Shown: in pieces, positions 1 to 64,000 of the stretch
How the letters are laid out: each line of letters opens with the position of its first letter
Position numbering within the stretch: position 1 is the first letter of the stretch
Source: Planctomycetota bacterium
GTDB taxonomy: Bacteria > Planctomycetota > Phycisphaerae > UBA1845
DNA: 64,000 nt
Direction of reading: 5' to 3'
NCBI GenBank assembly: GCA_030616775.1
Contig: JAUWWQ010000014.1
Location: forward strand, 1-64,000
Program-made: the position numbers and the translations under genes
Notes under the pieces: generated by a model
Told to the model about the DNA's origin: nothing
What the model saw: the letters and a program-made list of their open reading frames with translations, nothing else
Database searches by the model: none

Positions 1-1
1 G

Positions 2-118
2 CATCAGTTCCGCCGCCTCCGTGTCCGGTACGAACGCCGCGCCGACATCCACGAAGCGTTCATGACACTCGGCTGCGTCATCATCTGTTGGAGAACCCTA
101 CGGAACTCGTTTTGTTAG
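2..118 (+). pseudogene. IS5-type transposase, C-terminal fragment cut by the window edge
   Basis: An open frame running in from the left edge encodes 38 residues and ends at a TAG. It contains FRRLRVRYERRADIHEAF followed by a hydrophobic LGCVIICW segment. This is the pattern at the extreme C-terminus of IS5-family DDE transposases, where an RYER motif precedes a short hydrophobic helix. Only the end of the gene is visible, so it may be intact outside the window. Together with the other transposase ends within the next 800 bases it suggests repeated insertion beside the tRNA gene. Confidence 0.55.
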
Positions 119-233
119 ACGGTCTTAGTAAAAACTGTTGTCGATACCACATTGACCGGCTTCACGCGCTCGGGACTGCAAAGTTGTAGGCGTTGACGCC
201 ATCGAGGCATGATGGTGCAATGTCGGGGGCGCA

Positions 234-306
234 GGGCCTGTAGCTCAGTGGCTAGAGCAGGCGACTCATAATCGCTTGGTCGTGGGTTCGAATCCCTCCA
301 GGCCCA
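234..306 (+). tRNA. tRNA-Ile(CAT), lysidine-dependent isoacceptor
   Basis: The sequence folds as a 73-nt cloverleaf. The acceptor stem is GGGCCTG at 234-240 paired with CAGGCCC at 299-305, with discriminator A306. The D-stem is GCTC/GAGC, the anticodon stem is GGCGA/TCGCT with loop CTCATAA, and the T-loop is TTCGAAT. The anticodon at 267-269 is CAT. The anticodon arm and flanks match the pattern of the minor isoleucine tRNA whose C34 is converted to lysidine by TilS so that it reads AUA, rather than tRNA-Met. The T-stem has one T-T mismatch (283/297). CCA is not encoded. Confidence 0.9.
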
Positions 307-400
307 GTCACGGAAGTGCTTGTCGGGAAAGCGGTCGTTGTCAGCGATCGGTCAAACCGGTTCTCCCGCACTTTTGATGAAGGGCCAGTGGCTGGGTTGA

Positions 401-631
401 GTGTTAGAATGGGCGCTGTGTGGATCCACGGACGGGTCCCAAGTCTGCGGAACGGAGTCCGCTCAGCAGTCCGGCAATCTGCGCTGTCGCCGGATCATAA
501 TCGACCCCGACGCGGTTACGATCGTGGTCGAGACGACAACGCCGGCTGCGGCCTGCCCGATCTGTGGCCGGCCGTCCAGCCGGGTTCACAGCCGGCAGGG
601 CGCTGGCGCCGTACGGTGTCCGGCACGGTGA
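401..631 (+). pseudogene. ISL3-family transposase, N-terminal zinc-finger fragment
   Basis: Residues about 28-65 of this frame (roughly 482-595) contain a hydrophobic strand, VTIVVETTT, then CPICGRPSSRVHSR. This is the N-terminal zinc-finger region of ISL3-family transposases, with CxxC followed by a conserved SxRVHSR. The frame then runs into unrelated sequence and stops, and no DDE catalytic region follows. It is therefore a truncated remnant. The upstream part of the frame does not resemble the family. Confidence 0.6.
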
Positions 632-707
632 TGCCCGGGGCGGCCCGCTCGGTGTCGCCCACGGTAACTTTGACAGGAAGATCATCACGAACACGCGGGG
701 TTATGAC

Positions 708-899
708 TTGAACATCGATCGACAGAAGACCTTGCTGGAAAAGATCGATTACGGTAACAAGAACCCGATCAGGCGCGGCTTGGTGGATCAGCCAGGGGAT
801 TGGCCTTGGAGTCCGCCGTAGGCGGATCGATACTACGAACTGGACGACTCGTCGGTGCTGAAGATGGACTGGGACGGCGTGTGGCCCATCGTGTGGTAA
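708..899 (+). pseudogene. REP-associated tyrosine transposase (RAYT), C-terminal remnant
   Basis: The frame reads KIDYGNKNPIRRGLVDQP then GDWPWS, the diagnostic C-terminal block of IS200-like RAYT transposases (Y-x-N-P-x-RRGLV followed by W-P-W-S). An in-frame TAG at 819-821 interrupts it. The same frame then continues for 25 codons, ending in DWDGVWPIVW at a TAA. The N-terminal HUH and tyrosine catalytic motifs are absent. The palindromic element at 904-1021 begins five bases downstream, which fits the known association of RAYT genes with REP-type palindromes. Confidence 0.6.
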
Positions 900-903
900 G
901 AGG

Positions 904-1021
904 GGTGGCCCAAGTCTTCAGACTTGGGGGCTCGATTCGATCGGGACGTGGCGGCGGGCAACCAGACTGACCTCGTTGCCGGAGGCAATCGTCCCACCAG
1001 GTTCAAAGAACCTGGGCCACC
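904..1021. repeat. Bipartite palindromic element with terminal inverted repeats
   Basis: The element is bounded by GGTGGCCCA (904-912) and TGGGCCACC (1013-1021). Each end carries its own hairpin: CCCAAGTCT/AGACTTGGG at 909-928 with a 2-nt loop, and CCAGGTTC/GAACCTGG at 997-1015 with a 3-nt loop. The organisation of two hairpins in opposite orientation inside terminal inverted repeats resembles a BIME or a MITE. It follows the RAYT remnant and precedes the decaheme cytochrome gene. Confidence 0.65.
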
Positions 1022-1108
1022 CGTCTTGTGGCCAAACGGTAAATGACTGTTGAGTGTGGATATCGCCGCCAGCGCGGCGTTGATCAAGAACCTTAAGGAG
1101 AATCTGTG

Positions 1109-3889
1109 ATGAGAGAGCATAGCTCAGAGTGGAAGCGTCTGCGGTCAGCTACTGCGGCGATGGTGGCAGTTGTCTTCATGGGACTTGTGGTGGGTTGCCC
1201 GGTGACACCGCCACCACCGACCAGCTGTACGGCGGACGCAGACTGCGACGACGGCAACGCATGCACGATGGATGCGTGTAACCCAGCCGGCGTCTGCGTC
1301 AACGATCCGATTGCGTGTGGGAGCCCCGGACCGGCCGGCCCACCCGGCGAGGACGGCTTGGGTGTAAAAACCACCGACCGCCATGGTACCGACATGCTAC
1401 TATCGACCGGGGAGTTCGAGGAGGCAGGCAAGTTCTTCGCTACTGCCACGATCACTTCAGCGACGGCAGGTACCGACGGCACCGTTGCCGTAGATTTTAC
1501 GGTGGAGGATGACGAAGGAAACCCGGTCGTCGGAGTTACCGGCGTCGACTTCACCATCGTCGCCCTCGCCCCGGCGAGTGGGGATGAAAGTTTCAACAAG
1601 TGGGTTCCGTACATCTTTCGCACCGAGACGGTGGAAGATTCCGCCGACGGCGATTGGCCCAATCCAGATGGGACTACTGCTTTCCAGGCGTACCGGGAAA
1701 GCGGCGGAACGTTCACCGACAACGTTGACGGATCCTATTCGTATGTGTTCGAGACCAATCTGGCCGATGCCACGATGGATGGGACGCCCATTCCTTACGA
1801 TCGAAGCCTGACCCATCGCGTGTCGGTTATGATTGGGGGACACAGTGGTCCCACGGCCGATGCGAATTACGACTTCGTCCCCGACGGCTCCGCCGTTACG
1901 GAGACTCGGAACATCGTGGAAACGGCCACGTGCAAGAACTGCCATGGCGTCGAGTTCGCCGGACACGGCGGTGACCGACTCACCGGCGGTGACCGACTCA
2001 CCGTAGAAAACTGCGTAACCTGCCACCTGCCGGGCAGCCTGGACGCTCAGAGCAGTGAAACTGTGGACATGGCCCCCATGATCCACAAGATCCACGCCGG
2101 CGGCGAGCTGGCCTCTATTCCTGGCCCCGACGGTATCGTGTGGGACGATCCCGCCACGCCGGAGGACGAGTTCGCCGACAACGGCGACTACACCATCTGG
2201 GGTCACAACAATGGCGAGCATACCTGGTGGAAGGTTACCTTCCCGGCGGTCCTCTCGAACTGTATGAGTTGCCACCAGGGGTCGGGCGAGGACGTGGATA
2301 ACTGGAAGAACGTGCCTTCGCGAGACGCATGCGGCTCTTGTCACGACGACGTGGACTTCGCGACCGGGACCAACCACGAAGGCGGCGCGGCGACCAGCGA
2401 TGCCACCTGTACGGCCTGCCACCCCGCTTCCGGAGAAGGGGCTATCGGTCATTCGGTCACCGAGGCGCACGACTGGACCACCAAGGACGCCCGGAACATC
2501 GCGGAGTTTGATGTCAACCTCACGGTTTCCACGCCGGCGAACGGCGAGTACTTCGTGGCGGGAGAAAGCCCGGTCATCTCCATCGCCCTCACCAACGTCG
2601 AAACCGGTGCACTGATCGACCACACCACCGTCGTGCGAGACGACGCCGCCGAGGGGTGCCCGGAAGGCGGACCCTGCCCGGCAGCGGACGGTAAGTTCAG
2701 AAACGCCAACCTGTTCGTTCAGGGACCTCGGGCCAAGCGCAATCCAGTGCTATCCACGCTGGCGCGCGTGGAGATTCTAAGCGACACGACCGGCCCGTGG
2801 GACATTAGCGCCGCAGACGCCACCCTGGACCTCGTGCTCGACGGCGGCAAGGACCTGTTCGTCCTGGATGCCGGTTCAGACCCCGAGGTCATTCCCGCCA
2901 CCATCAGCGTGGACGTGGCGGACGGAACCTTCGCCGACACGTCGGCAGCAACGGCCGCGGAAATCGTGGCCTGGCTAAATGCCGACAACTCGCCCGAGCC
3001 GTATGAAGGCGAATGGGATGCCGTATTCGCGGCCCGCGCCATCGCGTACCTCGACGGAGGCAAGGTGGCCATCCGCAGCAGGAACCTCGGCGATTTCTTC
3101 TCGCTCCAGTTGGAGACCAGCGCCGTGGCGACCGCGGTGTTCGCCGGCAATACGGACGTGCAAGTGATCGGCGGTTCTACTCCTAGGATCAGGGTCTGGC
3201 AAGATTACGACCCCGCCGACAACGATCCGAAAGCCGCCTGGACGACTGGCGCAATCACCTACACCCTGGATCCGGTTGACGACCTGGCGCCCGGCACCTA
3301 CGTAGCCAGCGTCGAGTTCGCTGACCGCGCTCGGGTGAGCATGAGCGACTACCAGACCCCTTCCGTCGGCTGGGGGACATTCCAGGTGGGCACGGCGACG
3401 GAGGAACCGTTGGTGGCCGACAGGTGCGACAAATGCCATCAGGGGCCTGATGGCCGAGGGTATGTGCTCGACTTCCCGCGCCACAACAAGCCATTCCCCA
3501 ATGACGCCGTGGATGGGTGCGCCGCCTGCCACGACTACCAGAACCGCAATGCAACCGGTGAATGGAGCGGCGGCCAACCGATTTCCAGGCGGACCCACGC
3601 CGTCCACAATGGTTCCAGCCTGAACTATCCTCTTACCACCGTTGCGCATGAGGAGAGCGTCGAGGGGAGAAACTGGGACATCACTTTCCCGCAGGATATT
3701 CGGCACTGTGAGGCCTGCCATTCCAGCGCCAGCAGTGGAACCTGGGCAACAAACGCTGCCCGAATCCCCTGCAGCGGATGTCATGACTCCGTTGAGGCCA
3801 CAGCCCACATGGACCTCATGACCTGGGACCCGACCCCGCTAGATCCGTTCAGTGGCGATGAGGACGAATCCTGCCAGGCTTGCCACTGA
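1109..3889 (+). CDS. OmcA/MtrC-like decaheme c-type cytochrome lipoprotein
   Basis: Probable outer-surface cytochrome that moves electrons between the periplasm and extracellular acceptors or donors. The product is 926 residues. A hydrophobic stretch ends in LVVGC, a lipobox. It is followed by a cysteine-rich acidic segment (DADCDDGNACTMDACN), a short collagen-like GSPGPAGPPGEDG stretch, and beta-rich sequence. Exactly ten CXXCH motifs follow, the first at residue 275 and the last forming the final five residues of the protein. Hemes cluster in two groups (about 275-445 and 775-926) separated by a beta-domain, as in OmcA/MtrC. The ATG at 1109 is chosen over the GTG at 1106 because AAGGAG (1095-1100) is 8 nt from it. 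A terminator follows, then a foldase gene. The heme count and lipobox are seen; the respiratory role is inferred. Confidence 0.85.
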   Translation: MREHSSEWKRLRSATAAMVAVVFMGLVVGCPVTPPPPTSCTADADCDDGNACTMDACNPAGVCVNDPIACGSPGPAGPPGEDGLGVKTTDRHGTDMLLSTGEFEEAGKFFATATITSATAGTDGTVAVDFTVEDDEGNPVVGVTGVDFTIVALAPASGDESFNKWVPYIFRTETVEDSADGDWPNPDGTTAFQAYRESGGTFTDNVDGSYSYVFETNLADATMDGTPIPYDRSLTHRVSVMIGGHSGPTADANYDFVPDGSAVTETRNIVETATCKNCHGVEFAGHGGDRLTGGDRLTVENCVTCHLPGSLDAQSSETVDMAPMIHKIHAGGELASIPGPDGIVWDDPATPEDEFADNGDYTIWGHNNGEHTWWKVTFPAVLSNCMSCHQGSGEDVDNWKNVPSRDACGSCHDDVDFATGTNHEGGAATSDATCTACHPASGEGAIGHSVTEAHDWTTKDARNIAEFDVNLTVSTPANGEYFVAGESPVISIALTNVETGALIDHTTVVRDDAAEGCPEGGPCPAADGKFRNANLFVQGPRAKRNPVLSTLARVEILSDTTGPWDISAADATLDLVLDGGKDLFVLDAGSDPEVIPATISVDVADGTFADTSAATAAEIVAWLNADNSPEPYEGEWDAVFAARAIAYLDGGKVAIRSRNLGDFFSLQLETSAVATAVFAGNTDVQVIGGSTPRIRVWQDYDPADNDPKAAWTTGAITYTLDPVDDLAPGTYVASVEFADRARVSMSDYQTPSVGWGTFQVGTATEEPLVADRCDKCHQGPDGRGYVLDFPRHNKPFPNDAVDGCAACHDYQNRNATGEWSGGQPISRRTHAVHNGSSLNYPLTTVAHEESVEGRNWDITFPQDIRHCEACHSSASSGTWATNAARIPCSGCHDSVEATAHMDLMTWDPTPLDPFSGDEDESCQACH
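1967..2002 (+). repeat. 18-bp perfect tandem duplication inside the decaheme gene
   Basis: GGCGGTGACCGACTCACC occurs twice in direct succession (1967-1984, 1985-2002) and encodes GGDRLT repeated. It lies between the first and second heme motifs. It keeps the frame, so it changes only loop length between hemes and looks recent. Confidence 0.8.
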
Positions 3890-3914
3890 TTGTCAGCCAA
3901 GTAGAATGACCAAC

Positions 3915-3956
3915 GGGGAAGGCGGACTCTCTCGGAGCCGCCTTCCCCCTTTTTTT
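3915..3956 (+). terminator. Rho-independent terminator after the decaheme cytochrome
   Basis: GGGGAAGGCGG (3915-3925) pairs with CCGCCTTCCCC (3938-3948), an 11-bp stem, followed at once by eight T residues. It lies 26 nt after the cytochrome stop codon and 39 nt before the next start, so the foldase gene is either read through or transcribed separately. Confidence 0.9.
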
Positions 3957-3994
3957 GGGCCGGAAGATTATTCGCTTGTCAAGAAGGTGTAGCC

Positions 3995-4912
3995 ATGTTC
4001 AAAACCGCTTCCACACTGCTACCACTGCTCGCCACGGTGGCTTTCGGACTCACCCTCGCGTGCGGTCAGAGTCAATCAACCTCGACCACGAACCAAGCCA
4101 CGGATACGCCGGCCCAACCGCCCAAGTCGGCTAAGGACGTCCTCGCTACGGTCAACGGCACTCCGATCGGCGAAGCGGACGTTCGCTTCGCGTTGAGCAG
4201 CGGTGGCCATAATAAGGAGGTTCCCCCGGGGCACAGAAAGAACGTTCTCGAGGTCATCATTCGGCGGGAGCTCATTTACCAAAGAGCGGTCGGGCTCGGC
4301 CTGGATGCCAATGCCAGTTATCAGGAAAAGCTGCGCCGAATGGAGGCACAGATCAATGCCTTCAAGAGAAAAGAGCTTTCAGAACTGTTCTGGCGGGAAA
4401 TCGCCGGAACGGCAGTAATCAGCGAAGCAGAGGCAAAAAAGTACTTCGTGGAAAACGCCGCACGGATCGGAACCGAAGTCCACGTGTGGCAGATCCTACG
4501 GAGAAAGGAAGGCTTGATCGAGCAAGTCCTGAACGATCTCCAGCGTGAAACACCTTTCGAGGAGGTAGCCAGGAAACTATTCCCGAACTTGCCGAAAACG
4601 GCTGGGGAGCCCTGGGATCTGGGGTACTTGAGATGGAAACAGGTGCCGAAGCCATGGCGGAACGTCGTCTATGATCTAAAGAAGGGTCAAATGAGCGGCG
4701 TCATTCGGGGCCCGAATAATCGCTTCTGGATCATCAAGCTGATCGACAGGCGCCAGAACCCGGACATCACCTTCGAAAGCGTCAAGCCAACAGTCATGGA
4801 GATCTTGAAGAACGCAAAGATCGAGGAGCTTCGAGAGAAAACCGAGCGAGATCTTCGGGCCAAGGCAAGCATCGTGTATGCGACGGTTCCGGTTGGAGCG
4901 TCCGAGGAGTGA
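3995..4912 (+). CDS. SurA/PrsA-like peptidyl-prolyl isomerase lipoprotein
   Basis: Exported foldase candidate of 305 residues. A signal peptide ends in LTLAC with the lipid-anchored cysteine at residue 23, followed by a Ser/Thr/Gln-rich linker. From about residue 45, VLATVNGTPIGEADV and the helices after it match the SurA-N/trigger-factor-like chaperone module. Residues about 155-255 match the parvulin-type rotamase region in layout (VHVWQILRRKEG, later FWIIKLIDRR), and a helical tail follows. A weak AAGG-type Shine-Dalgarno precedes ATG 3995. Parvulin-like foldases are often encoded next to multiheme cytochromes, so the neighbour upstream is a plausible client. Isomerase activity cannot be read from the sequence because the rotamase region is divergent. 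Confidence 0.75.
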   Translation: MFKTASTLLPLLATVAFGLTLACGQSQSTSTTNQATDTPAQPPKSAKDVLATVNGTPIGEADVRFALSSGGHNKEVPPGHRKNVLEVIIRRELIYQRAVGLGLDANASYQEKLRRMEAQINAFKRKELSELFWREIAGTAVISEAEAKKYFVENAARIGTEVHVWQILRRKEGLIEQVLNDLQRETPFEEVARKLFPNLPKTAGEPWDLGYLRWKQVPKPWRNVVYDLKKGQMSGVIRGPNNRFWIIKLIDRRQNPDITFESVKPTVMEILKNAKIEELREKTERDLRAKASIVYATVPVGASEE

Positions 4913-5813
4913 GGTCGAATGTGGCGACGATTTGTAGAACGAGCAGTTTCGTTTGCGAGGCGTGGCGTGGGCCGACAGTGGCGCGGATCGCCAAGCGGAA
5001 CGCCACGATCTTGGATGGGATCGGGGAGAGCTACCAACATCTGCGCGTCCGGAGCCCTTTCTCGTTCATCCGGCGCTGTGTCTTGTAGGAATAGTCCGTG
5101 GCATAGGTGCTCTTGGGCAAGACGTTCAGGCCCGCCTATTCCGGCAGCACCTGGTTATCCTAATAGGTATGAATATGGCCGTGGATCATGGGCCACCAAT
5201 GGCCCGAGAAGATCGTTTTTCCAAAAAAGTGTTAGGCTGAATTGTCAGAGCCACAGCCGGCCGCGAAAATCAGCGTTACCTTCGCGAGGCGGCGAGGCCC
5301 ATATATAAAGCGGATCGTCACGCCAAGAAAGAACTCAAGAAGCGTGTTCGTGGGATCCGGCCGATTGAACGGCAGGTAGAAGGCCGAGCTGACCGAGAGG
5401 CCCAGACCATCCGGGGATATTGCTCCGCGGTGCGTTCGGCGATCACCGATGGCGGTCGGCCGCCCTTGCAAGCCAGTGGACTGAAGTTACATGACCGACT
5501 CTCCGTGATCACTGCCAGTCTCGGCCGGTTGGCACAGCCAAGTCCGCCGAAACTGTGCCAGGCACTCGCGGTCACGGCTTTGTGATTCGATAATCGACCG
5601 CAGATCTCAGCGTGGGCGGCCCTATTATCCGCCGTAAGACTTTCCTAATATTCATTTGCCCGATTGCCGAGATGCTGCCTAGCGAAGTCACAAACCGTTC
5701 CGGTTTGCGAGCGCAGGTTTGAAGATCCGGATGCCAATGGAACACGTATACGTGGAATGCTTCGTCACAGGCATTGCATGTCTCGTCGTTAGGACTTTTT
5801 TGGAGATGCTAAA
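4913..5813. other. 900-base region without a convincing intact gene
   Basis: No frame here has both a ribosome-binding site and protein-like composition. One frame open from 5241 to a TGA at 5584 has no plausible start. It is Arg/Lys-rich and helical (for example KADRHAKKELKKRVRG) and could be the tail of a decayed transposase, but I cannot name the family. The last 120 bases hold two palindromes upstream of the coiled-coil gene. Confidence 0.4.
5691..5754. promoter_or_regulatory. Two palindromes upstream of the first coiled-coil gene
   Basis: CAAACCG and CGGTTTG face each other across a 3-nt spacer (5691-5707), and CACGTATACGTG at 5743-5754 is a perfect 12-bp palindrome. They lie 60-120 bases upstream of the start at 5814, where an operator would be expected. 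No clear -35/-10 pair was recognised, and the paralogous gene at 10222 has no equivalent palindromes. Confidence 0.3.
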
Positions 5814-8582
5814 ATGTTGAACAACCCCGTATCCTTATCGGCCGCACAGAATGAAAGACGCCGAGTATGGCCCCGTGTCGCGCTCGCCGCCATGATGTTA
5901 ATGCCATTCGCCGGGTGCGCAAGCAAACCGAGTACCGCCTGGTCAACGGACAGCCAACACAAACGGACACCCAGAACAAACAGACCGAGTACCGGCTGGT
6001 CAACGGACAGCCAATACAAACGGACACCCGGAACAAACAGTCAGTACCGGCAAACCTTCAAACAGATTCCCTCGGTTGACCAGACCAGGACGTACGGTCA
6101 AACCGCTAGCGCGCAGGAGTATTTCACGGAGAAGGCAAAGAAGAACAAACTGCCGGAGAAGTACCTGAGTGAAGCACGTGTTGGGATGACTGAAGTTGAC
6201 ACGAAGCTCGCCGAAGCACGCGCAACCGAGATCGAACGCGACGCAACTGTCCGACAAGAGAGCGCCTGGATTAAGAACAAGCGCGCCAACGCTGCGGCCC
6301 AGGAAGAAACCGAACTGGCCGAACTCGACAGGCTCAAGAAAGAACAGGAGGCCATGCAGGCGGAGCTTGTGGCCCAGCTCACGGCGCACGAACGTCAAGC
6401 GAAAGCGACCGTCGCCAAGAACGCTCGAATGGCTGAGGCGCTGGCCAAGGAGCAGCGTACGGTTCAGCAGGATTTGATTAGCCAGGCCGAAAAGGACTTC
6501 AACGAATCGAGAGCCCAAATCGAAGAACTCCGTGTGATTCGCCTGGCGACGGAAAAGGAGGGTGCGGCTGCAATAGAACAGGCGCGGATGAACGCCCACG
6601 CAACCCGCACTCGGGCAGCGGCGACCGTAGATGCATTGCGCCAGGAGGCCCAAACCGCCACTAATAAGACCACGGCGCGGGTGGCGGAGCTTTGCACCAA
6701 ACTCGCCACGATCCCGAAGCAGTTTCAGGCCAAGACCACTCAGCTCAAGACGAAAGCTACTTCTATTGAAGACCAAGCGCGTGCCAAAGCCGCCGAGTTG
6801 CAGGCCCGTGCCGCGGCCATGGAAAAGCAGTCCGCCGAGCATAAGTACAACCTGATGGTTTCCGTCGCCAAGACGGAGCGTCAGCAGGCCCAGATTGAGG
6901 CGGAACGCAAGAGTGTTGAGTCGAGGACCGCTTACGAGCGGGCGGCTATCGGGGTCGAGCAGTTGCGTGGCGACGCGCATCTGACGATCCAGAGCGCCCA
7001 ATCTGAATCGACCAGGCAGTTCGGAGAGCTGAACGCGTGGTTCAAACGCTCAAAAGCCGACATTGACAGGTTGCGTTCCGCCGCCGATCGATTCGAGAAG
7101 TTTGCCCGTGCCGAGTTTGTCAAAGCGCTGGCCAGACACGCCGCCGACGCGGTCCGGGAGACGAATGAGCATCAAGAGGTCCTCTCCGAAGCCCAAATGA
7201 AAACGACGATCGCCGAGGTGGAAGCCAAAGCCGCAATGGTGCATGAGCACCTTATGAACGAGTTGGAGCGCCAAACACAGGCAGGGAAGGTTGATCTTCC
7301 AGGGAAAACCACGGCGACCAATGAGTCCATGGACTTGGACGTAGTTTCGTCCCCCAAAGTCACCGCCGTGGCCAAAAGTATCGAACCCGACACCATTGCA
7401 GCATTCCGGTCCGCTCTGGCGAAGGTGGTGCACGACCGCATCTCGGCCGGCGCACAGTTCAGTTCTCTGGAAGCAAGCTACAACGAACAAAAGACCAACA
7501 TCGATTCGGTGAGAGACCAGCGAATCGCCCTCGGCAACGAACAGCTCGCCACGGCCGACGCCGTACATTTGCATGCTGTCGCCGGACTGGCTGAGTCCAA
7601 CGCCAACATCACCGCGGAGCTCGCAGCCGCCAGGTCGGGGCACGACCGCTCGATGGTGGAGGCCGAGACGTTCCGAAGAAGAACTCTCGCAGATGTCGCC
7701 GAGCTGCGGGCGCTGGCGAAGAGTGCTCTCGACGATGCTGCCGCCCGCACCCAGGCGCTTCGCAAAGAAGCCCGGGCGACCATGGAAAACGGGCAGAGTG
7801 AAGTCGATGCGATCCAGGCTTCCTTGCGCTCCACCGAAGAGCAGGGGGAAGCCGTGGCAAGTCGCCTGCTGGCCGAAGCCCACAGTGTCGAACAAAGCGA
7901 GGCTGCCCTGGCCGAGCAGATCGACGCGCAGATCAACGCAGCCGATCAGGAGCTTTTCGCGGAACTGGCCAACCTCGATCGCCAGATCGAGAGTAGCACC
8001 GCCATAGCCGAGACCAATTACAAGGAGATGCTGGCTCAGGCGGAGGCTATTGGGTTGCAGGCCGAGATGGATATCAAACGCCTGGCAGCGCGCAACGACC
8101 TCGAGAAGGCGATCGCCCAGAGCGAGATAGAGAGGCTTCACGATCTGCACTTTGTGAACTCCATGAGAGGAGAGGCGGAAGTCGAGCGTCGCCTGGCCAC
8201 AGCGCTGGCCAGGCGTACCAACTCCGACGCCGCCAGCGATGCCGAGCAGGTCGCCATCGGGGCGTACGCCGACATTGCGACCGCGGCCGTAGAGGCCCAA
8301 CGACGCATAGCCGCGGCGCGTGCCACCATGGTCAAGTCGCTGTTTAACACACGCCTGGTTGAAGTGGACGCTGAGCGAGTCAAGCGGAAGGCGGAAGCCC
8401 TTGTAACCGGGTCCCGTGAGCGGGCGAATGCCGAGACCATCCTGTCCAAGGCCAAGGCCTCTCGTGAAAAGACCAAGGAGCGAATGGCCCGATTGGTCAG
8501 CCATCAGGAGAGCCTGCAGCGGGCTGCGGTCAAGGATTGGGATTCTCGCCTGTCCAAGAATCCTCCTGTTGAGCCGAAGTGA
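5814..8582 (+). CDS. Giant coiled-coil lipoprotein, paralogue A
   Basis: Unrecognised family. The product is 922 residues. A long cationic N-terminus leads to a hydrophobic segment ending in PFAGC, with a predicted lipid-anchored cysteine at residue 35. A Thr/Ser/Gln-rich stretch with a 19-residue tandem repeat comes next, and then from about residue 100 to the end almost uninterrupted Ala/Glu/Gln/Arg/Lys heptad-like sequence. No enzyme motif is visible. Just before the coiled coil, the block YFTEKAKKNKLPEKYLSEAR, followed by a G-M-T-E-V-D stretch, recurs nearly unchanged in the second copy at 10222 and may be a functional contact site. GGAG (5802-5805) lies 8 nt before the ATG, and a hairpin follows the stop. 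A structural, surface or periplasm-spanning rod is the simplest reading, but this is inference. Confidence 0.8.
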   Translation: MLNNPVSLSAAQNERRRVWPRVALAAMMLMPFAGCASKPSTAWSTDSQHKRTPRTNRPSTGWSTDSQYKRTPGTNSQYRQTFKQIPSVDQTRTYGQTASAQEYFTEKAKKNKLPEKYLSEARVGMTEVDTKLAEARATEIERDATVRQESAWIKNKRANAAAQEETELAELDRLKKEQEAMQAELVAQLTAHERQAKATVAKNARMAEALAKEQRTVQQDLISQAEKDFNESRAQIEELRVIRLATEKEGAAAIEQARMNAHATRTRAAATVDALRQEAQTATNKTTARVAELCTKLATIPKQFQAKTTQLKTKATSIEDQARAKAAELQARAAAMEKQSAEHKYNLMVSVAKTERQQAQIEAERKSVESRTAYERAAIGVEQLRGDAHLTIQSAQSESTRQFGELNAWFKRSKADIDRLRSAADRFEKFARAEFVKALARHAADAVRETNEHQEVLSEAQMKTTIAEVEAKAAMVHEHLMNELERQTQAGKVDLPGKTTATNESMDLDVVSSPKVTAVAKSIEPDTIAAFRSALAKVVHDRISAGAQFSSLEASYNEQKTNIDSVRDQRIALGNEQLATADAVHLHAVAGLAESNANITAELAAARSGHDRSMVEAETFRRRTLADVAELRALAKSALDDAAARTQALRKEARATMENGQSEVDAIQASLRSTEEQGEAVASRLLAEAHSVEQSEAALAEQIDAQINAADQELFAELANLDRQIESSTAIAETNYKEMLAQAEAIGLQAEMDIKRLAARNDLEKAIAQSEIERLHDLHFVNSMRGEAEVERRLATALARRTNSDAASDAEQVAIGAYADIATAAVEAQRRIAAARATMVKSLFNTRLVEVDAERVKRKAEALVTGSRERANAETILSKAKASREKTKERMARLVSHQESLQRAAVKDWDSRLSKNPPVEPK
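5927..6040 (+). repeat. 57-bp in-frame tandem repeat, two copies
   Basis: Copies at 5927-5983 and 5984-6040 begin ACCGAGTACCG and differ at only a few positions. They encode two near-identical 19-residue units rich in Ser, Thr, Asn and Arg, just after the lipobox of the coiled-coil lipoprotein, and would lengthen its flexible tether. A third, diverged start of the unit may follow. Confidence 0.75.
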
Positions 8583-8592
8583 TCGACCGGTC

Positions 8593-8625
8593 AAAGGGGC
8601 CCGCCGGTTCCCGGCGGGCCACTTT
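8593..8625 (+). terminator. Hairpin after coiled-coil paralogue A
   Basis: GGCCCGCCGG (8598-8607) pairs with CCGGCGGGCC (8611-8620) around a TTC loop, and AAA/TTT extends the stem after one mismatch. It sits 11 nt after the stop codon. There is no long T run, so it may act as a weak terminator or stabilise the 3' end of the message. Confidence 0.6.
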
Positions 8626-8798
8626 GGTCCTTAACTCAGTTCGCGGGTCCTCCAGGCCGGCCGTTCCCAAGAGCACCGATCAGCCGAGTTCCACGCACCA
8701 GGGGCCTGCCCCAGACGACGGGTTTGCTTTGGCCCGGGAACTCGTGACTTGCACAAACTGCGCAAGACAGCGCTGAAAAAACCGAAGGGCAGCAGGCG

Positions 8799-9608
8799 TT
8801 AGAGGCCTTCCTTGTCTCTGTAAAGCGCCGTAATGATCTCCTGCACACAAGCCCGGCAGTCCGCCAACTCGCTCTCGCTGTTGACCCGTTCCTTGCAGGC
8901 CTGCCCGGCAGCGTGAAGCACCTCTCCCTCCGAAAAATGCGACCTTAGCTTCTTGTAATCCCAAATGAGTTGGTGGATGTAGTTCTCAGGCTTGCCCCAA
9001 CGTTTGCACGCCTCGAGCGGGCCTGCGTACTTGAAGTCGAAAGGGATAGCCTTTCCGGAGGGATCTTTCTGATTGACCGCCAGGTAGTCGTTGCAGAAGC
9101 GGTCCGCAAAATCTTGCACGGTTTGTCGGACCATGGAGAGCTTGTCTCCCAGGACGTAACCGGAGGTGCTGACAGACCAGGTGGAGGCGCGAAGAAGTTG
9201 AGTGGGATTTCGTTGAGGGAATACGTTCTGGATAAGCGCCAGGCGGATACTGAATGCGCAGAAGCCTTCCTTGGCCCTGATATGGCTGACATCCAGGTAC
9301 AAGTACGGGTCCCCGGGGCGCTCACGTCCTTGCTTCTCCGTAAGAACGGGAATCCCCGCCGCACGGAGGCGAAGTTCCACATCCGTCCGCAACTGGCTGG
9401 CTGACAAACCGGCCTTCTGGGCGTCCAGCTCCAAAGGATCCATCAGAAGATACACGGCGACCAGACCCTTCAGACTGTTACGTCGCGATTCCTGCACAGA
9501 CGGAGCGCCATCGGCGCCATCCTTGCCGCCATCCTTGCTGCCGCCAGCCATGACCAGCAGCATGATCGACACAGACGCAACCACACGCATCCATTTCGTC
9601 GTAGGCAT
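8799..9608 (-). CDS. Secreted protein of unknown function between the coiled-coil paralogues
   Basis: A 269-residue product starting at MPTTKW. A more upstream in-frame start exists, but the sequence before 9608 shows an AAAGGG-type ribosome-binding site, and the internal methionine leads straight into a signal-peptide-like helix (VVASVSIMLLVMAGGS). The position where a lipobox cysteine would be expected holds glycine, so it is probably not lipidated. The mature region carries six cysteines, including pairs near the C-terminus, and a predicted alpha/beta part (LRTDVELRLRAAGIPV, then YLYLDVSHI). I do not recognise the family. It is transcribed against its two neighbours, so its link to the coiled-coil proteins rests on position only. 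Confidence 0.65.
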   Translation of the reverse strand: MPTTKWMRVVASVSIMLLVMAGGSKDGGKDGADGAPSVQESRRNSLKGLVAVYLLMDPLELDAQKAGLSASQLRTDVELRLRAAGIPVLTEKQGRERPGDPYLYLDVSHIRAKEGFCAFSIRLALIQNVFPQRNPTQLLRASTWSVSTSGYVLGDKLSMVRQTVQDFADRFCNDYLAVNQKDPSGKAIPFDFKYAGPLEACKRWGKPENYIHQLIWDYKKLRSHFSEGEVLHAAGQACKERVNSESELADCRACVQEIITALYRDKEGL

Positions 9609-10221
9609 CTTCGACACCCTTTTTAGGACCAAAGAAAGCTGACTATCCGGCGGGAGAATACCAGCTTCAAGCCCGCGTGCCAAGTAGGCCGCCTGTCGCC
9701 CTCCCTACGTACGGGGTGAGTCCGGAAACGCCTGACGCTGGTCGGGAACGCCCTGCCCGGCTCCGGGCGATGGTGCCGCGGCGGCCGGGTCGCCCCGCCC
9801 GGCTGCGGCATCACGCCTCTGACGAGGCCCGGCAGGCTGGGACACACGTTCCTCGACTCCCGGAGCTGCGACGAGAGGGCGGAGTGCCATGGGCGGCTCC
9901 CCCGCAGGGCCAAGAATCGGATTCCGTGTGAGCCGTGTGTCGGAATATTGCCGGTCAGTTGCCGGACCGAGAATGTCTCTCTCGCTTCTCGCTCTTCGCC
10001 TTACGGCGGCGAAAAGATACTCGGAACCGCATCAGCAACAGCATATTTGGACGGAGAAGTGCATCAGGAAGTCCAACTGAAAAACAATACATCGAGAGCA
10101 CGCATGGACAGAATCCGTATCGTAATCTGTGTCAGGAAGGGCAAGGAGCCGCGTGTCTGGTAACCCTTGTGGCTGTCAGACTGGTTCCGTACTGCAGAAA
10201 TTGAAAAGGAGATAGACAAAC
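9609..10221. other. 610-base intergenic stretch, very GC-rich in its first half
   Basis: No gene is supported here. 9690-9900 is strongly GC-rich with many short self-complementary stretches, and all open frames in it have shadow-like Pro/Arg/Ala composition. From about 9950 base composition drops. The last 20 bases hold the AAAAGGAG ribosome-binding site (10204-10211) of the next gene. I tested the GC-rich part by eye for RNase P, tmRNA and riboswitch signatures and found none. Confidence 0.4.
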
Positions 10222-13056
10222 ATGTCCAACTGTTGTCAGAGAATGCCGGCCCCGCGGCAGCCCCTGGGGCCGGACGGATACCGAAGTGAAAAGTGTCGAG
10301 GAGCGCCTCGAACTGCGCTCGTCGCCATGAGCTTGACACTCCTCATCGGGTGTGCCAACAATCCGATTTCTCGATGGATCTCGAGTGGACAAGGTGAGCG
10401 CCACAGTGAAAGCGGCTCGATCGAGCAGAGCGATACGTACGATCAGAGCAACACCTATGATTCCGGCTACACGTCCGGCAAGAGCTACACCAACGCTCAA
10501 CCGTACACCCGTGACCAAGACAGCGGGTACGATCAGACAAGCGCGGTCGACCTGAGCAGGACATACGGTCAGACTGACAGCGTGCGCGACTACTTCACGG
10601 ACAAGGCGGGTAGGAACGACTTGCCGCAGAAGTACCTCAGCGAGGCCCGCATCGGGATGACCGAGGTTGACGTGACACTGGGCGGGGCTCGGGCCACGGA
10701 GCTTGAGCGCGACGCGACCTATCGGCGTCGCAGCGCCCAACTGTGGAACAGACGCACCGAGGCTGCGGCACGCGAAGAGACCTCACTGGCACAAATCCAG
10801 GAGCTTAGGCGCCAGCAGGAAGCCAAGCGGATGGAACTTACGGCCGAGCTGTCGTCGCGTGAGCGCCAGATTGAGACCACCGCCGAAAGGAACAAGCGGT
10901 TCGCCGAGGCGTGGGCCAGAGAGCAGCGCACGATACAGCACGAGGTGATGAGTCAGGCGGAGCGGGAGCTCAACGAGGCCAAGGCGCACATCGAGCAGCT
11001 CCGTGTCATTCGTGCCGCCACGGAAGGAGAGGCCCTCGCTGTCATCACTCAGATGCGGAGCGGTTCCCGGGCGACGCGGGCACGGGCTGATGCCAACATC
11101 ACACAGTTGCGCCAGGAGGCGCGCTCTGTCTCTGACAAGACGGCGGCACGAGTGGGAGAGTTGACCAGCCAGCTCAGCACGATTCCCCTACGGTTCCATG
11201 CCGAAGCCAGCCGGTTGGAGGCTCAGGCCACCTCCATTCAAGATGAGAGCTTCGCCAAAGGCCATGAGCTGAAAGCTCGCGCCAATGCCACCGAAGCGCA
11301 ATCCGCAGAGCACGGGTACAACCTCATGGTCTCCGTCGCGAGGACGAATCGCCAGCAGGTCGAGGCTGAGGCCGAACTCAGGAACACCGTAGCGGAGGCT
11401 GCCTACGAACGTGCGATCATAGAGGTCGACCGGATGCGCGCCGACGCCCATTTGACCCTCCAAAGTGCTCAGACACAAGCCACAAGGCAGTTTGAAGAGC
11501 TGGACGCCTGGTTCCAGCATTCGAAGACCCAGGTGGACTTGATGCGTTCGACCGCAGATCGAGATGAGAAGGTCGCCCGTGCTGAGTTCGTCAAAGTGCT
11601 GGCCAAGCATAGTGCCGACGCGGTGCGAGAGACGAATGAGCATCAGCAGGTTCTTTCCGAAGCCCAAATGAAAACCACAATTGCCGAGGTGGAATCGAAG
11701 GCCGCACAGGTCCATGAACAGATCATGAACGAGTTGGAGCACCAAACGCGGACCGGAAGCGTCGAGTTTCCAGGCAAGACCACACCTACCGATGAATCCA
11801 TGGACCTGGACGTGCCGGTGTCCGAAAAGGTCGCAGCCATCGTCCCGAACGTCGACCCAGAAGACATCGCCGCATTCCAATCCGCTCTGGCGAAGGTGCT
11901 GCACGACCGCACTTCGGCCGACGCACAGTACAGCTCCCTGGGAGCTTCCTACAACGAGCAAAAGACCAGCATAGAAGTTGAAAGAGATCAGAAAACCGCC
12001 GTCGGCAGCGAGCAGTTGAGCGTGGCCGACGCGCTGCATTTGGAAGCCGACGCCGCACTGGCCGAAGAGAAAGCCGGTATCACGGCGGAGCTGGAAGCTG
12101 GCAGGTCGGCATACGACTACGCCATGGTGGAAGCCGAGGCGTTCCGGGGGAACTCCCTCGCGGAGGTAGCCGAGCTGCGGGCGCAGGCCAAAGCCACTCT
12201 CGAGGATGGCACCGCCCGTGTCCGGGCGCTTCGTAAAGGAGCCCAAATGGTCATGGACAACGGGCAGGAAGAGGTCGATGCTATCCAGGCAAAGTTGCGT
12301 TCTACGGAAGAGCAAGGGAAAGCAGAGGCCGATCGTTTGCTCGTCGAAGCGGACAGCATCGAAAAGAGCGAAACTGCGTTGGCCGAGCAGATCGATGCGC
12401 AGCTTGCCGCAGCCGAGAAAGAGCTTGCCGCAGATCTGTCCAACCTTGATCGCCAGATCGAGAGTGGTACCACCATAGCCGGGACCAATTACAACGAAAT
12501 GCTGGCACAGGCCGAGAGTCTTGGATTCCAGGCTGAGATGGAGATCAAGCGTCTGGCTGGGCGCAACGATCTCGAGAAAGCGCTTGCCCAAGCTCAGATC
12601 GAGCGGTTCCATGACATAAACTTCATAGACGCGATCAAGGGTGACGCGGACGTGGAGCGTCGCCTGGCCACAGCGCTGGCCGACCGCTCCAGTTCGGACG
12701 CGGTCGCCGATGCCGAGCAGGTCGCGATCCAGGCGCAGGCCGACACGTTCAGCGCGGCAGCGGAAGCCCAGCGTCGCATCGCCACCATACGGGCCAACTC
12801 GGTCAAGTCGTTGTTCAATACCCGTGTCGTAGAAGTCGTCACGGACCGTGTCAAGGAGAAGGCGGACGCCCTCGTGAAAGAGTCTCGCCAGCGAGCCAAC
12901 GCCGAGACCCTCCTAGCGGAGGGCGAGGCTGCCCGCGACAAGACGAAAGAGCGGATGGCCCGGTTGGTCAAACACCAGGTATCGCTACAGCGGGCCGCCG
13001 TCAAGGATTGGGATTCTCGCCTGGCGAAGAATCCTGTGGACGGGTTCAACCCGTAG
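10222..13056 (+). CDS. Giant coiled-coil lipoprotein, paralogue B
   Basis: A 944-residue paralogue of the protein at 5814, colinear with it over the whole coiled-coil part and similar at well over half of positions by eye. A cationic N-terminus leads to LTLLIGC with the lipid-anchored cysteine near residue 44. A Tyr/Ser/Asp/Gln-rich low-complexity stretch (repeats of the Y-D-Q-S-N-T-Y-D type) replaces the 19-residue repeat of copy A. The conserved RTYGQT and YLSEARIGMTEVD blocks follow, and then coiled coil to the C-terminus. Only the tether region differs in kind, so the pair may form rods of matching length with different anchors or partners. AAAAGGAG lies 10 nt before the ATG, and a perfect hairpin follows the stop. 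The family is not recognised. Confidence 0.8.
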   Translation: MSNCCQRMPAPRQPLGPDGYRSEKCRGAPRTALVAMSLTLLIGCANNPISRWISSGQGERHSESGSIEQSDTYDQSNTYDSGYTSGKSYTNAQPYTRDQDSGYDQTSAVDLSRTYGQTDSVRDYFTDKAGRNDLPQKYLSEARIGMTEVDVTLGGARATELERDATYRRRSAQLWNRRTEAAAREETSLAQIQELRRQQEAKRMELTAELSSRERQIETTAERNKRFAEAWAREQRTIQHEVMSQAERELNEAKAHIEQLRVIRAATEGEALAVITQMRSGSRATRARADANITQLRQEARSVSDKTAARVGELTSQLSTIPLRFHAEASRLEAQATSIQDESFAKGHELKARANATEAQSAEHGYNLMVSVARTNRQQVEAEAELRNTVAEAAYERAIIEVDRMRADAHLTLQSAQTQATRQFEELDAWFQHSKTQVDLMRSTADRDEKVARAEFVKVLAKHSADAVRETNEHQQVLSEAQMKTTIAEVESKAAQVHEQIMNELEHQTRTGSVEFPGKTTPTDESMDLDVPVSEKVAAIVPNVDPEDIAAFQSALAKVLHDRTSADAQYSSLGASYNEQKTSIEVERDQKTAVGSEQLSVADALHLEADAALAEEKAGITAELEAGRSAYDYAMVEAEAFRGNSLAEVAELRAQAKATLEDGTARVRALRKGAQMVMDNGQEEVDAIQAKLRSTEEQGKAEADRLLVEADSIEKSETALAEQIDAQLAAAEKELAADLSNLDRQIESGTTIAGTNYNEMLAQAESLGFQAEMEIKRLAGRNDLEKALAQAQIERFHDINFIDAIKGDADVERRLATALADRSSSDAVADAEQVAIQAQADTFSAAAEAQRRIATIRANSVKSLFNTRVVEVVTDRVKEKADALVKESRQRANAETLLAEGEAARDKTKERMARLVKHQVSLQRAAVKDWDSRLAKNPVDGFNP

Positions 13057-13069
13057 TGATCGAACGACC

Positions 13070-13102
13070 GACACGGCCCGCCGGTTCTCGGCGGGCCGTG
13101 TC
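13070..13102 (+). terminator. Hairpin after coiled-coil paralogue B
   Basis: GACACGGCCCGCCG (13070-13083) pairs perfectly with CGGCGGGCCGTGTC (13089-13102) around a 5-nt loop, 14 nt after the stop. The core GGCCCGCCG is shared with the hairpin after paralogue A, so gene and hairpin were probably duplicated together. No T run follows. Confidence 0.7.
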
Positions 13103-13139
13103 GATCTCTATTCCAACGTCTTCATCTTCTCCCCTCACT

Positions 13140-13286
13140 TCACTTGATGGTCTTTCGGACCCAAACCGTGAAGGGCCGGTTGTCATTGTCTAATGCGGAA
13201 CCTGTCCAGGTCGTTGAATCCGCCGCCGTCACCATAGCCGGGAGCCCAATCGAGCGCCGTCCGCCAACAAGCATCAAACCGATCAT
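13140..13286 (-). CDS. Possible 48-residue small protein
   Basis: The ATG at 13286 on the minus strand is preceded by AGGAGG at a spacing of about 8 nt, the best ribosome-binding site in this intergenic region. The product begins MIGLMLVGGRR and ends with a polar tail, NRPFTVWVRKTIK. There is no recognisable domain. It could be a real small exported or membrane-associated protein, or the tail of a decayed gene, since the frame stays open well upstream of this start. Confidence 0.35.
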   Translation of the reverse strand: MIGLMLVGGRRSIGLPAMVTAADSTTWTGSALDNDNRPFTVWVRKTIK

Positions 13287-13526
13287 CGTTGAGCCCTCCT
13301 GTTTTGCGCGGGTAAGACACCCGTGGCCCTTTCGACCGCGAGTACCCGCTGACATGCACCCAGTCCCAGATACGATGCCACGTGTGGTAGTACGTTTTCG
13401 CACCTCCTCATCAACCGTATCTGTTGCGAGACATTCCGCCAAACTGTGAATAAAGGCACATTGTAACGCTTTGACGTGGTTTCCGCAAGGCTTTCCCGGC
13501 GCGCCGGGACGAGGACGTCCATGTGT

Positions 13527-13545
13527 GCTTAAGCCCGCGGCTCGG
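13527..13545. repeat. Half copy of a dispersed GC-rich palindrome
   Basis: GCTTAAGCCCGCGGCTCGG is the right half of the same palindrome family seen at 14781, 39301 and 54264. Only one arm is present here, downstream of thiG. Confidence 0.6.
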
Positions 13546-13592
13546 TAGAAGGGCGATTGGCATTCACAAGCCAGACCTGGAATTGCAGGGTG

Positions 13593-14429
13593 TCAAACGC
13601 GGCGAGCCGATGGCGTGATTACGCCCTCGGTCGGCGACGAGGCGGTTGCGTAGAGTTTCCGTGGTATTCGCCCCGAGAGGAACGCGAGTCTCCCGGCCTG
13701 GATGGCATGGGCCATCGCGCGGGCCATCTGGACCGGCTCTTTAGCCCCGGCGATGCCCGTATTGAGCAAAACGCCGTCCGCGCCGAGCTCCATCGCGATG
13801 GTCACGTCGGAGGCCGTCCCGACGCCGGCATCGACGATCACGGGATAGTCCGGGTCGTCCTCCTTGAGGTATTCGAGGCATAGCTGGATGTTGTTGGGGT
13901 TCAGGACACCCTGGCCGCTGCCGATGGGCGAGCCGAGCGGCATGACGCTGGTGGCACCTGCGTCCTTGAGCCGCCTCGCCACAATTGGATCGTCATTGGC
14001 ATAGGCGAGCACCTCAAATCCGGCATCTACGAGCTCCTTGGTGGCCTCCAGCGTCCCGACCGGGTCGGGCAGAAGCGTCTTCTTGTCGGCCAGCACCTCG
14101 ATCTTGACCCACTTCGCACCGGGATTGTCCAGCCCCTCGAGCAGCTCCCGGCTGAGCTTGGCAGAGCGGACCGCGTCCCTGGCGGTGAAACAGCCGGCTG
14201 TGTTGGGTAGGACGGCATAGCGACTCAGGTCCAGGTGGTCGAGGATGTTGTCCGGCTTGGTGCCGCCCTCGGACGCGAGCACGTCCCGGCGTACCGCAAC
14301 CGTAACGACCTCACATTCGGAGGCGGCCAGTGCTGCCTCCATAACGTCGTAGCTGCTGTACTTGCCCGTGCCCACCAACAGGCGAGAGGTGAACTCGAAC
14401 GAGCCGACGCGGTAGCGATCCGAGGACAT
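13593..14429 (-). CDS. thiG: Thiazole synthase ThiG
   Basis: Forms the thiazole phosphate of thiamin from deoxyxylulose phosphate, dehydroglycine and the sulfur carried by ThiS. At 278 residues it is slightly longer than the usual 255-270. Family blocks in order are [10 protein letters not shown] near the N-terminus, [14 protein letters not shown], the WVKIEV segment with the Schiff-base lysine, [13 protein letters not shown], and [12 protein letters not shown]. The C-terminus is a short extension rich in Ser and Arg. Its ATG overlaps the thiS stop by one base (TAATG), so the two are translationally coupled. A cytosolic enzyme. The family match is secure. Confidence 0.95.
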
Positions 14430-14656
14430 TATCCACCTCCCACGAATGTGACGATCTCGATCCGATCCCCGTCGCGGATCATCCTCTCGGCGAACGTCTT
14501 TCGCGGGACGAGGTCCTCGTTGATCTCCACAGCCACGCGAATCGGTTCGATTTTGCGGCGCGCAAGTAGATCGGCCACGGACATGTCACCGTCGAGGGTT
14601 TCCACTTTACTGTTGATGGTGACCTGCATTGTCTGCTGCTGGGCTGGCCGACACAT
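14429..14656 (-). CDS. thiS: Sulfur carrier protein ThiS
   Basis: Small ubiquitin-fold protein whose C-terminal Gly-Gly is thiocarboxylated to give sulfur to ThiG. The core [32 protein letters not shown] and [10 protein letters not shown] matches the family end to end. It ends in three glycines rather than the usual two, so the last Gly may be trimmed or tolerated. The start is ambiguous. The ATG at 14656 has GGGGAG 5 nt upstream, while the ATG at 14629 begins exactly where family members begin but has no clear ribosome-binding site. No TPP riboswitch was seen upstream. It is followed directly by thiG; no other thi gene is in the window. Confidence 0.9.
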
Positions 14657-14780
14657 GCCCACTCCCCAGGCACGGGATTATAGATGGCCCGTGGGTAGAG
14701 TTCAATCGGTTCGCCGGACGAAGGGTCGTGGTTGAGCCCTGGTACTGTGTTTCATGGGTAGAGCAACGACCATCCCGCCC

Positions 14781-14833
14781 CGAGCCGCGGGCTTTAGCCC
14801 GCGCGGACGTCCGCGCAGGCTAAAACCTACGGA
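14781..14833. repeat. Dispersed GC-rich palindrome, paired (BIME-like) copy
   Basis: GCGGGCT/AGCCCGC forms a hairpin at 14787-14802, a perfect palindrome GCGCGGACGTCCGCGC follows (14801-14816), and an inverted, slightly diverged second arm (AGGCTAAAACCTACGG) closes the element. Two head-to-head REP-like units are therefore present between rbsC and thiS. Related copies lie at 13527, 39301-39384 and 54264. Confidence 0.75.
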
Positions 14834-14900
14834 TCAGATAGTCGCAAAACTTGTGAAACACGGTACTGGATTCCGGCTCCTTGTCGATGGGCAGTGCGTG

Positions 14901-15950
14901 CTACTGCCGTCCCAGGCGCCGCAGGGCGGCATCCAACAATGCCGCGAGCAGAATTACTAATCCCAGTACGACCTTCTGCCAGAAGTGCTCAACATGGAGC
15001 AGGTTGAGGCTGTTGTTGAGCACACCGATGATCAGCGCTCCGATCAACGTCCCCCAGATGGTGCCCCGGCCGCCAAAGAGGCTTGTACCTCCGACGACCA
15101 CGGCGGCAATGACGTTCAGCTCCCACATTTCGCCGACCTTCGGATCCCCGGCCATGAGCTTGGCGTCTTGCATGACGCCGACAATCCCACAGAGCGCGCC
15201 GGTCAGCACGTAGACAATCAGTCTGGTGCGGGCCACGCGGATTCCGGCGAGCCGGGCGGCTTCTTCGTTGCTGCCGACGGCAATGACGCCTCGGCCGAAA
15301 ATGGTGCGGGAGAGCAATATCTGAAAGCAAACGAAACCGAGCAGCATGATCAGCACGGGGACCGGAAGGACCTTGCCCAGCACACTCTCGAGCACGAACC
15401 CGCGGCCAAGCAAGATCAGGCCGGGAGGCAGCTCATAGACCGTCTGACCCGAACATGCGATGAACGCAAATCCTCGGGCGATCAGCATGGCGGCCAGTGT
15501 CACAATGAATGGCGGGACCGAAAAGCGCGTGATCACAGATCCGGAGATGGTGCCGGAAAGTGCTCCCACCCCACACCCGGTCAGCAGCCCGGCGAGGATG
15601 CACACGGGTGCGGCCCAGTCCAACGTAGCCTGCATCACCACGGCCGCCACCACACCGGTCAAGGCCACCAGCGATCCAACCGAAAGATCAATCCCGCCGG
15701 TCACGATCACCAGCGTCATTCCGAAGGCGATCAAGGCCTCGAACGAGATCTGGCGGGCAACGTTGATCAGATTCTTGGGACCGGCAAAGTCGCCGTCGGT
15801 CAGAATCGTCACTGCAACAACCAACAGGGCCAGCACCACGAGCATGCGCAGGCGCACGACCCAGTGCATAACTGCAAGGGCTCGGGCGGCCGCTCGGCGA
15901 TCAGAGGAAGCGGAAGCGGCTCTTGCGGTTTGTTGATGTGTTTTGCTCAC
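14901..15950 (-). CDS. Ribose/sugar ABC transporter permease, RbsC type
   Basis: Inner-membrane channel of a CUT2-family sugar importer. It has 349 residues from the GTG at 15950, which overlaps the TGA of the upstream ATPase gene (GTGA). After a polar Ala/Arg/Ser-rich N-terminus of about 40 residues come eight to ten hydrophobic helices. The signature [17 protein letters not shown] lies after the second helix, and the EEAARLAGI loop contacts the ATPase. [18 protein letters not shown] and a final helix pair complete the family pattern. The order rbsB-rbsA-rbsC with 4-base overlaps makes one operon. The transported sugar cannot be told from sequence; ribose, xylose or an inositol-like compound are all possible. 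Confidence 0.9.
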
Positions 15951-17460
15951 CGCTGGGCCTCCTCCCCGGATGCTAAGCGCATGATCTGCTCCTGGGTGAC
16001 TTGGCGCCTGCGGTTGTCCAGGATGCCGGTCAGCCGCCCTTGGTGCATGACACCGATGCGATCTGCCATCCCGATCACTTCGGGCAGTTCGGAGGAAATC
16101 ACACCACAGCCACGCCCTCTCCCGCCAAGCGGTTGATAAGCGTATGGATTTCATATTTGGCGCCCACGTCGATACCACGAGTGGGTTCGTCGAAGAAGAT
16201 GGCCCGGTGCGGTAGGGACATCCACCGTGCAAGCAAAACCTTCTGCTGGTTTCCTCCGCTGAGCGTAGCGATGAGCGATTCCGTGCCGACCGCCTTGATC
16301 TTAAGGTCGGTCATCAGGTTCCGTGCGAGGCTGCGTTCCCGGCCAATGTGAAGAAAGCCCGCCACCGCGGCAGCTTTTCGATGGGCCAGGGTGACGTTCT
16401 CCCGCAGGGTCCGCTCGAGCAGCAGACCTTCCTGTTTGCGATCTTCGGGCAGCATGGCCATACCCGCGGCGATCGCCTGGTATGGTTGAGCGAAGGGCCC
16501 GATCCGGTCGCAGACCGCCACGGTACCACCGGTGGCCCGGACCGCACCGAACGCGGTCTTGGCGATGGAAGTCCGTCCCGAGCCCACCAGCCCGGTCAAT
16601 GCGAACACTTCGCCGGCGCGAACCTCGAAGCTCACATTGGCGAAACGCCGGCGAGCTGAGAGTTTGCTGATCCGCAGCACCACGTCCCCAATGGGACACA
16701 AGCGGGTGGGAAATTCGTCTTTGAGTTCTCGCCCGACCATATCGGTGATCAACTGGCTGCGGCTGACCACTTGGATCGGCCTGGTCGAGATATGCCGCCC
16801 GTCGCGAAGCACGGTTACGACGTCCGCGATGTCGAATATCTCGTCAAGCCGGTGAGAGATGTAGATCACGCTCACCCCGCGCCGTTTCAAGTCCCGAACC
16901 AGCGTAAACAGGGCTTGAAGCTCATGAGAGGTCAGCACGGCGGATGGCTCATCGAGGATCAGGATGCGGGCATCAAGCGACAGGGCCTTGGCGATTTCCA
17001 CCATTTGTTGCTGTGCCACCATCAAGGCACCAACCGAACGCCGCACCGGCAGTTCGATGCCCAGCGTCGCCAGCAGATTGGATGCTTTCTGATGAAGGCT
17101 CGTGAAATCAACCCAGCCTGTTCGTCGCGTTCTTGGCCAGCGCCCCAGGAATATGTTCTCACTGACGCACAAGTCGGGGGCCAGAGTAAAGTCCTGATAC
17201 ACGATGGCGATGCCGTGATGCTGGGCGGAGCGTGCGTCGGTGATGTCTGCCGGCCGTCCGTCCAACTCGATCGTTCCGGCGTCAGCCATAACCGCACCGG
17301 AGAGAATCTTCACCAGCGTGCTTTTGCCGGCGCCGTTTTCCCCAACGATCGCATGAATGGCGGCCGGAGCCACTTCCAGGCTGACATCATCAAGGGCCAG
17401 CACGCCCGGGAAGGCCTTGCGGACCCGATCGCAACGCAGGCGCGGCGGGGCGACGCTCAT
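15947..17460 (-). pseudogene. Sugar ABC transporter ATPase, RbsA type, with a frameshift
   Basis: Two-domain CUT2 ATPase. The first domain has GENGAGKST, the signature-region block VAQQQMVEIAKAL and Walker B ILILDEPSAVL. The second has the usual degenerate Walker A GLVGSGRT, SGGNQQKVLLARW and FFDEPTRGIDVG. The frame stops at a TGA at 16099-16101 right after GEGVAVV. If one base is restored there, the family continuation [19 protein letters not shown] through to [10 protein letters not shown] appears in another frame and ends at a TGA (15947-15949) overlapping the rbsC start. A single-base deletion is therefore certain at sequence level, and the last 50 or so residues are lost or need frameshifting. 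It could equally be an assembly error. It overlaps the rbsB stop by 4 bases. Confidence 0.85.
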
Positions 17461-18452
17461 CCCGACTCCCGGGTGAACGTGCCGACTTCGACTGGAATGA
17501 CAGCCGGTGGGGACTGGCCGGCAAAGGCGTCGTGAATCGCGCCGATGGTGAGCCGGCCGATGCGGCGAGGATGTTGGATCACGTCTCCGTAGATCGCACC
17601 GGTCTTGATCTTCTCACGAGCCTCGGATGTTGCGTCGTAGCCGACGATGCTGATCTGCTCGAGCTTCCCCGCCGCCTCGACGGCAGCCAGCGCCCCCAAG
17701 GCGGTGTCGTCGTTAATGGCGAACAGGCCGCTGAGGTCTGCGTGTGATTGCAGCAGGTCCTCCATGACCCTGGCGGCCCTGTCGCGTTTACCGCCGGCCG
17801 AGAGTTCCGCGACGATTTCAATATCGGGATACTCGGCGAGCTTCTCCTTGAATCCCGCAACACGATCCATCACGCTGGCAACCTCGGGGTGGGAGAGGAT
17901 GGTCACCTTTCCCTTCTCTCCGAGCGCCTCGGCGAGCAGTTCGGCGGCCTTGCGCCCACCTTGTTTGTTGTCGGATGCAATGTGGGTCACGACCTTGCCC
18001 AGGGGCGATCTGCTGGCAATGTCGGCGGTGAAGACGGGAATCCCGGCATGGTTGGCTTCCACGATGCCGGCTCCCACGCTTCGCGAATCGCACGGGCAGA
18101 TCACGATCGCATCCACCTGCTGCACTATAAACTGGTCAATCTGGTCGGCCTGTCGAGACGGGTCGTGCTCGGCCGTCGTGATGAGCAGTTCGTAGCCGTG
18201 CCGGTCAGCTTCCTCCTGCAGACCGGCCCGCAGGTCCTGATAGAACTGGTGCTGTACGGTGAGTAGGGTGACGCCGATACGTTTCGCATGTGGCTCCGCC
18301 TCCGCCGCTGCGGGCTCTGTACCTGTCGGCTCCGAGCGTTTACAGCCGGCCGTGGTCAGAAAGGCCAGAACCACCACTGTCAGCCAGCGTGTCGCCGCCG
18401 CGCCGGTCGAAGTTGACACTCTCCCTCGCCTGGATGTCTTGGTCATCAACAT
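17457..18452 (-). CDS. Sugar-binding lipoprotein, RbsB type
   Basis: Extracytoplasmic substrate receptor of the CUT2 importer encoded just downstream. A signal peptide ends in FLTTAGC (cysteine at residue 37), so it is membrane-tethered, as is common where the binding protein is not freely periplasmic. The mature part has the two-lobe periplasmic-binding pattern: IGVTLLTVQHQFYQDLRAGL, VDAIVICPCDS, IPVFTADIAS, VVTHIASDNKQGG, and FAINDDTALGALAA. The start at 18452 is chosen because GGAG lies 6 nt upstream and it begins right before the signal peptide. A stop-start ATGA overlap couples it to the ATPase gene. Confidence 0.9.
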   Translation of the reverse strand: MLMTKTSRRGRVSTSTGAAATRWLTVVVLAFLTTAGCKRSEPTGTEPAAAEAEPHAKRIGVTLLTVQHQFYQDLRAGLQEEADRHGYELLITTAEHDPSRQADQIDQFIVQQVDAIVICPCDSRSVGAGIVEANHAGIPVFTADIASRSPLGKVVTHIASDNKQGGRKAAELLAEALGEKGKVTILSHPEVASVMDRVAGFKEKLAEYPDIEIVAELSAGGKRDRAARVMEDLLQSHADLSGLFAINDDTALGALAAVEAAGKLEQISIVGYDATSEAREKIKTGAIYGDVIQHPRRIGRLTIGAIHDAFAGQSPPAVIPVEVGTFTRESG

Positions 18453-18792
18453 GCGGTTCTCCAGCCCCGGTCCGGCTCTCCAACATGAGGCCACGTGCCA
18501 CTAGCCAAGCACGTCCTGCTGTCCCGCGCGGGCCCACTGCGCAGCGAGCCGCTCGGTATCACCGTACAAGATAACTCAGAGGGCCTATGAGGGACAGGGT
18601 TGACGTCGAAGTAACCGGCGAGGCGAACACCGTTGCGAAAACGCTGAACAAGCCTATCTTTGACTTCACCAGGAAGCAGAGCTGGCAGAAGCGGGAATCC
18701 CGCCAGACCAGACAGCCTGGGACGGTCCGCTAGGATGGCGGTCACTCGTTGGATGCGAGACGAGTCGCGGCGCAGACAACTGGGGAGGAATA
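18453..18792. other. Divergent intergenic region between the sugar importer and the GH38 gene
   Basis: Promoters for both directions should lie here, but no good -35/-10 pair stands out. The right end holds the GGGGAGGA ribosome-binding site (18782-18789) of the mannosidase gene. The arrangement suggests, without proving, that the importer and the glycosidase share a control region. Confidence 0.4.
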
Positions 18793-21700
18793 ATGGTCGA
18801 AAGGCGAAAGACAATGTTTCGACGGTCGATGTGGTTGATCCTATCGAGTGCTGCCTTGGCGGCCATCGCCTGGGCCGGGCCATCGGTCCACAGCGATGAG
18901 GTGGAAAAAGTCTCTCACATTGACAAGGAGCAGGAACCCGCACTCTACGTTACGGCCACGGCACATCTGGATACGCAATGGCTATGGACGATCCAGACCA
19001 CGATCGACGAGTACATTCCCAATACGCTGCACGGCAACTTTGCCCTCTTCGATCAGTTTCCCAATTACGTGTTCAGTTTCGAGGGTGCGTTTCGCTACAT
19101 GCTGGCGAAGGAGTACTACCCCGAGGAGTATGCCAGGCTCAAGGACTACATAGCGCAAGGGAGATGGCACGTTTGCGGCAGCTCGGTCGACGCCGGCGAC
19201 GTCAACGTTCCCTCGCCGGAGTCGCTCATCAGGCACATCCTGTACGGCAACGGTTTCTTCGAGCAGGAGTTCGGCCGGACAAGCTGCGACATTTTCCTGC
19301 CCGATTGCTTCGGCTTCGGTTACGCCCTCCCGTCGGTGGCGGCCCACTGCGGGCTCAAAGGGTTTTCGACGCAGAAGCTGACCTGGGGCTCCTCCGTGGA
19401 GATTCCCTTTGACATCGGCGTGTGGGAGGGTGTGGACGGTTCGACGATCGTGGCGGCGGTCAACCCGGGCGACTATGTCAGCAAGCTTCGCGGCGATCTG
19501 AGCACTGACAGTGAATGGCTGCAGCGCATCCAGAGACTCGGCCACCAATCCGGCGCGCACGTGGGCTACAAGTATTTCGGTGTCGGAGATGTGGGCGGGG
19601 CACCGGACGAGGAGTCGGTGACCTGGCTGGAGAAGGCGCTGGCCGGCGAGGGGCCGATCCGCGTGATCAGCGCCCCTGCGGATCAACTCTACCGGGATCT
19701 GACGCCTGAGCAGATCGGGCGGCTCCCCCGGTACAAAGGTGAGCTTCTTATGACGCGCCACGGTACGGGTTGTTACACGTCGCAGGCGGCGATGAAACGC
19801 TGGAACCGCAAGAACGAACTGCTGGCCGATGCTGCGGAACGGGCGTCGGTGGCGGCAGATTGGCTCGGCGCGGCGGTCTATCCGAGAGCCAGGCTCCAGG
19901 AGGCTTGGATCCGGTTTCTTTGGCACCAGTTTCACGATGATCTGACCGGCACCAGCATCCCGCAAGCCTATACTTTCTCCTGGAACGATGAGATCATCGC
20001 CCTCAACCAGTTCGCGGCGGTTCTTGGCAACGCCGTAGGAGCCGTGGCCAGGGCGTTGGACACGCAAGTCGAAGGGGTCCCTGTGATCGTATTCAATCCA
20101 CTGGGCGTTAGGCGCGAGGACGTGGTCGAAGCGACCGTTAGATTTCCCGACAGCACTGCTCGGGCGGTGCGTGTGTATGGACCATCGGGCCGGGAGGTCC
20201 CATCGCAGGTCAACGGAGTCAATGACAAGGAAGTCCAAGTTCTCTTCCTGGCGCGAGTGCCGTCGGTGGGGTTTGCGGTTTATGACGTTCGGCCCGCAGC
20301 GGCACCCTGCTCGATGTCCACGGGGCTTTCGGTAACGGAGTCGGGGCTGGAGAATCGCAAGTATCGCGTCCGCCTGAACAAAGACGGCGACGTGGCAGGC
20401 ATTTACGATAAGTCTATAGGACGTGAGCTTCTGGCGCGTCCTGCCCGGCTAGAACTGTTCCCAAACACGCCGGATTACTGGTCTGAGTGGGAGATCCGAT
20501 ACGAGGACATCGCGGCCAAGCCTTACGCCCATGCGGCCAATCCGGTCGAAGTCAAGGTGATCGAACGCGGCCCGGCCCGGGCGGCGATAAAGGTAGTCCG
20601 CCGGACGGCCGGATCCACCTTTTTCCAGCAGATTCGCCTGGCAGCCGGCCAAGCGGGAGCGCACGTGGAATGGGGCACGAGCATCGACTGGCGCACGCCG
20701 AAGACACTCCTTAAGGCGTCCTTCCCGCTCACAAGCTCAAATGAGTCGGCCACCTACGATCTGGGTTTTGGGGTCATTGAACGCCCAAACAACACCGAGA
20801 AAAAATACGAAGTTCCCGCTCAGCAGTGGGCGGACCTTTCCGCAAAGGACGGCTCATTCGGCGTGTCGATCCTCAACGACTGCAAGTACGGCTGGGACAA
20901 GCCTGACGACAGCACCTTGCGACTTACGTTGATTCACAGCCCTAACGACATCGAGAAGGACATGGGTCGGCACGAGCTGACGTACGGCCTCTACGGTCAC
21001 AAGGGCGATTGGCGCGCCGGCCAGACTATCCCACAGGCGGCCCGGCTCAATCAACCGCTGATGGCTTTTGTGACGGTCGCCCACCCTGGGACGCTCGGGA
21101 AACGCTTTTCCTTCTTAAGGGTAAACACACCACAAGCGGTGGTCCGGGCGATCAAGAAGGCGGAAAAGACAGACGAGATCATCGTTCGTCTGCAGGAGGC
21201 ACATGGGATGCCCGTGCGTGACGTCGGCTTGTCATTCGCCATGCCCGTCGTTGCCGCCCGCGAGGTCAGTGGGGTCGAGCGGCCCATCGGTGATGTCGAG
21301 GTGCGCGGCGGCCTGCTGGCCGTGGACCTGGGTCCATATCAGCCGCGAACGCTCGCCGTGAAGCTGGCCCGCTCGAGCAGCCGGCTCACCTCTCCGGTCG
21401 CCCGGACGGTCGCCCTGCCCTTCGATCTTGACGTCGTCAGCCGAGACGATGACAGAACGGACGGCGATTTTGACGGGGCAGGTCATACACTGCCGGCGGA
21501 GCTGCTTCCGTCGACGATTGTAAGCGGGGATATCCTGTTTGCGGTCGGTCCTACGGCAGCGGACAGGAACAACGCACTTCGCTGCCGCGGTCAGACAATT
21601 ACCCTGCCGTCGGGTGACTTCGACCATCTGTATATTCTGGCGGCGGCGGCAGGCGGGCCCGCGACCGGAGTGTTCCGGGCGGGGAAGGAGTCGGCCAAGA

Positions 21701-22734
21701 TCGCCGTCCATGATTTCACCGGCTGGGTCGGCCAATCGGACAGCCTGATGGTGAACGGCTGGCTGTACGATGCCGCCAACATGGCTCCCGGCTTTATCCA
21801 TCGTGACGAAATCGCCTGGGTCGGTACGCACCGACACGATGCCGGCACCGGGGGCAATGAACCCTACGTATTCTGCTATCTGTTCAATTACGACATTGAC
21901 CTCCCTGCAGGTGCCACTGAGGTGACGCTTCCGAATATCGAGCGTATTCGTATCATGGCCATGACCGTTGCTGACAATCCCAACGAGGATACGGCGCCCG
22001 CCCAGCCGCTTTACGACCGCATCACCGCCGCATACGTCAAGCCCCACGGCGGGCTGTACATCGATCCTGTTACTGTCAACCTGACCACGGACCTTGAAGG
22101 TGCGGAAATCGTTTATACGCTCGACGGCAGCGAGCCGACCGCATCTTCGTCCCATTACACCAGTCCGTTCGAGCTGGACCACAGCGCCGTGGTGGCCGCA
22201 CGGGTGGTTGGGCGGGGCGTGCTCCACGACCGTGTAACCCGCGCCAATTTCACGATCACCGAGCCTCGCACCCCGGAAGACCCACCGGATGTCATGCGCG
22301 GTCTGGAGTATCGCTACTACGAAGGTGATTGGGAGAAACTGCCGAACTTTGACACGCTCACACCGGTCACGTCAGGGACGATTGCGGGTTTCAATCTGAC
22401 ACCGCGGGCCCGGGATGACCGATACGCTCTCACACTGACGGGTTTCGTGGGCATCCCACGGGAAGGTATCTACACCTTCTACACATCGAGTGACGATGGC
22501 AGCAGGCTGTACGTCGGTGACGTCGAAGTCGTGGATAACGACGGCCTGCACGGGATGCGCGAACGGTCCGGAAGAATCGGTCTGAAGGCGGGGTTGCACG
22601 CAATCCGGGTGATCTTCTTCGAACACAGCGGCGGTGAGGGCCTGGAAGTCCGCTACGAGGGCCCGGGGATTGAAAAGAGACTGATCCCGGCAGGCGCCCT
22701 GTACCGTGCGGAAACAGGCGAAGCCCCGGAGTGA
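18793..22734 (+). CDS. Secreted GH38 alpha-mannosidase-like enzyme with chitobiase-C-like and PA14 domains
   Basis: Retaining zinc glycosidase acting on alpha-mannosides, 1313 residues. A signal peptide covers about residues 8-30. The GH38 catalytic domain starts at AHLDTQWLW (zinc ligands His58 and Asp60). The likely nucleophile is Asp171 in FLPDCFGFGYALP, and WHQFHDDLTGTS (His378/His381) supplies the remaining zinc ligand. The GH38 C-terminal beta domains run to about residue 860. Near residues 1075-1150 a segment with VYTLDGSEPT matches the chitobiase/beta-hexosaminidase C-terminal-type module. A PA14 domain (YRYYEGDW, FYTSSDDGSRLYVG) ends the protein and probably binds glycans. It is divergent from the sugar importer, consistent with outside hydrolysis and uptake of a sugar, though this pairing is inferred. 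Confidence 0.85.
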   Translation: MVERRKTMFRRSMWLILSSAALAAIAWAGPSVHSDEVEKVSHIDKEQEPALYVTATAHLDTQWLWTIQTTIDEYIPNTLHGNFALFDQFPNYVFSFEGAFRYMLAKEYYPEEYARLKDYIAQGRWHVCGSSVDAGDVNVPSPESLIRHILYGNGFFEQEFGRTSCDIFLPDCFGFGYALPSVAAHCGLKGFSTQKLTWGSSVEIPFDIGVWEGVDGSTIVAAVNPGDYVSKLRGDLSTDSEWLQRIQRLGHQSGAHVGYKYFGVGDVGGAPDEESVTWLEKALAGEGPIRVISAPADQLYRDLTPEQIGRLPRYKGELLMTRHGTGCYTSQAAMKRWNRKNELLADAAERASVAADWLGAAVYPRARLQEAWIRFLWHQFHDDLTGTSIPQAYTFSWNDEIIALNQFAAVLGNAVGAVARALDTQVEGVPVIVFNPLGVRREDVVEATVRFPDSTARAVRVYGPSGREVPSQVNGVNDKEVQVLFLARVPSVGFAVYDVRPAAAPCSMSTGLSVTESGLENRKYRVRLNKDGDVAGIYDKSIGRELLARPARLELFPNTPDYWSEWEIRYEDIAAKPYAHAANPVEVKVIERGPARAAIKVVRRTAGSTFFQQIRLAAGQAGAHVEWGTSIDWRTPKTLLKASFPLTSSNESATYDLGFGVIERPNNTEKKYEVPAQQWADLSAKDGSFGVSILNDCKYGWDKPDDSTLRLTLIHSPNDIEKDMGRHELTYGLYGHKGDWRAGQTIPQAARLNQPLMAFVTVAHPGTLGKRFSFLRVNTPQAVVRAIKKAEKTDEIIVRLQEAHGMPVRDVGLSFAMPVVAAREVSGVERPIGDVEVRGGLLAVDLGPYQPRTLAVKLARSSSRLTSPVARTVALPFDLDVVSRDDDRTDGDFDGAGHTLPAELLPSTIVSGDILFAVGPTAADRNNALRCRGQTITLPSGDFDHLYILAAAAGGPATGVFRAGKESAKIAVHDFTGWVGQSDSLMVNGWLYDAANMAPGFIHRDEIAWVGTHRHDAGTGGNEPYVFCYLFNYDIDLPAGATEVTLPNIERIRIMAMTVADNPNEDTAPAQPLYDRITAAYVKPHGGLYIDPVTVNLTTDLEGAEIVYTLDGSEPTASSSHYTSPFELDHSAVVAARVVGRGVLHDRVTRANFTITEPRTPEDPPDVMRGLEYRYYEGDWEKLPNFDTLTPVTSGTIAGFNLTPRARDDRYALTLTGFVGIPREGIYTFYTSSDDGSRLYVGDVEVVDNDGLHGMRERSGRIGLKAGLHAIRVIFFEHSGGEGLEVRYEGPGIEKRLIPAGALYRAETGEAPE

Positions 22735-23057
22735 GACGGCTTCGAAGCAAAGCTGTTTCCCGCTGTCCGGTCGAAATGGGCGTTAACGACTCTACCTTTG
22801 TGCCTCTAACCTTCGTCAATGTGGAGGGACTTGAATGACCATCCACGTCGACGGCGTTGAAATCGCTCTGGACCTCGGCTACGATATCGTCTTTCAGCTG
22901 TCGCAAGTTCGTGCAACTGCGGCGTGGGGTGCGGTTTCACCGCCTCCAATGACCAGGGCGCGAGCATGGGGGGAAATATCGCTGGTTTGCATGCCGGGGC
23001 CCAGCGAGGCTTCCTCAGTTTCTCCATGCCTGGCAAGGGCTGGATCGACAGAGAGTC
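22735..23057. other. Intergenic stretch upstream of the HzsA-like cluster
   Basis: About 320 bases with no gene that I can support. Several overlapping frames are open on both strands but lack ribosome-binding sites and recognisable content. No strong promoter motif was seen. Confidence 0.4.
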
Positions 23058-25136
23058 ATGGCGCAAATGAGACTCCTTCAAGTACGGTGGAGATGGTCAG
23101 AGACGCGACCAGCGCTGGCGGGGCGTTCGCCTGTGCCGGTTTTTGTCATGGCTGTCCTGCTGACTTGGCCGTGCATCGTATGGTCGAGCGGCGTCCCTAC
23201 AACTCGCATCGAATCACCCATCGTATTCGTGCAGATCCCGGCCGGGTCGGATATCGAGAAGCTACCCGGGCGCGCACAAGGAATGCTGCGTGCCAACTAT
23301 GGCGAAGGCGGTCGCGTTGTCCGCCTCGATCCCGATGGTAAGCTGCAAGTGCTGACTGAGGGATTCAGCAGCGCATGCGAGCTGGATGTTTCCTTTGATG
23401 CGAAGTGTATTCTGTTCGCAGCCAAGCGGGAAGCGCAGGACCGGTGGAACATCTGGGAGATGAACGCCGACGGATCAGACGCAAGGCAGATCACCAAGGA
23501 CCTGGGAAACTGTCGTAGTCCTGCCTATCAGTCCACGCTGTATACCATCGTTTCCACTGAGCCGTGGTATCAGATCATGTTCGTCAGCGATGCAGCCGGG
23601 GTTATGAACGAGTATGGCGCCGGGCTCGCAACGAGCCTCTATAGCTGCAGACTCGACGGCAGTGAGGTGCGCCGGTTGACGATGAACCTGAGCGACGACA
23701 TGGACCCGTTCCTGATGGAGGACGGTCGTGTGCTGCTGGCCGGTTGGCAGCGCATGGACCTTGGGCGCGGTCCTCTAGGACGGGTGGCGCTGTTCGGCGT
23801 GAACACGGATGGCACGGATTACGCGTTATTCTGCGGTGATCAAGGGCGGCGTATCAAGCACATGCCCAGCGCTACAACTGATCGGTTGGTGGTGTTCATT
23901 GAAGCCGACGAAGTGGGGTGGGATGGTGCAGGGCAGCTTGCTTCGGTGAAGCTGCGACGTAACTTCTACTCGCATCGACAGGTGACCCATGGTGAGCCCG
24001 GGTTGTACCATTCACCATCGCCGCTGAGTGATGGTACTGTGCTGGTATCGTTCCGACAGGCGATCGCGACGGACACTCACGGCATCTACCGGCTCGATCC
24101 GCGTGGCGGACGAAAGGAACTGGTCTTCGACGATCCGAAATTCCACGACATGCATGCCAAGGTGCTGGCTCCCCGGCCCCGGCCGGACGGACGGTCCAGC
24201 GTGGTCAATGAGAAGTATTCGACTGGGAAATTCTATTGCCTCAATGCCTACCAGACAGACCCGGCTCTGACGCCACAAATGAGGCCGCGAATGATCAAGC
24301 GCCTGCGCGTCATAGAAGGTGTGCCGGAGCCCGCCGGTATGGATGTCGCTCACCCATCCGACGCTTCGTTGGCGGGTACCCGCATGAACGTCGGCGGTTC
24401 GGAGAGTCACTTTGCCGGGATTGCCATGAAACGATTGTTGGGCGTGGTTCCGGTCGAGGAGGATGGATCATTCCACATCGAAGTACCGGCCGACACGCCC
24501 ATTCAGCTTCAAACCCTCGATGCCAATGGGATGGCGCTTGGCACCTGCGGCTGGATATGGGTAAAGCATCGTGAGCGGCGCGGATGCATCGGCTGTCACG
24601 AGGATCCCGAGCTAACGCCGGAGAACAGATTCGTTGACGCATTGAAACGCCCAGGCAACAAGCTGACCCTGCCCGCAAAGAAGAGACGGACAGTCGATTT
24701 CCGTCGCGACGTCATGCCGATCATCGTCAAGAAATGCACGGCATGCCACTCGTGCCAGAGCGCCGGGCCGGTCCTACGTGCTGAACCGACCGGGCAGTCC
24801 AACCTTGCGTACCACAGCCTGACTGCCCCCATCTCGAGTTCGCTTGTGAGCGCTGAACGTGTCAAGGGGCATTATGTGCATCCCGGGCAGGCCCGAACCA
24901 GCTCGCTAATTTGGCGCATCTTTGGCCGCAACACCTCTCGCCCGTGGGATGAAAGCTACCGTCCCGAAGAACTATTTCCTGTGTGTCCACCACGGGGGGC
25001 CGGACAACTGACTGAGGACGAAAAACTGACCTTCATCGAGTGGATCGATCTGGGCGCACATTGGGATGGTATCCCCGGAGCGGATGAATCCACCGTAGAC
25101 ACGGCTGGGCATATTGAGAGTGAAGGTGTGAAATGA
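23058..25136 (+). CDS. HzsA-like diheme protein with a TolB-type propeller
   Basis: First gene of the cytochrome cluster, 692 residues. A hydrophobic export segment lies near residues 28-45 (VMAVLLTWPCIVWS). Residues about 50-370 form PD40/TolB-like propeller blades (WNIWEMNADGSDARQIT, CRLDGSEVRRLT). The C-terminal half has c-heme motifs CIGCH at residue 510 and CTACH at 560, with VDFRRDVMPIIVKKC before the second. This blade-plus-two-heme layout is that of the alpha subunit of hydrazine synthase and of the widespread HzsA-related proteins of Planctomycetota. No beta or gamma subunit is present, so hydrazine synthesis is not implied. The start lacks a strong ribosome-binding site. The stop overlaps the next start (ATGA). 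Redox function is inferred. Confidence 0.75.
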   Translation: MAQMRLLQVRWRWSETRPALAGRSPVPVFVMAVLLTWPCIVWSSGVPTTRIESPIVFVQIPAGSDIEKLPGRAQGMLRANYGEGGRVVRLDPDGKLQVLTEGFSSACELDVSFDAKCILFAAKREAQDRWNIWEMNADGSDARQITKDLGNCRSPAYQSTLYTIVSTEPWYQIMFVSDAAGVMNEYGAGLATSLYSCRLDGSEVRRLTMNLSDDMDPFLMEDGRVLLAGWQRMDLGRGPLGRVALFGVNTDGTDYALFCGDQGRRIKHMPSATTDRLVVFIEADEVGWDGAGQLASVKLRRNFYSHRQVTHGEPGLYHSPSPLSDGTVLVSFRQAIATDTHGIYRLDPRGGRKELVFDDPKFHDMHAKVLAPRPRPDGRSSVVNEKYSTGKFYCLNAYQTDPALTPQMRPRMIKRLRVIEGVPEPAGMDVAHPSDASLAGTRMNVGGSESHFAGIAMKRLLGVVPVEEDGSFHIEVPADTPIQLQTLDANGMALGTCGWIWVKHRERRGCIGCHEDPELTPENRFVDALKRPGNKLTLPAKKRRTVDFRRDVMPIIVKKCTACHSCQSAGPVLRAEPTGQSNLAYHSLTAPISSSLVSAERVKGHYVHPGQARTSSLIWRIFGRNTSRPWDESYRPEELFPVCPPRGAGQLTEDEKLTFIEWIDLGAHWDGIPGADESTVDTAGHIESEGVK

Positions 25137-26758
25137 CACACGCACCTGTAGCCATAAGCGTCTTTCTCCTGGCTGTGGGACCGGCAAGAGGAAAGGAGCC
25201 AACCTTGCCCGTCTTTGAGGACGTAACCGAGCAGGCCGGCATTCGCTTTAAGCACAGTTACGGCGATCACAATCTCAGTAACATTGTCGAAGGGACCGGC
25301 CCGGGTTGCGTGTTCTTCGATTACGACGGCGACGGGCATCTCGACATCTATTTCTTGAATGGGTGTTGGCTGCGCGAGGTCAATGATAATTTCGGACGGG
25401 ACTTAAGAGGCAAGCTATCCAACGCACTATACCGCAATAACGGCGACGGCACTTTCAGCGATGTAACCCACAATACCAGGGTGGGTGATCAGGGGTATGG
25501 AATGGGGGCTTCGGCAGCCGACTATGATAACGACGGAGACCTGGATCTATATGTGTTGAATTATGGTCCCAACGTGCTCTACCGTAACAATGGGGATGGT
25601 ACTTTCACGGATGTCTCCTCCAAATCAGGACTGGAGGATACCTATTGGAGCCTGTCGGCCCCGTGGTTGGACTATGACAGAGATGGGGATCTGGATGTCT
25701 ATGTCGCCAATTATCTGGAATACGATGCGGGGAAGTTCCGTGACTTCTATGCGGCAGCCGGGTATCCCGGTCCGCTAAGCTATAAGGCCCAACCCGACCG
25801 ACTTTATCGCAACAACGGCGACGGTACATTCACTGATGTGACCAAAGAGACCGGACTGCACTTCCCCGACGGCCGGGCGATGAGCGCAATCGCCACGGAC
25901 CTCAACAACGACGGGAATATGGACCTCTACGTGGCCAACGATGCCACACCCAATTGCTACTTTGTGAACAACGGCAAGGGGACCTTTACGAATCAGGCCC
26001 TGGAATGGAGCCTGGCTTTTGGAGAAGGCGGACAGGGTGCTTCCTCGATGGGTCCGGTTGTCGGCGATGTGGATCGCAACGGCCTGCTGGATGTATACAT
26101 TCCGGATATGGGGTACGGGTGCCTGTTGATCAACAAGGGCAAATGGTTTGTAGACGTGACTGCACCGAGCAATCTGGCTGTGGCATGTGGCCAGTATACC
26201 GGATGGGGCGGCGGACTGATTGATTACGACAACGACGGCTACCTTGATGTGTTCGTGGCCAACGGCAACGCCCATCACGAGTACACCGAGGAGGACGTCC
26301 TGTTGCGCAACGACGGGAACGGAAAGTTTATTGACGTAGCCAAACAGTCCGGGCCGTACTTCAAAGAAAAGTACGTCGGCCGGGGGGCTGCTTTCGCCGA
26401 CTATGACAACGACGGTGATATGGACATGCTGGTCATGAACCTTAATGGGCCGGCCAAGTTGCTCCGCAACAATGGTGGGAACAAGAACCATTGGCTGACG
26501 GTTGTCCCCAAGCTGGCCCGCACCAAGGTCGAGGCGATTGGTGCCCGCGTCACGGTCATGGTCGGCGGGATGCGGATGGTGCAGGAACTGGTCGCGGTGA
26601 CGGGCTATCTTTCACAAAGCGACCCCCGAGGTCATTTCGGCTTGGGCAAGGCGACCAAAGCCGATAGTGTCGAGATTCGCTGGCCGAACGGCAGCGTTAC
26701 CAGCTTGAAGAACGTCAAGGCCGACCGGATTCTCACGGTCGTTCAGGATGACGGATAA
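25133..26758 (+). CDS. Exported ASPIC/UnbV protein with FG-GAP/VCBS repeats (CRTAC1-like)
   Basis: A 541-residue secreted beta-propeller protein. A short signal peptide ends near GPARGKEP. It is followed by at least six FG-GAP/VCBS blades with calcium-binding loops of the D-Y-D-x-D-G-D-x-D-L-D-x-Y type and the recurring LYRNNGDGTFTDV strand. The C-terminal segment with HWLTVVPKL, GARVTVMVGG and VEIRWPNGSVTSL is the ASPIC/UnbV module. Such proteins are abundant in Planctomycetota and Acidobacteriota, and their molecular function is not established. It overlaps the upstream stop by 4 bases and its own end lies 13 bases before the next start, so the three cytochrome-related genes form one coupled transcript. 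Confidence 0.85.
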   Translation: MTHAPVAISVFLLAVGPARGKEPTLPVFEDVTEQAGIRFKHSYGDHNLSNIVEGTGPGCVFFDYDGDGHLDIYFLNGCWLREVNDNFGRDLRGKLSNALYRNNGDGTFSDVTHNTRVGDQGYGMGASAADYDNDGDLDLYVLNYGPNVLYRNNGDGTFTDVSSKSGLEDTYWSLSAPWLDYDRDGDLDVYVANYLEYDAGKFRDFYAAAGYPGPLSYKAQPDRLYRNNGDGTFTDVTKETGLHFPDGRAMSAIATDLNNDGNMDLYVANDATPNCYFVNNGKGTFTNQALEWSLAFGEGGQGASSMGPVVGDVDRNGLLDVYIPDMGYGCLLINKGKWFVDVTAPSNLAVACGQYTGWGGGLIDYDNDGYLDVFVANGNAHHEYTEEDVLLRNDGNGKFIDVAKQSGPYFKEKYVGRGAAFADYDNDGDMDMLVMNLNGPAKLLRNNGGNKNHWLTVVPKLARTKVEAIGARVTVMVGGMRMVQELVAVTGYLSQSDPRGHFGLGKATKADSVEIRWPNGSVTSLKNVKADRILTVVQDDG

Positions 26759-26771
26759 GGAGAGCGACGCC

Positions 26772-29681
26772 ATGCCATGGCGTTTGTACATCGTGCTCCC
26801 GGCCGCTTGTGCATTGACGGATTCCGTCCTGGGTTCGGACCCGGGGGTTCCGGATAGACATCCGGTGTATGTCGGTGTCCGCGTATGTGCGGGATGTCAC
26901 GGGGCGAAGAACGGCAACCACATATTCAGCCGCTGGCGGGCGTCGAAGCATGCTCAGGCCTACGCCTGTCTATGGAGCCCTGAAGCCCGGGAGGTTGCCA
27001 AGCTGAGCGGGATTCGCCAGGAACCGCAAGATGCGGCAGCGTGCCTGGGGTGTCATGCGACGGCCTACGAGACCGAGCCCTGGGAAAAGGAGGACACCTT
27101 CTTCCTCGAGGACGGGATCCAATGCGAATCGTGTCATGGTCCCGGCAGCGAGTACATAAGTCCCAACGTCATGGGTGACCTGATGGATCGGGAGAAGGCC
27201 GTGCGCTTCGGACTGAAGACGCCGGGTGAGCGTCAGTGCATGATGTGTCACAACGTCAAGGGTTCACACGTTGCGGTCTTGCGATCACCGGAGATCGACA
27301 TCAGGAAAGAGTTGAAGTCGGTGTGTGGGGGGGGGCACGAACAGACTGGTATGCCCGCCAATCCACCAGCGGATCAGCACGGTTGGATACCTCAGCCGCC
27401 GAGCGGTGCGGTCAGTGACACTCAGTATAAGTACACTGGGGTCATGGCCTGTGCCCGGTGCCATAAAGGACCGAAGATGGGCTACCAGTTCAGCAAGTGG
27501 CGGTTAGGCAAACATGCCCGGGCTTACGCTGTACTGGGTACAAAAGCCGGTTATGAAATGGCTGCCGGCGCAGGTGTCAGCGGCAACCCGCAAGAGAATT
27601 CACGTTGCCTTGGCTGTCACACTACTGGTTTTACCGTCGACAAGGACGGAATATTAGAGGGATTTGACTTTGCTGACGGAGTCCAATGTGAGAGTTGCCA
27701 CGGCCTCGGCAGCGAGTATTCGCCTGAGGCCGTCATGAGGGACCGGCTGGCTGCCCGGCGAGCTGGGCTGCGGCCTGTCACTGAAGAAACCTGTATACCA
27801 TGCCACGAGAACGCCCACGGACGCACGTTTGATTATGAAACCTCCGTCAGAGCGATCGCCCACCCGACGCGACCACCGGACCAGGGCAAAGAAGCCCGGG
27901 CCCTCCGCTACAAGACCCCGCTCAATCTGGCACTGTCGCCGGACGGCAAGGAACTGTATGTGGCGTGTGAAGCCTCCGACACCGTTATCGTCGTGGATGT
28001 TGCGGAGCGCAAGGCAGTTACTGAAATCGTAACCGGGGGCCAACCCACGGACGTGACCTTCAGCCCCGATGGTTTGCGTGCTTATGTCACCAACCGATTG
28101 GATGACAGTCTGAGCGTCATTTCCACACGAGCACGGCGTGTTCTGCAGACAGTCGCTGTCGGTGATGAGCCGCACGGCGTGATTACCGATAGAGAAGGCA
28201 AGCTCATTTATGTTCTCAACACTCCGGCGGACAGCATCTCGGTGCTTGATGCAAAAACGTTGCAGGAAACCAAGCGGCTTGCAGCCAGCCGCAGCCCCTG
28301 GTCGTTGGCCATCAGCCCCGACGGTAAGCAGATCGCAGTGACCAATACACTGTCGCGGTTTGTTCCGTTCCGAACGCCGTCTGTGTCCGAGGTGACAATC
28401 ATTGACACCAATCGTGCCGTCGTCGAGAACCGGGTTGTCGTTCCCGGGGCCAATCTGATGCAGGGCATCGCCTGGCATCCAAGTGGTAAATTCGCCTTGA
28501 TTACCCTGAACCGTACGAAGAACCTGGTGCCCATGACGCGGCTGCTCCAGGGGTGGACGATCACCAACGGAATGGGCGTGATCTGGCGTGATGGGACAGT
28601 GGATCAGGTTCTGCTCGACGAGTCGCATCTGTGCTTCCCGGATCCGGCCGACGTAGCCATCAGCCCGGACGGGCGGTACGCCTTTGTGACCAGCAGCGGT
28701 TCGGATCACGTGGCAGTCGTTGATGTCGACAAGCTGGTCGCAATGCTGGAAAACGCTTCTCCCTACGAGCGTGAGCATGTATTCCCAAACCACCTGGGCA
28801 AGCCCACTGAGTTCATCATCAAGCACATTCCCACCAGAGACAGTCCAAGGGGAGTGCTGTTCTCACACGACGGCCGGACCGCCTTTGTGGCCAACGCCCT
28901 GGACGACTCGATTACCGTCATCGACGTCGCCAAACTTGATGCGGTGGCCCGGATTGACCTGGGCGGCCCGAAAGTCATCACCAAGGTCCGCCATGGCGAA
29001 CGGGTTTTCCATAGCGCCGACATCACGTTTCGCCGGCAGTTCTCCTGTCATTCGTGCCACCCAGACGGCCACATTGACGGTCTGACCTACGACATCGAAC
29101 CGGATGGGATCGGAATCAGCCCGGTGGACAACCGGACGCTCCGCGGGATTCTTGATACTGCACCGTTCAAGTGGGAGGGGACCAACCCCAGTCTGCAGCG
29201 CCAGTGCGGGCCACGGCTGGCGGTGTTCTTTACCCGCATTCAGCCGTTTACACCGCAGGAACTGTCCGCCCTGGACAATTACATCTGCACGATTCCCAGG
29301 CCGCCCAACCGCCATAGGCCGGTTGGCGGCGAGCTCACGCCGGCCCAGCGGCGCGGCAAGGCCGTGTTTGACAGAACGGTCACTAACAGCGGGAGCGTCA
29401 TCCCGCTCGAGAACCGCTGTGTGACCTGCCATTTTCCACCACTCTTCACGGATCGCTCGCGCCGCAACGTGGGTACGAAAATGTGGCTGGATCGCGAGTC
29501 CGACTTTGACGTGCCTCACCTGAACAACATCTATGACTCGGCACCGTACCTGCACAATGGTATCTCCGAAACGTTGGAGGAGATCTGGACACGTTTCAAC
29601 CCATATGATCAACACGGGGTCACCAACGACATGACCAAGGATCAGTTGAACGACCTGATCGAGTATCTCAAGACACTCTGA
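26772..29681 (+). CDS. Ten-heme cytochrome: duplicated c554-like domain, YVTN propeller and MauG-like C-terminus
   Basis: An exported redox protein of 969 residues. The ATG at 26772 is chosen over 26748 because AAGGAG lies 9 nt upstream and a signal peptide (MPWRLYIVLPAACALT) follows at once. Residues 39-360 are two tandem tetraheme units in the same order (CAGCH, CLGCH, CESCH, CMMCH; then CARCH, CLGCH, CESCH, CIPCH) resembling cytochrome c554-type domains. Residues about 375-740 are YVTN/40-residue propeller blades (LALSPDGKELYVACEASDT). The last third carries CHSCH and CVTCH with TAPFKWEGTNPSL and APYLHNGIS, the pattern of MauG/diheme peroxidase-like proteins. A CGGGH between the two tetraheme units sits on a run of nine G and looks like a lost or abortive heme site. 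Substrate unknown. Confidence 0.8.
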   Translation: MPWRLYIVLPAACALTDSVLGSDPGVPDRHPVYVGVRVCAGCHGAKNGNHIFSRWRASKHAQAYACLWSPEAREVAKLSGIRQEPQDAAACLGCHATAYETEPWEKEDTFFLEDGIQCESCHGPGSEYISPNVMGDLMDREKAVRFGLKTPGERQCMMCHNVKGSHVAVLRSPEIDIRKELKSVCGGGHEQTGMPANPPADQHGWIPQPPSGAVSDTQYKYTGVMACARCHKGPKMGYQFSKWRLGKHARAYAVLGTKAGYEMAAGAGVSGNPQENSRCLGCHTTGFTVDKDGILEGFDFADGVQCESCHGLGSEYSPEAVMRDRLAARRAGLRPVTEETCIPCHENAHGRTFDYETSVRAIAHPTRPPDQGKEARALRYKTPLNLALSPDGKELYVACEASDTVIVVDVAERKAVTEIVTGGQPTDVTFSPDGLRAYVTNRLDDSLSVISTRARRVLQTVAVGDEPHGVITDREGKLIYVLNTPADSISVLDAKTLQETKRLAASRSPWSLAISPDGKQIAVTNTLSRFVPFRTPSVSEVTIIDTNRAVVENRVVVPGANLMQGIAWHPSGKFALITLNRTKNLVPMTRLLQGWTITNGMGVIWRDGTVDQVLLDESHLCFPDPADVAISPDGRYAFVTSSGSDHVAVVDVDKLVAMLENASPYEREHVFPNHLGKPTEFIIKHIPTRDSPRGVLFSHDGRTAFVANALDDSITVIDVAKLDAVARIDLGGPKVITKVRHGERVFHSADITFRRQFSCHSCHPDGHIDGLTYDIEPDGIGISPVDNRTLRGILDTAPFKWEGTNPSLQRQCGPRLAVFFTRIQPFTPQELSALDNYICTIPRPPNRHRPVGGELTPAQRRGKAVFDRTVTNSGSVIPLENRCVTCHFPPLFTDRSRRNVGTKMWLDRESDFDVPHLNNIYDSAPYLHNGISETLEEIWTRFNPYDQHGVTNDMTKDQLNDLIEYLKTL

Positions 29682-29702
29682 TCCGCAAGAGGAGGCGGAG
29701 TA

Positions 29703-30941
29703 TTGAACCCCATAACTTGCCGGCTCGGTGGCGTAATGGTCCTACTGACTGCCTTTCTTGTGGGACCTTGGACTGTCGTTCGAGAGAGCATCGCGGTCGC
29801 ACCGTCGGAGCCAAACAGTCCCCAGAAAACGGGCGACAGAGCCGGGGCGGCAAGCCCAGCGCCGGATTTGCCGGGCATGCCCTACGTTTATACCAAGTGG
29901 AAGCAATATACGACGAAGGACGGCCTGCCCAACGATCACATCTTTGCGGTCAAGGTTGATGGTGATCGAGTGTGGGTCGGGACGGAAGACGGGCTGGCCT
30001 GTTTGGACAAGAGAACGAGCAAGATTCAAACGTGGGGTGAAGAGCAGGGTCTTCCCTGGCGCGCCGTGGGGGCAATCGACGTGCACCCCAAAACCGGAGA
30101 TGTGTGGCTCGGGCTGTTCGGCGGAGGTTTGGCCCGCTTCAGTGGTGGACGTTTCGATCATTGGCATCAGCTCAACAGTGGGTTGGTCAATGATGTTGTC
30201 TACGGGGTATGTGTGGAAAATGACAATATCTGGGCCGCAACCACTGCAGGAGCCAGTCGATACAACCCTGTGACCGGCGAGTGGTCCATATTCACCGAGA
30301 AGAACGCCCCGATGGAAGAGATCTGGAATTATGGTTGTTGCTACGCCGACGGTCTGGTGTATCTGGGTGTCTGGGGCAGTGGGGTGCTGGAATACAACAT
30401 CGAACGAGGAACATGGAAGGATTACCTCGATCCCGACGGCGAAATGGAGATCGACCTGTATCGCGATGACGGGATCGTCCACGTCATCACCACCGGGGTG
30501 AGCTATGTCGAAAAGACACTGTGGGTTACCACGTACTTCGGCGCTTCCCGCTATGACGGCCGACATTGGCGAGGTTACTTTGCGCATGAGTCCGGTCTGC
30601 CGAGCGACTTCAACAACGCGGTTATAGGCCGCAGTGCCAACGAGGCCTGGTTCTCCACCGACAAGGGTCTTGGTGTCCTTGCTGACTTTCCCACGGATAC
30701 CTGGGTGACTTACACGACAGACCACACGACTCACAAAGGCAAAGCTGTGGTACAACAAGGCACAGATGTACTTATGGTAATCGACACGCCGCCCAATCTC
30801 CCACACAACTACGTACTATGGGTGGATTTCGACGGTGATGATGCCTGGGTGGGTACGTCGAAGGGGCTCGGCCACGCAATCGGTCGGGGATACTATCCAG
30901 GCCTTCGCCGCCCCAAAGATGCTTTGGGGAAGAACAATTGA
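29703..30941 (+). CDS. Exported two-component-regulator-type propeller protein
   Basis: A 412-residue protein made of Reg_prop blades. A TTG start is preceded by AGGAGG 7 nt upstream, and a hydrophobic N-terminus (VMVLLTAFLVGPWTVV) exports it. Blades begin YTTKDGLPNDHIFAV and repeat units such as VWVGTEDGLACLD, VWLGLFGGGLARF, IWAATTAGASRYN and LWVTTYFGASRYD. No histidine kinase or DNA-binding domain follows, unlike hybrid two-component proteins that carry these blades, so it is a stand-alone propeller. It lies 21 nt after the ten-heme gene and 22 nt before the next gene. Probably a binding or scaffolding part of the same system; function not established. Confidence 0.75.
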   Translation: MNPITCRLGGVMVLLTAFLVGPWTVVRESIAVAPSEPNSPQKTGDRAGAASPAPDLPGMPYVYTKWKQYTTKDGLPNDHIFAVKVDGDRVWVGTEDGLACLDKRTSKIQTWGEEQGLPWRAVGAIDVHPKTGDVWLGLFGGGLARFSGGRFDHWHQLNSGLVNDVVYGVCVENDNIWAATTAGASRYNPVTGEWSIFTEKNAPMEEIWNYGCCYADGLVYLGVWGSGVLEYNIERGTWKDYLDPDGEMEIDLYRDDGIVHVITTGVSYVEKTLWVTTYFGASRYDGRHWRGYFAHESGLPSDFNNAVIGRSANEAWFSTDKGLGVLADFPTDTWVTYTTDHTTHKGKAVVQQGTDVLMVIDTPPNLPHNYVLWVDFDGDDAWVGTSKGLGHAIGRGYYPGLRRPKDALGKNN

Positions 30942-30963
30942 GAAAACATCGGAGGCAGACAAG

Positions 30964-32451
30964 ATGAAATCAAAGGGTTTGATGTTCTGCATGCTTCCAG
31001 GTGTGCTGGTCTGGTTCGGGCTGAATCCGACCACGCTGCCCGCGGCAGCCGAGGAGGAGACTACCAACGAGCCTGATCGAGCGGACCAGGCAGACATTGA
31101 GAAACTGTTGGAGGTGATTGACGTGGATCCTTATGAGGTACCGCCACTGGTCCTCAGAAGGGATCACAACTATGCCCGGTCGGCGGTGGACGTCGAGCCC
31201 TTCCGGCACGTCACGCCGTTTAGAGAACACTTCCTGGAGCAGTTGGAATACACCGGTCCGGGTCGGGCAATTCCAGAGCCTAGGGATCTCAAGACAGTGA
31301 AGATCGGTTTCATCGGTCCGATCATGTCTACAGTGTCGGTCGCTACAGGTGGCAAGAGTCACGAAGAGGCACTGGGAATCGCCATGCTTCGCGGTGCCCA
31401 GTTGGCCATTGAACAGGCCAACGAAACCGGCGGATACCCGGAGCGAGCCATCCCGTTCGAGCTGGTCATCTCCAACGACAACGGCCTGTGGGGGGCCTCG
31501 GGCAACGAGATCATCAAGTTGGCCTACAAGGACAAGGTCTGGGCCATTCTGGGCACCATTGACGGGGCCAACAGTCACATCGCCATACGAGTGGCTCTAA
31601 AGGCCGAGATTGTCATGATGAACAGCGGTGACACCGATCCGACATTCATCGAGACCAACATCCCGTGGGTCTTCCGCTGCATCGGTGACGACCGGCAGAT
31701 GAGTTACCTGCTGGTGGATTACCTGTATCGCAAGTTGAACTACACGCGCATCGGGATCATTAGGGGAAGCAATCGGTACGGGCGCTTCGGAGTGCGCGAG
31801 ATTCTGGACGGAGCCCGCCGGCTGGGTCACCCCATCATCCTCGAGATGGCATATCAGGTGGGTGGGGAGGACTTTTCGCTGCAACTGGAACGACTCCAAG
31901 CCAGCAACCTCGAAGCGATCGTCCATTGGGGTAATGCGGTGGAGGGAGCATTGATAGTCAATCAAATGCGAGCCATGGGCATGAATCATCCATACTACGC
32001 TTGTGATCGATGCGTCTCCAACGAGTTTCTGGCAATCGCCGGGGACAACGCCGAGGGCGTCGTATGCGGCTATCCCTGGAACCCCAAGCGGCAGGACGAG
32101 GACCTGGAGGTCTTCCAGAAGGTTTTTCGCCAGCGCTTCGGTGTCGAGCCCGACACCTACTCGGCACATGGCTACGACGGTATGAGCATGCTGATATGGG
32201 CCATCAAAACCGCTGGTCTCAACCGGGCCAAGATTCGAGACGTGCTGGCCCATCGGGCCAGGCCGCATAAGGGCGTGACCGGCGTTATACCACTCAGCGC
32301 CTGCCTCGATGATCTAGGCGAGGTCTTCCTGGCCAGAGTCGAAGATGGGCAGTGGAAGTTCTACTCGCGTCAGGACCTTGACATTCCCCAAGGGACGATT
32401 GCACCGCGCGACCGGGTCAGTCGGAAGACGGCTGAAGCGAGCGGCGAGTGA
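30964..32451 (+). CDS. LivJ-like periplasmic binding protein (Peripla_BP_6), copy 1
   Basis: A 495-residue type I binding protein of the branched-chain amino acid receptor family. The ATG at 30964 has GGAGG 8 nt upstream, and a signal peptide follows. An extra region of roughly 90 residues precedes the binding fold and contains paired aspartates and an EYTGPGRAIPEP linker. The fold itself begins VKIGFIGPIM and shows AIEQANETGGY, VWAILGTIDGANSHIAIRVAL, and NGLWGASGNEIIKLAY. C-terminal blocks include YSAHGYDGMSMLIWAI and AGLNRAKIRDVLA. No LivHMGF permease or ATPase genes are nearby. It may therefore act as a sensor or extracellular binding subunit rather than in uptake. It is paralogous to the next gene. 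Confidence 0.8.
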   Translation: MKSKGLMFCMLPGVLVWFGLNPTTLPAAAEEETTNEPDRADQADIEKLLEVIDVDPYEVPPLVLRRDHNYARSAVDVEPFRHVTPFREHFLEQLEYTGPGRAIPEPRDLKTVKIGFIGPIMSTVSVATGGKSHEEALGIAMLRGAQLAIEQANETGGYPERAIPFELVISNDNGLWGASGNEIIKLAYKDKVWAILGTIDGANSHIAIRVALKAEIVMMNSGDTDPTFIETNIPWVFRCIGDDRQMSYLLVDYLYRKLNYTRIGIIRGSNRYGRFGVREILDGARRLGHPIILEMAYQVGGEDFSLQLERLQASNLEAIVHWGNAVEGALIVNQMRAMGMNHPYYACDRCVSNEFLAIAGDNAEGVVCGYPWNPKRQDEDLEVFQKVFRQRFGVEPDTYSAHGYDGMSMLIWAIKTAGLNRAKIRDVLAHRARPHKGVTGVIPLSACLDDLGEVFLARVEDGQWKFYSRQDLDIPQGTIAPRDRVSRKTAEASGE

Positions 32452-32513
32452 GAGGCGCCTCTCGCTTACGCTTGCGGTTCGGATCAGGTGAGGCGCTCAA
32501 TCTTCGGGGAAGT

Positions 32514-33758
32514 ATGTCTGGCACGATGAATCGAATGCTCAGTTTCTCAGTCCTGGCCTCGTTAATCGCGGTCGGCTGTGCTGTGGACGATCGACACGGC
32601 GGGCCCATCGAGAGATCTACCACCCCGCTGGAAACAGAGGCGATGATTCCTTTCTTCGACGCCCGCTCACACACTGCGGAATACGCCGGCCCGGGACGCG
32701 AAGTCCCTTCGCCCATAGATATCGAAGAGGTCAAGATCGGATGGTTCGGCCCCAGCGATCCAAACGACACGGAAGCCGGTATGATGTGGTGCGCCGCGAC
32801 TTTGGCAATCGAAGAAGCCAACCGCAAAGGTGGCTACGACGGGTCGGAGTTTCGTTTGGTTACGAGCTGGTCAGAGAATCCCTGGGGCAGCGGCATCAGG
32901 GATGTGACCCGGTTGGCCTACGATGAGGGTGTCTGGGCGATTGTCGGGGCACCTGACGGTCCCTCCGCTCATCTTGTCGAGCAGGTTGTCGCCAAAGCCC
33001 GGCTGGCGTTTATCAGCCCGGTGGCCAGCGACAAGACCGCCAACCTGGCCAATGTTCCGTGGATATTCTCCTGCGCGCCGGGTGACCACCTGCAGGCAGC
33101 GGCACTGGCACAAGCCATTGTATCTTGCGCAGAGGGAAGAAACATCGCCGCTGTCTCGGGTACCGATCACGATTCCCGACTATTCACCACCGAGCTGCTC
33201 GCGGCCTTTAATAAGCTCAAGCTGTTCCCATCCCTCCATGTGCAGTTCAGACCGCAATGCGCAGACTTCGAGACGCAACTGCAGAGTATTCGCCAGTTCC
33301 AACCCGCTGCCTTGGCTCTGATCGCCGGCGCACAGGACTCGGGCCGTTTCATGCGCGCCTTACGCGGGGAGGGACTGACGGTACCGGTGTTCGGCGGGCC
33401 TGCGATGGGGCGGCGCCTCTTCATCGAAACCGCCGGACAATCGGCCGAAGGTGTTGTCTTCCCGCTTCTGTGGCACCAATCGACCACTGACGAGCGGTCT
33501 GCCGAATTCGCCCGGCGTTTCCAGCAGCAATTCGGTATCTACCCGGACTACACTGCCGCCTATACCTATGACGCGATGAATCTGCTGATTGCCGCTATCC
33601 GCACAGCCGGTCTGAACCGCGTCCTGATCCGCGATGCCATTCGCGGACTATCCCCCTTCCCCGGCGTCACAGGCCCCATCACCTGGGACCCCACCGGCCA
33701 CAACCTCCACCCCGTCCGCCTGGGGACAATCCGGAACGGAAAAGTGAGAGGAGTGTAG
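32514..33758 (+). CDS. LivJ-like periplasmic binding lipoprotein, copy 2
   Basis: A 414-residue paralogue of the preceding protein. The ATG at 32514 has GGGGA close upstream. The signal peptide ends in LIAVGC, giving a lipid-anchored cysteine at residue 22, while copy 1 has no lipobox. The linker EYAGPGREVPSPIDIEEVKIG matches that of copy 1 almost word for word, then LAIEEANRKGGY, VWAIVGAPDGPSAHL, YTAAYTYDAMNLL and AGLNRVLIRDAI follow the same order. One soluble and one tethered receptor of the same family, encoded back to back without a permease, suggests a heterodimeric or two-ligand receptor. That is inference. It converges with the large VCBS gene, 22 nt apart, with no visible terminator. 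Confidence 0.8.
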   Translation: MSGTMNRMLSFSVLASLIAVGCAVDDRHGGPIERSTTPLETEAMIPFFDARSHTAEYAGPGREVPSPIDIEEVKIGWFGPSDPNDTEAGMMWCAATLAIEEANRKGGYDGSEFRLVTSWSENPWGSGIRDVTRLAYDEGVWAIVGAPDGPSAHLVEQVVAKARLAFISPVASDKTANLANVPWIFSCAPGDHLQAAALAQAIVSCAEGRNIAAVSGTDHDSRLFTTELLAAFNKLKLFPSLHVQFRPQCADFETQLQSIRQFQPAALALIAGAQDSGRFMRALRGEGLTVPVFGGPAMGRRLFIETAGQSAEGVVFPLLWHQSTTDERSAEFARRFQQQFGIYPDYTAAYTYDAMNLLIAAIRTAGLNRVLIRDAIRGLSPFPGVTGPITWDPTGHNLHPVRLGTIRNGKVRGV

Positions 33759-33780
33759 CATACGACAGCCTGCCGGCTTC

Positions 33781-36700
33781 TCAATCGACAAATCGCGTGT
33801 TGAAGTCTTGGCGATAACGACGAAACTCATCACCCTTGGGATAGCGTTCGGATGGGAGGTAAGGATAGGCACTCATGTCTTTGAAAGGAATTGGACCAAC
33901 CGTGTCCGGATGGGCGGTGTATAGGTCCATGTCTTTACAGTAGGCATGGGAGATGAGGATGAAGCTGCGGGTGTGGCCGTCGCTGGGTAGGGGTAGGTCG
34001 CGGGCATCAAAGCGTACGGCGATCTCGTCACCGGTGCCCAAGATGACGTAACGGTCGTCGAAGTCTGCAAGGAGACTCTCTACCGGTCCATAGCGCGTAT
34101 AAGCGCCTTTGAGCATCTTGAACGAAGAGGTCGGTTGGATGCTGTCATATGTGTAAATATAAGGATGCTGACCGTCGGGTGAGTATTCCAATGGGAAGCC
34201 GAGCCGGCGAAGGTTTGCATCGGCCATCGGAATGCTCCTGATCACAAACCCTTCGGTTCCACGATCGGCGGCAATGAATAGCTGGTCGTAGTAGATTTCG
34301 AGGTTTGTCGAGATCCGCAGCGTGCAGTTGGCAGTGGAGATCTTGCCGGTAAGGTCAATCGTTATCATCCTACCCATGCCACCGGGCGCGCCGGCATCGG
34401 GGATGATGGTTTCCCATTCGCCGTTGTCAGTTTGCCGCTCGATCTTCATAGGCTGCCACATCACGCCGGCCTGAGCAGCAGCGAAAGTGGTTTGCGAATA
34501 GGGGTATTCGATCCAACCGTTGAGGAAAAGATACACTTGTCGTCCCGCTTTGAGCTCGGCCAGTCTATCCGCGAAGTCGACCACCAATGTGTGAGGCTCG
34601 CAAAAACCGTAGAAGCGCCGATCGAGCTTCGGCTGATAGGCATATACCCGATCCACTTTCACAAGGTGTTCGGTGCACTCTGTGCCATCCGGTGCCGTCG
34701 CCCTGACAGGGAAGATGGGCCTGGCTGGACAAAGGAGTTTATGAGAGGGTGGAGGCCCGCTAATGGCCAAACGCTCATCGGGATACACACAGAACCTGTG
34801 GGGATGGTCCACGGCCAACAGTTCGAGCCGATCGATGTAGCCCACTTCTTCCATAGGCTCACAGATACGCAACTCGTAGAAGCCGTTTTTAGCAGCCAAC
34901 TGCTCCGTTTCGATCTTGACATGCTCGATAATCTGGGGCGAAGCGTACTGGCCAGGAGCCACGAAGTACCCGAGCCCACCCACACCTGCAAAGTCGGTAA
35001 CGAACTTGAACCGTTCCCCATTCCACGCAAAGAGCACCGGACAGCTTGACACCCTCCTTTCCATTTCACTGATCCGGTGGTGTGTTCCGGCCGCCAGGTC
35101 GTTTTCATATTGAGTTACACCGTCCGGCCAGCGAAATGCGAGATAATCGGCCTTTGTGGCGCCATCCAGGCCGAAGATCCAAGGCCGGTGTGACTGGGTC
35201 AATCCGCCATCAAGACCGGTGTAGGTGATCACCTGACTGTGCAGGCCGCATCGCAGCACCATCCGTGTACCGAAGCCGCTGGCCGGGCTGCGGGTGCGCT
35301 TATCGGCTCCGCGATGGCCGGTGGGAGTGACCACCAGCCAGTTCGCCGGTGGAGTGAGCTTGGTCTCGACCAACTCGATCCGCCCGCTTCCCTTTGTGCA
35401 GACGCGCAGACAATCAGGTACTCCATCTCCCGTCAGGTCTGTCAGTTGCGATGCGATCGCGGTGTCACTCGCCGGTCTTGGCCAGACTCTGGTCTTGGAA
35501 ACGAATCGTCCCCAACCGTCGTTGAGAAGAACGTGCCCATCCTGCCCGAAGACAGCGACATCCAGATCGCCGTCGAGATCCACGTCAGCAACACGGATCT
35601 GATTGAGACGATCCCATGTAACAAGTGCCTCGATACATCCATCAAACTGCGAGCTTGGCACAAGCGCCCCCGTCCCGTCGGCCAAGTACAATCGGCCAGG
35701 TGTCTCCCATCCCGGGGCTACCAGCAAGTCCACCTGCCCGTCCCCGTTGAAGTCCTGCAGCACACCGCCGGAATCGCCGCGGATCGGCTCGGTGGTGATC
35801 TGCTCTTCGTGGTACTTGCCCAGGCGATCATTGAAGAAAACCCGCGCTGGACCTCGGTTGAACACCACTAAATCCGTGTCGCGATCTCCGTCTAGGTCCG
35901 CCGGAGCCAGCATAACACTTAGCTCCGATTGGCAGGCGACGCCGGCACTGGCCGCAATATCCGTGAACGTGCCATCGGCGTTATTGTTTAACAGTTGGTT
36001 GGCTGCGGGCGATGGGTCATCACGGGTTGCAGCACTACACAGATTGCAGACGTAGATGTCGAGGTCGCCATCGTGGTCGGCGTCGAGAAAGACCGCCGAT
36101 GCGCTGACAACATTGGCACCGGCTGTCTTCGTCTTTTCAGTAACATCCTCAAAAGTGCCGTCGCCACGGCCCCGAAACAGACAGTTGGGTCCGAAGCGAC
36201 TTACAAAGATATCCACATTGTTATCGTTATCGTAGTCGCCGAAGGCATAGGCAATAGCACCGCAGACGTTGGCCAAGCCTGATGACGCAGTAATATCGAC
36301 AAAACTGCCGTCGGATTGTCTCGCCAGGAGCTGAGTACATCCCCAACTGCGGCTTACTCTTGCCGTCGTAACCATGTCCAGCCGGCCGTCTCCGTTCACA
36401 TCCGCCATTGCTATTTGGCCAACCACTCCCCGGATATCTCGTATGACGGCCGGTTGCTCGCCTGCCTCGATGCCTTGTAGTGATACCCCTTCCGATGCCT
36501 TCCATATGGTTTTCACCGTGCCGGCGGCCAGCTCACCGCTCGCCACGCCCCGCTTGGGCAGGGTCGAGAGTGGCCGGACCACCGCCAGCGGACCCATCTG
36601 GTTGTAGTTGGGCATAACCACGGCATCCGCCAGCGGGCTTTGGCGCAGCTTGATGAATTTCTCTTGATAGAGCCGGGCTTGCTCTTGATCACCCCCCTGC

Positions 36701-37281
36701 CTCGCAACCCGCATAAGATCATAGTAGGCACTGACCAGAGCGGGATTCTCTTGAATTGCCCGTTCCAGCTCTGCCCGGCAGGGCTGACCCAGGTGCGACT
36801 TGCTACGCGCCAGCAGGTACCAGGCGCTGGCGTCGTGAGGCTCGAGTTTCAGAACACGTTGGAAGCAGGGTACCGCCTCCTCGTCATGCCCTCGGTACTG
36901 GTGTATGATTCCGCGAAGATACAACGCCCGGACGTTGTCCGGTTCTTCCTGAAGCACCGCGTCCAACAGCCCATCAGCCCGTTCCAAGTCACCTTTGGCA
37001 TTGCGGTTGTATACGGCGATCGCCAGATTGACGCGGACTTCCGTAGATTTCGGAGCCAGCCTGGCGGCCTTCTCGAAAGCCTTGACTGCTTCAGCGTATT
37101 GATAGCGTTCCATCAGAGCCACCCCGCGATTGGCTGCCCTGACAACAGGATCTCTAACCAGCCAGGCGTCTTCGGTATCACCCTGAGGTTCAGCCGAAGA
37201 TATCCCCCGGCCAATCGACAGAATGGCCAGAGCCCCAAGGCAAAGAACGCTTATAAATGCAGCAGATTTGAACGTGCGCAC
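33781..37281 (-). CDS. Large exported TPR plus FG-GAP/VCBS protein with ASPIC-like C-terminal region
   Basis: 1166 residues from a GTG start with GGGGAG 9 nt upstream. A signal peptide (SAAFISVLCLGALAILSIG) is followed by TPR units at about residues 45-215 (GVALMERYQYAEAVKAFEKAA; YLRGIIHQYRGHDEEAVPCF). FG-GAP/VCBS blades run to about 640 (MADVNGDGRLDMV, VFLDADHDGDLDIYV). An ASPIC/UnbV-like segment follows (GFGTRMVLRCGLHSQVITYTG, FRWPDGVTQYEN), and then 400 residues of a beta-rich region seen after UnbV modules in similar proteins. The same propeller type occurs in the gene at 25133 across the convergent junction, so both may serve one system. Function not established. Transcription probably starts from the extended -10 at 37342. 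Confidence 0.8.
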   Translation of the reverse strand: MRTFKSAAFISVLCLGALAILSIGRGISSAEPQGDTEDAWLVRDPVVRAANRGVALMERYQYAEAVKAFEKAARLAPKSTEVRVNLAIAVYNRNAKGDLERADGLLDAVLQEEPDNVRALYLRGIIHQYRGHDEEAVPCFQRVLKLEPHDASAWYLLARSKSHLGQPCRAELERAIQENPALVSAYYDLMRVARQGGDQEQARLYQEKFIKLRQSPLADAVVMPNYNQMGPLAVVRPLSTLPKRGVASGELAAGTVKTIWKASEGVSLQGIEAGEQPAVIRDIRGVVGQIAMADVNGDGRLDMVTTARVSRSWGCTQLLARQSDGSFVDITASSGLANVCGAIAYAFGDYDNDNNVDIFVSRFGPNCLFRGRGDGTFEDVTEKTKTAGANVVSASAVFLDADHDGDLDIYVCNLCSAATRDDPSPAANQLLNNNADGTFTDIAASAGVACQSELSVMLAPADLDGDRDTDLVVFNRGPARVFFNDRLGKYHEEQITTEPIRGDSGGVLQDFNGDGQVDLLVAPGWETPGRLYLADGTGALVPSSQFDGCIEALVTWDRLNQIRVADVDLDGDLDVAVFGQDGHVLLNDGWGRFVSKTRVWPRPASDTAIASQLTDLTGDGVPDCLRVCTKGSGRIELVETKLTPPANWLVVTPTGHRGADKRTRSPASGFGTRMVLRCGLHSQVITYTGLDGGLTQSHRPWIFGLDGATKADYLAFRWPDGVTQYENDLAAGTHHRISEMERRVSSCPVLFAWNGERFKFVTDFAGVGGLGYFVAPGQYASPQIIEHVKIETEQLAAKNGFYELRICEPMEEVGYIDRLELLAVDHPHRFCVYPDERLAISGPPPSHKLLCPARPIFPVRATAPDGTECTEHLVKVDRVYAYQPKLDRRFYGFCEPHTLVVDFADRLAELKAGRQVYLFLNGWIEYPYSQTTFAAAQAGVMWQPMKIERQTDNGEWETIIPDAGAPGGMGRMITIDLTGKISTANCTLRISTNLEIYYDQLFIAADRGTEGFVIRSIPMADANLRRLGFPLEYSPDGQHPYIYTYDSIQPTSSFKMLKGAYTRYGPVESLLADFDDRYVILGTGDEIAVRFDARDLPLPSDGHTRSFILISHAYCKDMDLYTAHPDTVGPIPFKDMSAYPYLPSERYPKGDEFRRYRQDFNTRFVD

Positions 37282-37341
37282 TACCGTGATCTCCCCGCGC
37301 TACCGACTCTGCTCGCGTCTAACCCGTAACAGGCGGCTCGC

Positions 37342-37350
37342 ATTATAACA
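37342..37350 (-). promoter_or_regulatory. Extended -10 promoter of the large VCBS gene
   Basis: On the minus strand TGTTATAAT (37350-37342) is a perfect extended -10 (TGn-TATAAT), about 60 bases upstream of the GTG start at 37281. No good -35 hexamer is at 17 nt, which is usual for extended -10 promoters. Confidence 0.5.
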
Positions 37351-37504
37351 CCGATCACTGACCGCTACATGAGCCAGACGCCCGGGGGCCGCTCGACGCA
37401 CGCGCGGCTTTGCCCTGAGCAACTCTATTGTTCTTTTCTGAGACACGGCTCATGGGCGGATGATACACCGAGAGCATTTACGTCGGATCAACAGGCTGTC
37501 GGTT

Positions 37505-38707
37505 TCAGGCAAGAGAGGCTGCGACCTCCGCACGTGACTGGGTGGGGTCGGCGAACAACCCAGTGTAGCCAACGAGCGTCAGAATCATGCGGAACGCTAG
37601 TATGTAGAGGCGGTCTGCCCATCGCAGCATTTCATCAAGCTTCATCGCGGGAATCTCGCCTGTGTGAAGGAGGGGATTGCGAACGTCCGAACGTAGGAGG
37701 TCGGTCTGGAGCACTTTCCGCTTGATTCCGCGAAAACGCTTCGCCATGCGATTGATCTTAGTCTCGATGTTCATTGCCGTTACCTGATTTTGTGCAAGCC
37801 CGTCATCAAGGCACCAGTAGTACGTCAATGTCTCGACTGCTAGCATTGCCAGGAGCAGTCGCAGGTCCACAACCTTCTGCACGCGTGATTCCTCAAGGAA
37901 TCCAATCGCCCGGTCCAAACCGAGTGTGCCACGGATGCTCGCGTATGAATCTACGCACTGCGAAAGGAGCGCTTGCAGCCCACCTGAGGGCCGATGATTC
38001 GAGACAAGTTCGAAGAACGAACGATTTCTCACCCCTGTGGTCGGACGGTAACCCGCATAGAGCCACTTGACGCTGCTGTCGTCAAATACTCTTCGAGCTG
38101 TCCACCTCGTCGCCGCCCCGGTGGCAAGAGACATCAGGAGACAGACGACATCCACCTCCTCGTCGATCTCCGTTAAGCTCTCTCCGCCCACCGGATGGGT
38201 GCTGGCAATCGCGGTGGGGAGAAAGGTAACTGTACCTGCTTCAAGCGCCGACTTGTCGCCCTTGGCAAACTGACGGTCCGTGCGGATCGTCCAATGCCGG
38301 GAGTCTGTATTGAACTTAAACGTGTCCAGCCGAGACGACCTCCCTTCGTCGTATCTGGTATGTTCCGTTCCGTCAAAGATGGCGTTTAACAGCACGTACT
38401 CGATCTGACAGTTGTCTCCGACTTTATCGCCGCGCACAAGTCGGAGTCCCTTCGTTACGGTGAGGAGGATTCCAAACTCTGCGGCATTCGAGAGACTGAC
38501 TTTCCACCCTTCCGCATCGTGCCGCACCGTCCCTTTGTTACCGCGCATGTCGATGTTGCTGATCATGCACTCGGCATCGAAGCTTGATCCGTCAACGAGA
38601 GTCCCGGAAATAGCTACGGCCATCGTACTCTGCGCTGAAAACAGGGAGAGATACTCCTTGTCCTTGGTGGTGAACCAAATCCATCCATCACCGTCAGGCC
38701 CGACCAT
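37505..38707 (-). CDS. HEPN-type protein, possibly an ApeA-like defence RNase
   Basis: A 400-residue cytosolic protein. The ATG at 38707 is preferred because AGAGG lies 8 nt upstream; a TTG at 38728 is less well placed. The first 220 residues are beta-rich, and the C-terminal 150 are helical. In the helical part, VRNPLLHTGEIP (Arg343 to His348) fits the R-x4-6-H catalytic motif of HEPN ribonucleases. A beta-rich N-terminus joined to a C-terminal HEPN domain is the layout of ApeA-type abortive-infection proteins, but I cannot confirm that family from this sequence alone. The gene stands alone among insertion remnants, fitting a mobile defence gene. An alternative is a house-keeping RNA-binding HEPN protein. 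Confidence 0.6.
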   Translation of the reverse strand: MVGPDGDGWIWFTTKDKEYLSLFSAQSTMAVAISGTLVDGSSFDAECMISNIDMRGNKGTVRHDAEGWKVSLSNAAEFGILLTVTKGLRLVRGDKVGDNCQIEYVLLNAIFDGTEHTRYDEGRSSRLDTFKFNTDSRHWTIRTDRQFAKGDKSALEAGTVTFLPTAIASTHPVGGESLTEIDEEVDVVCLLMSLATGAATRWTARRVFDDSSVKWLYAGYRPTTGVRNRSFFELVSNHRPSGGLQALLSQCVDSYASIRGTLGLDRAIGFLEESRVQKVVDLRLLLAMLAVETLTYYWCLDDGLAQNQVTAMNIETKINRMAKRFRGIKRKVLQTDLLRSDVRNPLLHTGEIPAMKLDEMLRWADRLYILAFRMILTLVGYTGLFADPTQSRAEVAASLA

Positions 38708-38835
38708 GACGGATACCTCTTCGCTCAATACCTTCCCGCTTTCAAGTGAGATCGTTCCAGTGCCTGTCTACACAGGAAGGACGGCATTAGACACCGTGTC
38801 ACAGTATCTCGTAACTAGTCGTGGATGCACATTGC

Positions 38836-38937
38836 TCATCGACGGCACTCTCCAAGCTCTCGTAAGATGGCTCGTAACGTCATCCCGTCCACAAAATGCT
38901 TGTGTCGAACCAGGTCATACTTGTCCACCGTCAACAT
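38836..38937 (-). pseudogene. IS21-family IstA, N-terminal remnant
   Basis: An ATG with GGAG just upstream opens MLTVDKYDLVRHKHFVDGMT, then LRAILRELG. This is the helix-turn-helix start of IS21 IstA transposases. It meets a TGA after only 33 codons where the family normally continues for about 500 residues. No IstB or DDE core follows. It is an end fragment of an insertion, on the same strand as rplU. Confidence 0.6.
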
Positions 38938-39079
38938 CTCCTGGACTTCCTGCCCATCGGGCGGAATCCGCACCAAGCGCTGCGTAGTTCGTTTGCCAGG
39001 CGAACAACTCGTCAGCCCGAGGCAACCTTGACCCAACCATCGGTCCGTCTCGGTCCAGCGATGAATCCTGATTCCCGCT

Positions 39080-39655
39080 TCATCTGCCCAGCGACGCTTG
39101 ACTCCTTGACCGGTCAGCACTCACGACGGAGCCGACCGACCCGCTCCAGCGGCCTTGGATCGGGTCGTAGTGACGGGCCTGCATGTAGACCAGCCCGGAG
39201 GCCCGGTCGGTGACGCTGCCTTCCCGGCCTCGCCAGGCAAACGAGCTGGTCGAGCTGAGCGGCTTGGTCATGTCATTCCCGAAGGCGTCGAACTGCCTCT
39301 GAGCCGCGGGCTTCAGCCCGCGCGGAGACCTAGGTCCAGCATTATCGATACTTGAACCACCGCGCAGACTAAAGTCCGCGGCTCGGTCACGGCGCCGCCG
39401 GATCGGCGCTGAAAGTCCCGGCCGAATGGTGGGTGCGAGAACGGATTCTCGCACCAGCGTATCCGGATCACCATCGTCGTCGACGTACAGGCCTATGTTA
39501 CCACCCATCACGTCGGAAAGGTAGTAGTGGTTGCGGTTGTTGGTCGGATCCAGGGTGGCATGCCAAAGCCGAAGGCGCCGGCAGTCCATGAACCATACAT
39601 AGGATCGAAGGACTAATGCCGCCCCGTTTACAAATCGACAATCGTCAATCTTCAA
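39080..39655 (-). pseudogene. RHS/YD-repeat protein, C-terminal core remnant
   Basis: The frame contains HYYLSDVMGGNIGLYVDDDG, a YD-repeat type block, and later RQFDAFGND, SFAWRGREG and DRASGLVYMQARHYDPIQG followed by RWS, which is the hallmark end of the RHS core (GLYYMRARYYDP). The first 16 residues have no RHS character, no signal or export region is present, and the frame ends in low-complexity sequence without a toxin domain. A palindromic repeat at 39301-39384 is inserted between the two RHS blocks. It is therefore a decayed fragment of a once much larger RHS gene. Confidence 0.65.
39301..39384. repeat. Dispersed GC-rich palindrome, paired copy inside the RHS remnant
   Basis: GAGCCGCGGGCTTCAGCCCG at 39301 and the inverted arm ending CCGCGGCTC at 39384 enclose about 35 bases of unique sequence. 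The arms match the copies at 14781 and 54264. Position inside a broken gene shows that the element itself can insert or be trapped in decaying DNA. Confidence 0.75.
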
Positions 39656-39668
39656 TCGACAGTCGGGT

Positions 39669-39986
39669 CTAGACCTCGATCTTCTCGACTCTGACTCGCA
39701 GGTACTTCTGGCGATGGCCTTTCTTGAGCTGGTAGTACTTGCGGGGGCGGCGTTTGTGGATCGTGATCTTCTTCCCCTTGAACTCCCCGAGCACCGAGGC
39801 GGTCACTTTGACGCCTTCGACCGCGGGTTGTCCGATCCTGGGGCCGTCCTCAAGACCTCCGACGAACAAGACCCGATCAAATACGAAGGTTTCCGCATCC
39901 TCTGGTAAGTCCTTGCGCTCCACCTCGAGGACCTGACCCTCTTCAACCCGATACTGGTGAGAACCGTCACTGATAATCGCGTACAC
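39669..39986 (-). CDS. rplU: 50S ribosomal protein L21
   Basis: A 105-residue ribosomal protein, the family's usual length. It has MYAIISDGSHQYRVEEGQVL at the start, FDRVLFVGG in the middle and KGKKITIHKRRPRKYYQLKK followed by GHRQKYLRVRVEKIEV at the end, matching L21 throughout. GTG start with GGTGGAG upstream at about 10 nt. L21 binds 23S rRNA together with L20. The gene for L27 (rpmA), which normally follows rplU in one operon, is not present: the next sequence downstream is the RHS remnant, 14 bases away. Confidence 0.95.
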   Translation of the reverse strand: MYAIISDGSHQYRVEEGQVLEVERKDLPEDAETFVFDRVLFVGGLEDGPRIGQPAVEGVKVTASVLGEFKGKKITIHKRRPRKYYQLKKGHRQKYLRVRVEKIEV

Positions 39987-40100
39987 CGTTTTACCACTCC
40001 ACCGCCCTGCTCCACGACCGGGGAAACCGCTCCGCAGGATGTTATTGCCAACCTACTGAATCCCTGCGCTGCCCTCGGGTAGCCACAGGCCGGAACCCAT

Positions 40101-40129
40101 AGAATGACGGATTTGACTCAATGCGTCAA
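40101..40129 (-). promoter_or_regulatory. Putative sigma-70 promoter of rplU
   Basis: On the minus strand TTGACG (40129-40124) is followed after exactly 17 nt by CATTCT (40106-40101). The -35 is good and the -10 is weak. It lies about 115 bases upstream of the L21 start and just downstream of the protease stop. Confidence 0.35.
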
Positions 40130-40148
40130 GGGAGCTGGTGGGACGATT

Positions 40149-41969
40149 TTACTGCACGATCAGGTCGAGTTGACCGCTGGTTTGGTAGCCTCGTAAGTCG
40201 GTGATGATGAGGGTGACGGTGTGTCGACCGGAGGCCATGCCCGCGGTCCGCCACAAGTAGCTTACCCCGGTGGACTCGCCGAACACTGGACTGACGAAGA
40301 CCGTCGTCCCATCGACCAGCCATTCAACAGTGGCAAGTCCGTCGGAATCACTAACGCTGGCTTGAATCGACACATTCCCGGAAACCAGCGCCCCGTCAGC
40401 GGGTGAATTGAAGGTGATCCAGGAAGGCGATCCACCGGTGTTGCGAAGAGAACTGCGGAAGGTAACCGTGACGCTCTTGGCAGGTGACGCGTTCCCGGCA
40501 AGATCGGTAGCCACAAAGGAAAGCTCGTGCGAACCTGCCGGGAACGCTGTAGTATCGATGATGAACCGGTACGGAGCCCGGGTATCGGTCGCATGCGGCA
40601 TGCTGTCGATCGAAAGTACAACGTCGGCTACTCCCCACCGATCGGTGGCGGTAACCCATGCCGTATACCGGTCCGAGATGGTCGCTCCGCTCGCCGGCCG
40701 GCTAATCTGCAAGCTCGGCGGCGTCGTATCCGGCACAAACGAAGTCTCTGCCGCTTGACCGACCGCCGCGGCGGCGTCAATGGCCCCGTGCCCGTACACA
40801 CTGTCCTTGCCCGCTGTTCCCAGGTCGATGCACGTATCCAGAATGACTGATTCGATCGTCACAGGCCTGAGGTCGTGGTTGATCGACCAGGCCAGAGCCG
40901 CTACACCGGAGACTATCGGAGCTGCGAAGGACGTGCCGTTGGCCGTGCCGTAATCGTTACCGAGCTTGGTGGAGTGTACACCTATCCCCGGAGCAACCAG
41001 GTCCACGAAGGGACCGCGATCCGAGAAGGAGGCGATCTGGTCGGAGCTACTGATGGCTCCGACGAACAATGCCTCGCTGTAACCACGGGCTGTGGTCGTG
41101 CCGCCCATGTTACCCGCGCTGATCACCACAAGGCGTCCGCGGTTGAAAGCCTCCTGGGCGGCAGCCCGCACCACCCGATCAGACCACAATGGAGCAAAGC
41201 TGACATTGATGACGCTGGCGTCGTGGGCAACAGCCCAAAGGATACCGGCGGCCAACTGCCGTGAGGAAGACCGGCCGTACTCGTCGGTCGTACGGATCAC
41301 AAGTAGCGGACAATCCCAGGTTACGCCGGCCACACCGGTGCCGTTATCCGATACGGCGGCGGCCACTCCCGCAACCAAGGTGCCGTGCCCGTGAATGTCG
41401 CTGTAGTCGGAGTTGCGCTCGAACGTATTCCAGCCGCCAACGATCTTGTCCTCAAGATCAGGATGGTCGAGATCAACTCCGGTGTCGACAATCGCGATAA
41501 TAACGTCTTCGGCTCCCACCGTGATGTCCCACGCTTCAACGGCCCGAATCTGTGCCAGGTGCGTCTGCTGAGTGAACATGGGATCATTGGGAACCTCACT
41601 GGGCTCGTAGAGATAGTTCTTCTGAACGGTCTCAATCAGCCCGCTTTCAACCAGGCTCTCTGCGATAGGATGGAACTGGTCTTGTGCAACCTTCAGGACG
41701 GTAGCTTCGATTTCGGGAAGCTCCTCGACGACCGTAGCCCCCACATCCGAGTAAAGGTCCGAAAGCGCCGTGGCCTCCGCTCCGGGGTAGGGTTGAATGA
41801 GCAGCTCGTCTTCAACGAAGGGTAATGCAGCCAGAGCCGGATCGGCGTCCTCGGCAAATAGGACCTGGTCTTGGGCGGTACCGGTAGTCTCCAGACAGAC
41901 TTCGCACCCGGTAAGCGCGCACGCCAGGCAGAGAATGCACCATTGCCGTAGTCTTGTCACTGCCTTCAT
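40149..41969 (-). CDS. Subtilisin-like (S8) serine protease lipoprotein with Ig-like tail
   Basis: An exported 606-residue protease. The signal peptide ends in ACALTGC (cysteine 22). Residues about 45-125 resemble an inhibitor-I9-type prodomain. The catalytic domain has Asp162 in AIVDTGVD, His195 in HGHGTLVAG, the oxyanion Asn in VISAGN and Ser347 in GTSFAAP, so the triad is complete. Two Ig-like beta-sandwich repeats of the Big_3 kind follow from about residue 410 (PPSLQISRPASGATI..., ITFNSPADGALVSG...), likely for surface or substrate binding. It precedes rplU on the same strand but rplU appears to have its own promoter. Active protease predicted with good confidence; substrate unknown. Confidence 0.9.
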   Translation of the reverse strand: MKAVTRLRQWCILCLACALTGCEVCLETTGTAQDQVLFAEDADPALAALPFVEDELLIQPYPGAEATALSDLYSDVGATVVEELPEIEATVLKVAQDQFHPIAESLVESGLIETVQKNYLYEPSEVPNDPMFTQQTHLAQIRAVEAWDITVGAEDVIIAIVDTGVDLDHPDLEDKIVGGWNTFERNSDYSDIHGHGTLVAGVAAAVSDNGTGVAGVTWDCPLLVIRTTDEYGRSSSRQLAAGILWAVAHDASVINVSFAPLWSDRVVRAAAQEAFNRGRLVVISAGNMGGTTTARGYSEALFVGAISSSDQIASFSDRGPFVDLVAPGIGVHSTKLGNDYGTANGTSFAAPIVSGVAALAWSINHDLRPVTIESVILDTCIDLGTAGKDSVYGHGAIDAAAAVGQAAETSFVPDTTPPSLQISRPASGATISDRYTAWVTATDRWGVADVVLSIDSMPHATDTRAPYRFIIDTTAFPAGSHELSFVATDLAGNASPAKSVTVTFRSSLRNTGGSPSWITFNSPADGALVSGNVSIQASVSDSDGLATVEWLVDGTTVFVSPVFGESTGVSYLWRTAGMASGRHTVTLIITDLRGYQTSGQLDLIVQ

Positions 41970-42741
41970 CAGTCTCTCGGCCCGTCCTTAGTAGGATGCC
42001 TATGAGGGTGCAGCGTTCTCTTTTATCGTGTAGCGGCCGGCCCCCGTGCCGGCCGTAGCCTTCCGGCCCTGAGCGACCCCGACGTAGCGGGACAAACCAC
42101 CACGCGAAAACGAAGATCGGTCTAGCTGTGCCTCTAACGGCCGATCCGCCGTGCTTCCACGAACCACTCTATTGCGCTTCTGCGTACCGGTCCCTTATAA
42201 AAAGATGCCATTCAGATCACTTGCATGCGGGATGAAAAATGAGTTTTTCCACGCCGGACGTGAGCCCTTGAATCCGATAACACGCAGCAGCGACGTAACA
42301 CGCTCTTATCAGCATTTGCCTTTCCGGCTTGCGGGTTGGCACATCCGGCGCTCTGCGGCTATGTTCACCTACGCCGAGCACGCCACCCAGCCGCCTAACC
42401 GGCGAGGGCTGGCTGACCGGGATTTCAACGTCCGAACTGAAGGAGCTCTTTCCCTTGCGGAAGGACGCGGTTGCGCGGTAGAATCCGCACCCGTAGGGCG
42501 TGCTTCGCACGCCGAGTGGTCCGGCAAGATTGTGTCGGGCATAGCCCGACCTACGTGGCTCGCCGCAAACGCCCTTCGAAAGGCCGCACCCGTGATGCGC
42601 GCTCATGCCTGGTGACCTTGAACAGAACCGGAAGCGCAAGGCATCAGCCCGCGTCGCCAGCGAGGCAAAACCAGAGGAGCTTGACAACCAAGGGGAAGGC
42701 GGCACTCTTCAGTCCGGTGGGAGCGCGTCGCGGCGCCTTGC
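41970..42741. other. 770-base region of palindromes without a convincing gene
   Basis: Frames up to 160 codons are open on both strands but overlap each other and have shadow-like composition. Hairpin-forming stretches are present near 42030-42055 (GCCGGC-rich) and at about 42497-42560, where GGCGTGC/GCACGCC and a CGGGCATAGCCCG palindrome occur. No promoter for the ankyrin gene is clear. Confidence 0.4.
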
Positions 42742-43398
42742 TTGGCCATGTCAGGTCCAGGTGCAGTCTCGGATGTCGCCTCTGTCGGGAAACAAGTTTG
42801 TGGCAGGGCAAGACCCGTGTCGAGCACAATTGATGAACTCTTTGAAGCTTCCCGGACTGGTTCCGTAGAAGAAGTCAAATGCCTGCTCCGGGGGGGGATC
42901 GATCCCAACGGTATGTTCGGAAGCGGATTGACATCTCTTCACATAGCGGCGCGGAAAGGTCACTTGTCCGTTGTCGAGCTGCTGGTTGAGAATGGCGCGG
43001 ACCCGAATGTGCGGACGGTAAAGCGCGCCGACATTCCGTTTTTGCATTTCCGGGACTCGGGGCTCCACTTTGCGGCAGAGGAAGCTCACCCAGCAGTGGT
43101 CGAATACTTGCTTAGAAACGGGGCCGAAGTAGACGCGCGCAACAGCGAAGGACTGACAGCGCTGCACCTAGCCGTAATGAATACCCTTGGTCTAAAGCCT
43201 CAGGAGGTTGTGCTGACGGTTGTGAGACTACTGTTGGAATCCGGTGCGAACATCAACAGGAGAAGCAGGAACGGGCTGACCCCTTTGGACCGGGCCCAGT
43301 ACAAAAGCGACGTTGCTGCTTTTCTTCGCAGTAGAGGGGCAAAGCACTCATGGGAGTTCGGGGTACGCGCTTGGCTCCAGTGGTTACTTGCCCGCTAG
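42742..43398 (+). CDS. Ankyrin-repeat protein
   Basis: About 190-218 residues with four to five ankyrin repeats: IDELFEASRTGSVEEVKCLL, then GLTSLHIAARKGHLSVVELL, SGLHFAAEEAHPAVVEYLL, GLTALHLAVMNTLGLKPQEV, and GLTPLDRAQYKSDVAAFL. The third repeat has an insertion before it, and the fourth is longer than the canonical 33 residues. No signal peptide. The start is uncertain: the ATG at 42742 has no ribosome-binding site, while a GTG near 42817 begins just before the first repeat. Ankyrin arrays bind proteins, and no enzymatic domain is present. It lies 130 nt before the SIR2-like gene on the same strand. Confidence 0.75.
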   Translation: MAMSGPGAVSDVASVGKQVCGRARPVSSTIDELFEASRTGSVEEVKCLLRGGIDPNGMFGSGLTSLHIAARKGHLSVVELLVENGADPNVRTVKRADIPFLHFRDSGLHFAAEEAHPAVVEYLLRNGAEVDARNSEGLTALHLAVMNTLGLKPQEVVLTVVRLLLESGANINRRSRNGLTPLDRAQYKSDVAAFLRSRGAKHSWEFGVRAWLQWLLAR

Positions 43399-43528
43399 CG
43401 ATGTAGGGGAAAGACTCGGGAGTCCGCGTTAAGAGGACAATCCGGATGTGCTCCTCCGTGGGGAAACAACCCTCGGTCGTGCGACCAGCAGGTTGCGGTG
43501 GTAGAATCGGCGTCAGGGAGCAAAACGC

Positions 43529-44602
43529 ATGGGTGAGTTGAAACGCGTATTCATCCTTGGCGCGGGTTTCTCGCAGCCGGCACGGATGCCGTTGGCAACA
43601 GGACTACTTCCGCTGCTTCTCAACAAGCTGCAGCTCGACGAGATGCGTAAATGGGTCGATGGGCTGTGTCGGCGGTTGGCTTGGCTTTCCGGTAGCGATA
43701 AGGAAACAAGTTCGCTCTCCTTAAACATCGAACAAGTTTTTCACTATGCGTACTTCGACGTCGAAGTATGGCGTCTGCAACAGCAGCTCGTACCGGTCGG
43801 CCGACGGGACGGCCTGACACCGTGGAACCAAGGCGAGTCGATCGAAGCCTGGCTGTCGTATCTTGAGGATGCGCTTCGCGATGTCGTTTCCGAGCACGAC
43901 GATGAATCCGATCTTGCACCGATCACGCGCTGGGGGCAAGCAGTGAATGAGACCGATGCGGTGCTTACGTTCAACTACGACACGCTCGCGGAGCGTGCGC
44001 TGACAGAGTTGGGCAAGGGTTGGAACCACGGTTTTGAGCACGAACGCGACGGCGGAATTCCGGTCCACAAGCTCCACGGCTCCATCGACTGGATCGTGGC
44101 GGACCGCTCTGAGTCGTTCTCCAAACTCGATCTCTTGTTCGACAAGGCGAATACAAACCGCTCGGACGGGAAGACCGGGCACGTCGAGGAGGACTGCCGG
44201 TTGTGGCGATGCCAAACGCGCGAGCAACGACGGAATTGGATTAAGGGTCGCGCTCTCCAGAGTGGAACATGGAAGACGGTCGGCATCGCCGGGCTCGGTG
44301 CGTACAAGGAACTCCATCAGATCCCCGGCCTGGGAAGGGTGTGGAAGCGCGGAATGCAAGCGCTTTATCACGCGGATCGCGCGGTTGTCGTCGGCTTCGC
44401 AATGTCGGACTTTGACGCTATGGCCCAGATGCAATTCGCGGAGGTCGCGCGGGCGCGAGGGCGCGAGGGGCGGCCGCTTCCTGTCATCGTCATCGACCCA
44501 TGTGCAAACAAGGAAACTAAGAAAAGATTCCGGCGTGTGTTTCGACGCGTCGATTTCATCCCGAGAGGGCACCAGGACTTTGACTGGTCGAGCCTTGACT
44601 AA
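43529..44602 (+). CDS. SIR2-like domain protein
   Basis: A 357-residue cytosolic protein of the SIR2_2 type. RVFILGAGFSQPARMPLATG is the Rossmann nucleotide-binding start with the GAGFS motif. VLTFNYDTLAERAL holds the conserved Asn-Tyr-Asp region, and VHKLHGSIDWI is the catalytic-type His block. Late in the protein, AVVVGFAMSDFDAMA fits the second glycine-rich strand. Stand-alone SIR2-like domains in bacteria are frequently NAD-depleting effectors of anti-phage systems, usually with a sensor partner. No such partner is obvious here; the ankyrin protein is the nearest co-directional gene. NADase function is inferred from family only. Confidence 0.75.
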   Translation: MGELKRVFILGAGFSQPARMPLATGLLPLLLNKLQLDEMRKWVDGLCRRLAWLSGSDKETSSLSLNIEQVFHYAYFDVEVWRLQQQLVPVGRRDGLTPWNQGESIEAWLSYLEDALRDVVSEHDDESDLAPITRWGQAVNETDAVLTFNYDTLAERALTELGKGWNHGFEHERDGGIPVHKLHGSIDWIVADRSESFSKLDLLFDKANTNRSDGKTGHVEEDCRLWRCQTREQRRNWIKGRALQSGTWKTVGIAGLGAYKELHQIPGLGRVWKRGMQALYHADRAVVVGFAMSDFDAMAQMQFAEVARARGREGRPLPVIVIDPCANKETKKRFRRVFRRVDFIPRGHQDFDWSSLD

Positions 44603-44840
44603 CCCCAACACAATCGTTTGGTGGCGTGGCCCCGGTCCTGTTCTGCGGTTGCGTGGCTTGTCTGGGCGTAGCCCCCGGGTGGCCCATCTCGTTTCGAGGT
44701 GGGAAAGCGGTCGTGTGGCGCGGCCAGGCGTAGCCCGGCCGTGAGTGCGAGAACATACACATCCTGACAACTCAGATGGTGTCACCCTGCCGCTGTTTCC
44801 GCCGTGCTGCACGCGTTGAGCTGGAGCCGCAAACATGAAC
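44603..44840. other. Palindrome-rich gap between the SIR2-like and permease genes
   Basis: Several imperfect inverted repeats of GGCGTAGCCC and GCGGCC type lie at about 44620-44760. No gene is supported here. Confidence 0.4.
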
Positions 44841-44869
44841 TGGTCATGAAACGGATTTACGGTTACAAT
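44841..44869 (+). promoter_or_regulatory. Putative sigma-70 promoter of the permease gene
   Basis: TGGTCA (44841-44846) and TACAAT (44864-44869) are separated by exactly 17 nt and lie 43 bases upstream of the GTG start at 44912. Confidence 0.4.
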
Positions 44870-44911
44870 CGAGTCCACGATGACGAAACACTCACATGGT
44901 AAGGACCAAAG

Positions 44912-46198
44912 GTGAAGCTTCTCAGTGTTGAAACCATCCGGCTTGGGCTCAACAATCTCCGGCTGCACAAGCTGCGGTCGTTGCTGACCTCGTTGGGGAT
45001 CATCTTCGGGGTCGGCGCGGTGATCTGCATGCTATCGATCAGCGAAAGCACCTCCGCCGACGAGTTGCGGATGATCGAGCTGCTGGGTACCAGGAATATC
45101 ATCATCAATTCGGTCAAGCCGCCGCAAACCACTCAAACCTCGGAAGGCAACACGAACCTCATCGAGTACGGAATCACTCGCGGGGACGTGGCGATCATCG
45201 AAGCCAGTGTGCCCCACATCGAGCACGTGGTACCGCTAAAGACGGTTGCCTACCGGGCATGGCACGGCGAGCATCAATCCGTGCTCAACGTCGTCGGCAC
45301 CACGCCGGCGTTTTTCGAGGTCGTTAACATCACTGTGGCACGCGGGCGCCCCTTGACCAGCCAGGATCTCAGCGAACGCACCAATGTCTGCATAATCGGC
45401 GAGGAGGTCCGCCGCGAGCTGTTTCCCTTCAAGGATCCATTAGGTGAGCTGGTCCTTGCCGAGCGAAACCCCGTGGCGGTTCCATTTACCGTCGTCGGAA
45501 TCCTCGAACAGGTTCAAACGGCCGGAGCACCGGCTAGAGGCGTCGAGGAGCGCAACTTGAATCGCGAGATCATGGTGCCGTTCTCCACCGCCATGACTCA
45601 GTTTGGAGAGATCACTCTGCGCAGAGGCGCCGGTTCACGTGAGTTCACCAAGACGCAGTATTCGGGCCTCTACGTCACCGTAGACGGCCTTGACCGCGTT
45701 CTGCCTGTCTCGAAGATGATTGAGCGGGTATTTGAGCACGGCCACGAGAACCTGGATTACGAAGTGAAGGTGCCCCTTGCCCGCCTGCAGCTTGCCAAGA
45801 AAAAGGAGCGCAACAAGAAGCTTACGTTGGGATTTATCGCAGGGATTTCGCTGCTGGTGGGCGGTATCGGCATCATGAACATCATGCTCGCCACAGTTAC
45901 GGAACGGACGCGCGAGATCGGCATCCGCCGGGCGTTGGGGGCTCGGCAGCGGCACATCGCCGTGCAATTTCTCGTGGAGACTGTGGTCCTTTCGACGACC
46001 GGTGGGGTTGTAGGCGCGGTACTCGGAGTGATTGGCGCTTACCTGGTCACCATGTTTGCGGAGTGGGAAACCATCGTGAGCGCCTGGTCGATAGTCCTGA
46101 GTTTCGGACTCTCGGTCCTTGTGGGCATCTTCTTCGGCATGTATCCCGCCATCTCCGCGGCCAAGCTCGACCCGATCGAAGCCCTGCGGCACGAGTAG
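44912..46198 (+). CDS. MacB/FtsX-type ABC transporter permease
   Basis: A 428-residue inner-membrane protein. GTG start with AAGGA 6 nt upstream. One N-terminal transmembrane helix (LRSLLTSLGIIFGVGAVICML) is followed by a large extracytoplasmic MacB_PCD-like domain (about residues 45-290). Then come three helices with the FtsX signature block LVGGIGIMNIMLATVTERTR followed by EIGIRRALGARQRHI, ending ISAAKLDPIEALRHE. These proteins couple ATP hydrolysis in the cytoplasm to movement of a periplasmic domain, for export of lipids, antibiotics or toxins or for mechanotransmission. The ATPase and membrane-fusion partner genes that normally adjoin such a permease are absent from both sides, so the partner must be encoded elsewhere. 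Confidence 0.9.
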   Translation: MKLLSVETIRLGLNNLRLHKLRSLLTSLGIIFGVGAVICMLSISESTSADELRMIELLGTRNIIINSVKPPQTTQTSEGNTNLIEYGITRGDVAIIEASVPHIEHVVPLKTVAYRAWHGEHQSVLNVVGTTPAFFEVVNITVARGRPLTSQDLSERTNVCIIGEEVRRELFPFKDPLGELVLAERNPVAVPFTVVGILEQVQTAGAPARGVEERNLNREIMVPFSTAMTQFGEITLRRGAGSREFTKTQYSGLYVTVDGLDRVLPVSKMIERVFEHGHENLDYEVKVPLARLQLAKKKERNKKLTLGFIAGISLLVGGIGIMNIMLATVTERTREIGIRRALGARQRHIAVQFLVETVVLSTTGGVVGAVLGVIGAYLVTMFAEWETIVSAWSIVLSFGLSVLVGIFFGMYPAISAAKLDPIEALRHE

Positions 46199-46286
46199 CC
46201 AGGCGCCCGTTATCACTGCACATAATGAAGTCATAATGCCATTCGAGAATTTTTGGCCCCATAAATGGTACAAATGAGCCCGGGAT

Positions 46287-46315
46287 TTGTCATCCCGCCA
46301 CCTTTGTTGTATAAT
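46287..46315 (+). promoter_or_regulatory. Consensus-like sigma-70 promoter with overlapping palindrome
   Basis: TTGTCA (46287-46292), 17-nt spacer, TATAAT (46310-46315). It is the clearest promoter in the window, 226 bases upstream of the sigma-factor start. GGGAT/ATCCC flanks the -35 as an inverted repeat with the TTGTC as its loop, so a bound regulator could block it. The long leader between promoter and gene has no recognised riboswitch. Confidence 0.75.
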
Positions 46316-46540
46316 TAAGTTGGCAAGTTGGTCCCCCCCGCCGCTGAGTCTCCCCAGCAAAAGTTGCGGTGCGCCATGTATACGATGCGTGATTCTGAGA
46401 CGCATCGACTGTGAAGCCGTGGTATTCGCGCGAATAACGCAGCCACGGGCGTGCGGTTGGCGTACTAACTGTTGGGGCGTTCTTATGGGTCGTTGGCCGG
46501 GTTCGCTTCAACAAGGAGCAGGAGCGGAAGGAGTAAACCG

Positions 46541-47536
46541 ATGGCCACGCAAATGATCGACGTCATCAAAGCGAAGGTTACGCCTAGGGTACTGCCTGCA
46601 GCCAAGCCACCGCGCGATGTTGTGATCGATGCGCTGCTGGTCGAGGACCAGGTCCTGTTAACCAAACTGTTGACCGAACCGGCAGACTACGTGGATCACC
46701 CAGATTTCGCTGATCTTTCGGTCGAACTGAGGTTGTTCGGTGGTCCTGCGAAGCTGCTCAGTCGCACGGCTACCCGGTTCGTGGAGTGGGCCGACTCCAT
46801 CACTGACGCCGTTGCTGCGGGTGAACGGGTGCCGGCGCTCAGCTACGAGCAAGAGGGACATCTGTTTGAGCGTTTCAACTATGCTCGCCGACAAGCTGCA
46901 CGCATTCTCACCGAGAGCAACGCCAGGAAGCTGACCGCTGCCGCTACCCGCCGACTTTTGGCGTGGGGCCACCGCGCTCTGAGCACGCGGAGTGTGATAG
47001 TACGGCTGAATATGCCACTGGTCCTCGCGATGGCCAAGCGCACCCGGCTCACCAACATCGATTTCAGCGAAATGATCAGCGAAGGCAACATGGCGCTTCT
47101 TCGCAGCGTCGAGAAATTCGATTGCTCTCGAGGCTACAAGTTCAGCACCTATTCCTGTCGGGCGATCCTCAAAGCCTTCTCTCGTGTGGCCATGCGGGCC
47201 AGCCGGTATCGCGGGCAATTCCCCATGGAGTTCGATCCGGCCATGGAACGCAGCGATTACATCGAGAAGCAGCGAGAAGGCGTCGAAGAAAATTGCGTCG
47301 GCGAGCTTAAGGATATCCTTATAGCCAACCGCGCCGGCCTTACCGACGTCGAATGCACTGTCATTCGCGAGCGCTTCGCCCTGGGCCGCACTGAAACTGG
47401 CGAGCATCCAGCGCCCAAGACCCTCGAACAGGTCGGCTACGTTATCGGCGTCACCAAGGAGCGCGTCCGCCAGATCCAAAACAACGCCCTTAAGAAGATC
47501 CGCATCACCTTGGAGGAGGAATACCTGGCAGCCTAG
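46541..47536 (+). CDS. Divergent sigma-70 family RNA polymerase sigma factor
   Basis: A 331-residue sigma factor. The ATG at 46541 has GGAAGGAG 7 nt upstream. The first 150 residues are unlike RpoD region 1 and are not recognised. Region 2 is clear: LNMPLVLAMAKRTRLTNIDF, then ISEGNMALLRSVEKFDCSRG and YKFSTYSCRAILKAFSR, which bind core polymerase and the -10. Region 3 is short. Region 4 (LEQVGYVIGVTKERVRQIQN) is a helix-turn-helix for -35 recognition. It is of RpoD/RpoS-like group 2-3 type rather than an ECF factor. The strong upstream promoter suggests ordinary housekeeping transcription. Its regulon cannot be told from the window. Confidence 0.9.
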   Translation: MATQMIDVIKAKVTPRVLPAAKPPRDVVIDALLVEDQVLLTKLLTEPADYVDHPDFADLSVELRLFGGPAKLLSRTATRFVEWADSITDAVAAGERVPALSYEQEGHLFERFNYARRQAARILTESNARKLTAAATRRLLAWGHRALSTRSVIVRLNMPLVLAMAKRTRLTNIDFSEMISEGNMALLRSVEKFDCSRGYKFSTYSCRAILKAFSRVAMRASRYRGQFPMEFDPAMERSDYIEKQREGVEENCVGELKDILIANRAGLTDVECTVIRERFALGRTETGEHPAPKTLEQVGYVIGVTKERVRQIQNNALKKIRITLEEEYLAA

Positions 47537-47614
47537 CCAATGGCTGAACAGCGGGCTGGAGAATCCCGAATTCCCGTGCTGCTGCGAAACCAGAGACACA
47601 ACCGACGACACGCG

Positions 47615-47657
47615 CGAGCCGTACGGAAGCCCGCTAATACCGGGTCCGTGCGGCTCG
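47615..47657. terminator. Bidirectional hairpin between convergent genes
   Basis: CGAGCCGTACGGA (47615-47627) pairs with TCCGTGCGGCTCG (47645-47657) with one G-T wobble, and CCC/GGG inside the loop may extend it. It lies between the sigma-factor stop and the end of the minus-strand TMTC-like gene, so it can serve both. GTTGTTATT follows on the plus strand, a poor T tract. Confidence 0.6.
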
Positions 47658-47700
47658 GTTGTTATTGACGCCAGGGGTGCGTTCTAACCCGGCGGCCTCA

Positions 47701-50358
47701 TCATGGAAGTTCGGAGGCATCAGGTCCGGTGGACCCGGAGTCGGGTACTTGTGACGCAAGAGATCGAACCTGCTCGCGGCAGGCGAGGTCTCTGCAGCGC
47801 TGTTCACAAAGGCCGAGGAACAACTCGGCACCCTGGGAGTCTCCATCCGCGATCAGCAGCCGTGCGGCCAGGCAGAACGTCCAAGCGATGTCCGGGTGCT
47901 TCTGATCAAAGCGATCCAACGCCCCCAGCAGCCGGCGCCGCGCGGCCGCGGCCTTCTCACCCGGCTTGCAGAGTGCCTCTGCCCGGGTGGTAGCGTCCTC
48001 ATATCGGCCTTGTGCGAGATCGACATACGTTAGCGTTGCCAAAGCTAGCGGTGATTCCTTTCGGGCTTCCAAAAGCACTGCGGCCTCGCTCTTTGCCCCC
48101 TGGAAGTCACCGGCCAGGGCGCGCGACCAGGTAAGAAACTCGCGTCCCTCAACAACGTCTGGAAACCGCTCGCAGAAACCTTCCCATAACGACACGGATC
48201 GGTCAGCCAGACCCTGTGCCATGTAGAAGTCGTGAGCGTCTTTGGCTTGATCGAGCGATTCCAGCCCGCCGCCAACGGCCTGGTCAAATAGCGGCAGGGC
48301 ACGCTCGATTGCCCCGGAGCGGTAGTAGATCTGCGCCAGATTCAGCGCGGCTGTTACGTGCCCCGGTTCTCTCTCCAAGGCTTCTTTGTAGGCCTCGATC
48401 GCCTCGCGCGTGTGTCCAAGCGCCCGGCGAACCACACCGAGATTGGTCAGCGCGTCGGTGTTCTCCGGCATCCAATCAAGCAGGGCCAGGAGGCGCCGCT
48501 CCGCCGAGAGATACGATTCACGCGTCCCCAGCTCAATGTCCAGCCCTGCAAGGCCCATCGCCGACGGCACCTCGTATTTGTTGTTCGCCAGCGCCTTTTC
48601 ATACATAGCGCGGGCGTCCGATGGCCGACCCAGCCAACGATAGACCGAGGCAAGTCGATTGATCCTGGGGTTGTGCAGGGGTGCCGCGTTGACGGCAGCT
48701 TCCAAATACGTAACGGCCTCAACGGTCCGGCCAAGGTCGTCGTACGCAATCGCCAGACGATAGAGACCCAGAGAGTTGTCCGGATCAACTTCGATGGCCT
48801 GGTGAAGCAACTTCAGTGCCGCGTCCCCGTCTCCGCGACGCAGCTCACACATGCCCAGCAACTGGTAGGCGCCGCTCTGAACGTTGGGAGAATCATGCCC
48901 CAGCTCTTTCCGGGCGCACTCCATAGCTTCTTTGTAGTCGCCCTGGCTGTAGAGCGTCCAACCCAGTCGCTCCCACACACGTGGCGTGTCCGGAAACAGG
49001 GTGATGATCCGTGTGGTCTTCTTCACGGGCGTGGCGTAGAAGTCGCCCACATGCCAACCGATGCCTACGCACGCAGGTATCACTACCGCCGCGACCAGGA
49101 CCGCCAAAACCCGACCAAACCGTGGGGCCCGTGCAGCCAACCAATGCCGGTAAACTGCACATCCCAGCGTTGCCACCATCCAGAGTATCCCTATGATCGG
49201 CAGATACATGTAGCGGTCCGCAGCCAGTATGTTGCGAGCAGGGATAAACGGCAGAGTGATGCCGATGGTCACGAAAAACCATAGGACACCCAAGCGGGCC
49301 ACTCGCGATCGATGGCAAGCCCACGTCAGGACCACAAAGCCAAGTGCTACTACCAGCACCGCCCGCCACGTTTCCGGATCGGACCATCTAACCAGCGGAG
49401 GGGTCGGGTAATAGCTCGCCAGACCCACCGGCCACACGAAATGCTGAAAATAGCATGCCAGGGCCAACAGGACACGGACTATGCGCGGGCCCTGCAGATG
49501 CTCAGCCGCCTCTGTGAACAGGGCGGCGCTGGCCGTTGCCCGTACATTGATTAACACAAAAAAGCCCGTAACCAGGCTGCATGCTACCCACAGTAGAAGG
49601 AGTCTCTTGTCGAGCTTTGCTCGTCGCGCCAGGGCGACAATGAGCAGCAAAATCGGAAGACCGATGCGAACCTTACTGATCGCCGACAACAGCACGAATA
49701 CGAGCGTGATGATTGCTGATCCGGCCCGGGGTCGATCCACCCATAATCCGAACGACAGAAGGGACAGCAGCGTAAACAGCGTCGACATCAACATCATACG
49801 GCCGTTGGTCCACGCCACGACCTCCATCTGAAGTGGATGAATCGCAAACAGCAGTGCCGCAACGGTCGCTACGGCGGGAGCGGCGTCGCCCACGTCCCAG
49901 ATGGAACCTCTCTTCGACGGGGCGACATTCGAACCGCCGGCTCGCTGGTGTAACCTCAAGATCACCGCCCAGACAAGCACCGCATTGAGGGTGTGCAGAA
50001 GTATGTTCGTCAAATGAAACAACCAAGCACCGCCGGCGAGGCTTTCCTTGAACAAGCCCAGCGCGTTGGCGATCGCAAACTCGGCCTGGAAACTCAGCAG
50101 CGGCAGCGGTTGATACAGATCGCGATGCGTGATGGTGAACAGCTTGACGGCGTGGGCGAAGGACGGATGGTTTACAAGGACGTGATTGAGCGCCAGACGA
50201 TGATCGTCGCCGCCGACAAAACTCCCGCGGAGGCTGGGAAGCCCGACAACGACAGCCGAAACGCACACCAGCGCCACCGGAGCCAACCACGGCCGGTGTG
50301 CCCAACCTCTGCTCTCGTCCCTGCCGCCCACGATAGTTACATGCTCCCGGTGTGCCAC
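47701..50358 (-). CDS. TMTC-like polytopic membrane protein with C-terminal TPR array
   Basis: 885 residues from a GTG with only a weak ribosome-binding site. The N-terminal half (about residues 25-440) has ten or more hydrophobic helices. The FVGGDDHRLALNHVLVNHPS loop with paired aspartates after the first helix and the ILAADRYMYLPIIGILWM block both match the TMTC/GT-C glycosyltransferase fold. Residues about 460-860 are TPR units such as WERLGWTLYSQGDYKEAMEC, LGLYRLAIAYDDLGRTVEAV and TALTNLGVVRRALGHTREAI. In eukaryotes TMTC proteins are dolichyl-phosphate-mannose O-mannosyltransferases. In bacteria the activity is mostly untested. Protein glycosylation at the membrane is the likely role, with the TPR array handling acceptors. 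Confidence 0.8.
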   Translation of the reverse strand: MAHREHVTIVGGRDESRGWAHRPWLAPVALVCVSAVVVGLPSLRGSFVGGDDHRLALNHVLVNHPSFAHAVKLFTITHRDLYQPLPLLSFQAEFAIANALGLFKESLAGGAWLFHLTNILLHTLNAVLVWAVILRLHQRAGGSNVAPSKRGSIWDVGDAAPAVATVAALLFAIHPLQMEVVAWTNGRMMLMSTLFTLLSLLSFGLWVDRPRAGSAIITLVFVLLSAISKVRIGLPILLLIVALARRAKLDKRLLLLWVACSLVTGFFVLINVRATASAALFTEAAEHLQGPRIVRVLLALACYFQHFVWPVGLASYYPTPPLVRWSDPETWRAVLVVALGFVVLTWACHRSRVARLGVLWFFVTIGITLPFIPARNILAADRYMYLPIIGILWMVATLGCAVYRHWLAARAPRFGRVLAVLVAAVVIPACVGIGWHVGDFYATPVKKTTRIITLFPDTPRVWERLGWTLYSQGDYKEAMECARKELGHDSPNVQSGAYQLLGMCELRRGDGDAALKLLHQAIEVDPDNSLGLYRLAIAYDDLGRTVEAVTYLEAAVNAAPLHNPRINRLASVYRWLGRPSDARAMYEKALANNKYEVPSAMGLAGLDIELGTRESYLSAERRLLALLDWMPENTDALTNLGVVRRALGHTREAIEAYKEALEREPGHVTAALNLAQIYYRSGAIERALPLFDQAVGGGLESLDQAKDAHDFYMAQGLADRSVSLWEGFCERFPDVVEGREFLTWSRALAGDFQGAKSEAAVLLEARKESPLALATLTYVDLAQGRYEDATTRAEALCKPGEKAAAARRRLLGALDRFDQKHPDIAWTFCLAARLLIADGDSQGAELFLGLCEQRCRDLACREQVRSLASQVPDSGSTGPDASELP

Positions 50359-50498
50359 AATCCAACCGCCGGATGGTCCTCAACGCGACACCGGTATAGT
50401 AACCACTTTCAAGCGATTGACGGACTCACTACCTTCACCCGCCGATTGTATACGTGCTTGGCTGGGCTGGCCACGCGGCCCTACGCCGCATGCAGGGC

Positions 50499-50527
50499 TT
50501 GCAGTCCTGTTTACACCATGTAACAAT
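50499..50527 (+). promoter_or_regulatory. Putative sigma-70 promoter of the DinB-fold gene
   Basis: TTGCAG (50499-50504), 17-nt spacer, AACAAT (50522-50527), about 75 bases before the start at 50601. Confidence 0.4.
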
Positions 50528-50600
50528 ACGCCACGATGTGTGGGGGTAAAGGCGGATTTGCCCCGAAAATTCAACCACGGTTCAGCGGAAGGAGCGCGTT

Positions 50601-51098
50601 ATGCTCGGCCTCAAAGATGTCATTATCGAGCAGCTACGGGGCGGCCAGTTGCTCATCGAAAAGCTGACCGAGGACCTGTCCGATGCAGAGTACTTTGTAC
50701 CGCCGATCGAGGGAGCCAATCATGTCGGTTGGATTCTCGGACATCTGGCCTACTCGGAAGACTGGGCGTCGTCGCTCATCACCGGCTCGAGGCAGCGGAT
50801 TCCACAGTCCGTGCACGAGGTGTTCAAAGGTGGTTCAAAGTGCATACCGGACGCGTCGAAGTATCCATCGCGGAAAGAGATGGACGAGCTGTTCTACAAC
50901 AACCGTGCTGACACCGTCGAGGTCCTTAAAACGTTCGATGACAACAAGTGGGGCGACCCGTCGCCGGAAGACGTACCTCGAGACTTTTTCCCTACGCTCG
51001 GATCCCTGTGGGGCATGGTGGGGACTCATCAGTTCTGGCACATCGGCCAGATAACCGTGTGCCGCGCCGCTATGAAGAAGAAGCCGGTGCTGTTCTGA
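50601..51098 (+). CDS. DinB-fold metal-dependent enzyme family protein
   Basis: A 165-residue four-helix-bundle protein of the DinB/YfiT-like superfamily, not the DNA polymerase. GGAAGGAG lies 6 nt before the ATG. NHVGWILGHLAYSEDW near residue 40 gives the first metal-site histidine, and MVGTHQFWHIGQITVCR near residue 142 gives the two C-terminal histidines spaced as H-x3-H. Members include thiol-dependent transferases and hydrolases acting on small molecules, but the substrate of this subgroup is not known to me. It stands alone and has its own promoter candidate. Confidence 0.8.
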   Translation: MLGLKDVIIEQLRGGQLLIEKLTEDLSDAEYFVPPIEGANHVGWILGHLAYSEDWASSLITGSRQRIPQSVHEVFKGGSKCIPDASKYPSRKEMDELFYNNRADTVEVLKTFDDNKWGDPSPEDVPRDFFPTLGSLWGMVGTHQFWHIGQITVCRAAMKKKPVLF

Positions 51099-51470
51099 GT
51101 GGGATCGCCGAACGTCATTCGTCCCATCGCTTTGCCACTCGGGTAGCGCTGCCGATAAGTGGCCGCGGTTGACTTGCACCCACGGCAAGGACCGTCCGCA
51201 AAACAAAGAGAAGCGCTTATCGGGTCGGATCCCGTCTCTAGTGCCACATGGTGTCACTTGCTTGCCGAGTTGGATTACCGGATTCGCGGGGATGACAGGT
51301 CCGATGTTAACTAGGCTTGTGCCCTCAGCGGAATGTCGGGTCGAGCTGATCGGACGCGCAGTTGCGTGTGGTCATCAACGCCGATAAGCGGTGCAAATGC
51401 ACTACGTCAAGTTCCTTCCACACCGTGACGATAGCGGTTTAGGTCACACGCCGGAAGCGACTGCCGCAGG
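51099..51470. other. Intergenic stretch without a supported gene
   Basis: About 370 bases with short open frames only. GCTGCCGATAAG and a similar ACGCCGATAAG occur near 51149 and 51380. Nothing here is assigned a function. Confidence 0.4.
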
Positions 51471-52679
51471 ATGGAAAAGCACACTCACCAGGCGATCATC
51501 CCCCACGAACCGATCGTGCTTCCCGAGCACGGTGCGTTTCTGGATGCTCTGTCCACCCTGCGCAGCCTGTGTCGGCGGCATGGCCAGCCGCTCTCCATGA
51601 TGATGTTCGAGCTTGATCGCTTCGGCGAATGCAACGAACGCCACTCGCCGGCGCTTGGGGATCGTCTCCTGGACTGGTTCGCCTCGACCCTGAAGAGGGT
51701 ATGTCGCGCCAGCGACATTGTCGCTCGCTATCAGGGGCACCGCTTCACCGTGGCCTTGCCGGACGCAAGGGCCTCTCAAGCAGCCAAACTCGTCCAACGA
51801 TGCCGGCAGGCGATGCAAACAGACCCCTTGAAAGTTGACGGTCGATCCCACCAGATGACGGTCAGCGTCGGAATCGCCGTGAGCACCGTCGGCTTCATCG
51901 AAACGGAGGATCAGCTCATTCAGCGGGCCCGCATCGCCCTCGATCAGGCCAATCGCCAGGGCCGGGATCGCACCGTCACGTGGAGCGAGCTGCTTGACGC
52001 CCAGCCGACACGCCGAGATCTGCAGAAACTCACCATTGACGACGTCACACATTGGGTGCAACGCCTCCGCCAGCACCTGCGCTCCACATACGTCGAATCC
52101 ACCCGGGCGTTGGTGGCCGCCGTCGAAGCTAAAGACCCCTGCACCCGGGCGCACTCCTTGACGGTTGCGGCCTACGCGGAAGCGATCGGCAAGCGTATGC
52201 AGCTACCGGCACGTCTGATCGAAACGCTGGGGGCAGCCGCCATGCTTCATGACGTCGGCAAGATCGGCGTGCCCGACGCCATTTTGACCAAGCCCGGACC
52301 GCTCAGCGATTCGGAGTTCAACATCATAAAACGCCATCCCGAAACCGCGCTGGAGATACTCGGTCACGTCAGCTTCCTGACCGATGAAAGGCCGCTTATC
52401 CTACACCACCACGAGCGTTATGACGGGAACGGGTATCCAGCCGGGCTTGCGGGAGATCGCATTCCGATCGGGGCGCGCATCCTGGCCGTCGCCGACGCCC
52501 TGGACACGATGTTCTCACCACGCACCTACAAGAGGCCGTATGGAATCGATCGCGTGCGCGAGGAGCTTGTGGTCGGGGCCGGGCAGCAGTTCGATCCTAC
52601 CGTCACCGACTTGACCCTCCAATGGCTCGAAGAAGCACCAAACTTGCTCCACTCACCACCGATCCCTGCAATCGGATAG
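51471..52679 (+). CDS. HD-GYP phosphodiesterase with a degenerate GGDEF domain
   Basis: A 402-residue cytosolic cyclic-di-GMP signalling protein. Residues about 20-175 have the GGDEF fold (MMMFELDRFGECNERHSPAL, SVGIAVSTVG), but the signature loop reads RYQGHRF where active cyclases have RYGGDEF, so it cannot be a normal diguanylate cyclase and may bind GTP as a regulatory input. From residue 200 the HD-GYP domain is complete: AHSLTVAAYAEAIG, HDVGKIGVPDAILTKPGPL, KRHPE, HHHERYDGNGYPAGL and ILAVADALDTM. This predicts cyclic-di-GMP hydrolysis. No transmembrane or receiver domain is present, and the start has only a weak ribosome-binding site. Confidence 0.9.
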   Translation: MEKHTHQAIIPHEPIVLPEHGAFLDALSTLRSLCRRHGQPLSMMMFELDRFGECNERHSPALGDRLLDWFASTLKRVCRASDIVARYQGHRFTVALPDARASQAAKLVQRCRQAMQTDPLKVDGRSHQMTVSVGIAVSTVGFIETEDQLIQRARIALDQANRQGRDRTVTWSELLDAQPTRRDLQKLTIDDVTHWVQRLRQHLRSTYVESTRALVAAVEAKDPCTRAHSLTVAAYAEAIGKRMQLPARLIETLGAAAMLHDVGKIGVPDAILTKPGPLSDSEFNIIKRHPETALEILGHVSFLTDERPLILHHHERYDGNGYPAGLAGDRIPIGARILAVADALDTMFSPRTYKRPYGIDRVREELVVGAGQQFDPTVTDLTLQWLEEAPNLLHSPPIPAIG

Positions 52680-52764
52680 GATTTACCTGTGACACCGGTT
52701 TCTAACTGGTGTACGCGTCATAGGTCAGATCTTAAGACCCGAGCTGCCGCTACTGTATTGGGTA

Positions 52765-53979
52765 TCACATTTCGGTCGGGTCCAGCCGGGGAATGTTGGT
52801 GAAAGCAATACGTGGGGGAGCGCTCTCACAGGCTCCATACATGCCGCCACAATAGATCGTATGGGCGCCGTACCGGGCATTGAGAATATCCATCGTCCGG
52901 GCGAGCTTGACGCGGTTGCGCTCCGACGCGAACAGCGGCAGACTCGCGTTGTTATCCGCCACTAGATCAAAGAGGGTTATCCCCACTTGAATCGGCGTAC
53001 CCTGTGGACAGCGTTCCCAGAGAGTGGAAAAGGCCTCCACCATCGTCAGGGTATCCTGACACAACCCCAAGCCGGCCCTGCTTTTCCACTTTCCCTGCGG
53101 TATGTACGTGACATAGATCATCATTTGCCGCGCCCAGTAGCCCATGTTTCGCAGGCGGGCGGCAGCCCGGTGAATCAGGCGAACCAACACTTTCCGAGCA
53201 TCGGTGCGATTTCTCAGATTCGGCGGTAGTACATGTGAATGACCGACCGTGCGACGATGGGTGGGGATATCAGGAAGATCGTGACCGCGAAGCCAGTGCC
53301 ACCACCGCCGGCCTAGTACGCTTTGCCAGATGTTCTGCAGACGCTGCTCGGATAGCGCGCAAAGCTGCCGCACCGTGCGGACGCCGTGCCGGTGTAGGCG
53401 GTTCCGCATGCGCGGGCCGATGCCGGGAAGCTTGGTCAGCTCCAGTGAATACAACCTGTCCGGCAATTCCTCGGGGATGATGACCACCAGCCCATCGGGT
53501 TTCTGCATACCGGTGGCCACTTTGGCTAAAACACGATTGGGGGCCAGTCCGATCGAGCATCCCAGATAGTCGCCGACCTCCTCCCGTAGCGTCCGCTTGA
53601 TCTGCCGCGCGATCTCCACCGCCCGCCGCGGTTGTTTTTCAACGCCCATCAAACGGCAGGCCATCTCGTCAATCGAGTGCACCGCGTTTACGTGCAAACA
53701 AGACTCTACGGCGGCGACGATGGCATGATGAAAGCGAATGTAAACATCCGGTCGGGCCTGGACAATGTGCAGTCCCGGACACATACGGCGGGCCTGACCC
53801 ACACGCGTGCCGGTTACGATCCCATAGTGCTTAGCCTCGTAACTGGCGGCGATGCAGCAGGTGGTGTCGGTTATCATCGGCACCACGGCTACCGCCTTAT
53901 GCCGTAGCTCCGGCCTCTCCTGTTGCTCCACCGAGGCGAAATAGGCGTCCATATCGATAAACAGGGTTGTCAGGCTCAT
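52765..53979 (-). CDS. dinB: Y-family DNA polymerase, Pol IV/DinB type
   Basis: A 404-residue translesion polymerase. LFIDMDAYFASVEQQERPEL carries the first catalytic aspartates, and VHSIDEMACRL supplies the second Asp-Glu pair, so the active site is intact and it is not the inactive ImuB type. SIGLAPNRVLAKVATGMQKP and GLVVIIP form the palm and thumb. LTKLPGIGPRMRNRL is the helix-hairpin-helix. A C-terminal SLPLF fits a beta-clamp binding motif. GAAGGTG precedes the ATG. Upstream lie a TTGACT hexamer and a direct repeat that may control it. The rest of the mutasome (imuA, dnaE2) is not nearby. Confidence 0.9.
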   Translation of the reverse strand: MSLTTLFIDMDAYFASVEQQERPELRHKAVAVVPMITDTTCCIAASYEAKHYGIVTGTRVGQARRMCPGLHIVQARPDVYIRFHHAIVAAVESCLHVNAVHSIDEMACRLMGVEKQPRRAVEIARQIKRTLREEVGDYLGCSIGLAPNRVLAKVATGMQKPDGLVVIIPEELPDRLYSLELTKLPGIGPRMRNRLHRHGVRTVRQLCALSEQRLQNIWQSVLGRRWWHWLRGHDLPDIPTHRRTVGHSHVLPPNLRNRTDARKVLVRLIHRAAARLRNMGYWARQMMIYVTYIPQGKWKSRAGLGLCQDTLTMVEAFSTLWERCPQGTPIQVGITLFDLVADNNASLPLFASERNRVKLARTMDILNARYGAHTIYCGGMYGACESAPPRIAFTNIPRLDPTEM

Positions 53980-54021
53980 CAGTCACCTTCGCTTCCCCGC
54001 GCGGTTTACACCTCCAGTGAT

Positions 54022-54049
54022 CCTAACATATACCTAACATCTAAGTCAA
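54022..54049 (-). promoter_or_regulatory. Direct repeat and -35 element upstream of dinB
   Basis: On the minus strand TTGACT (54049-54044) is followed by two copies of ATGTTAGG at 54040-54033 and 54029-54022, spaced 11 bp, one helical turn. No convincing -10 hexamer is at 17 nt. The repeats would occupy the spacer and -10 region, a position for a repressor or activator. Confidence 0.4.
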
Positions 54050-54263
54050 GGGGCGATTATGCCTGCGAGAGAATCGATCACGCGGCTTGGCGGGCTCGAT
54101 TATCCAGCCAAAGTTAAAATAGTAAAATCGTAAAGAAGGAAGTATCGAGCTTGGAGGATCTCTTCGAGGTGAGTAGCGAATAGGGCTATCTGCGGTCGGA
54201 CAACAGTCTGGAAGCCTTATATGAGCCCCACCTAGACAATGCCAATTGCGGAACTGAAGCGAT

Positions 54264-54286
54264 CCGCGGGCTTAAAGCCCGCACGG
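54264..54286. repeat. Dispersed GC-rich palindrome, single copy
   Basis: GCGGGCT/AGCCCGC around a short AT loop, bounded by CCGCGG on the left and CACGG on the right. It is the same family as 13527, 14781 and 39301, lying between dinB and the end of acnA. Confidence 0.7.
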
Positions 54287-54367
54287 CCTTGAAAACGGCG
54301 GCCAGGTTCCATTTCCACGATGAATCAATCGGAAATTGTAAAGTGAAGTTGGTATTATGATGGCTTA

Positions 54368-57088
54368 TTACGATGACGCCAGTTTACGCAGAATCGTGGG
54401 GAGTATCCCGCCGTTGCGGTAGTACTCGACCTCGACCGGAGTGTCGAGGCGTGACACCAGGGTGATCGAGCGGGACGAACCCGTCCTGGGGTCCTTAAGA
54501 CGTACCTCGATATCCTGGCCGGGCTTCAAGTCGTTGGACAGGCCGACAACGTCGAAGACCTCGTGCCCTGTGATCCTTAGTGACTCACGGCTTTCACCGT
54601 CCTTAAACTGCAGCGGCAGGATGCCCATCCCGACTAGGTTGCTGCGATGGATACGCTCGAAGCTCTCGGCGATCACTGCGCGGATGCCCAACAGCAGCGT
54701 TCCTTTGGCCGCCCAGTCGCGCGAGGAACCGGTCCCATACTCCTTACCGGCCAGAACCACAAGCGGCGTACCGTCGGCCCGGTACTTCCGGGCTGCGTCG
54801 AACACCGACATCTGCTCACCGGTCGGAAGATACACGCTTACACCACCCTCGGTGCCGGGGGCCAGCAGGTTCCGAAGGCGAATGTTGGCGAAAGTGCCCC
54901 GCGTCATGACGCGATCATTACCGCGCCGCGATCCGTAGGTATTGAAGTCAGCCGGCGTGACGCCGCGATCCTGGAGGTAGCCGCCGGCCGGCGAATCGGG
55001 TTTGATCGCCCCGGCCGGTGATATGTGATCGGTCGTCACCGAGTCGGCCACCATCACTAAAGCCCGTGCTCCGCTAATCGGCGTAAGACCGCCGACCTCC
55101 CTGGTGAGGCCTTCGAAGAACGGCGGGTTCTGAACGTAGGTGCTGGTCTCGTCCCACTGATACGTGTCGCCGGTGGCCCCGCTGATGCGGTTCCATTGCT
55201 CACTTCCCTCAAAGACGCTGCTATACTGCCGGCGGAAACTCTCGGGTGTCACCGACTTGGCGACGGCCTCGGCGATCTCGCCCCGAGTGGGCCAGATGTC
55301 CTTGAGATAGACCTCCGACCCGTTCGCGCCCACACCCAGCGGCTCAGACGTCAGGTCAATCTCAGTCGTGCCGGCGATCGCAAAGGCCACCACCAGCGGC
55401 GGCGAGGCCAGGTAATTCCCCTTGACCAGGGCATGCACACGCCCCTCGAAGTTCCGGTTTCCGCTGAGTACCGCGGTGGCGACAAGCTCACCTCTGGTAA
55501 TGGCGTCAGCCACCGGTTCAGGCAGGGGACCGCTGTTGCCAATGCACGTTGTGCAGCCGTAGCCGACCGTGTGGAAGCCGAGCTTCTCGAGATAAGGTGT
55601 CAAACCCGCGGCACGGAGATATTCGGTAACTACACGCGAACCGGGCCCCAGGCTGGTCTTCACGTAAGGCTTGACCTTAAGGCCCCTCTCGACCGCATTT
55701 TTGGCCAGCAGACCGGCCGCCACCATGACCGAGGGGTTTGAGGTGTTCGTGCAGCTCGTGATCGCCGCAATCACGACCGAGCCATGCGTCAGCTTCTCCG
55801 ATCCGCCGTCAAACTCAACCTCGACCGACCGCTTCAGGGCAGCCTCATCCAATGCGAAACCCCGCTCACTGACGGGAGCACGAAGGGCTCTGGCAAACGA
55901 GGATTTCATCTGACTGAGCAGGATGCGGTCCTGCGGGCGCTTCGGCCCGGCCAGGCTCGGCTCGACGGTGGACATGTCGAGTGCGAGCGTGTCCGTGTAC
56001 TCCGGTTCGGGCATATCATCCGAGCGGAATAGGCCTTGCTCTTTCGTGTAACGCTCCACAAGATCGACCAGCTCTTCGGAGCGGGCCGTTTGACGTAGAT
56101 AATTCAACGTCTCGCCGTCCACCGGGAAGAAGCCCATCGTAGCCCCGTACTCCGGCCCCATATTCGCCACGGTGGCCCGGTCAGCCAGGTTCATGCGGCT
56201 TAGTCCATCACCGAAAAACTCGACGAATTTGCCGACCACTCCCTTCTTACGAAGCATCTCGGTGACGGTCAGCACTAAGTCAGTGGCCGTCGCACCTTCC
56301 CGCAGCTCGCCGGTCAAACGAAAGCCGATAACCTCGGGCATGAGCATGTAGATCGGCTGGCCCAGCATAACCGCCTCGGCCTCGATCCCGCCGACTCCCC
56401 AGGCAACGATGCCGAGACCATTGATCATGGTCGTGTGGCTGTCCGTCCCGACCAGGCTGTCCGGCATGGCCACGCGGGCACCGTTTACCTCGCGCGTCGC
56501 TACGACCGTGGCAAGGTATTCCAGGTTGACCTGATGGATGATGCCCGTGGCCGGCGGTACCACGCGGAAGCGGTCGAAGGCGTTCTGGCCCCAGCGCAGA
56601 AACTGATAGCGTTCCGTGTTGCGGGCGAACTCACGATCGACGTTAATCTTCAGTGCGTCGCCTGAGCCAAATGCATCCACTTGAACCGAGTGGTCGATGA
56701 CCAGGTCCACCGGAATGGCCGGGTTAATCTTCTTCGGATCACCGCCAAGCCGCAGCATGGCGTCGCGCATGGCCGCCAGATCTACGACGGCCGGCACGCC
56801 GGTAAAATCCTGCAAAAGCACCCGCGACGGGACGAAGGGGATCTCGCGTTGGGCCACGTTGCTCGCGTCCCACTCAGCTAAGGCGCGCACGTCGTTCTCG
56901 GTTATGATGAAACCGTCGACGTTGCGAAGAACGCTTTCCAAGAGCACCTTGATGCTAAAGGGCAGCCGGTCGACGTGGCCGACGCCGGAATCCGCAATTG
57001 CCGAAAGCTTGTAGATCTGCAGATCTCCTTGCCGGGTCGACAGTGTTGCCCGTGCACCGAATGCGTTGCTCTTCGTGCTTGCTCCCAT
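54368..57088 (-). CDS. acnA: Aconitate hydratase A
   Basis: Citrate-isocitrate isomerase of the TCA cycle, 906 residues from the ATG at 57088, which has AAGGGA 7 nt upstream; frames extending further upstream have no aconitase content. Family blocks include [53 protein letters not shown], and [31 protein letters not shown] contributes two 4Fe-4S cysteines. In the C-terminal domain, [20 protein letters not shown] holds the substrate-binding serine loop. Length and order match the cytosolic AcnA/IRP1-like class. It is transcribed alone from a good sigma-70 promoter. Confidence 0.95.
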
Positions 57089-57142
57089 GATCTTTCCCTT
57101 CTTCCCAGTGCAGTTACTAAGGTATACTGCCTGACTGGCCGT

Positions 57143-57171
57143 ACTATACGCCGCCTCACCGGGGCGGTCAA
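57143..57171 (-). promoter_or_regulatory. Sigma-70 promoter of acnA
   Basis: On the minus strand TTGACC (57171-57166), exactly 17 nt, then TATAGT (57148-57143). It lies 55 bases upstream of the acnA start codon. Confidence 0.7.
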
Positions 57172-57213
57172 AAACCCAGCTCGTCCACCATCCTATGGAC
57201 GCACCTGGCGGGC

Positions 57214-57293
57214 GCGTGGCACGGTCCTGTGCAGCGAAGCGGCGGGTGGCACGGTCCTGCGGAGCGAAGCGCAGCAGGGCCGTGGTCTTAAAC
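57214..57293. repeat. 30-bp tandem duplication within a hairpin-forming repeat
   Basis: GTGGCACGGTCCTG occurs at 57216 and again at 57246, each followed by an AGCGAAGCG-containing tail. The second copy continues to GCAGGGCCGTG, which can pair with its own start to form a long hairpin. It resembles a REP-type element with one arm duplicated, upstream of acnA. Confidence 0.6.
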
Positions 57294-57555
57294 TGCCGGA
57301 GCTGCTGCGAAAGCGAGGGAACCCGGGAAGCTACAGCCGCTAAGCCACGGCCTGGCTTGGCCAGAGGGTGTCCGGGAATTCGGCCTGGTAAATAAAGCGA
57401 TCTCCAGGGGTTATGTTGGTTTTGGTGAAGAGAACCATCTAACCCTAGCCCGGATATTGCATCGGTTTTGCGTGCTTTTGGCACGGGAATGGCCTCCCGG
57501 TCTTGCATGATAGGGCTTTCGACGAATCCATCATCCAAGGCAAGGAGGCCTGAAC

Positions 57556-57636
57556 GTGACAGAGTGTATCTCAACTAAGCTCGACTTTTGCCCTTTTTCC
57601 CGTCGCTTGGCGGCGGGGGCGAGGACCGTCCCGTAG
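57556..57636 (+). pseudogene. IS1380-like transposase, N-terminal remnant
   Basis: AGGAGG lies 8 nt before a GTG that opens [17 protein letters not shown], resembling the first residues of IS1380-family transposases (MTEC...LDF...GRR). A TAG stops it after 26 codons. The preceding 120 bases, starting near GCCCGGATATTGC at about 57450, could be the left end of the element. No DDE region follows, as hppA begins its end 13 bases further on. Confidence 0.45.
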
Positions 57637-57648
57637 CACGCGCCTGGG

Positions 57649-60315
<2,667 letters not shown>

Positions 60316-60560
60316 CGGAGGCTCTCCTTACAGGCTGGCAAATCCATACAACGGATGCTGCGGCGCTGTCGTTTCACGGTGACCCGCTGCCCCAAGCACT
60401 GGGACGGATCGATTAACCTAACCATCTGGCAACAATAAAGTTGGCGACCGGTCTTCCCGCGAGCGCCTTTCGCATCGACCGAACGCCGGGACTATAACAG
60501 AACGGCCGGCCGTTGCCAAATAGTATCCGACTCCCTCCTTGCGGCCCCCGCAAGCTACGG

Positions 60561-62321
60561 TCAAAGCGCAATGATCTGTTGTCTGACAACGTCGAAAACG
60601 CCGCGGTCGGTGATACGCAGCTCGGGAATGACGGACAGGCACAGGAACGACAGCGTCCCGAATGGCGCGGGCAACGCACATCCAAGACTCCGCGCCGCCC
60701 CGGTAACCTCGTCGAGCTGACGACGAACCGTTCGGAAATCCTGGGTGGAAACCAGACCTGCCACCTGCAAGGGCAGGCGGGCGAGGACCGAACCCGCGCT
60801 GACCACCACAAGCCCACCGCCCATCTGTTCAAGAGCGCGCACGCAGGCCAACATGTCACCCGGGTTGGTGCCGGCCACCACCAGATTATGAGCATCGTGG
60901 GCCACGGACGAACCCAATGCACCGGCCCGACGGAACCCGAATCCGCGAGCCAATCCCACACCCACGCGTCCGGTCGCCCGATGGCGCTCCACGCAGGCAA
61001 CCAGCGACACGTCTCGCTCGGGGTCAAATACCCAGTGCTTTGTCTCCGGGTCAACACGGATCGAACAGGATTCGTGCCTGGTAACGATGTTATCGGGGAC
61101 GATGCCGATCACCGGGCACTGGTCGCCGCCAGGGCGAAGCTCGAAGTCTTTCTCCTCAAGATGGGCAAGGCGCACCGTGTTCTCGAACGTGACTGTCGGT
61201 AGCTCCCCCTGGACCTCGTATTGCCCGTTGCGGGATACAATCTCACCGTTCTTGATGACCGTATGAGCCTCGAAGCCGATCAGGTCTTGGACGACAAGCA
61301 GATCGGCACGGTAGCCGGGCGCCACGGCTCCCCGATCGGTCATCCCATAGTGTCGAGCTGGTATCAACGAGACGTGACGGACCGCACGGGCCGCAGGCAC
61401 ACCGCCAGCCACCACCCGCCGCAGCAGGTTGTCCATGTGGCCGTGATCCATCAGATCATCGACATGTATGTCGTCAGTGACCAGGCACCAGTCGCCCAGT
61501 CTGTCCTCAACCAGCAACGGCAGAAAGGTATCCAGGTTGCGGGCGCTTGAACCCTCGCGCACCTGAACAAGCATTCCCAACCCAGCCTTGGCGATGGCTT
61601 CGTCGATGGTGGTGGATTCGTGATCCGAGTGAATGCCGGCGGCAGCATAAGCGACCAGTTGTTGGCCGGTCAGCCCGGGCGCGTGCCCGTCTACAGGCAT
61701 GCCCTTAAGACACGCGCCGACGATTTTCTGCAAGACCTCCGGCTGTTGATTGATGACACCGGGGAAGTTCATCATCTCGGCCAGACCAAGAACTCGAGGG
61801 TGCTTCAGAAGCTCCTCCACAGCGCCGCTGTCTAGGACCGCACCGGCGCTTTCCCAGTCGCTGGCCGGCACGCAGGAGGGTGCCATGAAGAACAGGTCCA
61901 GCGGCAACCCCGTACTGGCGTCGATCAACAATTGGACGCCTGCTACACCGGCCACGTTGGCGATTTCATGTGGATCAGCCAGTACCGTGGTGGTTCCACG
62001 CGGCACGATCACCTTGGCAAGCTCCCCAGGAAGCAGAAGTGTGCTCTCGAGGTGCATGTGGGCGTCGATAAGCCCGGGAAGGATGGCCTGACCGGAGAGG
62101 GACACTGTCTCGCGGGCCGGCCATTCGTAAGGCCCGACACCGGCGATCCACCCATCGGCGATCACCACGTTCGCTGGTTCGACTTGTTTGGTGAAGACGT
62201 TAACGACTTGACCGCCGCGCAACACGAGATCACCCGGCTCCTGCCCCAGGGCCACGCGCACGCGCCGCTGGAGCGTTTGCACGTCAACCTTCGCAGTGGG
62301 CTTGGACACAGCCCTTTCCAC
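60561..62321 (-). CDS. ade: Adenine deaminase
   Basis: Converts adenine to hypoxanthine and ammonia for purine salvage, about 586 residues. LVLRGGQVVNVFT starts the amidohydrolase beta-sandwich. GLIDAHMHLESTLL gives the first metal-binding His-x-His, and TTVLADPHEIANV, PVDGHAPGLTG and IHSDHESTT follow in family order. The C-terminal adenine-deaminase domain includes GSSVAHDAHNLVVAGTN and LPAPFGTLSFLCLSVIP. The start is taken as the GTG at 62321, 8 nt beyond the hpt stop; a GTG at 62309 is also possible. It is encoded right after hpt, whose enzyme turns the product into IMP, so the two genes form one salvage operon. Confidence 0.93.
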   Translation of the reverse strand: MERAVSKPTAKVDVQTLQRRVRVALGQEPGDLVLRGGQVVNVFTKQVEPANVVIADGWIAGVGPYEWPARETVSLSGQAILPGLIDAHMHLESTLLLPGELAKVIVPRGTTTVLADPHEIANVAGVAGVQLLIDASTGLPLDLFFMAPSCVPASDWESAGAVLDSGAVEELLKHPRVLGLAEMMNFPGVINQQPEVLQKIVGACLKGMPVDGHAPGLTGQQLVAYAAAGIHSDHESTTIDEAIAKAGLGMLVQVREGSSARNLDTFLPLLVEDRLGDWCLVTDDIHVDDLMDHGHMDNLLRRVVAGGVPAARAVRHVSLIPARHYGMTDRGAVAPGYRADLLVVQDLIGFEAHTVIKNGEIVSRNGQYEVQGELPTVTFENTVRLAHLEEKDFELRPGGDQCPVIGIVPDNIVTRHESCSIRVDPETKHWVFDPERDVSLVACVERHRATGRVGVGLARGFGFRRAGALGSSVAHDAHNLVVAGTNPGDMLACVRALEQMGGGLVVVSAGSVLARLPLQVAGLVSTQDFRTVRRQLDEVTGAARSLGCALPAPFGTLSFLCLSVIPELRITDRGVFDVVRQQIIAL

Positions 62322-62329
62322 AGAGCGAT

Positions 62330-62902
62330 TTAGGATTGCTGGTCCGTAAGAACATACCCCACGTAGGGCAGCTCGCGGTGGCGACCGGCGCAATCGATGC
62401 CGTAACCCACCACGAACCGATCGGGGATCTCAAACCCGACGTAGTCGATCTTGACAGGGGCGCGTCGCCGGGCGGCCTTGTCCAATAAGACGCACAGCCG
62501 GACGCTGGCGGGGCTCTTTTGCTTCAGATGGTCGATGAGCCAGGCGATCGAGACGCCCGTGTCCACGATGTCGTCCACCAGCAGAAGATGCTCCCCCTCA
62601 ACGGCCTGGGTCAGGTCAAGACGGAGTTTCACCCGCCCAGAGGTGACCGTATCGTTCTCGTAGCTGGAGACCATCACGAAACCGCATCGAACCGGGATAG
62701 TCAGGGTTCGCACGAGATCCGCCATGAACACGTAGGCCCCGTGCAGCACCCCGACGACGAGCAGGGGTTTGTCGGCGTAGTCGGCCGAGATCGTTTTAGC
62801 AAGCTCTCCAACACGCTGGGCCAGCTTCTGAGCGGGTATCAAGCACTCGACGTGATCTCCCGCCCCGTCTACGACTGTGTTACTGGATTGGCAAACCTCC
62901 AT
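62330..62902 (-). CDS. hpt: Hypoxanthine phosphoribosyltransferase
   Basis: Makes IMP (and probably GMP) from hypoxanthine (guanine) and PRPP. 190 residues, the usual length. The PRPP motif is LLLVDDIVDTGVSIAWL. The flexible loop lies around VMVSSYENDTVTSGRVKL, LLVVGVLHGAYVFMADLVR is the N-terminal PPi-loop region, and IDYVGFEIPDRFVVGYGIDC near the end contacts the base. GAGG lies 5 nt before the ATG at 62902. The downstream ade gene supplies hypoxanthine. Confidence 0.95.
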   Translation of the reverse strand: MEVCQSSNTVVDGAGDHVECLIPAQKLAQRVGELAKTISADYADKPLLVVGVLHGAYVFMADLVRTLTIPVRCGFVMVSSYENDTVTSGRVKLRLDLTQAVEGEHLLLVDDIVDTGVSIAWLIDHLKQKSPASVRLCVLLDKAARRRAPVKIDYVGFEIPDRFVVGYGIDCAGRHRELPYVGYVLTDQQS

Positions 62903-62943
62903 CGGAACCTCGCAGCAAATAGGGACAAGGGTCTACACCAGGC

Positions 62944-62949
62944 ATTATA
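62944..62949 (-). promoter_or_regulatory. Possible -10 element of the hpt-ade operon
   Basis: TATAAT on the minus strand (62949-62944), about 42 bases upstream of the hpt start. The nearest -35-like hexamer, TTGCAC, is 23 nt away instead of 17, so the promoter assignment is tentative. Confidence 0.35.
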
Positions 62950-63201
62950 ATCGCTACGCATACTTTTGGCGAGTGCAACTTGGGCTGCTTTGTTCGAAAT
63001 CGCCGGGCGGCACCGGCTGCGTGGGCCGCTCGATCCGCTCCATCTTGGCCTGCCAGGCGGAATCGTCACCTGCTAGCCCCATCATCGCGACAGGTTGCTC
63101 AGGCAACGGGGACCGATCACGCCGAAACGGGGCGAGAACGCTTGGCGCCTTACTTGGCGCAAAACCAGCAGCGCGGATCGATTTCGCTAGGCGCAGCCAG
63201 A

Positions 63202-64000
63202 TTACGTCGTTTCGTCCTCGTCGACCAGCTCGTACTCAATTTCGCGGTAGGGCGAGCATTCTGCGTCCAGTAGCTCAGCCCATGCCTCAGCAAGCTCATC
63301 AATGGGAGCCAGGTGGCCCCAAGTACCGGGATGGGTGCGGATAAAGCGAGCCCGACCGTCGGCTGCAATCCGGATATGACACGAATCGTCAATTAGGCGA
63401 AACACCTCGACGACACTCTCGACCTGGCTGCCTGACGGGCGTGAACCGTTGACCTGCAACTCCAGGTAGCGGCCGTCAATACCCAGACTGGACTGCTCGA
63501 ACACAGGTTGCTGGTCATCATCGTGGACCCGACGCACAAGCTCCTGGAGGTCGCTATCGAGCTGGTTGTCGTCGAGGTCTTCTGCCTGCGACCAGTCGTC
63601 CGGGACGTCGATGGCCGTTCGACAGCCTCCGACGCCCAGGATTTCCAGGTCACGCTTCGAGATTCCGGCTACGGGGGCGATCAGGGTGCGTAGTCGGTGG
63701 TCGGCCTGCTGTCGGGTTAGACCCTCCTCCAACATGGCATCACGAGCGGCTTGGGCCACCGAAAGATCGTCGTACTCGGTCAACAGATTGATGAGTCCGC
63801 TGACGTCAAACCAAGGCCGTTCTTCCTCGGGCACGTCAGCCATCCAGGAATCGTCAGTCGGGTTCTCGGACATGTAGTTGTAGATGCCGGTGGTCAGTAC
63901 ATCCGGGTCCTCTGCCTCCAAAGCCCACGCAGGGGCAACGTCGATGATGCTCTCTTCGAGGAAATGTAGGGCCACGGCGCGCTCCAAGGGGTCAACTGGC
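63202..64000 (-). CDS. Acidic protein of unknown function, N-terminus cut by the window edge
   Basis: The frame is open to the right edge (a TTG at 63987 is the last visible start candidate), so the true start may lie outside. At least 261 residues, strongly acidic, with Asp/Glu-rich stretches such as DDWSQAEDLDDNQLDSDLQE and a C-terminus ELVDEDETT. A central segment AAADGRARFIRTHPGTWGHL and the strand LGIDGRYLELQVNG suggest a small alpha/beta domain. No signal peptide or known motif is visible. I do not recognise the family. Confidence 0.6.
   Translation of the reverse strand, partial: PVDPLERAVALHFLEESIIDVAPAWALEAEDPDVLTTGIYNYMSENPTDDSWMADVPEEERPWFDVSGLINLLTEYDDLSVAQAARDAMLEEGLTRQQADHRLRTLIAPVAGISKRDLEILGVGGCRTAIDVPDDWSQAEDLDDNQLDSDLQELVRRVHDDDQQPVFEQSSLGIDGRYLELQVNGSRPSGSQVESVVEVFRLIDDSCHIRIAADGRARFIRTHPGTWGHLAPIDELAEAWAELLDAECSPYREIEYELVDEDETT

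Follow-up and report, generated by a model that had tools for sequence, protein, structure and literature searches.

A family of lipid-anchored planctomycete proteins with a predicted antiparallel helical hairpin of conserved length

Two large tandem genes of a planctomycete, here called A and B, encode members of what, judging from sequence comparisons, is an unnamed protein family distributed over at least seven families of the class Phycisphaerae. These proteins carry a lipobox with an invariant cysteine and two long arms of nearly constant length built from 18-residue repeats, of which the second, by profile comparison, is an internal duplicate of the first. Covariation between the arms and natural deletions at their junction strongly support a model in which the arms pack as an antiparallel hairpin, with residue i facing a residue at about 966 − i; this hairpin is likely to measure about 49 nm, or about 55 nm together with its conserved tip. 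The best explanation that we can offer for the whole is a lipidated hairpin acting as a fixed-length spacer or stalk of the cell envelope, a proposal that we regard as evenly poised. The interpretation thereby extends beyond a single locus to a family at class level.

The locus

The window, i.e. the whole 64,000-nucleotide stretch of DNA analyzed here, belongs to a genome of 4.4 Mb in 108 contigs. The first-pass annotation, made from the letters of the window, had described two large tandem lipoproteins of 922 and 944 residues around an opposing gene for a secreted protein, and this is indeed how the open reading frames are arranged. The features are as follows:

5814..8582, +, gene A, N-terminally lipidated, predicted helical-hairpin protein of 922 aa (open reading frame; core 95% identical to an ortholog in genome G002)
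5916..5918, +, lipobox cysteine of A, Cys35 (LMPFAGC), aligned with Cys in 58 of 58 complete homologs
5919..6152, +, flexible tether of A, residues 36–113 (32–116 aa across the family)
5920–6051, +, 57-bp/19-aa tandem repeat inside the tether of A, 2.4 copies
6153..7271, +, arm 1 of A, residues 114–486, 373 aa, in 18-residue helical repeats
7272..7385, +, Pro-rich tip linker of A, residues 487–524 (in the family 38–75 aa, 11% Pro)
7386..8540, +, arm 2 of A, residues 525–909, 385 aa, proline-free, predicted antiparallel to arm 1 (i + j about 966)
8589..8631, +, terminator-like hairpin 3' of A, U tract weak
8799..9608, −, opposing gene for a 269-aa protein with a Sec-type N-terminus and without lipobox, linked to A and B only in the genus of the window
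10222..13056, +, gene B, paralog of A, 944 aa (open reading frame, alignment to A)
10351..10353, +, lipobox cysteine of B, Cys44 (TLLIGC) (this and the next four by family alignment)
10354..10623, +, tether of B, 90 aa, rich in Ser, Tyr and Gln
10624..11742, +, arm 1 of B, 373 aa
11743..11856, +, tip linker of B
11857..13011, +, arm 2 of B, 385 aa
13069..13103, +, terminator-like hairpin 3' of B, core the same as after A

The related hairpins that had been noted behind both genes share an almost identical core, GGCCCGCCGGTTCNCGGCGGGCC, at 8598 and 13075, of which the window holds no further copy; their strength corresponds to z = −4.1 after A and −5.4 after B. The proposed origin by duplication agrees with the relationship of the two proteins, which are paralogs with 61% identity end to end and an alignment that is gapless between the YLSEARxGMTEVD block and the WDSRL block at the C-terminus. 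They had also been thought to differ only in the tether. This segment downstream of the lipobox cysteine is where they diverge most, but differences occur throughout both proteins.

An OmcA/MtrC-like multiheme cytochrome lipoprotein (1106–3889) and a PpiC-type isomerase (3995–4912) precede A, a pair that is not kept beside homologs of A and B elsewhere. At 23058–30941, the window further contains a cluster in which a cytochrome c554/β-propeller protein (26748–29678) lies beside FG-GAP-repeat-like and other secreted proteins, close to periplasmic binding proteins.

The first-pass annotation had raised the possibility that related genomes share the arrangement of A and B around the opposing gene. 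This holds for the same-genus genome G002 (matched as CP070827.1, ‘Phycisphaerales bacterium isolate bin11’), whose unit encodes proteins 94–95% identical to those of the window, whereas all other carriers have one copy of the hairpin gene, with no middle gene in its neighborhood. The unit has different flanking genes in the two genomes: a YfbK-type VWA protein and GroEL in G002, PpiC/cytochrome and ThiG in the window. A and B have dN/dS values of 0.45–0.46 and the middle gene has one of 0.30; they are therefore real genes. The 57-bp repeat in the tether of A, with its 2.4 copies in the window, has 4.1 in G002 (L008 10652–10886), and from these sequences it appears that tether length changes via repeat number and that arm length is constant. 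About 7 kb upstream of the unit, G002 has an IS transposase (DDE group 1; L008 2531–3676) split over two reading frames.

The class contains distant relatives of the middle gene (26–36% identity), which are located either on other contigs or in genomes where the family has no match. For this reason, and because neighboring genes are not conserved beyond close relatives and the pair is confined to one genus, we rejected the three-gene architecture, or any conserved operon, as a functional unit, and regard the pairing around an opposing gene as a genus-level curiosity. One carrier genome, G620, has a middle-gene relative and a hairpin gene on separate contigs.

Distribution of the family

In whole-genome profile searches, homologs, mostly full length, were found in 34 of 397 sampled genomes of the class, belonging to seven families; within three of these families, the carriers number 40 of 163, 11 of 89 and 9 of 39 genomes. 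Profile searches of two samples of the phylum, 392 and 374 genomes, found no relative outside Phycisphaerae. These broad searches scored two candidates per genome, such that a copy may have been missed. Given the patchy presence of the family, its role cannot be essential for the class. The family tree closely tracks the taxonomic families, and the duplication that gave rise to A and B is limited to the genus of the window.

That the proteins belong to no named family had been suspected, and searches of Pfam, NCBIfam, PHROGs and PDB gave no significant match for A and B; likewise, no Pfam domain was matched among 13 family members, and we found no paper on the family. Two single weak coiled-coil matches, both at E = 0.007, to a Rz-spanin in PHROGs and to V-ATPase E in NCBIfam, were set aside, and a phage origin was rejected, there being no relatives in IMG/VR. 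The family copies in L138 and G793:C67 are each broken by one in-frame stop, which may reflect a pseudogene or an assembly error.

Domain anatomy and conservation

To describe the shared anatomy, we used an alignment of 59 non-redundant homologs, the arms of which are 20–94% identical to each other (median 31%). The lipobox cysteine is present in all 58 homologs with complete N-termini and is nearly always preceded by glycine. By this signature the proteins are lipoproteins with a type II signal peptide, and not soluble cytoplasmic proteins, an alternative that had been considered for the homologs.

Arm 1 has 373 residues in 57 of 58 homologs and arm 2 has 385 in all 59, whereas the tether (32–116 residues), the linker (38–75) and the C-terminal tail (9–107) vary. 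Prolines make up 22 of 21,702 residues in arm 1, none of 22,538 in arm 2 and 266 of 2,408 (11%) in the linker. These lengths and counts are direct sequence evidence and thus argue for two helices that run uninterrupted over a fixed length and are connected through a single Pro-rich linker, with the helicity itself being predicted. Conserved length with divergent sequence is a mark of molecular spacers (PMC5082667), and the family appears to bear it, although five divergent members are shorter at the tip.

Residues 414–474 and 525–545, at the predicted tip, are among the best-conserved parts. The C-terminus is variable among homologs and ends on lysine in A and few others only. Many members of the taxonomic families f9 and f16 carry a VPTD-like motif there, F-x-x-VPTD followed by acidic residues, for instance in L032, L033, L085, L086, L029, L030 and others; it is absent in A and B of the window. 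At the membrane end, this motif could serve for binding or sorting.

An 18-residue repeat and an internal duplication

The first-pass annotation had described A and B as colinear coiled coils. They are indeed gapless against each other through the helical part, predicted to be almost wholly helical and of fixed length, but their periodicity is of a different kind. The autocorrelation of apolar and alanine profiles is strong at lags 18 and 36 (z about 5–10), and alanine alone has a strong 9-residue repeat as well, the phase of which is coherent along each arm. Periodicity peaks occur at 3.6, 3.0, 9 and 18, with lag 18 strongest, and the autocorrelation of the arms has no heptad (3.5-residue apolar) peak, on which grounds we rejected a heptad coiled coil. 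Eighteen residues correspond to five helical turns at 3.6 residues per turn. Over most of both arms, the two-face helical harmonic power reaches 19–26 for alanine and 17–31 for polar residues, against a noise level of 1, with alanine on two opposite helix faces and large apolar residues mainly on one of these; the consensus unit of arm 2 is approximately AEVERLRAQADAxRQIAE.

When arm 1 was aligned to arm 2 with hhalign, 339 columns matched with one gap (E = 5e-20), alternative alignments were offset by near multiples of 18, and column-shuffled controls gave nothing. We infer that the arm grew from 18-mers and was duplicated afterwards.

Evidence for an antiparallel hairpin

Mutual information between the arms is maximal at i + j = 966 and 968 (z = 5.4 and 5.3; 6.7 at 968 with 20 letters), with companion peaks at 959, 963 and 970, as antiparallel helices would give. 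The signal is present in both clades and distributed along the arm, and its maximum was matched in none of 60 within-clade permutations. A phylogeny-controlled count of co-changes over 28 independent sequence pairs yields 6.1 for the same band, and no shifted band exceeds 2.8. The hairpin peak was not seen with charge-only or size-only alphabets, and neither parallel diagonals nor within-arm antidiagonals gave significant or comparable covariation.

The second line of evidence comes from five divergent relatives (L148–L152; 17–21% identical, from two genera of f9), which have lost only the predicted tip region. L149 and L151 lack 108 residues (6 × 18), which leaves positions 420 and 546, whose sum is 966, just 18 residues apart; L148, L150 and L152 lack 43 residues at the same place. 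In all five, the spacing of the paired positions below the tip is exact, and with their shorter tip, hairpin length is not absolutely fixed. A further line of evidence is that the only segment both rich in proline and variable in length is located at the predicted tip.

These observations bear on the extended rods of about 100 nm that had been envisaged for A and B. The arms might lie end to end as a rod of ~110 nm, with parallel oligomers forming long rods in the envelope, and two unbroken helices of about 758 residues together would suit such a structure. We nevertheless consider it highly improbable: the covariation is antiparallel along the arm, no parallel diagonal signal accompanies it and the tip deletions are symmetric. 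Antiparallel contacts between two separate extended molecules might produce similar covariation, yet they would not account for the tight tip deletion. Covariation, natural tip deletions and the paired breaks of the AlphaFold models described below favor a hairpin of ~49–55 nm instead.

Two AlphaFold runs break the arms at points that lie opposite each other in the hairpin register, 342/620 and 260/703. Such breaks could mean that each hairpin is folded in half, giving a compact four-helix bundle and a lipoprotein body of ~25 nm, as one run with breaks at 254–267 and 700–705 would have it (mean pLDDT 83.7, pTM 0.52). A weak second antiparallel signal within arm 2 (7386–8540), 3.8 near i + j = 1407, matches one of the breaks; it could arise from such a folded hairpin or from an antiparallel dimer of hairpins. 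A bundle seems distinctly unlikely, however, since the break points differ between runs, coincide with no proline, conserved turn or indel in the family and leave the phase of the repeat continuous. We took the mid-arm breaks, which moved between runs within indel-free, Pro-free helix, as an artefact. Of the earlier suggestion that the helical region might fold back, the folding back thus stands in the form of the antiparallel hairpin, and the compact bundle is retained only as a rival.

In the straight hairpin, residues 114–441 would pair with 525–852, i.e. over 328 residues, which at 0.15 nm each amount to about 49 nm, with overhangs of residues 442–486 at the tip (~6.7 nm) and 853–909 at the base. 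In its proximal part, coupling is, tentatively, centered on the large-apolar face and leaves the alanine face free. Fold searches returned TM-scores of at most 0.3 and no significant relative, and we claim no structural relative.

A possible role in the cell envelope

According to the mechanism that we propose, A and B would be paralogs, duplicated within their genus, of a class-wide planctomycete family whose members are exported and lipidated. A disordered tether would join the lipid anchor to two continuous α-helical arms of 373 and 385 residues, connected via the Pro-rich tip linker and packed into the stiff hairpin described above, with a 45-residue conserved tip projecting past the paired region and the C-terminus back at the membrane end. 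The hairpin would then hold this tip at a set distance from the anchoring membrane, facing another envelope layer. The likeliest anchoring membrane is the outer one, because lipoproteins without Asp at position +2 default there; A and B both lack it, which fits outer-membrane sorting by the rules of E. coli only. Since no neighboring gene is conserved and the data are sequences, the spacer role is read from the architecture alone.

The second, Ala-rich helix face would probably serve side-by-side association. Given two opposite apolar faces, one of them alanine-only, the hairpins might join into sheets, cylinders or filaments, which would coat the envelope or determine its shape. We find a scaffold or fibre of this kind rather unlikely; its oligomers are a prediction, and the alanine faces could serve a simple dimer.

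Alternatively, the lipoprotein may be flipped to the outer face, with the hairpin reaching ~50 nm outward and the tip acting as an adhesin or receptor, like PrgA of Enterococcus. The strong conservation of the tip would suit this function, the tether shows tandem-repeat variation of a kind that many surface proteins have, and both models list PrgA among their fold matches, with insignificant TM-scores. We are rather doubtful of a surface stalk, as no full-length homolog has an extra folded domain at the tip and neither a surface-export signal nor a partner gene was detected.

The planctomycete envelope is unusual and its periplasm is variable, and our literature searches turned up no protein that determines its spacing. 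It is conceivable, if on balance fairly improbable, that the hairpin is a class-specific envelope ruler that keeps the planctomycete outer membrane ~50 nm from a second surface, perhaps in the form of antiparallel hairpin dimers with lipid anchors at both ends. For the spacer or stalk that we favor more generally, the family offers a concrete, testable candidate with a defined length, register and tip. For coiled-coil biology and design, it is also of use as a clean natural case of an 18-residue helical repeat that is long, straight and two-faced.

Comparison with known systems

The arms of SMC and Rad50 form an intramolecular antiparallel helical hairpin of about 50 nm and conserved length (PMC5082667). 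On the strength of covariation and tip deletions, the A/B family appears to share this architecture, including a specialized tip, with its geometry deduced from sequence; SMC arms are also the best fold matches of our models, at TM-scores of 0.2 or lower. In contrast to SMC and Rad50, it has no ATPase head or hinge/hook (no Pfam domain), is exported and lipid-anchored, and follows an 18-residue instead of a heptad pattern. The cytoplasmic hairpin of MCPs is likewise Ala-rich and helical, and its length changes are paired deletions, comparable to the tip of L149 and L151. Unlike MCPs, the A/B proteins have no MCPsignal/MCP Pfam domain or transmembrane segment, are exported lipoproteins and are about twice as long.

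Giantin-type spacer coiled coils combine, as here, divergent sequence with conserved length, but they are heptad-based, eukaryotic Golgi proteins and not exported lipoproteins. PrgA of enterococci, a cell-surface protein, likewise has a long antiparallel stalk (6z9l, not significant as a fold match), yet it is wall-anchored in a monoderm, bears an adhesin domain and has no sequence match to A or B. Lpp and the outer-membrane tethers SlpA and OmpM are helical, length-defining proteins of the envelope as well; Lpp is also lipid-anchored, and its lengthening widens the periplasm (PMC8824477). The A/B proteins differ from these in being much longer, in their predicted hairpin and in that no conserved C-terminal lysine or barrel domain was found, nor did 13 family members match a peptidoglycan-binding or SLH domain in Pfam. 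The family thus belongs to none of these systems; in geometry, its nearest analogs are the arms of SMC/Rad50 or the hairpin of MCPs, and in probable purpose they are Lpp or SlpA.
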